A stretch of 64,000 nucleotides of DNA. Origin: Prostheceraeus crozeri (Eukaryota > Platyhelminthes > Polycladida > Euryleptidae). Positions 1 to 64,000 of this stretch are shown here, one piece after another. Both the position numbers and the translations under genes were made by a program. The stretch is taken from assembly GCA_907163375.1 (NCBI GenBank), contig CAJQUW010005364.1, positions 124,001 to 188,000 of the forward strand, in the 5' to 3' direction. The notes under the pieces are model-generated. The model worked only from the letters and a program-made list of their open reading frames with translations, searched no databases and had not been told where the DNA came from. Each line of letters opens with the position of its first letter. The stretch's first letter is position 1.

Positions 1-393
1 CTTCATCTCCTCGTAATTCGTTGTTAGGAAATCTTCACCACGCACTGCGCGGCCTTCGCGATTTGTTTCGAACACCAAAGTGTCAAAAATTTGAAGAAAA
101 GAAGATTCTTCATCATGAACTCGGGCAGAGGCATAGGGTGTTGGTCCTGGACGGTGGCGAATGAGATTTCGAGCTGGTGTCTGACCTCTTCGAGGAGCCT
201 TTGTTGTCCACAATTCTCCGTCTGGACTTCTGTACTCGTGAGTTCGGTCCTCGATTCGCGGCAGTGTCGCTTCCTCCTCGGATTCATCCGATTCCTCAGA
301 TTCTTCCACTAAATTCGGTGGTAGCTCCTCTTCTTCCATATCAGAAAGACGTTCTTCTTCATCTGATATCTGCGAGTCAATATCTAGTGTCAT
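1..393 (-). pseudogene. piggyBac-like transposase, N-terminal part, cut by the window edge
   Basis: The minus strand is open from an ATG at 393-391 to the window edge (131 codons). It starts MTLDIDSQISDEEERLSD, followed by a long acidic stretch, then a basic region (RRGQTPARNLIRHRPGPTPY) and SFLQIFDTLVFETNREGR. An acidic disordered head followed by an F-rich start of the DDE domain is the usual N-terminal layout of piggyBac transposases. A TTAA with a CCCTTTG terminus lies upstream at 987-997, as expected for a piggyBac 5' end. No stop is seen in the visible part. Whether the gene is intact beyond the edge, or spliced, cannot be seen. The family call rests on composition plus the terminus, because the catalytic region lies outside the window. 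Confidence 0.6.
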
Positions 394-779
394 TTTCCAT
401 TGCTTCTTCGATTCGTTGAAAGGCAACAAGTGCACTGAAGCGTCTCTCTCGACGGGCAGCCATGACAAAGAGTGCAGTAATACGGGCCAAGTATTTCATC
501 GGTCACTTCTAAATAGATGTCATCTGAGTTCAGCTCAAGCCAATCCGATTGCGTGACTTTTCAGGGAGAGTAGCTGTGGTGTCGGCTTGCTATGGTCTTG
601 ACCTCTTATTGATCTTGCGTTGAATGTTGGAATGCGTCGGCAGCGCTAGCCGTGCGCATCGCTCATGGTGTAATTGTCCCTCCATCTGGCTCGCGCGCGC
701 TCTCTATCTTTTTTTTCACTCACATGTATTGCCTGGATCAGCGCATGTACGCTCGCACTTCATCTGTGGAATCTTGACC

Positions 780-997
780 TTGGGGTCCATTGGACCCCAA
801 CAATCACAAACGTAATAACCCACATTTTTATTCAAATCCACTAACCCTAACCTTGTCAAACATTTAGGGATATAAGCGCGTGGAAAAATAGTAATTCTCA
901 GGTAATTAGAAAAACATTGCATACAAATAAGTGGAAAAATCTGACTAGCAAAACATTTTTTGGGGTCCAATGGACCCCAAAATCATCAAAGGGTTAA
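780..997 (-). mobile_element. 5' terminus of piggyBac copy 1 with subterminal palindromes
   Basis: Read on the minus strand the element begins TTAA|CCCTTTGATGATTTT (TTAA at 994-997). A TTAA target and a CCC start are typical of piggyBac. Two 21-bp dyads made of arms TTGGGGTCCA and TGGACCCCAA around one A/T base lie at 960-980 and 780-800. They are probable transposase-binding or end-recognition sites. The stretch 394-779 between the transposase start and these sites holds no other gene I can support. Confidence 0.65.
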
Positions 998-1018
998 GAT
1001 AGAAAACACTCAAAGTCA

Positions 1019-2053
1019 CTAATATTTCGTATGCCCACCATGGCTTTCGATTACCGAGGCTACTCTCCTTGGCATACTCTCCACCAAATGTTTGCACATT
1101 GCCTGGACCTCTTCATCTCGATTCCAGATCCGCACGAAGGACGAGGTTATGTCACTGCGAGATGTAGTTTTACAGTCTTTTAGTCTGTACTTGACAATTC
1201 CCCACAAATTCTCAATCGGGTTGAGATCGGGACATTGGACCGGCCAGGTCATGATGTTCAAGTCCAGTTGTTCAAGACAGGCCTTGGTTCTTCTTGAGGT
1301 ATGACATGGCGCGTTGTCTTGTTGAAACACACCAGAGCCATCTGGAAACCATTCCAACATTTGCTGGCGGACTCTTCCTTCGATGACATGCTTGATGTAG
1401 TAGGTGCTGTCCATATTGCCTTCGACGACGTGCATTCTACCGGTCCCATACCAGGAGAAACACGACCAGAACATGACACTCATGGGAAACTTTTTCGTCA
1501 GCTGGAAATGTTCGTCTGTAAGCGGATGACCGTCAATAACGCGAACGTACCGGCATTTTCCATTGCCTGCGTAGACCATGGTCTCGTCGCTCCAGACAAC
1601 CTTCTTCCAGTCCTCCATCGTCCATTAGCGATGTTCAAAGGCCCACTTCAGTCGAGCTTCCTTGTGCTTTTCGGTCAGGAATGGTCGTTTCGCCGGCGAT
1701 CGAGTTTTACAGCCCGCCTCGATCAAGGCCCTCTTCTATGTTGAGAGGCTGACGTCTTCACCTTAAGCTCCAAATTCTGTCTTTATGTCTTGGGCTGCGG
1801 CTTTCGGGCTTTTCACACACAACTGGCGAATATGACGGAGGTCGCGGTCCTCGAAAATTTTGTTGTGTCCGCCACAGTTCTCGTAGCTTGTCGTGAAATC
1901 GCCAGTCTCTCGGTATTGCTTAAGGACACGTATGGACCAACGTTGGACAGTCGATTGATTTGTTCCGACAGCCTCGGCGATTTCTCTCTGGGTTTTTGAA
2001 GTATGGTCAGCCAAGATAATTATTTGCGCACGTCGTTGGTTTCTGTCAGTCAT
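1019..2053 (-). pseudogene. Tc1-type transposase, inactivated by three in-frame stops
   Basis: The N-terminal piece (2053-1763) has a paired-like helix-turn-helix (TQREIAEAVGTNQSTVQRW). The C-terminal piece (1618-1019) has the DDE core: VVWSDET, FQQDNAPCH and CPDLNPIENLW. The last Asp and the Glu are 34 residues apart, so this is DD34E. Both pieces and the stretch between them are in one frame, which carries stops near 1763 (TAA), 1739 (TAG) and 1627 (TAA). The joining stretch still reads like Tc1 (RSPAKRPFLTEKHKEARLKW). All three catalytic residues survive, but the protein cannot be made in full. The copy abuts the piggyBac end at 994. I found no convincing terminal inverted repeats. Confidence 0.85.
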
Positions 2054-5000
2054 CTTCTACTCGTGATAGAGTCACAAACTGATCGTATTCATACAGACTC
2101 ATGGTATGCGATCGATCATTCATAAATTTAAATTTAATTTTTTTATATCTGTAGATATCTATGCATCACACGGAACGCAATGCACTAGAGCAATATGATG
2201 TTGACGGCTGACTGACGATAAAATGAGCAGCTGAAGAGATGGTAGGAGTCATAGCTATATTTTGATGCTTGATGCAAACTTGCTGAGCGCTGCTGTAAGC
2301 ATGGATATCTCTGATGATCTCTTTAAGCAAAATCAGAATCACTGTGTCACTCGTCGCGTGAGTCTTTCTCTGTGTAGCACGCACGAGAAAGGCGGTCGAC
2401 CAGATTTCTATGTTTGGCTTTCTGCATTGCGCTGAATAGATCTGCTTATTGTTGTCAGTTCACATTTGAATTTTATCGATTGCTACTTGCCAAGCAAACA
2501 AGATCATTTCAGCTTTTCACATTTCAACGAAATGGCCACGGCTTCGGTTCATCACCAAAGATTCCTGACTCATGATCAAAACAGAGACAAAGTGTGCATT
2601 GTTTGAATGGATAAAGGTGGTTATTCGTTGACTGATATTGTGCTAAAGCGAATAACCCGGGACGAGCAAACCGAATAATTTTGTTAGAAACTTGCTAGCT
2701 GTTTGCTAATTTTGTGAAAAATAGAAATTTTGATAAATTCCTACTATGTTTGCTAATTTTGTTAGAGGCCTACCAGTTTCTAAGCAAAATAATAAAATTA
2801 TAAAAAACTTTTTAATTTTGTTAAATATTTATGAAATATTAGTCAAATTATCCTAAATGTCAGAACAAAACATTAATTATTTACATGTTTTCAGATAAGA
2901 TTTGATAGGCCTTTGCCATCCAAAACGCAGTGTGTTGTCAGGATCATTAAACTTTTGATTGACAAGAATCGATGAGAAATTGTCACAAAAGGCATTGATT
3001 CACTAATATCTCTCATTGAAGACCTGTGATTCGATGCTTGGTCAAATGAGCTTGAAAATAAGTTTCAGCACGAATGTAGCAATCAGATCTTGTGTTCGAA
3101 ATTGTATGTTTTACTTCCATATAGCTTGTATGAATCTTGTGTATTATCTTTGTGAAAACTACTCGATGCGTCATGATATGAGCCCTAAATCGAAGAAACA
3201 GTTTAAGTCGTGTGAAATTTCACCGACTCTGAGATCCTATCAAACTGTAGTAATCGCTTCGAACTTGCTCTAATCGTTCTCAGGAAACGATAGGAATTCC
3301 CGTGACGAGAATCCTATATTGGGTGCTATATTTAGAAGTCTGTATAAGGCGCTCAGAGAGTTGCTATCATTTCCCGATGTTTCACGAGTGTGTCATGAGC
3401 ATGTTGCACGAGTAATCAGTTTTCATGATTATTTCTAAAGTATTACTTTATTCTAATGCATCCCAACCTCTGCAATTATCTAATTTATATTTCTGACCTA
3501 TTCTGAGAAGGGATTATCATGTCTTCAAGATGGCGAGCCTCCCGACTTCGAACATTGCAAAGCATTTCTTCGCCGCGCTCTACGTCTATCAGTCAGTTCA
3601 CGGATTCCTCATGAATTGTGTGTGGGTGTGATTCCGCTCGTCGAAGTGAAGACTGACGGCGCAGTTTTCTCTATTCATTGAAGATACTGTAATATGCATG
3701 TTGTCATCCTTTGTTTAAGATCATTACATTAGCGTCGAGTGTCCAGATGGAGTGTATATGGTGCGCCACTATTATTCAGACATGTGAGTAGCAAATAAAT
3801 TGTATTTGTAAATCAGGTGTAAAAACAGATGACTTGAAAAAACATTCTAAACCAACCATTCAAATTATAATGTCCTTCAATTACCAAATAAAATGTACAA
3901 TGTACATTCAGTTGAAGAATTAATCGTGTGATTTATCATGATAGGAGATGGAGACTTCGATCCTTGATGATGAGGCATATTTCCCAAAAATAGGGGTGGT
4001 AAATAAACATTAATTTCCTCCATTTAAAAAATTGCAAGCGTTCTCCGGATTCTAGAATAGAATCCGCAGCGTATGTGGCTGCCTTCCAGTGGGTGTTTCA
4101 TTCGGGAGCTGGTCGGTACGATGATGATAGTGTGGTCCCTCATCAAATCGCATCAAATCATAAGAAACTTAACTTCCTCTGAAATTCATCAGCATCGAGT
4201 ATAGAGAGAGAATCCATATTCTGTGGACAATCCTCACCATGACAGCGCGCACCTCTTAGCAATGTGCACAGCAGTCGTCCCATGCGTCATTGAATCTACT
4301 GAAAATCTATGCTTGAGAGAGAAAGGGATACTAAAAAGTAGTCCACGAATGTGGCATTGAAACTGTCCAAGATACATGACTGAAGTGGTCTTGCTAAACA
4401 TCAGGATCACAGGGCTTCTTTGGGACCACACTATTATCACTGCACCAGCTGGTCGTATGGAAAAAGATTGAATCTTCTTTTAATTCGCTGATTGATACTG
4501 TCGATAATGTAGCTTGCGTGCACATCTAAACCGTCGTTTGTCAGGCCTACATGTAGGGTTGGCATATTTTTTAAAATACGAATTTTTGTGGTTTTTTAAA
4601 TAGGTCAAATGCTTCACTGTATAATTTGGATTTGTGCAAGACATTTGAGGGTACGTTATTGTTACTGATTTCAGTTAATGAGGAAATTATTTGACATCAA
4701 TATCAAATCGGATTTTCTGCTTAACCGGCATATGTTGTCCACCGTGGGAAAATGTGTTATGGATTAATTCGTGCTGTTGTAAATTATTGGGATGATAAAA
4801 GATACTGAGATAGTTAAAAATATCACCTGATTGATTCTTATAATAGAAGCTCGATCAAAACCTGTGTCATCTTCCTATTTTTCAATTATGCTACATTCTG
4901 TATGGCCTATTCCTTTCTCTTATGTGCGTCAAATACATTCAATACTTTTTGCATCAAAACTCTATTGTGCATTTCAGACCGCAATATCATTGTCTATCAA

Positions 5001-5130
5001 AGAGATATCATAAATGGGAACTGATTGAAACTGACCAAACCAGCACAATTGATGGTAGAGGAACAATTACGACAGTTCTGTAGGCTGACATCTGCTGATG
5101 AGGTGAGTCTTTTAAATTATGTGATTCTTT
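2054..5130. other. No supported gene
   Basis: AT-rich sequence with only short, unrelated open frames. I see no protein motif, RNA gene or clear repeat structure here. Confidence 0.5.
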
Positions 5131-5132
5131 GC

Positions 5133-5590
5133 CACTGCCTCCGAATGTTTTGGTTTTAGCAGCATTGAGTTTTTCTGCTGTTAATCCTTGGAGCATTTCG
5201 TAGCATGATGACAGCAATCAACAGTTATAATGTCTAAATATGTAGGGCTATTCTTGTCACTGCCCCCGAATGTTTTGGTTTTAGCAGCATTGAGTTTTTC
5301 TGCTGTTAATCCTTGGAGCATTTCGTAGCATGATGACAGCAATCAACAGTTATAATGTCTAAATATGTAGGGCTATTCTTGTCACTGCCTCCGAATGTTT
5401 TGGTTTTAGCAGCATTGAGTTTTTCTGCTGTTAATCCTTGCAGCATTTCGTAGCATGATGACAGCAATCAACAGTTATAATGTATAAATATGTAGGGCTA
5501 TTCTTGTCACTGCCTCCGAATGTTTTGGTTTTAGCAGCATTGAGTTTTTCTGCTGTTAATCCTTGGAGCATTTCGCAGCAGGATGACTTC
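5133..5590. repeat. Tandem repeat, 125-bp unit, about 3.6 copies
   Basis: The phrase CACTGCCTCCGAATGTTTTG recurs at 5133, 5258 (one base changed), 5383 and 5508, an exact 125-bp period. Units differ by only a few bases, so the array is young. The last unit decays after about 75 bp. Confidence 0.95.
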
Positions 5591-5656
5591 GATCAACAAT
5601 ATATTCAATTAATATCAACGGTAAATTTCATCAATGTTTGGCTACGGCGTAGGGTA

Positions 5657-5855
5657 ACTGTAATTTTATCAATAGAATGTGAGCGGTCTGCGAACCCACT
5701 TTATGCGTCAAGATCAAACCCACAAGTTTTATGATGTGTAAATTATACATGTTATAATTATAATGCAATATATTTACACATCGTTAAACTTAGTTTCATC
5801 TTGACTTATTAAGTGGATTCGCAGGATGCTCACATTTTATTGATAAAACTACAGT
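5657..5855. repeat. Imperfect inverted repeat (MITE-like hairpin)
   Basis: The left arm, from ACTGTAATTTTATCAATAG to GATGTGTAAAT (about 5657-5745), is the reverse complement, with scattered mismatches, of the right arm (about 5771-5855). The loop is short and AT-rich. No coding potential. It may be a non-autonomous transposon remnant. Confidence 0.7.
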
Positions 5856-6322
5856 TCATCTACGATATATGTTGTGGCAAAATATTGGGGCATGTCTAGA
5901 AAACATTCTAAAAATGTTTTAAGATAACATTTTCATAATATTCTCATGTATTGTCATTTGAACATATAACATTTTTTGGAATGTTTTTATAGCAAATTCA
6001 CGACATTTTCTGAACAGTTTTAGAATGTTTTTTGTTGGGAATTCACGTAAGAGTTGTGTAAGATAATATCAGAGAGAAATTTGAGACATTTTATTAGAAT
6101 TTTACCAAATAATTTGCTATTTGCTAAAAATTGTCAAATCATCAGCTATGTTAGATAAATATTTGATAAAATTTTAGTAGAAGTTTAGTAAAATGTTGTC
6201 AAGTATTTGCCAAATATTTAACAAAAGCATCTGGTGTGTTCGTCCCGGGAAGGGACTTCTTCATCAGCAACTTTGACCCCGAAGAGCGATGCTGCCCAAA
6301 TTCCATTTGCAGCAAATGTTGA

Positions 6323-8170
6323 AGAGATCTATATGATCTCGAGAATGGGAAAAAGACTGTTCATGATTTGCCTGATCCCTACGACTTCGATGACATCCTT
6401 CCACACGTGCGTCGCCTTCGTTTGGATGAAAGTCGATATTGTGAGTGCGAAATTTGCAACGTCGCGAGAACCAAGTCCAAGTTGGTCTCCAAGAGGAAGA
6501 GAGGACGACCGTCATCCGATTCCTCCAATAACCAAACGTCAATGTGTGCTGCAGTGAAAATGTGCCTTCATTGTAAAGGCATCATTCATCGTGGGATTTG
6601 ACACAAGTGCAACTTATCCAACTTGCGAAAGAACTTGATTGATATGTGTGAATCCGTCGATGAACGTACGAAAGAGGTGGTGGCCTATAGAGTCATCAGT
6701 GACAAGGTGAAGGATGAAAGTGCGAAAAGCATCAAGCTGAAGAATCCAGGACCATTCCCATTGAAGATCAATGTGAACCCGAAAGAGGACACAACGACGT
6801 TTTCTTCATCGGACATCAGGAGTCTACAACTGGCCCTTGGAACTTCAAATCGCAGCGTTCATCGCAAATTATTGCCATTCATCCGTCGCATTTCCCATAA
6901 CCGACATGCCGTTCAAGCACACACACCTCAGTTCTTGCACGATCGAGATCAGCAACTCGCCAAGTACTTTTCTGTCACACTCATGAAACTAGATACGGAC
7001 AACAACAAAGAGGAACTTCGTGAGGTTGTCTATTGCACAGATGTGGAAGATTTTATAGACACTATTTCATCAAAACGGGATATTGACCTAGACAATCACC
7101 ACGTGAAGATAGGAATCGATGGGGGCGGCGGTTTCCTCAAATTTTGCCTGAGTGTGTACGTGGATGAGGATGTTGAGACGCCACATCCAAAGGACTCTTT
7201 CGCTAACACTAGTGTAAAGAAAATCTTCATCATCGCCATCGTTCAAGATGTGAAAGAATCGTATATCAACGTTCTTTGAATTTTGTAAATTCTCAACATT
7301 CAACAAGTGAGCATGAACTGCATGTATGCATTGGACTTGAAGTTGGCCAATATTGTGGCAGGATTGCAGGCGCATGGTTCTGCACATCCATGCCTTTGGT
7401 GTGTATGTCCAAAGCGGGAGTTCGGCAAGGACTCGGAGTCGCAACATCATGTCCGGTCACTGGGATCAGTGAGAAATTTCCCGAATGACTTTCAGTGCGA
7501 AAGATCGCATAGTGATAAAGTCCAGGCCAAGGACTTCAAGAACTGTATCCATCCACCTCTTGTGTTCGGTGATGACAGCAATTTGTTTATCCATCACATC
7601 CCACCACCAGAGCTCCATCTCTTACTGAGGACTACAAACAAAATCCTCAAGGGGATGGAGCTTGTGAGTGAAGAGGTGGCATTTCAGTTTTAAACTGATC
7701 TAGGAATCATTCGACCCAAATTGCATGGGGGAGAATTTACAGGGAATTCATGTAAAAAGATTCTGCAGAATGTTCATGTTTTTGAATCTATAGTAGTACG
7801 TGCTCGACAAGACTCGAGGAGACTGCTGAAGTTTTCTGAGTGTTTGAAATGCTTGAATGAAGTACGGATTGCTTTTTTCGGATCGGTGTTGAATGGTGGG
7901 TTTGTTGAGAGGATAAGATACTTTCGAAAAGCTTACCTGGATTTGGAAATACGTGTTACTACATCTGTCCATGTGTTATTCGTGCATGTTATCCAATTCT
8001 GCTTATTTCACAAAGCTCCACTTGGCCCCTACAGTGAACAAGCATCGGAATCCGTTCACCAGGATTTCCATGCAGCATGGGTCCAATGCGGAAAAGTGGA
8101 CATTATAAACAAGAATTATGGAAACAATTTGCTCGCCGCCATCATTCGATATAATGGCAGGCACCTGTAA
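6323..8170 (+). pseudogene. Decayed gene of a repetitive, probably transposase-like family
   Basis: A single reading frame runs across the whole interval and is interrupted by four stops (near 6599, 7277, 7283 and 7691). Conserved-looking blocks in order are a small cysteine patch (CECEICNVA), IGIDGGGGFLKFCLSVYVD, a block starting ALDLKLANI and ending HPCLWC, IHPPLVFGDD, PPPELHLLLR and YSEQASESVHQDF. I recall proteins with this block order as abundant, uncharacterised and repeated in cnidarian and arthropod genomes. The Asp-rich GIDGGGG block and the late Glu block would suit an RNase-H-fold DDE transposase, but I cannot name the superfamily. The upstream limit is the last stop before 6323. 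Frame conservation despite the stops suggests recent death. Confidence 0.5.
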
Positions 8171-9590
8171 TAACAATTGCTCCCATCCAATAGAGCCCAT
8201 TTGAAGATGGATTGTGACGCACATTGTACTTTTTGTCTACATACACTGTGCCTACTGTATTCTCAGTGTGCATGTTGGCTTCTACCATTTTTTGAAAAAG
8301 TTAATATAGAAAGCTGGCCTAGGCCTTTTTGAATATGAAAAATTGTGGAATGTACGTGTATGTTTGGCCTAGAAGACAATCCCCTACTATGGAATTAATG
8401 TTTTATTATGGGAATGTGAATATTGCTCTGAAATGGTAGTGATAAAGAATGGCTCAGGAGATGAATTGTTGCTTTTACTCGTATTCATATATTTCTTAAT
8501 ATTAGTAAGTACCTAATATTTTAGGGGTTTACTGGGTCCAATACAAGGGATTACACCTGTAGCATCATCAAAACGGTTCATTCATTATTGTTTGATATAA
8601 ATCTACTGCGAGACGTTGATAAAATTGCTTAAAAATGCAAATCAGGCATAGCATGTCACAATATTTGTCACCAAAAATGCTGTAAAAATGATTTTTGACG
8701 CCATTTTAAAAAAATGGCTCTAAAAGTCAAATAGCTAGGTTACAATTTCAGTGACCATCATAGTGAGTATGTGTTGGTCATATAGAATGAGAAAATGGAA
8801 AGTATAGAGGGCCGGGTTACATTTTTGTTGGCTTGATCGGTCTTCCGTGTCACCGTGTTGTGGGGTCAAAGATTGCATGTAATTCGTTTAGTAGGAAGGA
8901 ACATGCGGACTTGGCCGATGTGGGTGATGTGAGCACCTGCATCTTTAAGTGGAGAAGAGATGTATATATAATATATAGTATATATATTATATTATGAATT
9001 TTAATTAATATATATTATATTATGTACTATATTATATTTAGAAAACTCTTCTCCACTTACAGTTTTCTAGAAATTATAAGGGAGGCGGCCCAGGCATGGT
9101 CACCCTTTTCTCAGTCCCACACCAGCAGTCGACCCGTAGCAGCTCCCACAGGGCAGGAAGAGTGCACTCATTTATTGATGTTGCAACATCTAGTCACAGG
9201 TTATCATTGTGAATCAAGAGAAAATACACAATTTATGAGTCAAATTTGACGCATTAGGCCGATCTTGGTGTATTTATTCTCTATTTATGGTCGCCTACCA
9301 AATTCGATGTCAAGTCTTTACAATAATTAAGACAACTGCATTTTTATCTAATTTGACATAAATATCGTGTCATCTTCTAACTCTATATTGTTCGCAGACA
9401 TTTTCATGAGCAGCATCCGTTATGAAAAAATTCTAAAAATCGGTTTAGAACTAAGGATTTTACAGACGAAAGATATTTTTTTTGACAAATGTTCCCGGGT
9501 TGAAAAAACCGAGATAATTCATCTAATATATGATTGATGTGATCAACGCTGCATAATAAAGCCTAACTTTTCAAGCTAACAGTTAGCAAA
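8171..9590. other. No gene; one AT-rich foldback
   Basis: The only structure I see is an inverted repeat, AAGTGGAGAAGAG at 8947-8959 and its complement at 9046-9058, around an (AT)-rich loop of about 86 bp. The rest is anonymous AT-rich sequence. Confidence 0.5.
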
Positions 9591-12045
9591 CTTCAAAATG
9601 AAGTAGGCCTAAATTATTTTTGCTCCAGATCTTTCACAATGCGTGAAATTATGCACCTATTTGGTGATGAAAATTTTCCGGAAAATTTTGAATCAAAATT
9701 TTCCATGGAAAATATTGGAAAAAATCGGAAAATTTTGAAAGTTCTGATTTTTTGTGATGGGCCCTATTATTTAGACCGCTTCCACAGCCGAGACAGCTAC
9801 ACACCAATAGAGGGTCTAAAACTGCTGATTTTGATCATTATTTCGAATGAAACAATCTTGAAAAATGGAAAATTTTGACTTTTTGTGACATAATTTTTGC
9901 GTTTTCTACCATAGCCGATCTAGTGATGCAAACGAAAAATTTTCCAGAAACTTTTGAAATTCATTTTTCGGTGATTGACGTTTTTGCCTTTGTTTTGGAG
10001 ACTTATGATAGTCGTTTGAAAGGACTATGTAATGTTCAAAGACCGAAAAGTTCTCTATCATCCCTGTATGTTAACTTTTGGTACCGTACCAACTGCACCC
10101 CCTCCGTGTCTGTTTCAGATCTTTCCAAATGAATTTCAGACATTAATTGGATTTCAGATTTCTCTAACTGGACTTCAGATATATGTCAGAAGCTCAACTT
10201 TGAAAAGATCTTAAATTCAACTGGAGAATCTCCAATTCATCTGGATCATATCTGAAATTCATTTGGGCAGATTTGAAATCGGATGGGAGCTATGTGAACC
10301 ATCTGAGCTATGTAGAAATGGAAGATGTGTATCCTCAACGAAGATATCGGACAATACGCCAGAAGTTAGAAGCTATCATAGATATTCTTTTACTCATCAC
10401 AGATCTTTAGTGTCCAAATATCTCACAAGCTTACCGTCTTTATATCTTCCAAAGTGGACGCTCATGAATACTATGTGGACTGTGCTTATACTTCACGTGT
10501 TCATCAACACATGATCAACGCTGCATAAAGCTTTACTTTCAAGCTAACAATTAGCAAACTCCAAAATGAAGTACATTTTTGCTTCAGATCTTTCACATAT
10601 TGCATGAAATTATACCCCTTTTGTAAAGCAAGATTCACATTATCCCAAACGGTGTCTGTGTGATAATTAAAAATGAGGCACAAGCTACTAGTGGCAAAGG
10701 AATGTTCAAAAATCCGCGGACGGAAATCGTATTGCTACGATCGCTTCAATCGAAATAATGATGAAATCAAGAGTTTTAGACCCCAGATATTGGTACGTAT
10801 CCGCCCCGGAAGCGGAAGCGCTCAAATTATAGGACCTATCAAAATATCAAAACTTTCAAATTTTCCACGGAAAATTTTCAACACTACGGCCGAGGCATAG
10901 ACACATCAATAGAATTGTTCTAAAACTCTTGATTTCATCATATCATTTCAATTAAAACGATCGTAGCCATATGAGTCCCGTCCGCGGATTTTTTCAGCAT
11001 TCCATTACCAGCAGTAGCTTGTGGTAATTTGTTGGCATTTTTTAATGCTATAATACAGACACCTTTTGGGATAACATGAATTCATTTCCTTTACAATAGG
11101 GTATAATTTCATGCAATGTGAAAGAACTGGAGCAAAAATAATGCACTTCATTTGGGAGTTTGTTTCTAGCTTGAAAGTTAAGCTTTATTATGCATCCTTG
11201 ATTGTAATGATACAAATTCTCCATGTGTTGATGAACATGTGAAGCACAAGCACACAGTCCTCCACATATATTATACATGAGCGACCATGTGGAAGATACA
11301 TGTACATGTATATAAAGACTGCAAACTGGTGAGATATTTGGATACTAAAGATATCCGTGATGAGGAGAAGAATATCTATGATAGCTTCTAACTTCTGGAA
11401 TATTGTCTGGATAGTTCCAAATCGATTTCAGATCTACTTAAATGAATTTCAGACATTTCCAGATGAATTGGAGATTGTCCAGTTGAATTTAAGATCTTTT
11501 CAAAGTTGAGCTTCTGACAGATATCTGAAGTCCAGCTAGAGAAATCTGAAATCCGTTTAATGTCTGAAATTCATTCGGAAAGATCTGAAATAGACATGGA
11601 AAAGGTGCAGTTGGTACCAAAAGTTAACATACAGGGATGATCGGTCTTTGAATTCAAAGATATTACAATATTAATATTGCATAGTCTTTTCAAACGACTA
11701 TAATAAGTCTCCAAAACAAAGGCAAAAACGTCAATCACCGAAAAATAAATTTCAAAATTTTCCATTTGCATCACTACCCCTTTTGTAAAGCAAGATTCAC
11801 GTTATCCCAAACGGTGTCTGTGTGATAATTAAAAATGCTAACAAATTATCACAAGCCTTTGGTGGCAAAGGAATCCACGGACGGAACTCGTATTGCTACG
11901 ATCGCTTCAATCGAAATAATAATGAAATCAATAGTTTTTCATACCCAATGTATTGGTACGTAGCTGCCTCTGCAGTGGAAGCGCTCAAATTATAGGGCCG
12001 ATCAGAAAAAATCAAAATTTTCCGGAAAATTTTCATCACTACACA
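9590..12045. repeat. Large compound foldback (long inverted repeats, about 2.4 kb)
   Basis: Sequence from about 9920 to 10880 returns inverted from about 10890 to 11780, making an imperfect palindrome of nearly 1 kb arms centred near 10885. The translation FSVIDVFAFVLETY occurs on the plus strand near 9970 and on the minus strand near 11730. A third copy of the inner segment (TTGTAAAGCAAGATTCACRT) sits at 11786-12040, and an inverted partial copy at about 9650-9870. The phrase GATCAACGCTGCATAA recurs at 9541 and 10514. No transposase is encoded. This is compatible with a Foldback-type element or repeated nested MITEs. Confidence 0.8.
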
Positions 12046-13326
12046 GAAGATTACAGGTAATTTATTCGGTAATTTACGGAAACGTCATTTACTTTACAAA
12101 CTTAAATCTATTTCTCTTAATAGACCAATGAATGCGTCCAATATAAAATACAATTCGCCATCGATCACAGTTTGAAAATACATGTAGATTTTCATCTTCG
12201 TTGTGGAAAGGTGTTGAAAACTGAGTAATTCTCTGTCAGAGTAATAGAACAGTATCTCTTCTCCTCCTCTACATCGATCGGACTCCGAGACGAACAAAGA
12301 CGAATCTGGTGTCACTGACAGATTCTCCTCATTCTGTAAATCCTGTCACTGTCATCACTATTGAGAATCAAGAGTTTATTGTAGAAGCCCGTCAAGCATC
12401 AGCTACGTAACCATCAACACCAACCATGCTATCTGTTGTGAAAGAAATGGATAATCTCTGCCACTAACCTCGCCTGATCCACAGTCCTGAAAATGACTTT
12501 CGGTCATGTCACCAGTCATGTGGAACTATGAAACTCCTCACATCACTTGATATGAAGACATTTTTTGGTATTGTATGCAAGGTTGGGTAAAATATTGGGA
12601 TTGATTGGCCTACTCAAGATCTTGAGTATGTTCCCAAGATCGAATGCCCACGATCGACAAATCAGAACCAAAGATTGTGAGAATCTTGCAATATTTCGTT
12701 TTTTTGGTAGCTGTTTCCCCGAAATCCCCTTAATATAAAGTGATCAAAAGATTTTTGATATGTTGCTAGTTATGTATTTTTAATTGAACATCGTATTTAA
12801 TTCATTTCTTACATACTTCAATTCTTTTAGTGCAGGTTTCCATTCTGTAAGCATCTCTAAAAACTCAGAGGGTATATCTATAAGCATGCTATAAGGTAGC
12901 CTACTTCTGATAAATGAACCTAAGTTTCTGCAAACTTGATTTAGGCCTTTTCACACTCTCTATGTTTTACATTAATTAAAGTACTTTGTAATCCTGAGTG
13001 TGGAATGTTGGGGGCCCATAGAAATCAAGTTAACAATGTTTCAGATCTATGACTCGAATATATAAAACAGAGCAAATTTCTATGCACAATATTGTATTCA
13101 TCATACTAAGTTGTGGTTCAATTCCGACACAAAATTCTCAGTATAAGCTTATTAAGTGATATTAGAAGATCGATTTCGTTGTACTACGAAATATTAAAGA
13201 TATCAAAGGCTGTTGTTCTATGTATTCGAGGGTCACGTGTCCCTTTTCAGAAAAAAGAGGATCTTCCCACAACTACTAATAATTTTGTGTTCCGAGTTAA
13301 AAATGCTGAGATTCATTAACTTTTAA
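12046..13326. other. No supported gene
   Basis: Short open frames only. I see no recognisable domain or repeat. The interval ends at the TTAA (13323-13326) of piggyBac copy 2. Confidence 0.5.
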
Positions 13327-16300
13327 CACTAGGATGCCGAAAAATCGATTTACCTTCAACGCCGACAGTGTGTCAAAATGACACACAACTACCAAAGTGG
13401 TTAATATTGTTTATGCAGCCTCTTTTAGACATTCACATGGCTTGAGTAACATTTTCCATTGAATTTCACGCGATTTTTCACTGAGTATGTCAATCTTAAC
13501 TTAATTTACAATGCTTGAGTTAGGCCTACCTCCCAACATTGGCCTGATCTGTAGGCTCAATGAAAGTGCTCGCAGTCTGCATTTCATTACTCCGAAAGAG
13601 TCCAGGCACCTATGCTAGGCGTGTGTTCCGATCAGCTTTCAATGCTGGTATGTGCATTTCATGGTGCACTTTACTATTGTTTCGATGGCTGATGTACTTA
13701 GATGCTCCCGCGATCCGCTGAATCATATCTACTACAACAAGCAGCTTCTCTGACTCAGCACTTCCCAGAGACAACCTGGCTTCAATCTCGCTTTCACACG
13801 ATGTCGGGTTGATATCGATTTGTTTGACATGGCATAGACATAGGCTTGATTCGATGTCGAGAACTCTGTCATCAGTGTTGCAGTGTGAAAACTTCGTCAT
13901 TCATCGCAATGCCGCGAAGACGCCTGACTGCTGAGAATGCGATGCGACGATTACAGCTGATGGACGATGGATCATCAGATGATGATGACCTTGAAATTGA
14001 CCAAACTGACTCGGATGCGAGCTATGAAGATGACAGCATCGACGAAGATTCGGACAAGCCATCTCCTACTGATCTGCCTCTCACCGAAATAGCTTAGAAC
14101 ATCGAACCAGATCCAGCGATTGAGCCTGCAACGCAGAGCGACACTAATTGTGCATCGAGAAGTGGCATCACTTGGAGCAGATATTCAACGTCGATTTATT
14201 CAGGTACTTCCGTCGGTAGATCGTCCCGTCTGAATATTCTTAACTTGAGTCCTGGGCCTACAAGTTATGCAACGACGCGTATCCAAAGTGGCTCTTCATT
14301 GAGCGCGTGGCGTTTACTAGTCGATGATGAGCCAATGCTGCGACACATACAAATGTGTACACAGGAAAGAGCAGTCTCCTGTGGAAATGCTGAGTGGTGC
14401 TTGTCATTGTATGACATCGACAAGTTCATTGGATTATCTTATGCTCGTGGTGTTTTGACTAATACCTCTACACCTGTGCATGCATTGTGGAGCACAACAT
14501 GGAATTGCAACCTATTTTCGTCAACTATGACACGCGACCGATTTTGCTCTATCCAGCGTTATCTGCGCTTTGATGTCAAAAGCGAAAGGAGTCTACGACG
14601 ATCTACTGATAGGTTTGCATTGGCCTCTGACATTTGGTTTCCATTCATTTCGAACTCTCAAAAGTGCTATAATCGTCATGAATATCTTACTGTCGATGAG
14701 CAGCTGCTTCCGTGTAAATGTCGATGTTCATTCATACAGTAAATGTCCAACAAGCCCGATAAGTTCGGGATCAAATTTTTTCATCTGGTGGACAACAGCA
14801 GCAAGTATTTGATAAACGTTTGTCCGTATCTGGGTAAAGATGAGCAGAGACCTTCGAGTGAGCCACTCGCGCTTTCTTCTGTAAAGCGCCTGGCATATGT
14901 GTTCTATCAAATGGATACAATATCACAGCGGATAGCTATTTTTCATCAGTCCCAGTGGTGAGATACTTGTCTAGCAGAAATATATCGTATCTCGGCACAG
15001 TGCGCCTCAATAGCAGAGACTTATCGAACACTTCTCACAAGAGTATGCCACTTCACGCTACTTCATTTTACAAATGCGATGAAAGCACAAGTCTGTCTAT
15101 TAATAAGGCCAAACGAAATGAACTGGTTGCAATTATCAGTTCGCTGTTCCCTAGTCCATCGATTCCCATCACGGAGAATCCAAAACACAAACCAGACACA
15201 ATCACAACTTACAACAAGACCAAATGTGGTGTCGATGCTCTGGATAAAATTATCCGTTTGTACACGACTCGCCGCACTTGACGCCGTTGGCCAGTGTATG
15301 TGTTCTACAACTTGTTGGATATGGCAGCAATCAACGCTTGGATGCTATATAGAGAATCCCTATCGTCAAACATAAGTCGACGAGATTTCCTCCTCAAGCT
15401 TGTGGAGGAACTGTGTGCCTCTGCGCCTGTGACGGCTGCACCTGGATCGTCGGCTCGGAAGAGGTCAGCTGAGCCTTCACCTCAAAACATGATGAAGCGG
15501 CGACATTGTCAGGTTGGTGGCGACTGTAAAAACGTTACGAAGAAGTCGTGTGAGTCATGCCAGAAAATGTGCTGTGGAAAGTGCACTGCTCTTGAAAAGT
15601 ACACTTGCAATAACTGTGTATGAGTTTGCTCATTTTTCTGCGTTGATTTGATGCGATCATAATGCAATTGTGTTACATTTTCATGCCTTGTAATAATGTA
15701 AACTGGAAAAGTAGCCTACCGCACTGTAGTACACTTATAGTAGTATACTTCTAGGTTTGTTCATTTTTATGCGTTGATTTGATGTGATCAAACTGTACAT
15801 GTAGCCTACATGTAGGTATATGTTTGGCAATTGTGTAACATTTTATATGCCTTGTCCTTGTAGCTGGTTTTCCTGGGCGTAATATACGTACAGTACTTAT
15901 ACACTGGCATTCTATTTTCCTCTCATTTGCTAGTCGTGGTGATTGCTGGGAAAATAGCTCTGATTGAGTAGGCCTATAGGATACAGGTCTACATACGATT
16001 TGTCCTATTTCAACGTAATATTGCAAATAGACAATGTAAATAGATGTGCAAGGAGCATTATAGAAAGCTTATAGGACTACATTTGATGTGGTTAGGGTTA
16101 TATCCTCTACTTAGCATTCTTTAAAAAATCCATCGCTATGTGTCATTTTGACACACTCTCGGCTTTCTAGGTAAATCGTTTTTTACACAAAAAATATAAC
16201 ACCTACAACAAAGAGAAGAAATGAAAAATGATCTTTACCTAAAATCAATAAAACAAAATGAGTTTGGTACGAAAATAACTGAAACTATATAATCCGCAGC

Positions 16301-16355
16301 GATTTTACATCACAAATGTGTCATTTTGACACATCTCGGCATTCTACATGTAGTG
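13327..16355 (+). mobile_element. piggyBac copy 2, complete outline, 3029 bp
   Basis: Both ends are flanked by TTAA (13323-13326 and 16356-16359). The left end starts CACTAGGATGCCG and the right end, inverted, starts CACTACATGTAGAATGCCG. Subterminal dyads TGTGTCA-AAA-TGACACA lie at 13369-13385, 16139-16155 and 16317-16333. The transposase lies inside on the plus strand. The segment after it contains a diverged tandem duplication (about 15626-15695 and 15755-15860). Confidence 0.9.
13909..15623 (+). pseudogene. piggyBac transposase, broken
   Basis: The chosen ATG at 13909 starts MPRRRLTAENAMRRLQLMDD and is followed by an acidic head. Three Asp-bearing blocks are present: YLTVDEQLLPCKCR, ADSYFSSVPVVRYLS and KCGVDALDKIIRLYTTRR. 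These fit the DDD active site of piggyBac. The C-terminus has a cysteine-rich zinc domain (CESCQKMCCGKC). Breaks are TAG at 14095, TAA at 14740, a frameshift near 14912 and TGA at 15279-15281. The second Asp block is only readable in the shifted frame. Non-functional as it stands, though the catalytic residues survive. Confidence 0.9.
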
Positions 16356-16359
16356 TTAA

Positions 16360-18736
16360 AATTGATTACACATAAAATGCTGAAATTGAAGTATTTTACC
16401 CCCTTCCTTAACGTCTTGATTGTACGAGACCACTCGTATAACCCACCTTCACATTGCAAACTTACCTTGGCTTTTTACAGATAATTTTTTATGTATCTGT
16501 TATTATTGTTGGCAAATATAAACTTTCTATCAGCAAAAACAAAAATTGTTGTGATCTTCATTTCGCTTTCCAATATTTTGGATACCTTCCCAAGATTACC
16601 AAAGGTCCAACCTTGCTGCGTAGGCTACATATCATTGCCATAATAGATATCGGCCGATAGGTACTGCTGCCGTTGATTCCTGAGCTCTATGGTCGTATCA
16701 GTGAATCATAGCAATGCGAATGAAATATGCACTGTATTTCATAGATTCTTCTGATTGCAGTTATTGATTGATGGCCACTTTGAAATACTATGTGACAAGG
16801 ATGACAGTTTTCAACATCTAGTGATTCAAATTTGATTTTGTTGCAATCTACAGATGGATTACAACTGCTGATAAATTGTTTCTGTATGTGACACGATTTG
16901 ATCTGAGCTGACATTTTGGAGAATCATGATTCTTGTGCATTTTATGACAGCAATTTTCCTACAATGTTGTGTTTGTGGAAAACTCATCGATGTCGTCATT
17001 GATGATCACGAGGATTGTACGTATGCGATAAGTATTGATGATAAGCATTGATTTCAGCAGGTATAGAGTAATTATTTGCCAGTTTTCTGAATTAGACCTT
17101 TATGTTATTCATAGATGAAAATATATAGACAAGAAATGTAACTAATAATTCAAAGTAAAAAATACTGCAAAAATAATCAATTTTAAATGTAAAAATTTGT
17201 TACTAAAATGGTCAGTAGTCGCATGAAATCTGGATAAAGTCTACATTGATGCGGCATAAAGATAAAGGTCTGAAAAGTCAAAGATAGTTAGGAAGTAAAA
17301 GAAAGAAACGGCTGATTAGATGCATTTAGAAAAGCATATTTGACAAATATAAAATTCTTCCATTGAAAATTAAAGTGATGGTCGAAGACATTTAAAGTTC
17401 ATGTTTATTGAGGATTTATTCAATGTATGAATCAAAAGATCCTTGAAAATAATCAAGAATTCATATTTTCACTCAAGTTTTATTTCTCATTATTCTGCAA
17501 GAAATTTTATTTAGATAAGCTGACACATCAGTCAAGTGTGCGGATGCAATATTGTTTTACAATTCAAATGGGAAATGCTTGTAGAATGCAACACACAAAT
17601 CAGGAAAGAAATCGAAATAATGTGGCTGGGGAACTGGAACTAACTAGTAGATGAAACACAACTTGTTTTTAAAAGGATGCGGAACATTTTGGACATGTAC
17701 GCGCACCGATATGTTTCGAACGCTCTATATCATTATATCATTTTGAGTTCAAGTCCCGCTTTTATCAATTGTTCTTCCAAGGTTGGCTAGTAATTCGCTA
17801 GTAGCACTGTCCTGTTCGCACCGCTTCACCGAAAATCATATGCTGAGTATTTGTGCATGGCTGCAACACAAATTGTTTCGCGATATAGATTTTACCGAGA
17901 AAATGTGAACTTATGTCTATTACTAGAATTTTTAATATTTTCTGGAATAAAAGTTGGATTATACTAGAGTAACTCTGTTGCAAAGGATTGAAAACCAGTG
18001 ATTGTCCGGAATCAGAAAATTATCGGAATCCTGAAGAGGTGAAATTTGATAAAAAGTCAAATAGTGTCAAACAGAGTGAACAGCTACCGAAACATTTGAT
18101 AAATTGTCAAAACTATGCCCCAAATTGTCATTGATTGATTTGTTGAGTGGCAATGAAGACAAGCTAAGCTGTAATGTGAATGCAATCCAAGTTTTCAAGT
18201 ACTGTAGTGTATATTTGATAGTGGTGAATCGATTTGCTCCATATAAGAAAATTTACCAGGATTGGGAACTGGAGTGCAGAGATCTCCGAACTCACAATGG
18301 CCTCTTTTAGTTTTATTTTGCCTGTAATTGTAAGTGGCTGTCATGGTGCTTAACCTATCATACTTTTAGCAGAAGTCTTTAAAATTAATTCACCAGATAA
18401 TATAAAGATATAATCATGGCCAAAAAATCAAGGCCACTTGTTTTTTTATACTTTTGTTTATTAAGTCTATTGAATGCAAGTGTAGCCAATTGTGAGCATA
18501 TGCAAGGACTTGACTCGTCTGATGCTTTTAAATTTGTCTGTGAATTCTACATACCAGCGAAGCAATCGATTAACTGAAACTTAAATAGCATCAAAATACA
18601 TAGCTTAAAATTGTAGCACTTTTGTACACGATGGTTAACTTAAGGCGAATGACGCATCGCAAAGACTCAATGTGAAATTGTCGCTTTGAGCGAATCAGGA
18701 GTACCATTGTATCAAGTGACATCTAAATTGAGTTTA
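16360..18736. other. No supported gene
   Basis: AT-rich sequence with short open frames of no recognisable family. A B-box-like GAGTTCAAGTCCCG at about 17750 has no convincing A-box partner and is not called as a tRNA. Confidence 0.45.
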
Positions 18737-19192
18737 CACTAGGTGACATGCCACGCTCAATCACGCGTAATTCACGCATAAACTACGCGTAATTAAACAT
18801 AACCCTAAGTATCCATGGCTACGCGTGACATTCCTGCAACATCTGTCGGCAGTCCTGTTATATAGACTTTGCGTCTCATGTGTCTGCATGTATCAGAGGC
18901 TAAACAATGTGATAGGACCTCAATTTCATGGTCAGGGAAGACAGAACATGCTTAGCGGTTCATCCGTGGTTCAAGCGGCAACGCAGACAACCGTAGACGA
19001 CGCGCAAACTATAAACGCTCGCCCGCGCGTATTCATAAACATTCCCCATGTTTTAACAGCATCAGATCAAGTGATTTCTGACTCTTAGTGCAGCGCGTAT
19101 GTTCACGGGTAGAAGAATAGAATGTCCTTAACCACGGATGTTTGGTGTGTTCCTTAATTACGCGTGAATCACGCGTGGCATGTCACCTAGTG
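18737..19192. mobile_element. MITE with TA target duplication, 456 bp
   Basis: The left end CACTAGGTGACATGCCACG (from 18737) is repeated inverted at the right end (to 19192), followed inward by ACGCGT-rich sequence in both arms. TA flanks both ends (18735-18736 and 19193-19194). No ORF of note. The TA duplication suggests mobilisation by a Tc1/mariner-type transposase. Confidence 0.8.
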
Positions 19193-19238
19193 TATTGAGA
19201 CGGTAAAGGTTGGTCATTCCTGTTGATTATAAAGATCT

Positions 19239-19340
19239 GCCACTGGCTTTCGCAGGAATAAGAATACTTTTTACTCACCGTTAAAGAATCACGAAACTTT
19301 TAGTAAAAAAAATATTTTTATTCCTGCTAAAGCCAGTGGC
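19239..19340. repeat. Short hairpin element
   Basis: Arm GCCACTGGCTTTCGCAGGAA from 19239 is nearly complementary to the arm ending at 19340 (TTCCTGCTAAAGCCAGTGGC). A loop of about 50 bp separates the arms. Too short to classify. Confidence 0.75.
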
Positions 19341-19564
19341 TAATATTAACAATAAATTGAATTTGCTTAGGAGTAATAATAATATGCTAATAATAAAGCG
19401 TTTATTAAACAACAAGCATTAATTATTGAATGATTTCTTTCAATTGCTAATTCAGTTTATCAATTTACTCCTTTGATAATTGCTTTCAAATCTGCTATTT
19501 AAATAAGGACAAATAAAGGCAGTCGATATATAACAATTTGCTGTCTCAGTGCATCAGTGCGCAA

Positions 19565-19643
19565 TGTCAGTATAGCGCAGTGATGTGGATATGACTCGCT
19601 TGACCCACTGCAGCGCAAGGTACAGGGTTCGAGTCTATTGTCA
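19565..19643 (+). ncRNA. tRNA-like pol III promoter (degenerate tRNA or SINE head)
   Basis: An A-box-like TAGCGCAGTGATGTGG at 19573-19588 and a B box GGTTCGAGTC at 19626-19635 are spaced as in tRNAs. I cannot fold a full cloverleaf with a clean acceptor stem, so a tRNA-derived SINE head or tRNA pseudogene is more likely than a working tRNA. Confidence 0.4.
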
Positions 19644-19649
19644 AACAAA

Positions 19650-20566
19650 ATTTTATTTTCACAGAAACTTATGGAATAATGATTAGACATCATGGGGAAG
19701 CATTAAACACCGACAAACAATTAACAGTATATGATGACTAGAGCTATGAGGTAATGAATCACATAATGCCTGACTGGTAGAGCTTTCGATCAGTAGGAGC
19801 TAATGGTTAATAGTCTTCTTAAGACACTTGAATAGGGTATAGGAGTTTTTTAAATAATTGCGATTGGTAGAGAACGGCGAATTATATCCCATTTCAGACA
19901 GCTGCGGACAATGCCGAACCTCATGATATCCTCAGAAAGAAAATACATGATATCTTATCATTATTCTACCAGTTATTTGTTGTTCCGGAGTTGCCTTTCT
20001 TATTTACATTGTGTTTGAGGTAGCGATCATTTGGTCTGGTTACTTGGTGTCAGGGTTGCTTCTTGTTGTGTTCCTGCTCCTGCGTGTGAGTGCTGAGGAC
20101 TGGGGGAGACAGCGTCTGTCAGCTGACTTTTATCAAACATATCAGATATATCAGTCTAAAATGAAATGAGATATTTGACGACAACTGGCTTTGACATGAA
20201 AACGGTGATAACTCAATTTTGAAAAAAATATTAGTTTTTGGAACATTTGACTGGATGGGGATGAATTGGATAACTTTCAAGATTCAATCAATACCAGACT
20301 TAACATTTGATACAAAATTATGGCAAAATGAACAAACTCATCATAGTTTTAATATTTCATCTCTCTCTAACAGGTTGTGCGTTAAAATGACTTGTCGAGA
20401 AAGTCCAAATTTTCACGTTAAGCCGCCCAACTAATATAAAACTCTCTATTAAAAGACGTCACATCTAAAGCCGCTGTTATTCAGAGGATTTGTAATCACA
20501 TTGTTTAGGCTGCGCTCATTTGTTCGAAATGTTATCGATAACGATGATTTTAACGTGTCTTTCCAG
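19650..20566. other. No supported gene
   Basis: No domain, repeat or RNA gene recognised. The stretch ends in a pyrimidine-rich acceptor (TGTCTTTCCAG) before the candidate exon at 20567. Confidence 0.4.
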
Positions 20567-20854
20567 ATGTGGTGAAAAGAGATAAACAACATTTGAAGTT
20601 CGAGATCTATGGAGAGTTGTTGAAGCAACGCGGCATGTTAAGAGGATATGCCGAGATAAAACATAAAGGCATAATACGGCTGGCAAATTACGTGTGGAAA
20701 CTCAATGGAGTAACTAAATTTAAGGGTAGACGCGAACTTTGCGACTTCCTGGTGAATGCCTCCGAAATACAGCCTATCGATGAGAAATTCGTTATTACGA
20801 TCACTGTCGTGAACGTGGTTGCCGATTACCGGAGAGTATTCATAGTTAATAAAG
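20567..20854 (+). CDS. Candidate internal exon of an unknown cellular gene (96 codons)
   Basis: The interval is bounded by TTTCCAG and by AAAG|GTGAGT, both near-consensus splice sites. It is 288 nt long, begins after one carried base and ends leaving one, so it is a symmetric phase 1-1 exon. The product includes KFEIYGELLKQRGMLRGYAE, ELCDFLVNASE and FVITITVVNVVADYRRVFIV, which alternates like a beta-rich domain. I recognise no family. A second exon with the same phase and boundaries is at 43298. Phase 1-1 exons are common in animal extracellular modules. Neither start codon nor flanking exons were found. Confidence 0.35.
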
Positions 20855-21111
20855 GTGAGTTCATAACAACATTCTTTTTGATGTTGACAAATGCAAGTTC
20901 TACTTTGAGCCTGACGGCAGTTCAATGAATTCCTGAGTAGTGTAGTGGTTTACATGTAGCCTGTTTTTGTGACTGATACCAATTTTCATTTTCTCCATTT
21001 CAATAAAAGGCGAAAGTCTATTAACTGCACCTGTTGAAAATCACTTTGAGTATATTAAGTTTAGCTTCAGGTTTCGACGGCCGGACTGCACGTCTTATCA
21101 AAACACAGCAA

Positions 21112-21255
21112 TTCACGTGCAGTCCGCACAACTGCGTGAATGCATGTGTCACATCACACGGTTGACATCGATTCACGTGCAGTCCACACAACTGCGTGTG
21201 TCACATCACAAGATTGGCATCGATTCACGTGCAGTCCACACAACTGCGTGTAACA
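21112..21255. repeat. Tandem repeat of about 57 bp, 2.5 copies, each with a CACGTG palindrome
   Basis: ATTCACGTGCAGTCC followed by CACAACTGCGTG recurs three times (from about 21112, 21171 and 21224). Each unit has an E-box CACGTG and an imperfect dyad CACGTGCAGT/ACTGCGTG. A related fragment lies just upstream at about 21085. Confidence 0.8.
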
Positions 21256-22019
21256 CACAACCGTTAAGCTTCTAAAAAAACATTCGTATTTATATATTAA
21301 AATGATGACGTGATGAGTAATAACTTCGCAGTTGAAATCCATGGATATCACATAAAACAAACGGCTGTTCTTACGAATATTTACAATTCAAACTGTAAAA
21401 AGCCGTGAAACTAATTTTAGCTGTTGATTTCAACGGTTATTTACGGTTTAGGCCTACAGTCTGCAGTGTATAGGGTCCATTTTGCTTTGTCGAACAAAGC
21501 GTATTAACCCAACGGGTCCAGGAGTGAGGCAGAGAGCTTCCAAGATAAGAGCAACGGGGAAACTTGAAAGCCGCTCTTGAGGTGCTGATCTCGTAGCCGT
21601 TGACAAGAGAGAGAGGATTGAATGTAAAACATTAGGCAATACTTCTTGCCAGTAACTCATCAGTAGTTTGCGAGACTTTAAATAATAATAATAATATCGT
21701 ATATTTGATGCAGAAGCCTCAATAATAGTAATCGTGAGGCTAAACAAGAAATCATGACAAAGATTACAGATGAAAATCAAAGTTAACAAAGAAAAACAAA
21801 AACGCATCTTTAAGCGTCCATAACACACAGTCATAGTGTGTGACATAGAATGTGATAGAATGTCATAGAATGTGATCATTTGAATTATCAAACCGAGAAA
21901 CCACTATTCGTTGTAATTGCCCTCCAAGAACAGGTTATAGCTTGTGACATGATCACACTCAAGAAAGAGCTCTTATTGATAAGGCTATGTATTAAAGTGA
22001 ATAAAAGCATTAAAACTCA

Positions 22020-22251
22020 TCGGACTGCTATTTGAACCTCTCCACACAGGTTTACATGACACGGAGTATTTGTAAAATACTATTATTCCCTTCTGTTTTG
22101 CTATCATGATCAGTCAAAAGTGTAAAACTTTGCATATCTGACATGTGAAACTGGGTATCATTCGAGTTCATTTAATAAAATCGAAACTGTATGCATAAAG
22201 GGGATTTAATTATTGCTGAGTTGCTACTCTACCTAATATACTTGCTCTATG
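22020..22251 (-). mobile_element. Truncated third copy of the CATAGAG-ended element
   Basis: Read on the minus strand from 22251 it starts CATAGAGCAAGTATATTAGG and TAGAGTAGCAACTC, matching the ends of the elements at 33346 and 41484. It also shares inner phrases with them, for example TTCATTTRATAAAATCGAA. The far end was not found, so it is truncated or too diverged. Confidence 0.65.
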
Positions 22252-22345
22252 TGTGTCAGCATAAATCGAAGCACAGAATGATGCATCAAGTGCTATGTTC
22301 TCTGCTCTCGGACGATGGAATATGTCGAAATCGCAACATCATATA

Positions 22346-22549
22346 GTCCGGCAGCCAGAACGAGTTTCTGCAGGGAACGCGGCCGAAAGTGAGACTTTCA
22401 CAGAATGATGTACTCCCTATGCCTACTATGAATCGGCACGTCTGCCGAGTTCTAGTGAGTTCCTCTTCTTGTCAGACACGATCAAAAGAAAAACACATGT
22501 AAATCCAATGGGCCTCGTTCCCTGCAGAAACTCGTTCTGGTTGCCGGAC
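22346..22549. mobile_element. MITE, 204 bp, near-perfect 38-bp terminal inverted repeats
   Basis: GTCCGGCAGCCAGAACGAGT from 22346 returns inverted at 22530-22549 with one mismatch, and the match continues inward through TTTCTGCAGGGAACG. TA flanks both sides (22344-22345 and 22550-22551), as for Tc1/mariner-type MITEs. Confidence 0.85.
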
Positions 22550-23102
22550 TAATAGCTCAGCACGCCACGTCAATTTTGTCGTTCTTGATCCTACTCTTTT
22601 GTTTCCTGTCGACCATTACCCGTGCAGAACGTTGATCGGTTATGAGTCTGAAATGATAACCGAGAAGAGTGCCTCCAATGACGCACCGCAGCTTCGATGA
22701 TGGCTTGGGCATCTTTCTCAATCACATTGTCGGATTTCAGGTCCATGGAGAGTCCGTAAGAAAAATGCGACTGGACGTGCAACTTGATTAAGCGTCACTT
22801 GTGGTCGCTGGTGATCGTCTGATGTCGCAGTTACTTCTATGAGTTTCAGTAGATTTCTCTGGTGTTATGTATCCGTTTTTCGACGGATTTGGCATCATTC
22901 CTTTCGCCGTGCTGTGATCTGTAATTCAGCGGTGGATTTTATCTATCGGCAGTGCTTCTATGATTCAAAATTTGGAATCTTTATCTTTTCTGCAGCCTCG
23001 TCGTGAATGCTTCTCATTTGGCGTGTTCTCTTGTTGGCTTCAGCCAATTTAATGTGATGGGGCACGTGATCGGTGGTTTTCTGACTTTTTTTATTAAGAC
23101 TG

Positions 23103-23175
23103 ACTGGCGTGGTGCTGTGGTTCTGTGGCTTGTGTTCTGGATTGACACACCTGGTTTCCTTGGTTCGAATCCGTC
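23103..23175 (+). ncRNA. tRNA-like segment ahead of LINE A
   Basis: A perfect B-box GGTTCGAATCC at 23162-23172 and a weaker A-box (TGGCGTGGTGCTGTGG, 23105-23120) are spaced as in a tRNA, about 50 bp before ORF1 of LINE A. It could be a SINE head, a tRNA relic or a pol III promoter. No clean cloverleaf. Confidence 0.3.
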
Positions 23176-23220
23176 ATCGAACAATTTTGCTTTTTTATAT
23201 TAGCATCCTATTTCAACATT

Positions 23221-23963
23221 ATGTCTTCGGCTCAAGATGAACGTCCAACCCGGAAGGGTAGTCATGCTAATCGTGCAAATGCTAGTTGTACCGGTAATGC
23301 TGATACTTTTAAAGATATGCTCAACGACATGAAGCTTGAGATCATCGCAAGCTTTACGACTCGGATTGACGATTTGAACTCGAAAGTTTCTCGGTTGTTG
23401 ACGTCGTCTGAAGATTTGAGGAAGAGAATAAGCTTTATTGGAAATCAACAAGAGCTGCAGCATAAGGAAATTGACGAAATCAAAGAGGCCCTACTATCAG
23501 GAGTATGCACTGATAAATTCTATGAAGAAATGGATGATCGTATGATGCGAATGAATAATTTAATAGTTTGAGGTATCCCTGAAAAATCAGATGGGTCAAT
23601 AGAGGATCGCGTTGAACATGATGAAACTAATGTAGAGAAGGTTTTGGAACATTTGAAAGTTTGTGGTGCTGGCCTGTCGGGGTTCAGAAGAATAGAAAAA
23701 TCATTCACGGCAATCCTCGAATGCTCAAACTCTCCGTGTCAAATGTGGTCAAGAAAAGCGAGATTCTCAAAAATTCAAGATCTCTTCTCAATTCCGCGGA
23801 CTTTAATGAGGTGCATGTTCATCAGGACCTTACTCGGCTACAACAGGAGAAATCCAAGCAGCTAATCAGTGAGTTGAGGACCAGGCGGACTCAAGGGGAT
23901 GATGTCTTGATTCATAGGGGCAGGGTTGTGAAACGTGATGAGTTGCGGCAAAATTTTCATTGA
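23221..23963 (+). pseudogene. LINE A, ORF1 (coiled-coil nucleic-acid-binding protein), broken
   Basis: The ORF begins MSSAQDERPTRKGSHANRAN and carries a heptad-rich stretch (about residues 35-95). NNLIV*GIPEKS and later HVHQDLTRLQQEKSKQLISE follow, the layout of ORF1 proteins of APE-type LINEs (coiled coil, then an RRM/C-terminal-like region). It is broken by TGA at 23569-23571 and by a frameshift near 23695. Its end overlaps the start of ORF2. Confidence 0.75.
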
Positions 23964-23977
23964 AAGCTTTCAAACAT

Positions 23978-25135
23978 GAATACTTGTGTTCTATGTCCGT
24001 GCTTCTTTGCAATATGCGTTCCCTGTTGCCAAAATTTGATGAGATTTGTCTTACTGTTTCGAACTTTCAACCTCGCATCATCATGATGACTGAAACATGG
24101 CTCTCTGATAGTGTTGATGATGATCTATTGAAAAATCCACGATGCATGCTTTTTTGTATGGATCGTCGAGTTCGGAAAGGCGGCGGTGTATGTCTGTGGG
24201 TGAATGAAGGTATTGTGTCCTCACCCTATCTGCCTTCTAACATGTTCCCGTCCTCTTGTGAGATTCTTTTCACTATTTTGAATTATCAATCTCGCAATAT
24301 CCTGTGTTGTGTTATTTATGTCCTTCCAAATTTGAACAAAGATGATCACAGTGACATTGGCAGTTATTTGTTGAATGAAATAGACTCTGTTCTATCTGTC
24401 CACCCTGACTGGAATATCATGATTGGTGGAGACTTCAATGACTTTTCAGATTGCATTTTCGAGGAGGATTTGGCTTTATCTAATATTTAAATTAATTTAA
24501 TATCTAATATCTAATATAAAAATTGCGTTCCATACGATTGATGCATGCAGTGAGTGATTATGACAAAATGTAATTTGTGTTAGTATATACAATTCCTCTC
24601 CTTCCAGTGTCCCATGTGTAATTTCATCTCATCACCTCATTTGTTATGATACTTGTATATTTTTCATGTCCCACTATCATCGTGTTCTCTGTTGAGAAAT
24701 ATACGTTTTGATACTTTGATACTTTATCTAATAAAGTAATCGACCCAACTCATAACCGTTCAATCCTAGACAAGATTTGGATTGATGATCTTCTTGCTTC
24801 TGTGTTCAACGATTCTGCCTCAGTTGGGCCGCCTATAAAGAATTCCGATCATAATTCGATAATTCTACATTCAAATCTATCTCATGATTTTGAATCATTC
24901 TGTTGTGTCCCAGTTTACGACTTGAGGGATAGTAATATGAAGGAGCTTTTGTATCGTTTATCGATGGTTGACTTCTCACGGCTTCATCAGCTCACAGATG
25001 CAGGTGCAATTTGTGATTTGCTACATAGTGCATTGTACTATTGTATGGCTTTCATGCCATTTGAAATTGTGACTCCTGTACTCAAATAATTGATTGGCAA
25101 GAGATGGGATGCTTTCAGGAAACAAGAATCCTGGC
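23978..25135 (+). pseudogene. LINE A, ORF2 apurinic-type endonuclease, truncated
   Basis: LLCNMRSLLPKFDEI, TETWLSD, RKGGGVCLWV and MIGGDFNDFSD are endonuclease (EEP/APE) blocks. After a small insertion at 24486-24721 the frame resumes with NRSILDKIWIDDLL and NSDHNSIILHS. The reading stops being recognisable near 25135, where LINE B begins, so LINE A lacks its reverse transcriptase. Confidence 0.8.
24486..24721 (+). mobile_element. Short LINE 3' fragment inserted in LINE A
   Basis: It is flanked by a 12-bp duplication CTTTATCTAATA (24474-24485 and 24722-24733). The insert ends in repeated GATACTTT, a 3' microsatellite tail typical of target-primed reverse transcription. It has no coding content and looks like a 5'-truncated LINE or SINE tail. 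Confidence 0.8.
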
Positions 25136-25149
25136 TCTGTGGTTGAAAG

Positions 25150-26995
25150 AGAGAGGAATGATAAAAAACTGTTGATGAGATTTTGGAAGCATTAAACGTT
25201 CAAGACGCCAATGTGTGCGGTTTAAGACGCTTGGGGAAGCCTGGTAGATCTAGTTCTCGTCTGCTTCGAATAACTTTGAACACAGTCTCTAAGAGGCAGG
25301 AAATTATCCGAAAATCAGGGCTGAAAAACTCTGCTTTCAACAGTGTCTTTATTCACTCAGATCTCACACCTAGCCAGCGGAGACTTGACCGACGCTTGCG
25401 AACTGAGCTAAAGGAAGAACGCCGTGAGGCTGACCAGGACGTTGTCATTTATCGTGGCGAGGTGAAACTTCGGTCAGACGTAACAAATTTTCGTCGGTGA
25501 TTTTACCTTATCAATGTCTATATCCGGCAATATTTGTGACGAAATTTGTGATTATCTTCTCCAAGTAAATGGCCACAAATTTTTCCGATTTGATCGTGAG
25601 TCCCGGAGAGGCGGAGGTGTGTGTATTTGGGCACGTGACTTTTTCGTTCCAGAAGAAATTAAAATTTATAACATTCCTTCATCTATTGAAATCAAATTTG
25701 TCTGCTTAAATCGCGACACTTCAATAATTCTTTGTGCCATCTATGTCCCTCGATCCTGACATGAGAAAAAGTGATCACGACAGTATTGCTGACTTTCTAA
25801 TTTCTGAATTTGACAACTTACTCATTTTGCATCCCAAAAGCAGTATTATAGTAGCCGGTGATTTCAATGATTTGCAGACATCTTTTTTAAGAGAACAATT
25901 ATGCTGTATTAATCGCGTTGAAAATCCCACCAGAGATGAGTCTTATTTCGATCAGATATGGGTTGATGAAGAAATGAGCAACGTATGCAATGTTAAGGCT
26001 GAAATCGGACCGCCACTTCACAACTGTGACCACAAGCGTGTTTTGCTTCGTCCAGCAAACCACAGATAGTGGTTTGATAGTCCAACAAACCACCTGCAAT
26101 GCTCCGTGGAGCTGCGATCAGTTGTAGTTTGGGATTATCGTGCTTCTCATTTGCAGGAATACCCTCGTCGTCTCTCGGTTGTGGATTTCAATAATTTCGA
26201 AGATCCTTCGTCAGTTGATAATATGTTTTTTTCGTTACCATCCCATTTGAAAGTGTTACATTTTCCCCGATGACAAGCCATGGATGATCACCATTCTGAA
26301 GACACTTATTAACAAGCGATGGGCTGATTACAGGGGAAGAAATTGGCCAACTTTTCTCCATTACAAGCAGAAGGTCACTGAAGAGATAAGAAAGGCTAAG
26401 CGTATTTGGGGTAATAAGCAGTCTCATACTTCAAAAAGATTATGGAATGTCGTTAAAGCAATCAAAGGGTCAGAAGCTGTAGATCGATGGCGACCTCTTG
26501 TTGAGACGTACAATTTTTGTTATGACTCTCTGCTTGATGACATCACGCATGAGTTCTGCAATAACTTTAATTTGAATGACGATGCTGAACTTTGTCGACT
26601 TAATGATATCAGATGGAATTTCTATATTCCACCTTCCTCCGTCAATACTCACGTGAGAAGACTGAAAGCGAGAAAATCATGCGGTCCTGACAATCTCCCT
26701 CCTTATTTGATAAGTATTGGTGCTGAATACCTTTCTCCACCTTTGTCACATATTTTCAATAGTTCAATTTCGACATGCTCCTTCCCGAAATGTCTGAAGT
26801 ACGCCTACGTTTGTCCGATACCAAAATCATCTAATCCGAAGATTTCTGATTTTCGTCCAATATCCTTGCTCTCGCCTCTGTCCAAAGTTTTTGAGAGAAT
26901 ATTCCCGGAGCAAATAAAATTCAACCTCATCGCCTGCTACGGTCCAAATCAGCACGCATATCGACCTGTTGCTTTTACAACCTCTGCTTTGCGAA
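25150..26995 (+). pseudogene. LINE B, 5' part (ORF1 end, endonuclease, start of RT)
   Basis: ORF1 C-terminus at 25183-25500 (GLRRLGKPGRSSSRLLRITL, VFIHSDLTPSQRRLDRRLRT). Endonuclease pieces at 25514-26069 (RRGGGVCIWARDF, IIVAGDFNDLQ, NRVENPTRDESYFDQIWVD) with a frameshift near 25740. The RT start at 26284-27006 holds KARKSCGPDNLPPYLISIGA, YVCPIPKSSNPKISDFRPIS and ACYGPNQHAYRP. The endonuclease lacks its N-terminus. Coding similarity stops at about 26995, where a Penelope-like element intervenes, and resumes near 31700. Confidence 0.85.
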
Positions 26996-26999
26996 GGAG

Positions 27000-29710
27000 T
27001 GGATAGCGCCCTCCATATGCGTCAGTAGCGTTGATGTCTGTGGCAGCAAAAGATGCCTACGTTGTAAATCTCTTGACACTAATACTACTTTTAAGAGTTT
27101 TAGTACCGGCAGACGGTTCGTTTTAAATTATCCTAGTAGTTTCTCGTGTAAGAGTAGACATATAATATATTTGATCTATTGTCAATCATGTGGGGCCCAG
27201 TATGTTGGACAGACAAAACAGCCACTACATTGCAGACTTAATGGGCATCGGCAGTCTGTTCAAAAGAATCATCTCAATACGTATTTAAGTAATCATTTTA
27301 ATAGTTCTAATCACAGTTGGGATGATGTAAGTATACAAATTATCGACTTTGTCGATGTTCGTAATAAATCTGATACAGAAATTGCCTAAGGAAGATTTTC
27401 ATATAAGAACGCTGGACACCTTGCATCCTTTAGGTTTTAATGACAGAGTGTTAGGCGGAAGTTGCGCCTCTCAGAACACTGCAAATTCATTTTCATTTTT
27501 TAGTTCTCCTATTAGCAGACGCAAGAGAAGCCATGGCCTTAGGAAGTCGGGTAGAAAGAAATATCCTCCAGCTAATTGTTGTGAGGATATTCTCAAGGAG
27601 CTTCAAGAGTTGATGAAGAGCAACAAAATAAGAAATTTCTATAATTGCTTGAAATCGATTAGTGATAGCATGCTTAAAATTATGTATTCTAGGCTTCTTG
27701 ATCAGTCGAATGACCTATCTTTCGTTTTGACAACATATGTTCATAGTAAATTACATAGAAACAAGAAGGATAGCTTTACCGAAGACAAAACGCATATAGT
27801 GATTCCTTTCAAGTCTCATTTAGTTGACAAACTTCATTTACCTTCTGCATTTAATGACAAAAGTGTCTGTGCTTTAGTTCCAGAAAAAGCGAAACATCTA
27901 TATCCTCCCAAAAGTGTACCATAAACTAAATTACCCTATTTGTTTGAAATTCTTCAATTATAATAAGTTTCTTAATAGCCTGACAATTCAGGAAGTTGTT
28001 GGCATTTTACAGAGCGATTGCAGCTGTGACTCGATGACCAGTTTTGTTTAGAGCCTTATGGTCATGTTTTTACCGGTAATTTAGATATAATAAATGATCC
28101 AGGTCTAAGAGCTATATTTGCGTATGACACTAAACACAGATTGTCTAGGTCAATATCATGGAAATCCATTCAAAAAGAGATCAGCGATTCCATAGATAAT
28201 CATATATCTCGTGTGTCCAGTCGCCTTCACTTAAAGTTGATGACTTCTCTATTTGGAAAAACAGGGTCATCATGTTAGTAAAGCACCGCATCTTTCGTTG
28301 TAAGAAGTTGGGTAGGAAAGATAATGGCAGCAACGTTTGTGTTGATAAGGAGTTGCAAGATCTCCATAAAAACTTGATAGTCGTTCCTGTCGATAAAGCA
28401 TCCAACAACTTTAGTTTCATATGTAAAAAGTTCTATCTCAAAATCCTGATGGACGAGCTTGGTTTTGACATAGATTCTTCCACTGCAGTAGGCAATGGAA
28501 CTTATAAACCTGAGCTTATTTCTGAAAAGGAAGTCCTTACTAAACACGTTAAAGATATGAAATCAAACTTTAATATTAATGTTAGTGACAATGACCTTAA
28601 ACTACCAAAACTTTTCTGGATTCCAAAATTGCATAAAAATCCTTATAAGTTTAGATTCATTGCCGGAGCCAGAAATTGTACAACTAAAAAGTTATCGGTG
28701 AATATCAACAAAGGTCTGAAAGTGATAAGAGAAAATTTCCATAGATACTGTGAGTCAATCAGGAGTAATACTGGCTATTCTTACTTTTGGAGTGAAGCCT
28801 CGACTCAAGATTATTTGAGGAATATTTTTAGCGTGAACGTCCACTCTATGCAAGTTTTGACTTCTCTACTCTTTATACAAACTTAGATCAAGGTGCTATC
28901 AAGAATAACATTTTTTCCATCCTTGATCTCACATTCAATTCCACTAATCGTAGATACTTGTGTGTAGGATATGAGAAGTCGTTTTTCTCCAAAATCAAAT
29001 ATAAGGGGTATTTTTGTTATGACGTGAACTCTTTTGAGAAGGCTATTGATTTTATAGTGTCTGAAGTCTACATTTCTTTTTCCGGTTATGTGTTAAGACA
29101 AATTCGAGGGGTACCAATGGGAGGGAATTGGAGTCCTTTACTTGCCGACTTGTTTCTGTTAAATTGCGAATTTGCTTTTATGAAACAATTGGTTAAAAAT
29201 AAAAAGTTTGGACCAGCTAAATTATTGTCAAACACTTCGAGATATATAGACGATATATGCGAAATAAATTACAAGCATTTCAATACCTTAATTCCAAAAA
29301 TTTATCCAGTGGAGCTTCTTGCAGATAGAAACGGAGTCAATGACAAAGCCGTTGTTTACCTCGATGTGAGACTCCAATCTAGTAGTGACGGCCTTCGAAC
29401 CTCAATATATCATAAAGTGGAAGATTTTGATTTCCCTGTTGTTCTGTTGACATTTCCAGACAGTGCAATACCTTATAACATGGGAATTAATGTATTTGCC
29501 GGCCAGGTTTTACGTTATTGTCGCATCTGCTCGCATCTTGAAGATCTAATTAAACGAATTAATATGACACTTTTTGTGATGAGCAGCAGATGATATTGTA
29601 AGTCTAAAATGAAGGCATGTACTGAGAAAATCCTAACCGGTCATAACAATTTTCTAGTCAAGTTTGGATATTTCTCAGCCAGGCAGCTGACATCGCAGTG
29701 CGCATTTTAA
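27000..29710 (+). pseudogene. Penelope-like retroelement, Naiad-type (endonuclease before reverse transcriptase)
   Basis: A GIY-YIG endonuclease comes first (about 27040-27480). It has cysteine pairs CGSKRCLRC and FSCKSRHIIYLIYCQSCG, then AQYVGQTKQPLHCRLNGHR and, after a one-base frameshift near 27385, IRTLDTLHPLGFND. The frame then runs uninterrupted into a linker (IVIPFKSHLVDKLHLPS). RT blocks follow: VVPVDKASNNFSFICKKFY, LFWIPKLHKNPYKFRFIAGA, DFSTLYTNLDQ, QIRGVPMGGNWSPLLADLFL, RYIDDI and VYLDVRLQ. Classical Penelope elements carry the endonuclease after the RT. The permuted order with cysteine motifs is known from Naiad-type elements. Several frameshifts and stops (near 27385, after 27924, 28850, 29591) make it non-functional. 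Confidence 0.85.
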
Positions 29711-31690
29711 ACAATAAAATCAACACTGTTTGTTTGTTTTCTTAGCATTTTCTTTCATTGGTTATACCATTTCAGTATTTCACACATATATTTTAGTTTG
29801 TTTTGGTTGTATTCGTCTGTTGTGGTTGTTTTGTTTTTGTTTTTACTATTACTATCAATATTACTTATTATTACACATATCATTACTGCAGGTTTTTTTT
29901 AAGGTTTCGTTTACCCGCCCACTCCCATATTCTACCCGCCAATCTAAAACAAAGCAAAACAAGGCTTGTAGATCTTTCTTTGAATTTCCTTTCCAGTTGT
30001 AAAAAGAAAACTGAAACAAAGTTGCATCTTTTGAATATTCAGAAAATTAGAGGGGGTCGTACAATATATGCCTACATGACGTACATGCACTAAAATGTGC
30101 ACAGCAACAATTGCTGGATAAGATGGAGAGGACCAGTGGAAAATTGTCTCTTGAACTTGCAGTAAAAACATATATGATAAATGCATAATACACTACATGA
30201 TTTCACAGTGAATATGGCAAACTGCAATTTATATAAAGACAAATTGCATTCTGCAACGTCATTCCTCATCGACAAGAGCCTATTGATGATCAACGAAACA
30301 GTGCCGCATATCAATGAGAAGTGAAGTTAAAGAATGTAAATAACCGTTGATAAGCGATGAATGTGTTATTTGCACTGCAAAAGTCTGCAAATTGCTTAGT
30401 TAAGTCATGGATGATGAAAAGCTGTGTTACAATTATTACTTAAAAATTGAATATGCCTAGTTTCTCTTTAACGATCGAAATTTATTGTCAACTACGTATA
30501 GGGGAATACATACAAGTACTGTACAGTTGTACACCTCCATAACTTTCAGTGATGCAAATTCTATAAATGAAGTAAGCTATGTGAGACAAGAAAGCACCAC
30601 TGAGAATGCATTTCTTCATTCGCAACCAGTAAAATTTATTTTGGCATGGTCCACTACATGACTACATAGTATATCCGTTTTGATAACTTCCTACTTTTAA
30701 ATGCGTGTGAGTGAAGGAAAGTTTTTGTACTTGTTAACTTGACGATGGTTGCGAATCGCATAATCGAACATAAGCAGGTTTCGTATAGATTATCCACACC
30801 TGAAATAAGGTTGGGTTTAATAATTCTTAAATTTGAATTATGCGAATAATTCGAATTATTCGCCTTATGTGAAAAACAACAGTGACTGACATGGACAGTG
30901 GTCCGAGTTGACATCCGAAATTTACCCGCCCATTTGAAATTTTTACCCGCCCAAATCGGGCTCGTATATCGCCTTAAAAAAACCCTGCATTGTATTGATT
31001 TTAGAATGCCAGCCGCATATAAGTTTATGCGGAGCCCCGCCCGCCTGGGCTTGAGCGTTCAGGTAGAGGGGCCGAAACGCGACCAGGCGGGTACCTGCTG
31101 ACGACTAGCTGTTGCTTTATTTGTTTTAACTTTGTTTTTTTTATCGCTAACTGCCCTAGTGTGATGAATGGACTGTGTCGGTTCCTGGTCTCCATGGGGT
31201 TGAAAGGGTGATTACTAGGTGTCTATTTATATATAAGTTCCTAATCAATCGAGCCTGAAACTTTGACCAAGGAGATCACTTGTTAAGCGGCCTTGTACGA
31301 TCTCGTACACTTAAGGGTGAAGTCCATCCCGTATAGCGCTATGTTATGGACCCCCGGGAAGGTCCGTCCGCCACGCAATCAGATCCGTCAAGTCTTTGTG
31401 CTTAAAGATCTTCATGCATTAATGCATTTGTCGAGGATCACAAGTCAAAAGACCATTAGGGGTAAGGTCCAGCCCCGCTTTAGAAGCGCTGATTGAAAAA
31501 TGGACTAGTGGGAAGGTCCTCCACACCGATCTCGTCAAGTTTGGCTCTAAAATGTAGTCCTAGGATATTCAAAAGTTTGACGCGCCTTGAACGTTTAATG
31601 TCTGCCGGTGGGAACGCACCGCCTGTCCTCTTAGGGGCAATATATGTATTAAAGTTTATTATATAAGTTTATTGAAATTATGAAACATTT
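29711..31690. other. Non-coding stretch, probably Penelope 3' part; contains a paired structured repeat
   Basis: No ORF of a known family. Two related segments, about 31311-31405 and 31460-31545, share GGRAGGTCC and GTCAAGT phrases and alternate GGTCC/GGACC complements, so they could fold as RNA. Penelope elements often carry long terminal direct repeats with ribozymes. I looked for a hammerhead core and did not find one that I trust. ACCCGCCC recurs near 29912, 30925 and 30945. Confidence 0.35.
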
Positions 31691-32830
31691 AGACGTCGTT
31701 ATGGGAATGTCCCAGCTTCAATTGGTTGAGATGTGCGACCATATATCAAAATGCCTCGATGATCGTGATACTTCGTCCGTCAACGTTTATTGTTTGGACT
31801 CATCAAGAGCCTTCGACAAACTCCAACATTGTCGTCAGATCAATTTTTTTAAATATTATGGATTTGATCACGGTTTCTTGAGGTGGCTCTTCTCCTTTCT
31901 GAACGCTACATGAGCGTCAAGATCAAAAGCCACATTGGCAAAAAGTACTTATACCGTCTGGTGTCCCACAGGGATCAGTACTTGGGCCTAATCTTTTTGC
32001 TGACTTTATCGGCTCTCTCAGGTTCGAAGACAATTCTCGGAATGTGATAGGAATTAAGTATGCTGATGACATCACCATTATTGAGCCTCTATGTTACAAC
32101 CAGATCCCTGTCATTCATACTGATGCATGTAAGGCTGCATTTAACAATGTTGGTCTTGTTCTAAATAGACAAAAATGCATGTACATTGTAAATGTGTGTC
32201 AAGTGCTATCATAATTCTTTTTGTCACATGAACAATGGGTTTAAGGTTGTTCAGTCATGCAAAATTCTTGGTTTTTTTATTGACTGCAACATGAAATGGG
32301 ACTTTCAAGTGTCTTCTATGTTAAAGGTCGCTTCTCAAAGACTCCACATTATCAGATGTCTTAAATATATTCTGTCATCAAATGATTTAATCATTATTTA
32401 TCACTCCATCATAACTTCACTTTTCTTGTATGCGTCACCCGTTTATGGAGCTCTACCTGTGACTCTCCTACATAAGTTTGAGCGATTTCAAAAGCGCAGT
32501 CATCGTTTGATTTGTGACTCGTCATACAGTTGTAATGCTTTCCCTGATTTGTCAAGTCGTTTTCATAGAGCTGCAGTCAAGTTATTGATATGTTCTGAGA
32601 CTCATCAGTTCCATCTTTTGCATCATTTGGTTCATAAACGACTACCTCACGCACAATAATTATTTGTTCCTTTCTCTCAACGATCTTGTGTAACTTGTAA
32701 TATCTTCCTATCATAAATTCGCATGTTTTTTCACTTGATTATCTTATTTGGTTAATTTTCTATTTTGTATGTGACAGTTTTATATATAATGTGATTGCTT
32801 GTGATTAACAATCTCTGAAAATATATGCTA
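31691..32830 (+). pseudogene. LINE B, 3' part (reverse transcriptase core to 3' end)
   Basis: It resumes with LQLVEMCDHISKCLDDRDTS, then NVYCLDSSRAFDKLQHC (RT block with the first catalytic Asp). KYADDITIIEPL follows near 32057 (the YADD active site) and then a thumb region (QSCKILGFFIDCNMKWDF, RLHIIRCLKYI). The order and content continue the piece ending at 26995. Frameshifts occur near 31913 and 32180. The stretch 32660-32830 is the 3' untranslated end. Confidence 0.8.
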
Positions 32831-32844
32831 CTACTAATAAGATT

Positions 32845-33345
32845 GGCCGCGCTACAATCACTTCGAAAGTGAAGTTCAAGTTGAGATTGCGTCTGCGAAG
32901 CGAATTTGGGCAAATCGTCATGAGACCACTACTAATTGCTTATGGAAAGTTGTGAATGAGGTCAGAGGTAACAGGGCAAAGTTGGCATCTTCCGATCATT
33001 GAATAGCAGTTTCTCTGAAGTTAGTGATCTGTTGGCGGCATCTAGCAATGAATTTCATGACGTTGAATTGCTTCCAACACAGAATGACGACTGGCGAATT
33101 AAAATCCAGCCTGATTTTGTCCTCCAAGAGTTGGTTCGTTTGAAAACACGAAAGGCTAGAGGACCTGATGCGATCCCTATGCGTCTTATTGTTGCAGGGG
33201 CGCATTTGTTGGCTGAGCCTTTAAGTGTCATCTACAACGAATCTTTACGAACTCGCAGTGTTCCTAACTGTTTCAAGTATTCATTTGTTCACCCAATTCC
33301 AAAGACAAGTAAACCGATCCTCTTCGAATTCCGTCCTATTTCGAT
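32845..33345 (+). pseudogene. LINE C, 5' part of reverse transcriptase
   Basis: IASAKRIWANRHETTTNCLW and LKTRKARGPDAIPMRLIVAG match the start of the RT region. SVPNCFKYSFVHPIPKTSKP and FRPIS follow. The 5' end of this LINE is missing. Coding similarity stops exactly where the CATAGAG element begins (33346) and resumes after 40061. Confidence 0.8.
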
Positions 33346-36300
33346 CATAGAGTAGGTATATTAGGTAGAGTGGCAACTCTGCATTTATTGAATCCCAAAT
33401 GTGTACACACTTTCGATTTAATTAAATGAACTCAAGGGGAAATAGTTCGTAATTGTTACCAAATGTGAGATATTCAAATTTTTCCAGTTTTGAAGAAATT
33501 ATAACGGAATTGAGTGTTCATGATTGTAATGCAGAAGGAATGATGGTATTTTACAGATTCTCAGTGTCATGACAGCCTTGGAGATTTAATGTTTGTTAAA
33601 TTACCAATTCGATGAGTTCCTACTACTTTCATGCTGAACCTCAAGAGTATTTTCTTAGGCGTGATCATGTCACAGGCAACCTGCCACTGGCAGAGCAAAA
33701 TCACATAATCAAAGACATTGATTTCAATTAACTTTGAAAGATGTAAATGGGTCCACATCATTATTCAGATTCAAGAAATAAAGCATGAATTTAGTGAATC
33801 ATAAAAATATGCCGGTGAAAATTGATGTAAAAACTTGAAATTTCAGCCAAGAAAGCACGAATAATATCGCGATCTTTTCATGAAGACTTTCATTATTATA
33901 CAATTCATGAGATTTCCTTGATAATCAGCTTCATTTCCGATTAGTTAACCCTTATCCTCGCATCCCCTACATTTTGTATTAAAGCAAAATTTAAGATCAA
34001 ATAAAATTTTACTAATCAATGCTAGAACACTGGGATTATAGAATGATGAGCATAGGTTAGTATAGTTCATCTACCTACAAAATTTTGGTTCTAGTTGGTA
34101 TATCCTAGAAAATATTCATAGATACTACCTCAACCTCGCATCCCCTACATTCTGTAGTGAGCCAAAAAGAAGATGAAATCATAAGAGTTTGACTATACTC
34201 TCAATCATAGACCACACACAATGTCTATGAACGCATTTAAAACTTAAAACGTTCAACTTATTCAAACTTGCTTGACTGCTATATATTCTGTCATAACGTC
34301 TACTGCCACATTGTAATTCACAAATGATGAAGTTTTTGCAACTCTATGAGCCATCGAAAGTATTGAAATCATTTTCAGATCTAGCTTACTAGTACCGAAA
34401 ATAGTTTTACTCCCAGTAATTTACATTCTAAATATTGATACGAAAAACAACTCCCAGTAACCCTTCATGAAGATCTCACAGCAATCAATAGAATGCATGT
34501 ATAAATTCTAAGCTACCATAGATATTTCATTCAATTATGACAGTCAATTATCGCTTTTGCACCACCAGAAAGATCAACGTGATCGCCAATGAATTGAAGT
34601 GACGACAGTGGAGACAAATTTAACGCATGGCATAGATATCTGCATTCAATAATTCATATTCTAGAAGTCATAAATGCAAGTCAAATTGCCAGTAACAATA
34701 TTCATCAATGAGACTGTCAATGACATGGAGTGATTACAATAGCGACACATTCAGCACATGGCCTAGAGATCTGACAAGCAATAGACTGTTGCTATAGAAG
34801 CTTGTGAGCCGGGGGGAACGCTGAACACTCAATGGCGTAATGCACTATTATAGACATGTAATGTTCTATGTTTGAGAGTTGAATCTCAATCAAATCGAAT
34901 CGCAATATCACTTCCGCGTTTTCTGATTGGTTCGCTGACTGCTGCTGTTGAATACAGGTCATCGAACTACCAAGCCACATCACTTTGTAAACATGCCTCG
35001 AACCACCCGTTACTCTGCTGCGCAAGCATTGAAGCTTATTTGGAATACAGATGAAGATTCAACTATCTCTAACGAGGAGGAGGAAGAAAATATTGCTCAT
35101 GGCGCTGTAAATGAAGAAGACCAGGAAAATCTATTCGATGATGATCAAGATGGTGACGCAGCAACTGGCGACTCAGAAGTGGATGATTGTGATGAGGGGG
35201 ACATTCCTGTATTTGTAGATGACGGATCGGACTCTGACTCTGAAACGTTGGATGACGATACTGTTGATCAAGTTGTTGTAAATAACATCGCATATTCTCG
35301 CAACCCATTCCAATCACGTCGATGGAACCGAAATATCGTTGAACGACGCAATCAAATAGCTCATCCGCAGTCAGCTTTGGAAGCATTCAATCTGTTCTTA
35401 TCAGAAGGAATAATTCGTGAAGTTTTGCGTTTCACTAATAGGAAAGTAACAGATATTCGCCGCAGTGTTACCAGAATCACTGGTTATATGAATCACTTCA
35501 CTTATGAGATATGTGCGTGCCTGGGAATCCTTTTGCGCGCCGGGCTTGATCGAGACAATTTTACGAGCTTGCCTGAACTCTGGAATCCAAAGGAAGGTCG
35601 GCCTTTCTACAGGGCCGTGACGTCTTTGAACAGAATGCAGTTTTTTTTGAGGTGCATCCGATTCGACAACTTCAGAAATCGAGCTGAAAGACAGGTGGTG
35701 AATCGGTTGGCGGCTATCAGTGACGTATGGGATCAATTTGTCAGTAATCTACGTCGACCCTACTCTCCTGGCGACACACTTGCTGTTGATGAGCTGCTCC
35801 TCGGCTATAGGGGTTGCATTCCCGGCCGGACCTACTTACCGTCTAAACCCGCCAAATACGGGCTAAAGATCTTTTGGTTAGCTGAATCCGTTACTTGCTA
35901 CGCTCTCAATGCGCAGATCTATTCAGGAAGACGCCCAGGTGAGCCTCCACACACGAACATTGGTCGAGATGTTGTTCTGGATCTCACCGAACCTTTCTAT
36001 CGATCTGGTCAGGATATCGTTACCGACAACTATTTCACCTCCCAGCAACTGGGGCCTATTTCATAAAACACTGATAACTGATAAAATCAACTGATAAATC
36101 AGTAACCTATTTCATAAAACAACGGAGGCAGTTCAATATCTATGAACTGACAAAATCGTTGATATCATTCTGATAAAACCGAACTGATAGATCTCTCTTT
36201 CATAAACAATCACTGACAGAACGCTAAAATAGAATTCCCTGCGAAAGTAGGTCAGATCAAGAAACGGTACTGATAAATCACATGACTGTTGTGTTAATCT

Positions 36301-36410
36301 TCTATCAATTGATGAAAATGTCAATTTCATAAACATTGAATCGACTGACAACTGTTAAATTTCACTGATAAAAGCGAGTAGAATTTTGTCAGTCACAGAG
36401 GCATGATAAA

Positions 36411-37448
36411 ATGAATTTGCTTGATATTATTGGGGAGTTTGAAAACCGCAGGCCGAGAATATTTTTGAACAGAGAGCATTTTGACACTGACTTCGACTTT
36501 CATCAGCGTTTCAGAATGCAAGAGAGTACTTACGAAGCATTAGAGGAAGTTATCGGTCCTCTCCTCAAGCATGAGACAGAAAGGAACCATGCTCTTTCCC
36601 CAATGGAACAAATCTTAAGCTGCATTCGATTTTTTGCGACCAACAGCTTTTATCATGTGTTAAGGGATGCACACGGACCGTCAGAGTCGACAATTTGTCG
36701 CTGCGTTCAGAGAGTCACGTCCGCTGTAAACGACAATATGTTCAAAGAATATGTTCGATTCCCGTCGGACTGTAATAAGGTCAGACAGGACTTCTATGAA
36801 GTTGCAGGCATGCCTTCAGTCTGTGGAGTTGTTGATGGAACTCTGATCGACATTGAAAGACCGACGTTTCATGAGGAGCAGTTTGTGGATCGCCAAGGAA
36901 ATCACTCTCTCGATGTGATGCTAATCTGCGGCCCTAACAACGAATTTTTTTATTGCAATTCTTCTTGGCCGGGAAGCGTGAATGATGCCAGAGTTTTGCG
37001 CAATAGCAATATTTTCCGTGCATCAAATGAAAATTTTCGTTTTTTCCCTGGTGGTGTCATACTTGGAGACTATATATATCCCTGTCTTGACTGGCTAATT
37101 CCTCCCTTGCTGTGCAATCCCTCTGCAGATGTTGCCATTGAAAGCTTCAATCGCTCACATAGAAAGACCCGATGCATTATTGAGCGCAGCATCGGGATAC
37201 TGAAGAATCGCTTCCCATGTTTGCGACAGAAGCTAAGTGTGAAGTCTGCTACGCTCGCTGCTGAGATTGTCAAGGCATGTGTAACATTGCACAATTTCTG
37301 TATCGCAAAAGGCGATTCAATGGATCCTACGGATGCCATCTCAGAGCAGACATCAACATCGGCTGAAACATGGCTTTCGAGTGGACTCGAGTTTCAAGAG
37401 AGAACTGAGAGGAGAAGACAACTTGTTGATAATTTCAGACAACCATGA
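36411..37448 (+). CDS. PIF/Harbinger transposase (DDE nuclease), intact
   Basis: The 345-aa frame has no break and is near the usual 350-400 aa length. The N-terminus (MNLLDIIGEFENRRPRIFL) leads into a helix-turn-helix-like region (SESTICRCVQRVTSAVN). The DDE_Tnp_4 blocks are CGVVDGTLIDIERP (Asp142), WPGSVNDARVLRNSNIF (Asp192), GGVILGDYIYP (Asp220) and RCIIERSIGILKNRFPCLRQ (Glu258). The protein cuts and pastes the element, together with its Myb/SANT partner encoded convergently. The start is the first ATG, about 360 bp from the left end. Intact coding capacity and perfect ends suggest recent activity. Confidence 0.95.
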   Translation: MNLLDIIGEFENRRPRIFLNREHFDTDFDFHQRFRMQESTYEALEEVIGPLLKHETERNHALSPMEQILSCIRFFATNSFYHVLRDAHGPSESTICRCVQRVTSAVNDNMFKEYVRFPSDCNKVRQDFYEVAGMPSVCGVVDGTLIDIERPTFHEEQFVDRQGNHSLDVMLICGPNNEFFYCNSSWPGSVNDARVLRNSNIFRASNENFRFFPGGVILGDYIYPCLDWLIPPLLCNPSADVAIESFNRSHRKTRCIIERSIGILKNRFPCLRQKLSVKSATLAAEIVKACVTLHNFCIAKGDSMDPTDAISEQTSTSAETWLSSGLEFQERTERRRQLVDNFRQP

Positions 37449-38081
37449 CTTGAGTGTTTGACCTTAAAACAATATAATATACTGTATATTACTGGAATTC
37501 AAGTTGCTTTGTTCATCGATTAAGAGATGGTTTTTAGAGTTATGTTTAGCACTGTGCAATTTACGGAAAACACAAAAAGATGTCCATGTATTTGAGCAAA
37601 ATTTTAATACAAATAAAATACAAAAAAATTCTCCTGAAATTCTCCTGAAATAATTACGAATTATGACAAAGTATTCATCAACAATTGAACCAATTGGATT
37701 TTCAATTCATTAAGTATTTATTCAAGAACTCAGATATAGCACGGGGTTTCACGGATATAACAATCAGCATTTCGTACCAGATAACTTTCATTCTGAAATT
37801 CATTTGTATTATTCTTATGAGGTTTCAGAGATATAACAAACGATTAAAACTGCCTTCATAAATGATAACTGGAATGGGTTGTGCGGATGGAGGTTGGAGA
37901 ATTCATGCTTGCGAGTAGGTAGGTCTACTCTTGTTTCCTAATTTTGTTATGAAGCATTATAATGCACAATTTCTCAAATTATATTTCCTAAGACAATTTC
38001 GATGAGGCATGTCAAAAACACTCTATTTGATAACAAATTATTTATTATAACAATGAAAATGAAAATGAAAATTCCAAATGA

Positions 38082-38654
38082 TCAGTCACTATCGGAGTCC
38101 GACACTTGTCTCTTTAAGATCTTTATTTCGAGCCGTAATTTCTTGTTCTTTAGCCTCAAGTGCTCCAATAACAATTCATCTTTCTCCACTTCAACTGCTC
38201 TCTTTCCGGTTTTCCTCTTTGCTACACACTTCGTGATCTGTCCAGCTGAGACAACGTTGTCACTGGTGGTCGCTTGAAGTTGCACAACCTCAGTCTCTGT
38301 GACTCGGAGACCTCGCATGATTGGGCTCTCCCTACCAATAATGGCAAGCACCATTTCGTCTGCTTCAGACAACTTCTTGTCGACACCCCCATCGCTGCCG
38401 GTTTGTCGACGGTTATCAACTTTTTTCATGGTTGATCCACGAATATTCCTCCACACCACGTCTCTCCAAACTTCACTTTCTTTCTTGATGCCATTCGATT
38501 CCATAACAGATTTTATTTCCTCCCAAGCCAATTTCTTCTTCCTTTTTCCTTCAGCGAAGTCATTGAAGCTGCCGAATAATATGTTGTTGCGACTCAGAAT
38601 TTCTTTAAGAAGCAATAGTTTCTGTTCTGCGGATAACATGACGTTCAATATCAT
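38082..38654 (-). CDS. Myb/SANT-like DNA-binding partner of the Harbinger transposase
   Basis: A 190-aa open frame. The N-terminal part (LSAEQKLLLLKEILSRNNIL, LAWEEIKSVMESNG and a WRDVVWRNIR turn) has the tryptophan spacing of Myb/SANT-like domains. The C-terminus is charged and helical (DELLLEHLRLKNKKLRLEI), probably a coiled coil. Harbinger elements normally encode such a second protein, which brings the transposase to the nucleus and the ends. First ATG at 38654; the gene is convergent with the transposase. Confidence 0.85.
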   Translation of the reverse strand: MILNVMLSAEQKLLLLKEILSRNNILFGSFNDFAEGKRKKKLAWEEIKSVMESNGIKKESEVWRDVVWRNIRGSTMKKVDNRRQTGSDGGVDKKLSEADEMVLAIIGRESPIMRGLRVTETEVVQLQATTSDNVVSAGQITKCVAKRKTGKRAVEVEKDELLLEHLRLKNKKLRLEIKILKRQVSDSDSD

Positions 38655-40061
38655 TCATCAACAATAATTTTCTTGACCAAGCACTTCTTATAAAAGTCTG
38701 TTGTATCGCCAATCAGACAAAGGTTGCATAGCGACGATGCTGCATAATCAGACACAAATATAGGTCAAATGACGTGCAACAGACAAGCATTTTATCAGCT
38801 ATCTGTTACTTCTATCACTCGTTTATGAAATTGACATTCTATCAGTTGATAACTTACAACTGATAACTGTCAACTGATAACTGATAGCTGATAAAAGTTT
38901 TATGAAATAGGCCCCTGGCTATGGACTCACTCTTTTGGGTACAATTCGATCGCATCGACGGGAAATACCGGCACACATGAAAACAGCTCAGCAGCGAGCT
39001 GTCCACTCAAGTATTTTTATTCATGATCATGAAAATAAGATCTTTTTAGTGTCATACATACGTAAAAAAGGCAAAAATGTTTTGATGTTGAGTTCCTCGC
39101 ACAGCGGAAACGGAATTGTACCGGAAATGAACAACAAGCCGCAATTGATTATGGATTACAACGTGGGAAAAGGAGCAGTAGACCAACTGGATGAAAACGT
39201 AGCCGAGTTCACATGCAAGAGAAAGACTGTCCGATGGCCGCTCTTGGTTTGGTATAACATGCTCGATGTTGCCGCATATAATGGATACTTACTCTGCAAG
39301 TTTGACAATAATGCAGTTGAAAGACGAAAATATTTGAAGGATCTAACCTACCAATTAGTGTACAATTTTGCGTGCCAACGGAATGCTAACAAAAATCTTC
39401 CATCTGAAAGCAAACAAGCCGCTGAAATTCTTGGATTCAAAATCCTTAATCCTGCAGTCACTCCACTTAATGACCAAAGTGCTAAGGGTTGCTTTGTGTG
39501 CAAAAAAATACACGAAATAAATGCGATGCCTGTATGAGAGCAATTTGCCCAAATCATCGTGTGATAATAAAGTCTTCGAAGTGTCAGTACTGTTAGTCGT
39601 CCTCTACTATAATTCAATATTCACTCACAACTTCATTTCTAAATTGTCAATATGACCCTATGAGTTGTATATTAGTTCAATGATATGTAATTATGGCTTA
39701 TGACCTTTCGTTCTGTAACATTAAAAACATTTTAAAAGGATCAAATATGACTTTTACAGGTAACTACAAAATGTAGTGGATGCTAGGTTAAGGTATATTC
39801 ATTTCCGTGCGAGGATAAGGGTTAAGATGCTTATTAGCAACTATTCATTCCTTTTGATATCCGACTTGTTTCATACTACTTATTTAGGAGTCATCTCGGT
39901 AGTATGTAAATTGGCAAATTTTGACTTTTTTAAAACTGCTCAAATATTTTTGGACCACGGGAACGTAATCTACACAGGAAACTGAATCTTTTCATGTAAA
40001 AATTCTCTCTGTATACACATACCTTTTAGGGTCGACACTCTACCTATATATCCCTACTCTA

Positions 40062-41255
40062 AGGACAAGTTAGTTGAGTGCTTTGGTGAAGGTCAGCATG
40101 CGCATCGTCCACATGGCTCGACGACAAGCGCCGTAGTTCCCATTCAGGATCATATTTCCACATCCCTTGACTCAAGAAGCACATTGACTATGCGTATGAT
40201 ATGTCTGGATACTTCAAAGGCATTTGATCGATTGCGACATAATCGTTTATTGAATTTTCTATCATCGATGGGACTTAATTCTGGTTTTCTGAATTGGTTG
40301 TTGTCGTATCTCATCTCCCGATCTTTTCAGGTGAAAATTAATGGTAAATGTGGCTCCGTGGTTGATATACTCTCAGGAGCTCCGCAAGGCTCAGTTTTGG
40401 GACACTACCTCTTCATTGCGTTTATGGGTTCATTTGATTTTAGTGCAGACCACATCAAATGTGTGAAATATGCCGATGAAGTGACAATAATGGGACTACT
40501 GAATCTCATGAACAGATTTTGTTGTCCTTATCAGACATTGTATTGAAGGTTCAAAATATGCTTTGAATATTTCTTGCTCCGCGTACATCATTGAAATATC
40601 CTGTTTAGGTTCCTTCTAATTTTGTCAGCGTTGATTTTGTTCGAATTCTTGATGTCACGTTTACAAATAGGCTAACGTGGAATTTGTATGTAAGTGACAT
40701 TTTGAAGAAGGGGTTCGCCGTCTTTACCGGTACATCATCCGTTGTCTGCGTCAGACTTTGGGGAACCATGAACTAATTGTAATTTTCCATGCAATCATCA
40801 CTTCCTTATTTACTTTTGTATCACCGGTTTTTGGTCATCCTTCTAAAACCTTGACTGAAAAGACTGATCGTTTTTTTTCAGAAGATCACACCGTTTAATT
40901 TGTGGACGTGAGTGTGAATGTGGCAAGTCTGACCTGTTTTCGGACATGTTACTTCGAATTTGGTTGAATTTTTTGCATAACACTGTGAAGCTAACTCTTG
41001 TCATCTGCTACATAACTTTGTGCCAAGTCGCTTGAGAATCAGTGATCACTTTTCGATTCCTTTATCGCGTACTGCCAGACGATCAAACTCTTTTTACCCT
41101 TGGATTTGTGTGGAAGCAAATGAGTCTTTGTACAAAATTTAGCCAGCATTATTATTCTCTTACTGAATACTTTGTCACATTATCATCTACACGTACTTGA
41201 TTATTGCATTGAATGCTGTATTGATGATTTCCATTATTCTAAATATAAACACATC
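40062..41255 (+). pseudogene. LINE C, 3' part of reverse transcriptase
   Basis: Continues the piece that stops at 33345: VECFGEGQHAHRPHGSTTSA, MICLDTSKAFDRLRHNRLLN, LSGAPQGSVLGHYLFIAFMG and KYADEVTIM. The YADD active site reads YADE, so the second Asp is lost. Frameshifts follow after 40546. Degenerate coding similarity (NRLTWNLYVSDILKKG-like) continues to about 41000. A (CT)n tract lies at 41256-41271. Confidence 0.8.
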
Positions 41256-41284
41256 TCTCTCTCTCTCTCAGTGCAATCACGAAA

Positions 41285-42913
41285 TCCAACGCATCTGTTT
41301 CAACTTAAAACGGGACGGATTCATCCATGGCAGTAACCACTGAGCTCTCAATTTCTTCTTTCAATTCTGAGAATGCCCTTTCTGCGTCCGAAGAAATGCG
41401 AATTGTCGTTGTGATGCGCAGAGGATCAATTTTGCTCGAAAAACTTTTGATCCACTTTGATTAATATGTCAAAAGACCAAGAGCATAGAGTAGGGATATG
41501 TAGAGTGTCGACTCAAAAAATATCTGTATACAGTGAAAATTTTTATATCAGAAGATTCAGTTTTCTGTGGAGATTACGTTCCCGTGGTCCAAAAAATTAT
41601 TTATGCAGTTTTAAAAGAGTCAAAATTTGCCAATTTATATACTGCCGCAATGACTCTCCTATATAAGTAGTATGAAGCAAGTTAGATATCAAAATGAATG
41701 AATATTTGTTAATAAGCATCCTAGCTAAGCGTAAATTAAACTGATTATCAAGGGAATATTATGATCCGTATCATAATGGAAGTCTTCATGAAAGAGTCTC
41801 AATGTTATTCGTGCTTTCTTGGCTGAAATTTCAAGTTTTTACATCAATTTTCACCGGCATATTTTTATGATTCACTAAATTCATGCTTTATTTCTTGAAT
41901 CTGAATAATGATGTGGACCCATTTACATCTTTCAAAGTTAATTGAAATCAATGTCTTTGATTATGTGATTTTGCTCTGCCAGTGGCAGGTTGCCTGTGAC
42001 ATGATCACGCCTAAGAAAATACTCTTGAGGTTCAGCATGAAAGTAGTAGGAACTCATCGAATTGGTAATTTAACAAACATTAAATCTCCAAGGCTGTCAT
42101 GACACTGAGAATCTGTAAAATACCATCATTCCTTCTGCATTACAATCATGAACACTCAATTCCGTTATAGTTTCTTCAAAACTGCAAAAATTTGAATATC
42201 TCACATTTGGCAACAATGACCAACTGTATCGCCCACGAGTTCATTTGATAAAATCGAAAGTGTATACGCATTTGGGATTCAATAAATGCGGAGTTACCAC
42301 TCTACCTAATATACCTACTGATGACCAAGAGAGTTCTCCGAAGGCTCTTCATTTTTCATGGAATCGGCGATTCATGCAGCGGTCGTAATTTCTGGTTCTC
42401 TATCACATACCCGAGAATGCGTCGAAAAATTGCATTTCTTGTCATTGTAGGTTAAATTCCTTTGTTTGGCAATTTCCGGCTTGACCTTGCGGCAATTGGC
42501 TTTCAGTCGGAGGATAGATGTACAAAGAGTTCTGGAGGGTCGATCATCATTGGAGTTAGACCACAGATTAGGATAGGAGGCAAAGAACCATTTTACCTAA
42601 AAGTCAAGCTTTAATGTTGTTTTTGGAAGTCTTCCAGGTACCACGTCTGCGCAAAGACCGGGAAGAATTGAAAGCTTGAATGCTGGATGAGTCCTGTCAC
42701 AATCCATGACAGGGATTCCGACGCCATCAACACAGATTTTATTGCTGCAATTCGACGCAAGGATAATCGATCCGCAATTTTAGGATGAATGAAGCTTCTA
42801 CGAGTTTTGCTACCGCTATCGAAGATTCCTTCAATTTCGTTTCCATCAACTGACATTTTCTTTATTTTCATTTTTTTCATTATTGCATGTGATAAAGACA
42901 GGAACACCGGCAA
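41285..42913 (-). pseudogene. Ty3/gypsy-type pol remnant (protease and reverse transcriptase)
   Basis: On the minus strand a retropepsin-like segment (42913-42611) has VDGNEIEGIFDSGS and FIHPKIADRLSLR. Further down (about 42560-42332) are degraded gypsy RT phrases, NLTYNDKKCNFSTHS, GYVIENQKLRP and LRRTLLV. Beyond the CATAGAG element, 41474-41285 continues with PLRITTTIRISSDAERAFSE, LKEEIESSVVTAMDESVPF and VETDALDF (RT end and RNase H start). Many stops and frameshifts. No LTR was found. The alignment is by eye from family knowledge. Confidence 0.6.
41484..42322. mobile_element. CATAGAG-ended element, copy 2, 839 bp, 9-bp target duplication
   Basis: The target duplication GACCAAGAG is at 41475-41483 and 42323-42331. 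Removing the element and one duplicate rejoins the gypsy frame on the minus strand (TCTTGGTC), which supports the boundaries. The left end is CATAGAGTAGGGATATGTAG. The right end, inverted, is GTAGGTATATTAGGTAGAGT. A 9-bp duplication points to a Mutator-like or similar transposase rather than Tc1. No transposase inside. Confidence 0.85.
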
Positions 42914-43297
42914 GGGTGATGCTGATGTTGCAGATGTATAAAAATATCATTTAATCAACCTTCCGTTACAGCGCGTCGTGGTCACAAATTACCGTCCCGG
43001 AGCTACATATATAGTTATTATGGTGTACATATATTTTACGTGCATTAGTAAATTATAAAGATAGTTTGATCGTACAAATCCGAAAGACTTTCCTAATAAT
43101 ACACATCCTACATCGAACATTCTCCTTCTGTATCCTACTTCATATCTAAATTGCTCATAGTCTGTATAGTTCTGATGCGCAAAAGTTGAAGCTATCTAAG
43201 GTTTCAAGTGCGAGAGAATGAAAAGTGGAATGAGGCTTTAGATTTTGATCAATTCCTTGATATTGATGTCAACTAAGAATGAATATTTTATTTTCAG

Positions 43298-43612
43298 ATA
43301 GATTTGAAGTACACACTCTTGAGTTCCTCGAGCCACAAACATTGCGGCAGGGCTTTGTGCACGCTCGTATCCGTAGCAATTGCTATTTTCCGAAACGTGG
43401 ATTTAAAGGATTTTCCGAAGTTTATAAAATAAATCCCTTAAGGTGGAACACCAATCAGCATCGCGGGTGGAAGACTGAATTTACTATGAAGAAAATTATA
43501 AACTACATATTTTTTGAGAAAGGCACAAACCTTCTTCCATTCAAGTTTTCCTATTGGTACCCAGGTACCAGAAAAGAAATTTATGTGAATCTCACGAAAC
43601 CTGTGTCATTAC
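43298..43612 (+). CDS. Candidate internal exon of an unknown cellular gene (105 codons)
   Basis: Bounded by TATTTTCAG and TTAC|GTAAGT. It is 315 nt long and, like the candidate at 20567, symmetric phase 1-1 and starting with AT after the acceptor. The product includes DRFEVHTLEFLEPQTLRQGF, YFPKRGFKGFSEVYKINP and FKFSYWYPGTRKEIYVNLTK. I recognise no family. A beta-rich extracellular domain is a guess. No neighbouring exon found. Confidence 0.35.
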
Positions 43613-43965
43613 GTAAGTTGAAGCAAATTCCATGTTTTGTACACACCATCATTGCCTGACAAGTGATTAAAAAAAAACGCTTATCAAATGCGCTACAAAT
43701 CCTTATCTATGAGACCACAAAATATCCTTGAAACACAAATAGCTTTTAAAAGCTTCCTGATAAAATCTTAATTAGAATCCTGATCAATACTTAACAAAAA
43801 TGTTTGAAAAGTCTGGTAGGAACAAAACGAAGGCCGAGGAAAATTAAATCAGTTATCTAGCTTATTTCTTGCAATAGTTCACACTATAAGTCACAAAGTC
43901 CTATTAAAAGGTACAGCATACTCCGTCCAATTTTTAAGTTATATATTCGTATGAAAAGGTACATA

Positions 43966-44227
43966 AATAGCAGGCGTCCAACGCCTTCAAAAATTAGCAA
44001 AGCAACACAACTTTATAAGTAAGCCGACTTACTGCTGCTGTCCATGACTGTCGGCTCTAAACTGCCTCCATGGCCAAACACTTGACCCGCTGCTAAAATA
44101 GCAGGCGTCGAACGCCTTCAAAAATTAGCAAAGCAACACAACTTTATAAGTAAGCCGACTTATTGCTGCTGTCCATGACTGTCGGCTCTAAACTGCCTCC
44201 ATGGCCAAACACTTGACCCGCTGCTGC
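43966..44227. repeat. Tandem duplication, 2 x 131 bp
   Basis: AATAGCAGGCGTCSAACGCC starts both units (43966 and 44097), which differ at only a few positions. It directly abuts the left TA of the Tc1 element. Confidence 0.95.
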
Positions 44228-44229
44228 TA

Positions 44230-45885
44230 CAGTCCGTTTCATAAAAAGTGGATCATCCTAAAATTTGACTAAATAAAACATAAGTATGATACAGAAAGCA
44301 TTTTTCATGTTATTGCATGTCCTTAATATATTTAGATGTCCTTATATAATCTGATAAGCTATGATACAGTAACGGTTCTTAAGAAGCTAATATTTTGTGG
44401 CCCTACCCTTATTGTCAATGACATTACCAATTCGTCTAGGCATTGATTCGATAATATCGTTGATTTTTGACTGATCTAACTTTCTCCACTCTCTTTTTAA
44501 CAGTGACGTAAGTTGTGATGCGCCATCTGTAGGTAGCAGTGAACGACGAACGTTACGTTTTAGAATACTCCATACATTTTCTATGGGATTCAGATCAGGA
44601 GAACGAGCTGGCCAAGATAATGTCCTAAGCCCTAATTGAGACTTGCACAAGTTGACTCTACTACTCCTGTGACACGTAGCATTATCATCCATAAATAACC
44701 AAGTCGATGGATCACCAGGTTGATCTGTCATTTGGCCAATGTTCATTCGTAAAACATTCACATAGCGTTCAGAATTCATGGTTCCTTGCTGTATGTGAAG
44801 TTCAGAGCAGCCATTGGTCCAAATGCCAGCCCAAATTAGTAGAGTCGCACCACCTTGTACCCGGGGACGATGTAAATGTCTCGGAATTTCCTGATCAGAT
44901 TTTATCCATAATTTCAATCGACCCTCACTATCCTTCAGACGGACTGATGCCTCATAAGACCAGACAACCCGATCCCATTGATTTCGCCAGTGACAATGAC
45001 TCATTGCCCATCTGAAACGTCTTTTTGTATGCTGATCTGATAATTCGATCTGAGAGGGTCTCTTACAGCTCTTGAAATTCGACTCAATAAGTCTTCTACG
45101 AATAGTGGACTTAGAAATAGACGAGTATAGTGCAGCCATCTCAGTTAACGAGAGACTTGGATCAACTTTAACAAATCTCAAAATTAGGCGGTCTCTACGT
45201 TTGGATGTTTTGCGTGGACGGCCAGAGCCCTCTTTACGACAGAGTCGAAAATCATCATTATGCCATCGATGCACATTTGTGTAAGGGACATTTAGTCGCT
45301 TGCTTGCAGCTCGCAAAGAAAACCCTTGTTCTAGCAAGGCTGACACTTTGCCTTTTGTGAATGCGATCTCGTTATTGTTCATTTGTGCTTTGTATTGTTT
45401 TCAACCGGTAAGAGATAGATTTCTAGCTGAAAGCAATCAGGAGTGCTGCCAACACCACCGCAACGAAGTCAGGAAGCTATGGAACATGAAGTCCAGTTAA
45501 TCACATGTAGCAGTTACATTATTGTTGATGAATAATGGTGCTATACTGGCTCTGATTGACCGATATTCTTTAGTTTTGTTTTGCTTGATAGCTTTTGGCT
45601 TGTAGAACAACATATTACATAACAAAGGAAACAAATGTAATTTTATAAGAGTGAGGTATGATTTTGTGTAACATTGCTAAATGAAGATCAAATTATCTAC
45701 TACTTCTTTATCTATAACAGGAAAACAACTCAATATTCATGCTTGAAATTTCCAACAATGATATTAGTAAGCACAACTGACATATCTTCCAAATTTCAGA
45801 GAAATTCGTTCAAGTTTGGCGGAGTTAGACAAAGTTGAAGTTAAGGCGATGTTTAAGGGTGATCCATTTTTTATGAAACAATCTG
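44230..45885 (-). mobile_element. Tc1-type transposon, complete outline, 1656 bp
   Basis: TA flanks both ends (44228-44229 and 45886-45887). Terminal inverted repeats: CAGTCCGTTTCATAAAAAGT on the left and CAGATTGTTTCATAAAAAAT inverted on the right, similar for about 35 bp. The transposase is inside on the minus strand. Confidence 0.9.
44387..45382 (-). CDS. Tc1-type transposase, full length, first catalytic Asp replaced by Tyr
   Basis: 331 aa, close to the usual length. The N-terminal helix-turn-helix pair (FSLRAASKRLNVPYTNVHRW; TEMAALYSSISKSTIRRRL) is joined by a GRPR-type hook (GSGRPRKTSKR). The DDE core has LFMDDNATCH (Asp233) and RSPDLNPIENVWSILK (Glu268), 34 residues apart (DD34E). The first motif reads VVWSYEAS where the family has WSDE, so residue 143 is Tyr instead of the metal-binding Asp. 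No stops or frameshifts. Expected to bind ends but not to cut. A sequencing error or very recent mutation are the alternatives. Confidence 0.95.
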   Translation of the reverse strand: MNNNEIAFTKGKVSALLEQGFSLRAASKRLNVPYTNVHRWHNDDFRLCRKEGSGRPRKTSKRRDRLILRFVKVDPSLSLTEMAALYSSISKSTIRRRLIESNFKSCKRPSQIELSDQHTKRRFRWAMSHCHWRNQWDRVVWSYEASVRLKDSEGRLKLWIKSDQEIPRHLHRPRVQGGATLLIWAGIWTNGCSELHIQQGTMNSERYVNVLRMNIGQMTDQPGDPSTWLFMDDNATCHRSSRVNLCKSQLGLRTLSWPARSPDLNPIENVWSILKRNVRRSLLPTDGASQLTSLLKREWRKLDQSKINDIIESMPRRIGNVIDNKGRATKY

Positions 45886-45887
45886 TA

Positions 45888-48136
45888 TTATCAGCTGATC
45901 ACCACCTCCCTCATTTCGTGCACGCGCATCTCCGATCATTGTCTTCTCCCCAACCATGTTGCTCGCACGCTTACCCTGCTTCCCTCGCACACTTTTTCCT
46001 CTCAGCGATGGAATCCTAAGTGAGTCCATGTCTCAGCGTTCTGTAGACTGAACCGATGCGCACGCGTGGGAACTGCAATACGTCCACCTCGGAAAACGGC
46101 TTTCGCCACTAGCGAAAGCAAAATTGCAGTGCAAAGAAAGGTACACAACCAGTACCGTCTATCAAGATTTTTTAATTTGGTCTGTATCGATACTAGAGCA
46201 TCATTTAAGTTGATTCAGCGCCGTCTATTTGCAACTCGAGGCGCAATTCTCTCGCTGCGCGTCGAAGAATTCTCGGTGATGACGTCAGCTGTGATACGGT
46301 GACAATAAAGGACGGCAGCAGTACGCAGCGCTGACTGCAGCACTGAGGTGTCAGCCGTCTCAGTTAAAGGCGTGCGTGTACTAGGCGGCCAGTAAGAATG
46401 TTTAGTCATCGCTGCGGAGATGGGAAGTCATCTCTCTGTGCGCGCACTCTCCCGACGCCAACAATTGGTCGTGGCGGCCATCAAGATTTGCAGCGACGCA
46501 CAGGCGACCAAGATGTCGCAGCGACCAATAAAATGCATTACAGCCTATCACAGAGCGCGCACTTTCATGGTCGTTCATTTTTGAGGCCGCAGCGGCCTTA
46601 GTGCGCGTACGTCGCAAGTCCCGTTTGCTCTGAACATTTTCCGATGGAGACAGGACATTAAACTTGAAGTACGATTTGTTCAAAACGGTTAAAAGCAACC
46701 ACAGGAAATCTTAAAGGATCGGGCTTTTCTGATGTTGAACTAGGATCGAAAAGGGACCGGCTGTAAAGCTTCCACTGAGAAGTCTGGATTAGAAATATTG
46801 AATGCCATGAATAATTGAGCATGTAGTAATCGTGGGTGTTAGCATGAGAGCTGATAGTTGTGTTCCGTCATTTGTTAAACATAATTGCGTTTCGAACAGC
46901 CTTAAATGCGTTAAAGAACGAACGGTGTTCTAGCGATGCCAATATGCAAACCTGTATGAATAATCTACAAAAAAGACTGCGATAATGGTTTCAAATACTA
47001 TCCTTGTGCAAATATTTGCTTGAAAAGTCCCTGCATTATAATGAGAAATTGGCTGGAGTCAGGGAAAAAGCCAAGGTGTTCGGTTCACGTTTTCTTAAAA
47101 AAGACACGATGCATTTCGTGAACCTCCGGCGCACATGTTCACGCGAATAATGAAGACATTGCACAGTTGGTGACAGACGCTCAGTCGATGACATCATAGC
47201 GCGGATGATGTGTAACTACAGTGCTGAAATAAATAATGTACTCAGACGAATACTACTAAAATTAAAAAACAAAAGTAGAAAGGCAAAGTCAAAAAAAAGG
47301 AAAAAGACAATTGAAAGTCGAGGATCATAGTATCTCACTCCACACAGATCCAACGTTGCATTCCACCTTGTTGACACTGTTGAACTTATTGGACCACAAC
47401 GATTCTTTAATGACACGTCTTCGGTACATGGGATCGCTGTCAACTGTACCACAATTGTCCGCGTAAGCATGTGCGCCGGAGGTGAACCGAACACCTTGGC
47501 TTTTTCCCTGACTCCAACCGATTTCTCTTCAAATATTTCTTCTAACCATATCTTTAACATTTTTTACTCGCAATGATAATGGCAATTAAGTCAAATTTAA
47601 TTATATCACCGATAGTTGTAGGCGCAAAATATGATAATTTCGCAAAATGTGCAGTCAGTATCACGGTATTTAAATGATACCGTGATAAATGTTCTAGAAG
47701 CCGAACTAGTTGTACTTGCGACTGTGACATTTTCGCACCATTGCAAATGAAGAGCGGATTTTTAACCTTATCAGGAAAAAACAGACAAAGAACAGATCAT
47801 CATTATCATCCTACACTCTAAACAGCTCCCGAATTTTTCAGAAAAATATCTTTGATGATCTGCCTTTTCAGGATCGAGATTTTGACGATTACAGCACAAA
47901 GAATCATTACGAAACGAGTGAATAGCCTTACTTATCATTTATCATTTAATTCGACAGTTGTGTTGTGTCTCGTGCTCCGTCGCTGCTGCTTCGTGTCTGT
48001 CACACCTGGCTTCCACCAGTCTATTCCTCTTGGTACTCGCAACGATTGGAGTTCCTAGTTTATTCTCCAATTTGCTTTGAGTAGTAAGAAAACGGCGAAC
48101 ACCAGATAGCGCAAGATGGCCGCCATCGCTGACTCC
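45888..48136. other. No supported gene; one split inverted repeat
   Basis: GTCAGGGAAAAAGCCAAGGT and CCTCCGGCGCACATG at about 47055-47140 recur inverted as one contiguous block at about 47470-47515. The left arm is split by about 30 bp. The stretch around 46240-46620 is richer in GC than the surroundings, but no ORF is recognised. Confidence 0.5.
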
Positions 48137-51120
48137 CCCCCCCTCCCCCTCCCCCTCCCCCTCCCCTCCCCCTCCCCCTCCCCTCCCCCCCCTCTGGAAC
48201 GGCAGAGTGTCGTGGTCGGCCGCCGTGGTGCTTTGGGTCTGAGTGTCGTGGTGGACTTGGGCGACCGCCAGGATTAGTCTTGAGGCTATAGTGTGTGATG
48301 TTTTTCGTGCTGAATGTTGGGTTGTAAAATGGGTTGTTTCGAGTGGAAGGAGTGGTTGGATGAGAAAACGGAGGTCGGATTCGTGTTCAGCGTGAAATTC
48401 TGCATCGGTAGGGTGAGTTTCAAGGCAATCGGTGAGAAAAAATTTTCAACATTTTTCGAAAAACGACAGAGTTAGAATTTGGGACGTTTTGGTGTGTAGC
48501 GTCCAAACGAAGCATCGGATGAGAAAACGGAGGCCAGATTCGGAATCTACGTGAAATTTTGGGTTAGGAAGGATGTTTCCAGCGAAATCGGAGAGAAAAA
48601 ATTTTCACTGACCTCCCCCCCCCCTCTGGACAGCTTGCTTCGATTTTGGCTTCTAGTGGACGGATTTTGTCGTGCGATAGCTCGTTTGAAAGCTAAGAGT
48701 GAGACAAATTCAGTGAAAGAATCGGCTTGTTCCTATCTGTCTTCGTTTAGATGTGAGACGCCATTTAAGATTTTGGGACATTGGCGAAAAACGACAGAGT
48801 TAGAATTTGGGACGTTTTGGGCTGTAGCTTCAAAACGAAGGCTCGGATGGGAAAACGGATTTCAGATTTGGAATCAGCGTGAAATTCTTTATCTGTATGG
48901 TGAGTTTCAAGTCAATCGGAGAGAAAAAATTTTCAACATTTTTCGAAAAAACGACAGAGTTAGAATTTGGGACGTTTTGGTGTGTAGCGCCCAAACGAAG
49001 CATCGGATGAGAAAACGGAGGCCAGATTCGGAATCTACGTGAAATTTTGGGTTAGGAAGGATGTTTCCAGCGAAATCGGAGAGAAAAAATTTTCTGCTGA
49101 CGTCCCCCCCCCTCTGGACAGCTTGCTTCGATTTCGGCTTCTAGTGGACGGATTTTGTCGTGCGATAGCTCGTTTGAAAGCTAAGAGTGAGACAAATTCA
49201 GTGAAAGAATCGGCTTGTTCCTATCTGTCTTCGTTCAAAAGTTAGAGCGGTTACAAGATTTTAGGTCGGAGCTCGCTTACCTGAAAAAATCCTAAGTGTC
49301 AGAGTGACTTTGTATGGGTAAAATTTTGAAAATTTTCCAAAGTGTGGAATTTCGACCTGGGACCGTCACCAAAACATTTTTCATCAAATTCTGAAATTTC
49401 GCTGACCTCCCCCCCCCTCTGGACAGCTTGCTTCGATTTTGGCTTCCAGTGGATGGATTTTGTCGTGCGATAGCTCGTTTGAAAGCTAAGAGTGAGACAA
49501 GTTCAGTGAAAGAATCGGCTTGTTCCTATCTGTCTTCGTTCAAAAGTTAGAGCGGTTACAAGATTTTAGGTCGGAGCTCGCTTACCTGAAAAAATCCTAA
49601 GTGTCAGAGTGACTTTGTATGGGTAAAATTTTGAAAATTTTCCAAAGTGTGGAATTTCGACCTGGGACCGTCACCAAAACATTTTTCATCAAATTCTGAA
49701 ATTTCGCTGACCTCCCCCCCCCTCTGGACAGCTTGCTTCGATTTTGGCTTCCAGTGGATGGATTTTGTCGTGCGATAGCTCGTTTGAAAGCTAAGAGTGA
49801 GACAAATTCACTGAAAGAATCGGCTTGTTCCTATCTGTCTTCGTTTAGATGTGAGACGCCATTTAAGATTTTGGGACATTGGCGAAAATCGACAGAGTTA
49901 GAATTTGGGACGTTTTGGGCTGTAGCTTCAAAACGAAGCATCGGATGGGAAAACGGATTTCAGATTTGGAATCAGCGTGAAATTCTTTATCTGTATGGTG
50001 AGTTTCAAGTCAATCGGAGAGAAAAAATTTTCAACATTTTTCGAAAAAACGACAGAGTTAGAATTTGGGACGTTTTGGTGTGTAGCGCCCAAACGAAGCA
50101 TCGGATGAGAAAACGGAGGCCAGATTCGGAATCTACGTGAAATTTTGGGTTAGGAAGGATGTTTCCAGCGAAATCGGAGAGAAAAAATTTTCTGCTGACG
50201 TCCCCCCCCCTTCTGGACAGCTTGCTTCGATTTCGGCTTCTAGTGGACGGATTTTGTCGTGCGATAGCTCGTTTGAAAGCTAAGAGTGAGACAAATTCAG
50301 TGAAAGAATCGGCTTGTTCCTATCTGTCTTCGTTCAAAAGTTAGAGCGGTTACAAGATTTTAGGTCGGAGCTCGCTTACCTGAGAAAATCCTAAGTGTCA
50401 GAGTGACTTTGTATGGGTAAAATTTTGAAAATTTTCCAAAGTGTGGAATTTCGACCTGGGACCGTCACCAAAACATTTTTCATCAAATTCTGAAATTTCG
50501 CTGACCTCCCCCCCCCCTCTGGACAGCTTGCTTCGATTTTGGCTTCCAGTGGATGGATTTTGTCGTGCGATAGCTCGTTTGAAAGCTAAGAGTGAGACAA
50601 GTTCAGTGAAAGAATCGGCTTGTTCCTATCTGTCTTCGTTCAAAAGTTAGAGCGGTTACAAGATTTTAGGTCGGAGCTCGCTTACCTGAAAAAATCCTAA
50701 GTGTCAGAGTGACTTTGTATGGGTAAAATTTTGAAAATTTTCCAAAGTGTGGAATTTCGACCTGGGACCGTCACCAAAACATTTTTCATCAAATTCTGAA
50801 ATTTCGCTGACCTCCCCCCCCTCTGGACAGCTTGCTTCGATTTTGGCTTCCAGTGGATGGATTTTGTCGTGCGATAGCTCGTTTGAAAGCTAAGAGTGAG
50901 ACAAATTCACTGAAAGAATCGGCTTGTTCCTATCTGTCTTCGTTTAGATGTGAGACGCCATTTAAGATTTTGGGACATTGGCGAAAAACGACAGAGTTAG
51001 AATTTGGGACGTTTTGGGCTGTAGCTTCAAAACGAAGGCTCGGATGGGAAAACGGAGGCCAGATTCGGATTCAGCGTCAAATTCTACATGGAAATGGTGT
51101 ATTTCTAGCTCAATCGGAGC
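48137..51120. repeat. Satellite-like array with a higher-order repeat of about 1.1 kb
   Basis: After a pyrimidine tract of (CCCCCT)n type (48137-48192), the phrase CAGCTTGCTTCGATTT recurs at 48631, 49119, 49424, 49729, 50218, 50524 and 50828. Spacings are 488, 305, 305, 489, 306 and 304 bp. A 489-bp unit plus two 305-bp units forms a superunit of about 1099 bp, present twice. Each unit starts with a poly-C run. Open frames inside (KSETNSVKESACSYLSSF) only mirror the repeat. The array ends just before the first promoter of the virus-like element. Confidence 0.95.
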
Positions 51121-51167
51121 ACTAGAACCGGAGATAGACGGGATTTTTAGTGTTTGGATGATGGGTA

Positions 51168-51250
51168 TTACGTCATCAGCTGATCGCCACACACTATATA
51201 AGCTGGGAACCGACGGAGACTTGTCATTTAGAGGAGAACGATTGTCAGAG
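51168..51250 (+). promoter_or_regulatory. TATA promoter and leader exon of the zinc/coiled-coil gene
   Basis: TTACGTCA (a CRE-like site) at 51168-51175 is followed by TATATAAG at 51195-51202. A leader would start near 51225-51232 and end at CAGAG|GTAGGT (51250/51251). The acceptor CGCTTCAG at 52273-52280 lies 2 bp before the ATG. The predicted 1030-nt leader intron (51251-52280) is rich in hairpins. Confidence 0.55.
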
Positions 51251-52280
51251 GTAGGTCGTCTCTCTGAGCTCCGATGATAGCTTCGGACATTCCAAATTCC
51301 AAGTTTCTGTAAGAAACCGACTTAGAAAATTTCATTGCTGATATCAGCTAAGCCGTCAGACTTAGAGGTTCGCCAGGAGATGGCCTTCGTCTCCAGGCCA
51401 TAAAAGACTCCAAAACTTTAAAGGCTTGTAACTTTGCTTCTACAAGTCCGTTTGACTTGATTCAAAAAAGGTTCGGTCGCTATTGACCTGCCCTAAGTGA
51501 TGGACTACTTATAAAATTTTATAAGTAGTGCTAAAAAGTTGAAAATTTTAAATTCACTAGTTTTGGAGGTTTTCTGGGGTTTTCGACCCTGCTGAAGTCA
51601 ATGAAAGCATTTTTAATGATGTCTGAGCCAGTCTTCTCATGGTATAAGCGGCTTTTCACTGAAAGCGAGCAAGACATGGAGAGTTTTGCTGTAATATTCC
51701 ACTGACAGGGTGTTCCTTCGGGACGGCGGACGATGCCGTAGTGATAAGTGTGGCAAGGGAATGTGTCATATTTAAGACCGTAACCGCTGGGGCAACTCAT
51801 GTTGGGCATTTGACACAGCTCTCAACGTAGCACTTTGAACGCCAATCGGTTGAGTCTTAGCTATCTTGTCATGGGTGGCCTCTAAACATCTCCATTGCAA
51901 AACGCTGGTGAATCAAGCACTCTACGGCTTGCTATCAAGCAGATCAAAGCAATAACTTGGGATGTTTCCTCAAGGTTTTCAAGTATGCTGAGTTCAAATC
52001 TGCTATCAGATTTCAAATTTAACTAAGTCTAAGGCAGCTTTGAGGGGTTAGATCCCAGCTACTGTTCACTACCTTTGACTCGGCGTTGCTGTTACCACTT
52101 CGGGGCAGTGACAATGATGTCTTAAGCTGTAAATAGCGGGTATCGGGGAAGATCTCTCACTTCCCTAGTGATCAGTACAAGGCCTTCGGGCTGTCGACGG
52201 GATCGAGTGCCACTCACTACACTCAAATCTATCATTCCTCACTAAGTGTAAAAATCATTGTTTTCCGTTTTTCGCTTCAG
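51251..52280 (+). ncRNA. Hairpin-rich leader intron or structured RNA
   Basis: Several hairpins read on the plus strand: GGAGA/TCTCC or the alternative TGGCC/GGCCA at 51376-51400, GTTCC-TTCG-GGAC at 51712-51724, ACGGC/GCCGT at 51723-51739, GTTAC/GTGAC with a C-TTCG-G loop at 52091-52112, GGGAAG/CTTCCC at 52146-52165 and GGCC-TTCG-GGCT at 52181-52192. CTTCGG is the stable UUCG tetraloop signature only on this strand. I do not recognise a known RNA family. Confidence 0.4.
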
Positions 52281-52282
52281 AA

Positions 52283-53455
52283 ATGCCGAAATACAATAAT
52301 ATGAAGACCAGTTTCAAACTGTGTCAATGCCGGAAGGTATTCCGAGCTGACGCCTTCAAAAAGCACGCTTGTACTAACAAGAAACAGATAGGGGTCGCTC
52401 GCTACTATTGCGGAGTCCACAAAGTCAGTCGCTTAAGTGAGCGGCTGGAGGATTGGCACTCACAACACAGCGAGTGTCAAACAGGCGAAGTAGGCGAAGA
52501 AGAACGGAGTTCACTCTTCGCCACTGAGCTCCGTTCTTTAGAGCTACAATCTGCCAACGAGCAAGAACGGAGTTCACTCTTCACCACTGAGGCCACTGAG
52601 CTACAATCCGCCATTGAAGCGATTGCCGCTGTATCCTCGCTTAGTAGCGAGAGTTCGCTGACCAGCAGCGATAGTGAGGAGGAGGAGGGAGAGCTACAGT
52701 CGCAACTTATCAAGGACGTCGACCTCGATCGCGAGACCCCTACAGCCGTAACTGTGAGTGGAATTGCAACACAATGTCGCAATTTTGTCAAGCGCCCGCC
52801 GGTGATCGCCGAACGGGATAGATTAAAGAAAGAGGCGGAGAAGTTGAAGGAGGAGGCCTTCTCATACAAGGCAAAGTATGAGGACCTAAAGAACGTGGCC
52901 GGAGAGATGAAGAAGGTGAAGGAGAGATTAAGCGAGCGGGATGGCGAGTTGGAGCAGGAGAGGCTCAAGACTCTCGAGGGGAAAGCCAGAGAAGAGGCTT
53001 TGCTAGCAGAGAGGGAAAGTAGGGAGAAGGAGATACGAAGGTTGAAGGAGGAAGTGGAGAGACTCCGTGTGCAGATGGCTAAGGTTGTCGAGACGAACCA
53101 CGAGCTGCACCGTTCGGCGCAGCTGGTGGATCGCGATCGAAGGGTGCGTTCCAGTCGTCTGCACATCCCTATTAGAAAGGGGAGAGTAGCAGAAACTCCT
53201 CTCTTGTACGAGCGTGGAAGAGGGGAGAAATGCTACTCTCGGGTGAAGAAAGGGGTGGAGTGTCTACACTTCACCTTCGATCATCGTGATCCGATCTCGA
53301 ATTTCCTTTATGAGGAAGCGTCCGAGAAGATCTGTAAGTAAAAATGACTAAATTGATATGTAAGATGATAACTCACTACTTCTTTCTTTACAGACATCCA
53401 AGAGAAGCGACCACCCGCCCCGTTGCCGGAGCCGCAGTCGAAACAACAAGCCTGA
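52283..53455 (+). CDS. Zinc-binding, coiled-coil protein of unknown function (spliced, 370 aa)
   Basis: Coding parts are 52283-53333 and 53394-53455, with a 60-nt GT-AG intron (ATCT|GTAAGT ... CTTTACAG). The frame is kept and the stop is TGA at 53453-53455. Residues 10-65 hold Cys/His pairs (LCQCRKVFRADAFKKHAC and YYCGVHKV to HSQHSEC), a likely zinc-binding pair. Residues about 70-150 are Ser/Glu-rich with a near repeat (ERSSLF followed by ATEL or TTEA). Residues about 175-280 are a long charged coiled coil. The C-terminus is proline-rich. No family recognised. It lies downstream of a TATA promoter and a leader intron and points the same way as the polymerase. Membership in the virus-like element is inferred from position and compactness. 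Confidence 0.65.
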
Positions 53456-54200
53456 GTCCCTACCACACACCCCGAGAACGAACCATCGGCTCTCTTAAGG
53501 GCCACCATGGGGCAAGACATGATAGAACCTCCTCGCGGTTTGCCCTGGGCAGTCTTCGGACTGGCGAATACTATCATTAAGTTGAATCTGCTATCAGTCA
53601 ACTTGAACGTCGCAAATGAAGTTCGGTGTAATACTTCCTTTCGACGGGCGTTCCTGTAAAGGGCGGCGGTGAAACCCGTAGCTATGTATACCGCAAGGGA
53701 CATTCGGCAATGGTCAATCTTGTTAAACCTCTCTGCGTCATGTTTGCAAGTGATTGCCTCTGTCTCAACGTAGTATGCATTCGCGTCAGGGCGACATTTA
53801 GCCAACTGTCGAAGGTTGCCTAAAACTTTCCATTGCATACGTTATGAGAACCATGAGTTCTACCTGTCTCTATCAATGAGACGAATTGATGAATGGAATG
53901 AAATGGGAGGACACTCACGCGCCACACGCAACATAACACACTTCTCTCTTCCATAGTCTAACAAGCTCTTTACACATGGATCGCAGTCGATTGTTATCCC
54001 TGTATCAGAAGTGTAAGCTATCTTAATTTTATCTAACACTATTTCATCTACCATCATCGCCCATATGAAATGTTATAAGATTTACAAGTTAGACTAAGCG
54101 TGCTACTATTTCCAAATGAAAAAGTATACATGGTTAAATCATCCACTGAAGCCCCATTCAAGTAAGTCAGTATGAAAGCAAAGATAATACGAAATAAACA
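53456..54200 (+). other. 3' untranslated region with further hairpins; no gene called
   Basis: A perfect CAGTC-TTCG-GACTG hairpin at 53550-53563 sits next to a GGGCAA/TTGCCC stem (53510-53545). An AATAAA lies at 54193-54198. Minus-strand frames at 53308-53838 and 53860-54057 lack domains. I could not join them through a plausible intron in frame, so they are not called. Confidence 0.4.
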
Positions 54201-54204
54201 TTTA

Positions 54205-54660
54205 TTATGGCATGTATTTCAAAAGGTCTTCATCGTCAATATCGTCCCAGAGTCTGGCTTCACATAGATAACAAAAACAGTTCAGTTGCTTTAATCGTTC
54301 TTCCACTGCAAGCCTCACTTTATCAATATACTCCCACTCTGCCATAGTTCGTGGCTGGGAGTTAGGGGTGTACCACTCCCATAATTGGTGGAGGAATTTC
54401 GTGCTGGTGATCTCCATCACATCGTCAGTATCGTACTGGAGATACTTCCACCTCACGCCTGTTAAGTCGGGACACTCCTTCTCACATACACTCTCCTCTT
54501 CCTCGTCCGCTGGTAATGATAACTTTCGTATATTGTCCAGTCGGTACACCTTCTCCACCTTCGCCTTTCTTGGTGCATTTGGTGTAACGAGCACCTTTGC
54601 TGATGTGCATGGAGAGGAGAACTCCAATGCGGTATTTGGTGTTGTTGGAGGACTTGTCAT
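54205..54660 (-). CDS. Small acidic protein, unknown, divergent from the polymerase
   Basis: 151 aa starting MTSPPTTPNTALEFSSPCTS. The Ser/Thr/Pro-rich head is followed by a basic patch (APRKAKVEKVYRLDNIRKLS), an acidic patch (ADEEEESVCEKECPDLTG) and a helical C-terminal half (FLHQLWEWY, VRLAVEERLKQLNCFCYLC). No family recognised. Its ATG is 225 bp from that of the polymerase, so the two share a divergent promoter region. The stop codon lies inside an AATAAA signal (54201-54206 on the minus strand). Could be a regulatory or minor virion protein; this is a guess. Confidence 0.6.
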   Translation of the reverse strand: MTSPPTTPNTALEFSSPCTSAKVLVTPNAPRKAKVEKVYRLDNIRKLSLPADEEEESVCEKECPDLTGVRWKYLQYDTDDVMEITSTKFLHQLWEWYTPNSQPRTMAEWEYIDKVRLAVEERLKQLNCFCYLCEARLWDDIDDEDLLKYMP

Positions 54661-54733
54661 GTTGTCTTTGAAATGCTGACTTTGAATAATGATAACTTTA
54701 ACATTTTTCTAATTCTAAAGTATACACAAGCAG

Positions 54734-54780
54734 CCAATCAGAATGAACATCCAATGAATGAAGAGAATGAAAGTATATAA
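54734..54780 (+). promoter_or_regulatory. CCAAT/TATA promoter of the DNA polymerase gene
   Basis: CCAAT boxes at 54734-54738 and 54751-54755 and TATATAA at 54774-54780, about 105 bp before the ATG at 54886. Transcription should start near 54805-54812. The order and spacing are those of a strong pol II promoter. Confidence 0.7.
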
Positions 54781-54885
54781 GCAAAGTGACATTCATATCA
54801 TTTCATTTAATCTGTGAATCATACAAGTGACGAACGCACGATCTCTCTCTTTGACTATTATTCTGTCTGATCATATTTCATTAAA

Positions 54886-57800
54886 ATGGTAAGTTAAAGA
54901 TTTCCTCTCTCATCTCCCTCAAACGTGTGACTAATAGCATCTTCCTCAATTTCAGGCATCAACTTCATCACCAACGCCCTCTCTTCTCGAGGAAAGTTTA
55001 GAGTTATTGAGTCAAGGTAGGTTGTAACACTACACTGAGGCTTGAACAGAGATGATAGAATGATTTCTCTTTCAGGTGATGCGAGTTCCAGCTCAGAACT
55101 GTCGCGATATGGCAACGAGTGGGAATGTGCTGACTGTGGGCACATCTTCACGAGGAAATGGGATCTCACCCGACACATCAAGCGAGGTGTTTGTCGACCT
55201 AAGTCGGCATCAATCTCCGAAGGTAGGGATGATTCTGTTAACGATGTCTCCTTTTCTTGCGATTTATGCATTCAGTCTTTCGAGACACGTTTTGAACTAT
55301 CTTCGCACAGACTTCAACATACACACACGAACGATACCTACACCAACGGTACCTCCTCTATCCGACTTACTGAGGTGTCCATAAATAATTTAGTGAGGAA
55401 CTACCAGATGGACTCCTCAGAAACCATTGCTAACTTTGAGGAATGGTTTCATCAAAATTCATCATTGATAGAAGCGCTCTTCAACAATTTAGACAATTTT
55501 AGGATGAAGGCGCTCATCTATCTTAAAATAAAATATGTAAAAATCGACCACCATACTGGACAAATAATAGAGAGGTTAGAGTTTCACATACCCTCCTCTC
55601 CTGCAACCGAGGTTGTAGACTATGAGTCTTGGCTAAATTTTCACATCCAAGGATTAAAATTAAATATTGATAAGTTTAACGAGCGCGATAGCGGTCTCAT
55701 TTTTGACGGCATTGAGTCCGCCTTATTTAAAATCAGTTTATTAGGAAATCATAGTGGTCGAGGCTCCTTTAAACTTCCAAAAAATTTAAAAAACAAAACA
55801 GCAGTCATCAATGTCGATTGCGAATCGCAATGTTTTAAATATGCTGTCCTCTCCATTCTCCACTATAATGACATCAATGCGAATCGAAATCGTACATATA
55901 GCTATAGGCAGTGGGAGAATGAATTAAACTTCGATGACTGTAATAGTGACGATATGAAAATTAAAGATATAGAAAAATTTGAAAAATTGAACAACATTAA
56001 AATAGTTCTCCATGTTTGGGAAAAGGGATTGAAGGGTGTGCGCTACAACTCGCGTTCGAGTTGTTATGACCATGTTGTCAACCTTTTATTAGTAAGACAG
56101 GATGATAGTGAGGAATGGCACTACTGCGGCATTCCCAAAATTTCTCGCTTATACCACCACTTAAGAAATTCTACCTCATCAGAGATTTATTACTGTGACA
56201 GATGCATTCGGAACTTTAGGAGTAAAAACAAATTTGAAACTCATTATGAGTGGTGTAAGCGAGGTAAACTGCAAATGGAACGCATGCCCAAAGATAAGGA
56301 GTTTTCATATAGAGAGAATGGCGATGAACTAAGTCCTCTTCGTGTCATCTATGCTGACATCGAATGTTATATCGATGATAACATCCATCGACCAGCAGCC
56401 ATTTCCTGCTATGAAGTATGGCATGATCACTTTAGGAGTAGGCAAAATAAAATGCGCGTCTGGCAAGGTGAGGATTGTATTTACCAATTCCTACAATTCC
56501 TCGAACAGGCTGTAAAATTTCAGCAAAAGTATGATGGTGAACTCTATCGCAGATCATTGCATATGACAGCAGATGATCAAGCAAAATTTGATAGTTGCAA
56601 CGTTTGCCCCAAATGTAGGAAAACATTTGACGATGATAAGATTAAGAAAGTGCGCGACCATGATCACATCACTGGTAAATTTAGAAACGCACTCTGTTCA
56701 AAATGTAATTTTTCGCTGAGGATGAAGCGGCGTACATTACCCGTCATTTTCCATAATTTCAAGGGCTACGACAGCCATATGATAATAAAAGGAGGTTTAG
56801 GTCAAATGAAAGAGTGGAAGCTTGATGTAATAGCACAAACGAGAGAGAAGTTTATGGCCATGACAGCAAAAGTGCCTGTCGATAAAACTAAAGAAAATAA
56901 GACGGTCTATTTTGATATAAAATTTTTAGATTCCTACCAATTTATGACTGCATCACTGGCCTCTCTCGTGCAAAATCTAAAGTCTCTTCCACTAACACAA
57001 AATCTTAAGAAACAATACCCAAATCTAACCGATGAAGTCATCACACGGAAAGGAGTCTTTCCATATGCATATTTTGATGCAATTAGTAAACTCGGCGAGA
57101 CTTCTCTTCCGCCCATACATAAATTTAAAAATGATTTGACCGGCGCAGAATGTAAGACCGAAGATTATGATCATGCACAAGATGCATGGATAAAATTTGA
57201 CTGCCATACATTTGGTGAATATATGATTGCCTACCTTAAGTTAGATGTATTTTTGCTGGCTGATGTATTTCAGGAGTTTCGACGAGTGGCATTAGAAGAA
57301 GATAAGTTAGATCCCGTCCACTTTGTCAGTCTGCCAGCCATGTCATTTAAGTCTGCTTTTAAAATGACTGGTGAGACCATTCATCTCTTACAAGATCCAG
57401 AGATGTATAATTTATTTGAGCGAGGAATTCGCGGTGGTCTCACATTTGTAAATAAACATAGGTTAAAATCAAAAATAGTAGGCAATGACCAGACTCATCT
57501 GAAGTATTATGACCAAAATAATTTGTATGGTAGTTCATTATCCAAACCGCTACCTCACTCTGAGTTTAGCTGGTTAGATGATAGTGATATTCAACATTTC
57601 TCCAACCCTTCTAACATACTAGCAATTCCAGATGAAGGTGATTGGGGATATTATTTTGAGATAGATCTAATCTATCCAAATAATATTAAACATAAAACCG
57701 TAGATTTTCCACTCGCACCCGAATCAGGTGAAGTGAGTAAAGATATGTTTTCCGACTTTATGAAACAATTTCATAAAGATTTAGAATCATGTGGACAACC

Positions 57801-58860
57801 CGACTATAAGCCTTGTCGCAAACTTTTACTCACCCAGTATGATAAAGAAAACTATCTAGTCCACTTTAGCATCTTAAAATTTTATTTAGAAATGGGCATG
57901 ATTTTAAAAAGAGTTCACCGCATTATTAAATTTAGACAGAAAGCCTTCCTCAAGCCATATATTGATAGCAACAGCCAGAAACGTGCACTAGCCCAAAATA
58001 ACTTTGAAAAAGATTTTTATAAATATAAGAACAACAGTCTATTTGGTAAGACGATGGAGGATGTTAGAAAGCGCGTAAACTACAAACTAGTTAATGATGA
58101 TCAAAAGTATCACAAATTGGTCTCATCACCTCTATTCATCGATAGAGACATTATCGATGAGGACCTTATAGGTGTTAAAATGATAAAATCTGAAGTTGAG
58201 TTGTGCAAGCCCATCTATATTGGTCAAGCTGTTCTAGATTACTCCAAGCTTGAAATGTATCAACTCTTCTATAAAATACTAAAACCCTGTCCTCTCGTAA
58301 AAGAGGTTCGTTTGTTGGGTGGTGATACAGATAGTTTCTTCTTAGGTATTACCACTCAAAAAGATTTAAATTTTAATGAAGTAGGAAAATCTTTAGAAAG
58401 ATATTTTGATACATCAAATTATCCTGCTGATCATCCACTCTACTCCATCAAAAATAAGGCAAAACTTGGCTGCTTTAAGGATGAGACAGCAGGGAAGGAG
58501 ATAGCTGAAATGATTCTCCTCCGTCCAAAAATGTACAGTATGAAATTAAAGGATAGCGACGATAGCATTAAGCGCGCTAAAGGCATATCAAAATCCATTG
58601 TGCAAAATATGAAACATAAGAATTTCAGGAAAGCCTATAGAAATAAAAATATAACGTTTGTCAATATGACAATCTTAAAATCTAAGTCGCATGAGATCAA
58701 AACTCATACTTTTAGCAAACGGGCGCTTTCAGCATGGGAGGATAAGAGGTGCTGGTTAGAACACAACATATCTCTTCCACATGGACATCCTGACACAAAC
58801 ATACCACCACCCAAAAGAATTAAACTCACACTACCACATTCAGGAGACGTCTTAGCATAA
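54886..58860 (+). CDS. DNA polymerase family B, protein-primed (viral/Maverick) type, spliced, 1282 aa
   Basis: Coding parts are 54886-54888 (the ATG alone), 54956-55016 and 55076-58860. Introns are 67 nt (ATG|GTAAGT ... TTTCAG) and 59 nt (CAAG|GTAGGT ... TTTCAG), and the frame is kept. C2H2-type fingers lie near residues 38-60 (WECADCGHIF) and 82-104 (FSCDLCIQSF), with another at about 395 (YYCDRCIRNF). Exo I is YADIECY (~446). A zinc HNH-like insert CPKCRKTF...DHDHITGKFR (~530) follows, then Exo II FHNFKGYDSHMII (~580) and Exo III KLDVFLLADVF (~740). Polymerase motif A is YDQNNLYGSSL (~833), B is NSLFGKTMEDV (~1006) and C is GGDTDSFFLG (~1103). All catalytic blocks are present and unbroken, so it is probably functional. 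It would replicate a linear genome. The long N-terminus may include the terminal-protein region. Confidence 0.93.
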
Positions 58861-59165
58861 TCATCCTTAACTTAGTATTTTGATGTTGATTTCTGTAGAT
58901 AAACATTGTTGTTTTATGTATCGCATGAGATTGTTTTTTCCTTGTGAATATGTGTCCACATCTGTACATTCCCCATGTGATGACTTTTCCACTGAAAGAC
59001 ATTTTTCCTATCCCTGTATATTTCCACCCTTCACGAAGTAAAAAGACTTTTTGTATATAACAATGTTTATTGAAGTGCGCTCATGTATATATTTTCAGTG
59101 GATGTTGTATAAAGTCTATTGCTTCACATTCATGTACATATTTCAATAAATGTTGTATAAAGACT
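58861..59165. other. Intergenic between convergent polymerase and structural-candidate genes
   Basis: No gene. It contains an AATAAA on the plus strand near 59144 (polymerase 3' end) and a TTTATT near 59065, a polyadenylation signal for the minus-strand unit. TTGTATAAAG phrases are repeated around 59107 and 59152. Confidence 0.5.
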
Positions 59166-60686
59166 TCACTTTGTTTTCCGAAACACTAACGTTATGAGGG
59201 ATTTAGTATCTTTCACATGGATGCACTCTTGTAAACCATTGGTAATTTTGATAGCAATAGAGGGTATAGTTTGTTTGACGACGGGATGATAGAAAATAGA
59301 TTCAAACATCTTCTCGACTATTCCATATGAAGCGTCTTTATCATGAATGAAATCACGTAAAATGTATTCTTTTTTCTCACCAACAGAAATAGGTAGAATC
59401 AAATCACTTTGAATGTAAAGGTGCTGTTCATGTTTATCAAGTGTCATTGGTGTTTCTATACCAATCGTATGCGCAGCAGCAAACACAGTTTGTAGCATTG
59501 AAAAACCAAAGAGTTTTTTCAAATTTTTACTCAATTGACATTGAATGTCATCACCCAGTTTCAGAACAACGCGTTGATTTTCAATTGAAAACGAAATGTG
59601 GTGTGTCTTTGCATCATATTTACTTTTCATCACATGCTTCAACTTCTGTTGTATATAAGGATTTACTACATGAATGAAGCTTTCAACTGTATGATATAGA
59701 CGCGGCATTATATTGATAGCAACTTTAGATTCTTCATAAGACTGGTAAATTTTCTTGATGCGATCGCCATAGATGTCCACCCACCATTCATCATTAACTG
59801 AATCAGCTTTAGTGTGATATTCATGAGAACCATACACCACACCGCTTCCAATAATAGGCGTATAATGTCTTACAAAATGACGCAAGGTTGGAGAGAAATA
59901 AACTGTAAGTTTGTCATTATATTTCTGAATAACCAACTTATTTTTGTCCGCCATAATTTTCTCTCCATACTTCTTACCCACAGTCTCATTCCATCGTTTT
60001 ACTAACTCAATAAGTGATAAAGGTTGAACACCACGCTTTTTCAAAATGATGCGTTCTTCGCATTCTACAACATCTTCATCAAATATTTTAAATCTATAAT
60101 GAAATTTGTTGATTCGAGTTGAATAAACTTTTTTAACATTTGCAGTAGCAATTGACGTTAGATGTAGTCCATGACCAAAACCAAGATGTGGATAGAATTC
60201 ACTATCCAACCTCAGCGTAAGACCTTTAGTAAAAGAATGAAAGCGGAGGAACTGTCTCCCACTCCAATGATAGATAGTAAACTCATAAGCTTTCTGATTT
60301 TTATTCTTCATGATGGAAGTATTACCACTGTTGAATGCCTTAATAATTTTCTCATTCCCAAATGGCTCATAAGAATCTGATTTTATCTGAATCCATTCAT
60401 AGTTCCACTTTCCATCTGATGTTAAATTGTATGGGAACTGAAATGCATTATTCATCGTTATTCCATCATGGGTGCGAGGAGTCAATATCATTTCTTCCAA
60501 ATCATTCACATTCTGAATATTGCTATCATAGCAAATACTAGAAACGCCAACTTCCCATTCACCTTCTAAATGCAGTGGCCGATTTAATTCTACTCGATAG
60601 TCTGATGGTTTATTTTTGGGAAATTTATTCATAGAAGCATTACTGGGCAAGTAGATTAGAAACGAGTCCTTATTTTCACTTTCCAT
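59166..60686 (-). CDS. Element-linked protein, paralogue B (506 aa), virion candidate
   Basis: The start at 60686 is chosen because MESENKDSFLIYLPSNASMN matches the start of the paralogue; an upstream in-frame ATG adds 10 residues. Near residue 40 it has HLEGEWEVGVSSICYD and it ends with SLITLVFRKTK. I recall this family, with a WEVGV block near the N-terminus and a strand-rich C-terminus ending in F-R, as widespread beside polymerase B genes in animal genomes and uncharacterised. Two paralogues of about 500 aa, rich in predicted strands, in a virus-like element suggest capsid or other virion proteins, but no jelly-roll fold can be proven by eye. It lies 40 bp after the stop of the upstream paralogue. 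Confidence 0.75.
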   Translation of the reverse strand: MESENKDSFLIYLPSNASMNKFPKNKPSDYRVELNRPLHLEGEWEVGVSSICYDSNIQNVNDLEEMILTPRTHDGITMNNAFQFPYNLTSDGKWNYEWIQIKSDSYEPFGNEKIIKAFNSGNTSIMKNKNQKAYEFTIYHWSGRQFLRFHSFTKGLTLRLDSEFYPHLGFGHGLHLTSIATANVKKVYSTRINKFHYRFKIFDEDVVECEERIILKKRGVQPLSLIELVKRWNETVGKKYGEKIMADKNKLVIQKYNDKLTVYFSPTLRHFVRHYTPIIGSGVVYGSHEYHTKADSVNDEWWVDIYGDRIKKIYQSYEESKVAINIMPRLYHTVESFIHVVNPYIQQKLKHVMKSKYDAKTHHISFSIENQRVVLKLGDDIQCQLSKNLKKLFGFSMLQTVFAAAHTIGIETPMTLDKHEQHLYIQSDLILPISVGEKKEYILRDFIHDKDASYGIVEKMFESIFYHPVVKQTIPSIAIKITNGLQECIHVKDTKSLITLVFRKTK

Positions 60687-60719
60687 ATTATTCACATTGG
60701 AAAAATATATTAGCATACT

Positions 60720-60729
60720 TTTGCATTAA
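60720..60729 (-). promoter_or_regulatory. ATGCAAA motif before paralogue B
   Basis: ATGCAAA on the minus strand at 60726-60720 overlaps the stop codon of paralogue A and lies 33 bp before the ATG of paralogue B. An AATATAT stretch follows. The same heptamer precedes two other genes of the element. Confidence 0.4.
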
Positions 60730-62123
60730 CTCTTCATTCGGAAATGGAGTGTAATACTTGTCACAGCATCTTTATGAAAAGGAATCAACGCACCAGCATC
60801 ATCATAAATGGCAATATCAATTTGTGGGATGTAGTTTGATTTCAGCTTTGTATAATGCACTTTCTTGAAAGTATGCTCAGATAAAATACTGCAGCTTTTT
60901 GGCTGGTATGGTATCATTGCTAGCAATGGAGCTTCAACATCTCCCACACGTACATCTTCACCAATATTGGAATATATCTGAAAATAGTTAATACGACGCG
61001 ATAGCGACATGTCTGCGCTAGCTTTGGTTACAGTACCACTTTTAAAGATATTTTGATCAAAACCCAAAATGTCCATTAGAGTTTTATCCATAATTAGTTC
61101 AATACCTTTTCCATTTATAGTGAGAGACAAAGTACCTTCTTTTTCAGAAAATGAAATATGTTGCTCATTAATCACTTCATTTAAATAATCTACAACCAAT
61201 TTAACCGAAGTAATAATGCGAGGCATCAACACTCTTGTTTCATGTAAGAAACCACCAAAAGGCTCTACACACTTTCTGTATAAAGATACGGCCCATTCTG
61301 TATCAAATTGATTTGACCTTTCACATGGTAAATGTTGCATATCAGATTTTCCATGAACAGCTGCAGAACGATGTCGTAAGAACTGATGAAAATCTTTTGA
61401 ACAAACTAATACTAGATCATCATCATTTAATTTGCTTATTGCAATATGATTAGATGATTTGATATAAGTCAATGTTGCCACTTGTTTACCATCAACTCGA
61501 AGGAGATAATTAAATTTCTTCAATAATGTTTCAGGAGTCATGTTTGTCTTTCTTGGTTTAATCACAATCTTCTTCACCAACGTCTTCTCATTTCTTGGAA
61601 TAAGATCTACATAATAAGCTTCCTCTCGATATATTAACTGTTTATGACCACTTATGTGGTAATTAACGTTAAAATTATCATAGCTTGTTAAGGCGCTAGC
61701 GAGGTAGCCTAAATCATTTCTTAAACTTGGACTTAAACCAACAATCCAATCTTTCTCAACTACATGATGTACATAATTATAATCATCATTGTGCGGAGTA
61801 AATTGGACAATATGTTTACACGCTTTATTCAAGAAATCATATATAAACTTTTTACATGATAAGAGATCTTTCTTTGGCCACTGTGGAATGTATACTCGGC
61901 ACCCCTTTTCACATTGATAAGCAGCTGTACGCCTCATATTAATAGTCATCACCTCATGATCAAAAGTATAGACACAGTTGCTATAAACAAGTTGAGTGAC
62001 ACCCACTTCCCAATTTCCATTTAGCTGTTGTGCATGATCAATGGGAGTAGAAAAGAGTGCGGCTCGATTGCTAGTAAATCTCTTTGTAGCCGCATTGCTA
62101 AGCAAAATATGATAAAACGACAT
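60726..62123 (-). CDS. Element-linked protein, paralogue A (465 aa), virion candidate
   Basis: The start at 62123 (MSFYHILLSNAATKRFTSNR) is preferred over an in-frame ATG 21 bp upstream, by alignment with paralogue B. The key block is QLNGNWEVGVTQLVYSN (~residue 35). A late block VGDVEAPLLAMIPYQP is followed by IDIAIYDDAGALIPFHKDAV and the end SITLHFRMKS, which is how I remember this family ending. Function unknown; a virion structural role is inferred. The ATG is only 35 bp from the divergent ATG at 62159. Confidence 0.75.
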   Translation of the reverse strand: MSFYHILLSNAATKRFTSNRAALFSTPIDHAQQLNGNWEVGVTQLVYSNCVYTFDHEVMTINMRRTAAYQCEKGCRVYIPQWPKKDLLSCKKFIYDFLNKACKHIVQFTPHNDDYNYVHHVVEKDWIVGLSPSLRNDLGYLASALTSYDNFNVNYHISGHKQLIYREEAYYVDLIPRNEKTLVKKIVIKPRKTNMTPETLLKKFNYLLRVDGKQVATLTYIKSSNHIAISKLNDDDLVLVCSKDFHQFLRHRSAAVHGKSDMQHLPCERSNQFDTEWAVSLYRKCVEPFGGFLHETRVLMPRIITSVKLVVDYLNEVINEQHISFSEKEGTLSLTINGKGIELIMDKTLMDILGFDQNIFKSGTVTKASADMSLSRRINYFQIYSNIGEDVRVGDVEAPLLAMIPYQPKSCSILSEHTFKKVHYTKLKSNYIPQIDIAIYDDAGALIPFHKDAVTSITLHFRMKS

Positions 62124-62158
62124 TTTTATATTGCTAATCTGCAACTTTGCATAACATC
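62124..62158. promoter_or_regulatory. 35-bp divergent start region
   Basis: All that separates two divergent start codons. On the minus strand it contains ATGCAAA (62152-62146) and CAATATAAAA just before the ATG. Too short for two ordinary pol II promoters, so the transcripts must overlap the opposite genes, be leaderless or be spliced to remote leaders. Confidence 0.5.
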
Positions 62159-62515
62159 ATGAAGACTTGGATTTTGGACTCTCTACAATATATCAGAGTT
62201 GATCGTGATGGAAACGTACATTTCAAAAATTCTCATGGTCATACATCAAGAGGAATTACATTAACATGGCGACAATTTGTCAACCTCAATGATATCATGA
62301 GGGATTTGGAATATTTTGAAACATTAAGATTCATCTCCTTGGGTGATCAAGTTTGGCTTCAACATTACAGAAATGAAATTCAAATCTACCATTCTCATTC
62401 CGCAAACTGTTTCTCATTTCGCAAATACAATTGGGAGAAGTATAGAAGATACATACATCGCTCCATCATGACATTTATTCGTCGTGAGTTCATCGCCCTA
62501 CTATGCAAATCTTAA
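62159..62515 (+). CDS. PC4-like protein 1 (118 aa)
   Basis: The ATG at 62159 starts MKTWILDSLQYIRVDRDGNV. The protein has two similar halves. Each runs strand-strand-strand-helix: LQYIRVDRDGNVHFKN ... GITLTWRQFVNLNDIMRDL, then LGDQVWLQHYRNEIQIYHS ... FSFRKYNWEKYRRYIHRSI. That order and the IxLxxxQF/W pattern before the helix resemble the PC4 single-strand-binding coactivator domain. This is a fold-level judgement by eye, not a search result. The neighbour at 62538 is a paralogue in the same orientation (LDSLQ, GNV.FK, WEKY.R..HRSI shared). A role in transcription or single-stranded DNA binding is inferred. Confidence 0.6.
   Translation: MKTWILDSLQYIRVDRDGNVHFKNSHGHTSRGITLTWRQFVNLNDIMRDLEYFETLRFISLGDQVWLQHYRNEIQIYHSHSANCFSFRKYNWEKYRRYIHRSIMTFIRREFIALLCKS
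62503..62509 (+). promoter_or_regulatory. ATGCAAA motif before PC4-like 2
   Basis: ATGCAAA lies 28 bp before the ATG at 62538, inside the last codons of PC4-like 1. Same heptamer and similar spacing as before the two virion-candidate genes. Confidence 0.4.
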
Positions 62516-62537
62516 TCAGACATGACTACCACACATC

Positions 62538-63188
62538 ATGAGTTGGAAATTGGATTCCCTACAACGTATTGAAACGGATCATGATCGAAACGTCTATTTC
62601 AAAGATTCAACTGGAAATGTGAGAAGAGAGTTTGCTTTATCTTATCGTCATTTTCAATCTCTACATCATATCATGAAGGACTTGAAATACTTCTATATGA
62701 AAAGACATTCACGTATTGGAAATCGCATCTGGCTGCGCGTCAACAATCGGCGAATTCAACTCTATCATTCCCAACTGCATACTAACTTCACATTTCATCA
62801 AGGTAGTTGGGAAAAGTATAAAAGGAAGGTACATCGCTCAATTTACTCATTCTTTCATCATGAAGCGCCATCGCTACACCATCGTCAACATTCTCCGTCG
62901 CTTCAGACTCTACACCAAAATCGATCTCACAACATTACACCAACAGCTTCCAAACAGCAAGTATTACCCGGGCCGTCCTCAAATGTTAGTGGTGAAGATG
63001 AACAATTCACGGAATCTTCAACTCTTCCCAAATGGGACTGTACAGATTCTCGGCGCCCTTTCTCATTCATCGGCGCAGTCAATGCGCTTAGAGCTACAAA
63101 GACTACTACGTCGGATATGGAAGAGGGAGAGGTGTGTGATGTCGAATCTGACTGTGGACAATATGGTGATCTCTACTCAATTGAGTGA
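62538..63188 (+). CDS. PC4-like protein 2 with a disordered acidic tail (216 aa)
   Basis: It starts MSWKLDSLQRIETDHDRNVY. Residues 1-112 are a paralogue of PC4-like 1 (FALSYRHFQSLHHIMKDL, IGNRIWLRVNNRRIQLYHSQ, WEKYKRKVHRSIYSF). Residues about 113-216 are a low-complexity, Ser/Pro-rich and finally acidic tail (TTTSDMEEGEVCDVESDCGQ) with no counterpart in the paralogue. The tail is coded by the same DNA as the TBP-like gene in another frame (62860-63188), so this is an overprinted region. An unused open frame is the alternative, but 110 open codons with a biased composition argue for use. Function inferred: single-strand binding or transcription coactivator. Confidence 0.6.
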   Translation: MSWKLDSLQRIETDHDRNVYFKDSTGNVRREFALSYRHFQSLHHIMKDLKYFYMKRHSRIGNRIWLRVNNRRIQLYHSQLHTNFTFHQGSWEKYKRKVHRSIYSFFHHEAPSLHHRQHSPSLQTLHQNRSHNITPTASKQQVLPGPSSNVSGEDEQFTESSTLPKWDCTDSRRPFSFIGAVNALRATKTTTSDMEEGEVCDVESDCGQYGDLYSIE

Positions 63189-63405
63189 CAGTCTATCATT
63201 TTTGAAGATTCGTACCAGCAGTTACAGTTTGTGTTATGAACCCGAACTTTTTCCTGCAGCTCTCATTAGTTGTTGGTTACCTGTGCATGTGGCAATCTTT
63301 CATAATAGTAAAGTGATCATTACTGGACTAAAATCTCATGAACAAGCAAATATGATCCTAGACTATCTCATTGAGTATGTACGTACCCAGCGGATTGTAA
63401 AATAA
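62860..63405 (+). CDS. TATA-binding-protein-like transcription factor (181 aa)
   Basis: The ATG at 62860 gives 181 aa, the size of the conserved TBP core with no extension. Two repeats are visible. Repeat 1 (about 7-83): YTIVNILRRF, KIDLTTLHQQLPNSKYYPGR, MLVVKM, LQLFPNGTVQILGALS. Repeat 2 (about 105-178): LCYEPELFP (residues 124-132), VHVAIFHNSKVIITGLKSHE, then helix ILDYLIEYV. The Y-EPELFP block and the F-xxG/SK-V-TG-K strand are TBP hallmarks. By eye, three of four DNA-wedging Phe positions are kept (F56, F131, F147); the fourth reads Pro40. It overlaps the tail of PC4-like 2 by 329 bp in the +1 frame. An upstream in-frame start at 62716 would add 48 residues without TBP features and is not preferred. 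AATAAA at 63401-63406 overlaps the stop. Confidence 0.8.
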   Translation: MKRHRYTIVNILRRFRLYTKIDLTTLHQQLPNSKYYPGRPQMLVVKMNNSRNLQLFPNGTVQILGALSHSSAQSMRLELQRLLRRIWKRERCVMSNLTVDNMVISTQLSDSLSFLKIRTSSYSLCYEPELFPAALISCWLPVHVAIFHNSKVIITGLKSHEQANMILDYLIEYVRTQRIVK

Positions 63406-63431
63406 AAAACAATTTTTCCAACATGATGTTT

Positions 63432-63893
63432 TTATTTCAAATCATGATAGAACTTACAAATCATTTTTTCATTAGAGGATGGATTACATGAAAAGTTTTG
63501 AATAACAGATGCAAATCGAGATACATGTAAACGTTTTAAGATGAAGTACAGTACAAAAGCACCACACGTTGATGAAAGTGGATGTTGTAGTATGCGTTCA
63601 TTTCGCTGATATTGACGCGTATGTTTTCTCAACCACTGCTGTGTTGGTATATTTGGAGGTTGAGCAAGAGAGTCAAATAGTTCACCACGTCGGTCTTCTC
63701 CAATAAAGATCGCTTTCCAATGCTCACCGCCTAAATTCTGTGAATGAGTGTTTAGCACAATAAAGATGGGATAGTGATTTACTGCAGGTGGTAAGGTATC
63801 GAGTGAATAGACATTATCGAAAGCTTTCAACGTCGCTTCGTCTGCATTACGCTGCACTTTAGTCTTAATATCGTCAGCAGTCAACCAACTCAT
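63432..63893 (-). CDS. Adenain-type cysteine protease (maturation protease), 153 aa
   Basis: It starts MSWLTADDIKTKVQ. Catalytic blocks are LGGEHWKAIFI (His58), ELFDSLAQPP (Asp74), Gln103 before PLSSTCGAFVLYF (Cys110). This is the His-Asp/Glu-Gln-Cys order of the C5 (adenain) peptidases of adenoviruses, Mavericks/Polintons and adintoviruses. It is shorter than adenovirus adenain (about 200 aa) but matches Maverick versions. The expected job is cleavage of virion precursors during capsid maturation, which supports a virion-forming element. Convergent with the TBP-like gene; their AATAAA signals are about 25 bp apart and each overlaps its own stop codon. Confidence 0.9.
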   Translation of the reverse strand: MSWLTADDIKTKVQRNADEATLKAFDNVYSLDTLPPAVNHYPIFIVLNTHSQNLGGEHWKAIFIGEDRRGELFDSLAQPPNIPTQQWLRKHTRQYQRNERILQHPLSSTCGAFVLYFILKRLHVSRFASVIQNFSCNPSSNEKMICKFYHDLK

Positions 63894-64000
63894 TAACGAT
63901 TATACTGAAGAATCACGTCACGATACTTTGTAATTTCAATATTTGAATCGAAGACTGCATAAATTAATACATTGATCGTCTCAGGTAGTGTTCTTTTGAA
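63894..64000. other. Upstream region of the protease gene, cut by the window edge
   Basis: AT-rich, with CACGTCACGATAC near 63914. No promoter element I can support and no coding frame long enough to judge. Confidence 0.4.

Follow-up and report, generated by a model that had tools for sequence, protein, structure and literature searches.

A TATA-binding-protein-family gene carried by a Maverick-type element of the flatworm Prostheceraeus crozeri

To our knowledge, TATA-binding proteins (TBPs) have been described so far only from cells, eukaryotic and archaeal (PF00352), and from large DNA viruses. One survey describes TBP-like proteins in 38 large dsDNA viruses; their TFIIB-contact positions vary, and almost all of these viruses bring a viral TFIIB, poxviruses excepted (PMC7221094). 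Herpesviral TBP mimics of the KSHV ORF24 kind are characterised in abstracts as viral promoter factors that are used with host Pol II and bind DNA in a non-canonical way. Vertebrate Mavericks have (AGT)2 repeat ends and 6-bp target duplications (PMC8097293). Among the titles and abstracts of the literature matches listed, none reports a TBP in Maverick, Polinton, polintovirus or adintovirus elements, and the available portions of PMC8097293 and PMC12220804 name none. A TBP in such elements is likely new to the literature.

We analysed a window, that is, the whole stretch of 64,000 nucleotides at G000:C4456:124001-188000, in an assembly of 2,048,925,868 bases. Coordinates without a prefix are those of the window. 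The borders and genes of the element are:

48074..48079, no strand: left copy of the 6-bp target-site duplication GCTTTG (flank comparison)
48080..51119, no strand: left terminal inverted repeat, starting AGTAGTAAGAAAACGG (blastn, end comparison)
54205..54660, minus: 151-aa ORF between the left repeat and the polymerase-like gene, no Pfam match
55042..58860, plus: 1272-aa polymerase-like ORF with an endonuclease VII domain and weak C2H2 finger matches (Pfam)
59166..60716, minus: F516, a 516-aa conserved protein with 33 relatives in the protein database
60726..62144, minus: F472, a 472-aa paralogue of F516, likely ATG at 62123
62159..62515, plus: S118, a 118-aa protein with a PUR/PC4-like fold, modelled as doubled beta4-alpha (predicted structure)
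62538..63188, plus: S2, a second ORF of the S118 kind, 43% identical to S118 over the first ~110 aa
62860..63405, plus: TBP-family gene, 181 aa, two lobes (Pfam, PDB sequences, AlphaFold, relatives)
63432..63893, minus: cysteine protease of the Ulp1/adenain kind, 153 aa (Peptidase_C48 0.0012, below cut-off)
L010:6534-8145 = C4456:202534-204145: right terminal inverted repeat, partner of 48080..51119, main blocks 93-98% identical

The inverted repeats start with AGTAGTAAGAAAACGG at 48080 and at C4456:204145, and the right GCTTTG copy lies directly after C4456:204145, so that the same six bases stand at both outer borders and the element measures 32,066 bp. Terminal inverted repeats starting (AGT)2, together with a 6-bp target duplication, are the Maverick/Polinton signature, and the likeness extends to the Ulp1/adenain-like protease and to an rve-chromodomain integrase in sister elements. 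Within the left repeat, units of 160 and 305-306 bp are repeated in tandem. In a sister locus of a second lineage (L011, lineage B), the protease is followed on the minus strand by genes for a capsid candidate of 426 aa, a basic protein of 132 aa and an integrase of 362 aa (Pfam rve 1.5e-13, Chromo 1.5e-7); the L011 protease scores above the cut-off (Peptidase_C48 7.7e-5), as expected of an adenain-like protease. Three loci of lineage A (L012, L013 and L014) carry an integrase ~62% identical to that of L011. The window copy is a damaged member, because all that is left of its integrase is a piece of 36 residues and a stretch 31% identical, flanking proline-/glycine-rich frames, and a frameshift splits its capsid candidate gene; undamaged single genes exist in sister elements. 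No Pfam match of the packaging ATPase or jelly-roll capsid kind was found among the candidate genes; where element genes are named ATPase-like and F54H12.2-like, these names are our assumption. Unlike known Mavericks and Polintons, this element carries a TBP and two S118-type genes, and its genes occur in thousands of near-identical copies in one genome.

Within the 1272-aa ORF the endonuclease VII domain scored 6.4e-7 (Pfam), and we take motifs read by eye to be polymerase-B-like; no polymerase match was found in the Pfam or PDB sequence searches. F472 resembles F516 most over the first ~80 residues, and F516 is perhaps a virion protein. Further observations concern the remainder of the element and its surroundings. 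The left part of the element contains a 352-aa coiled-coil-like ORF (52283-53341) with a GT..AG-like intron at ~53334-53393 and no family above cut-off. About 7 kb of proline-/glycine-rich low-complexity frames occupy the expected integrase position (L009:3800-10000 and L010:1-680, ~C4456:189800-196680), and a 118-aa basic protein with a Gly-Gly site (L010:3631-3987) weakly matches the adenovirus mu core protein family (0.0024, below cut-off). Outside the element, the window has DDE transposase frames (Pfam) at 1019-1618, 34948-36066, 36411-37448, 38935-39537 and 44387-45382, presumably of the Tc1/mariner, piggyBac and Harbinger kinds.

A preliminary description of the window had noted a 181-aa TBP-like frame; the frame is open and all four motifs quoted for it are present. 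Pfam TBP (PF00352) matches both repeats in two stretches, with 74.9 bits against a cut-off of 22.9 (4.6e-21), and the predicted two-repeat saddle was borne out by an AlphaFold model that is a complete two-lobe TBP. A search of PDB sequences to E 10 gave 36 matches, of which 35 were TBPs or TBP-holding constructs and the last a chance TonB match. In the protein database the gene has 61 relatives, all carrying a precomputed Pfam TBP, which excludes a chance match. Positions 2-177 of the family profile align on the Methanocaldococcus jannaschii TBP. A TBP match, a saddle and a conserved frame, whose absence would in the preliminary description have spoken against a TBP, were all found. We regard it as nearly certain that the TBP-family gene is real, and a regular and selected component of a Maverick lineage.

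The TBP residues were counted over 55 rows (the query, 52 of its 61 relatives, and single copies from lineages B and C) and compared with host and human TBP; yeast TBP numbering and the residue roles are those we presume to apply. On the C-lobe face N159, V161, F207 and T215 are kept in 55/55 rows and F190 in 54/55, and L205 is replaced by A, T or S in 55/55. The TFIIB-contact glutamates are likewise kept (E186 in 54/55, E188 in 55/55). The N-lobe retains F116 (55/55) and N69 (49 rows, six gaps), but F99 has become P (54/55), V122 Q (55/55), L114 Q (52/55) and T124 L (49/55), and V71 is M, H or L in 53 rows, with two gaps. Three of the four DNA-kinking phenylalanines are therefore kept, F99 being the exception. 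It is these four N-lobe replacements (F99, L114, V122, T124 to P, Q, Q, L), together with its location in a mobile element of thousands of copies, that distinguish the element TBP from the cellular one. The preliminary description had proposed that the element brings its own promoter-recognition factor. What stands is a genuine TBP-family gene in a Maverick-type element, regular and under selection; the N-lobe DNA-reading face is consistently changed and therefore canonical TATA recognition cannot be assumed. Because the reading residues of this lobe changed together, a target other than plain TATAAA is expected.

The importance of the TFIIB-contact glutamates for TBP is discussed in the survey of viral TBPs (PMC7221094). 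The TFIIB family is found at only two loci of the assembly (four exon matches) and was not found among the element ORFs tested, from which it is most likely that the element borrows host TFIIB. The large-virus TBPs resemble the element TBP in being TBP homologues in a DNA virus-like genome; by their descriptions they are set apart from the element, which keeps the TFIIB glutamates and has no TFIIB multiplied with it. The ORF24 kind of mimic is also set apart, being described as a mimic that binds DNA in a non-canonical way.

The best 150 matches of the TBP protein in its own assembly were all 99-100% identical and none had a stop; 66 of them, the window copy included, were 100% identical. The exact TBP-promoter 33-mer TATAAAAGGAAGGTACATCGCTCAATTTACTCA occurs 4,443 times in the assembly (2,265 + 2,178) and an exact 33-mer at the protease gene start 4,412 times (2,233 + 2,179), with 0 occurrences of the reversed control in either case. 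For 76 of 98 TBP-promoter matches (listed places, contigs up to C244) the protease lies on the same strand, 1043 +- 60 bases away. By arithmetic, copies would fill ~142 Mb if every one were full length. The TBPs of lineages B and C are ~42% identical to that of the window. Lineage B (L004, L007, L011) has the gene order of the window as far as the loci reach, lineage C (L006, L008, L015, L017, L018) has the TBP near the polymerase-like gene, and all three lineages hold the TBP near their own polymerase-like gene. A fourth type (L048/L066) has a TBP 79% identical to the window TBP; a fifth (L025), with a TBP 37% identical to that of lineage B and one stop, was set aside. In IMG/VR no relative was found for the TBP sequence or profile, the polymerase-like ORF or the F516 profile, and phage records likewise gave none. 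Some TBP copies are arranged in opposition: two face each other round polymerase fragments at L017:4459-4986 and 8462-8989, and further pairs lie a few kb apart at C5257:64106-64648 / 66420-66962 and C4639:43866-44408 / 48925-49467, as if parts of elements had been joined as palindromes.

In a broader sample of 53 TBP copies, 39 were full length and gapless; the 32 of these that were also stop-free (17 of 20 in lineage A, 2 of 2 in B, 13 of 17 in C) were used for dN/dS, leaving 21 that were not. The window and L048 TBPs (79% protein identity) differ with dS 0.45 and dN 0.116, a ratio of 0.26; L048 gave 0.29 against L012 and 0.27 against L016. Pooled ratios within lineages were 0.39 for A, 0.39 for B (one pair) and 0.51 for C, and the window differs from L016 by 10 changes, 8 non-synonymous and 2 synonymous (ratio 1.16). 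Purifying selection is visible between lineages (0.26) and fades within them (0.39-0.51 pooled); the within-lineage ratios are as would be expected if resident copies drift after insertion. The preliminary description had suggested a tree with cellular and viral TBPs. In the tree built here, from 20 family rows and 6 cellular rows (host TBP, host TRF2-like, human, E. cuniculi, archaeal), a single branch of ~4.6 changes per column, with 100/100 support, separated all 20 family rows from the cellular ones. This long, fully supported branch strongly disfavours a recent capture from this host. That the host genome contains both a TBP and a TRF2-like gene would suit a bilaterian animal; a search for hemocyanin_M gave no match, an outcome that does not prove absence.

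Sequences that resemble Pol II core promoters lie before two of the genes, and the start of the polymerase-like gene was read from the sequence:

54774..54780, plus: TATATAA, a candidate TATA box, putatively assigned to the polymerase-like gene
54802-54808, plus: initiator-like TTCATTT before the polymerase-like gene
54886..54888, plus: putative first ATG of the polymerase-like gene (sequence reading)
54889-54955 and 55017-55075, plus: candidate GT..AG introns after that ATG (sequence reading)
62817..62822, plus: TATA box (TATAAA) for the TBP gene, within the S2 reading frame and 43 nt ahead of the ATG
62847..62851, plus: initiator-like TCATT, whose A (62849) follows the first T of that TATA box by 32 nt

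The box at 62817 is the TBP gene's own and was absent from the preliminary description, which had listed two TATATAA promoters. That at 54774 is present, 31 bases before the A of the initiator-like TTCATTT; the other, at 51195, is present as well, just within the left inverted repeat, but no gene can be assigned to it. The spacing from first T to A is 31 for the polymerase-like gene and 32 for the TBP gene. The ATG of the polymerase-like gene and its two short candidate introns would mean nuclear Pol II transcription. The TBP promoter recurs across lineages: counted back from the ATG, all 21 copies of lineage A have TATAAA at 43 nt and TCA[CTG]T at 13 nt; in lineage B all three have TATAAA at 46-47 and the initiator at 16 nt; in lineage C all six assessable copies have TATAAA at 43, five of the six with the initiator at 13, which 17 of 21 C copies have overall. 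The other 15 of the 21 C copies show no TATAAA only because the sequence retrieved for them reaches no further than 36-41 bases upstream of the ATG. Nine of 12 database relatives have, by eye, Ile-Lys 13-14 codons before the start Met, as ATAAAA would give, and P0015, P0025 and P0049 do not; these 12 are the relatives that extend 14 or more residues upstream of the family start Met, rows of the divergent clade with no clear Met being left out. Part of the conservation of the box is coding, because it sits in the S2 frame (Tyr-Lys-Arg codons).

A separate motif, ATGCAAA, which we take to resemble the POU octamer, was found in 5 of 16 upstream windows (F516, F472, S2, the basic protein and a pX-like gene), with 0.24 expected. 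A 7-mer as enriched appeared in 11 of 1000 random draws, and the top enriched 6-mers (6 of 16 windows) were equalled or exceeded in 50 of 1000. In L066, ATGCAAA again precedes F516 and F472 at corresponding positions, but in lineage B it is absent before both of these genes. It is the best candidate for a target, before five putative virion and neighbouring genes, and is offered as a weak lead.

The model of S118 has the beta4-alpha fold and matches Pur-alpha better than PC4. No PC4 or PUR match up to E 10 was found by Pfam in any of six S118 members. Two other identities for S118 were set aside: PC4 as read from sequence, which lacks Pfam support and is backed by the model in part, Pur-alpha fitting better; and a match to an adiponectin construct in PDB, in which no single stretch passed. 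The S2 frame overlaps the first 326 nt of the TBP gene (62860-63188). Of 21 lineage A copies, 19 have the S2 stop 326 nt into the TBP gene and two have it at 44 and 422 nt; the stop falls at 338 nt in three of five lineage C copies (137 and 20 in the others), and at 46, 140 and 305 nt in lineage B. The overlap is possibly a case of overprinting. Outside this genome, a relative of S118 (80%) and one of the TBP (82%) have longest contigs of the same length, 1771 bases, as do a relative of F516 (84%) and the window's S118 cluster, at 12,876; both are hints.

The TBP is probably a promoter factor of the element that works with host TFIIB. The gene would encode the TBP of an old Maverick/Polinton lineage, and its product would be expressed early, host Pol II reading the TATA-plus-initiator promoter. 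The protein may bind element promoters through its conserved C-lobe and rewritten N-lobe, and its retained Glu-x-Glu pair would bring host TFIIB, and with it host Pol II, to the genes of the element. Two further proteins, those of the S118 type encoded just upstream, may act with it as single-strand-binding coactivators; the PUR/PC4-like reading of the pair rests on the model of one of them. Counting against a promoter role, host TBP could equally read the TATA boxes of the element. A more specific proposal, which we make tentatively, is a switch in promoter specificity, in which the TBP and polymerase genes would be expressed early via host-type TATA and initiator, and the element TBP and its two PUR/PC4-like partners would then direct host TFIIB and Pol II to separate virion-gene promoters (candidate ATGCAAA). 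That such a switch would be a herpesvirus-like late switch, run from a true TBP inside a transposon, is conceivable at the same tentative level.

The canonical TATA-to-initiator spacing of the TBP and polymerase-like genes would also suit a TBP that only sustains host-type TATA transcription of its own element, adding to the dose of a general factor, with no separate specificity; we consider this doubtful, as the four N-lobe positions that presumably read TATA in cellular TBP are consistently changed. A decoy, or host-shutoff factor, would keep TFIIB binding, read DNA poorly, and titrate TFIIB or cap host promoters. The TFIIB-contact glutamates are indeed retained in a protein that has half of its DNA face altered, and thousands of gene copies could supply a high dose, but the nearly invariant C-lobe DNA face and three N-lobe changes fixed in 52-55 of 55 rows look like a new specificity rather than a loss, and a resident element that shut off host transcription would presumably be costly, which makes this unlikely. 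Mobile elements do pick up host genes; even so, it is extremely improbable that the TBP is a recently captured, functionless passenger, given the position of all family rows beyond the long branch, the 61 relatives and the dN/dS of 0.26. The protein might finally bend DNA for replication, packaging or the repeat ends and be no transcription factor at all. The long repeats and polymerase-like gene of the element would suit such an architectural protein, TBP-like lobes occur outside transcription in RNase HIII (PMC7221094), and a PUR/PC4-like neighbour fits transcriptional and architectural roles alike; we find this role quite unlikely, since the retained TFIIB glutamates would have no obvious use in it.

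A TBP on a 32-kb mobile element, with thousands of near-identical gene copies in one animal, would mean that a part of Pol II initiation can belong to Mavericks. Its mixture of residues, with the C-lobe and TFIIB contacts kept and the N-lobe reader rewritten, is a natural experiment on each half of TBP, and the finding raises the question of how the host tolerates thousands of TBP genes.
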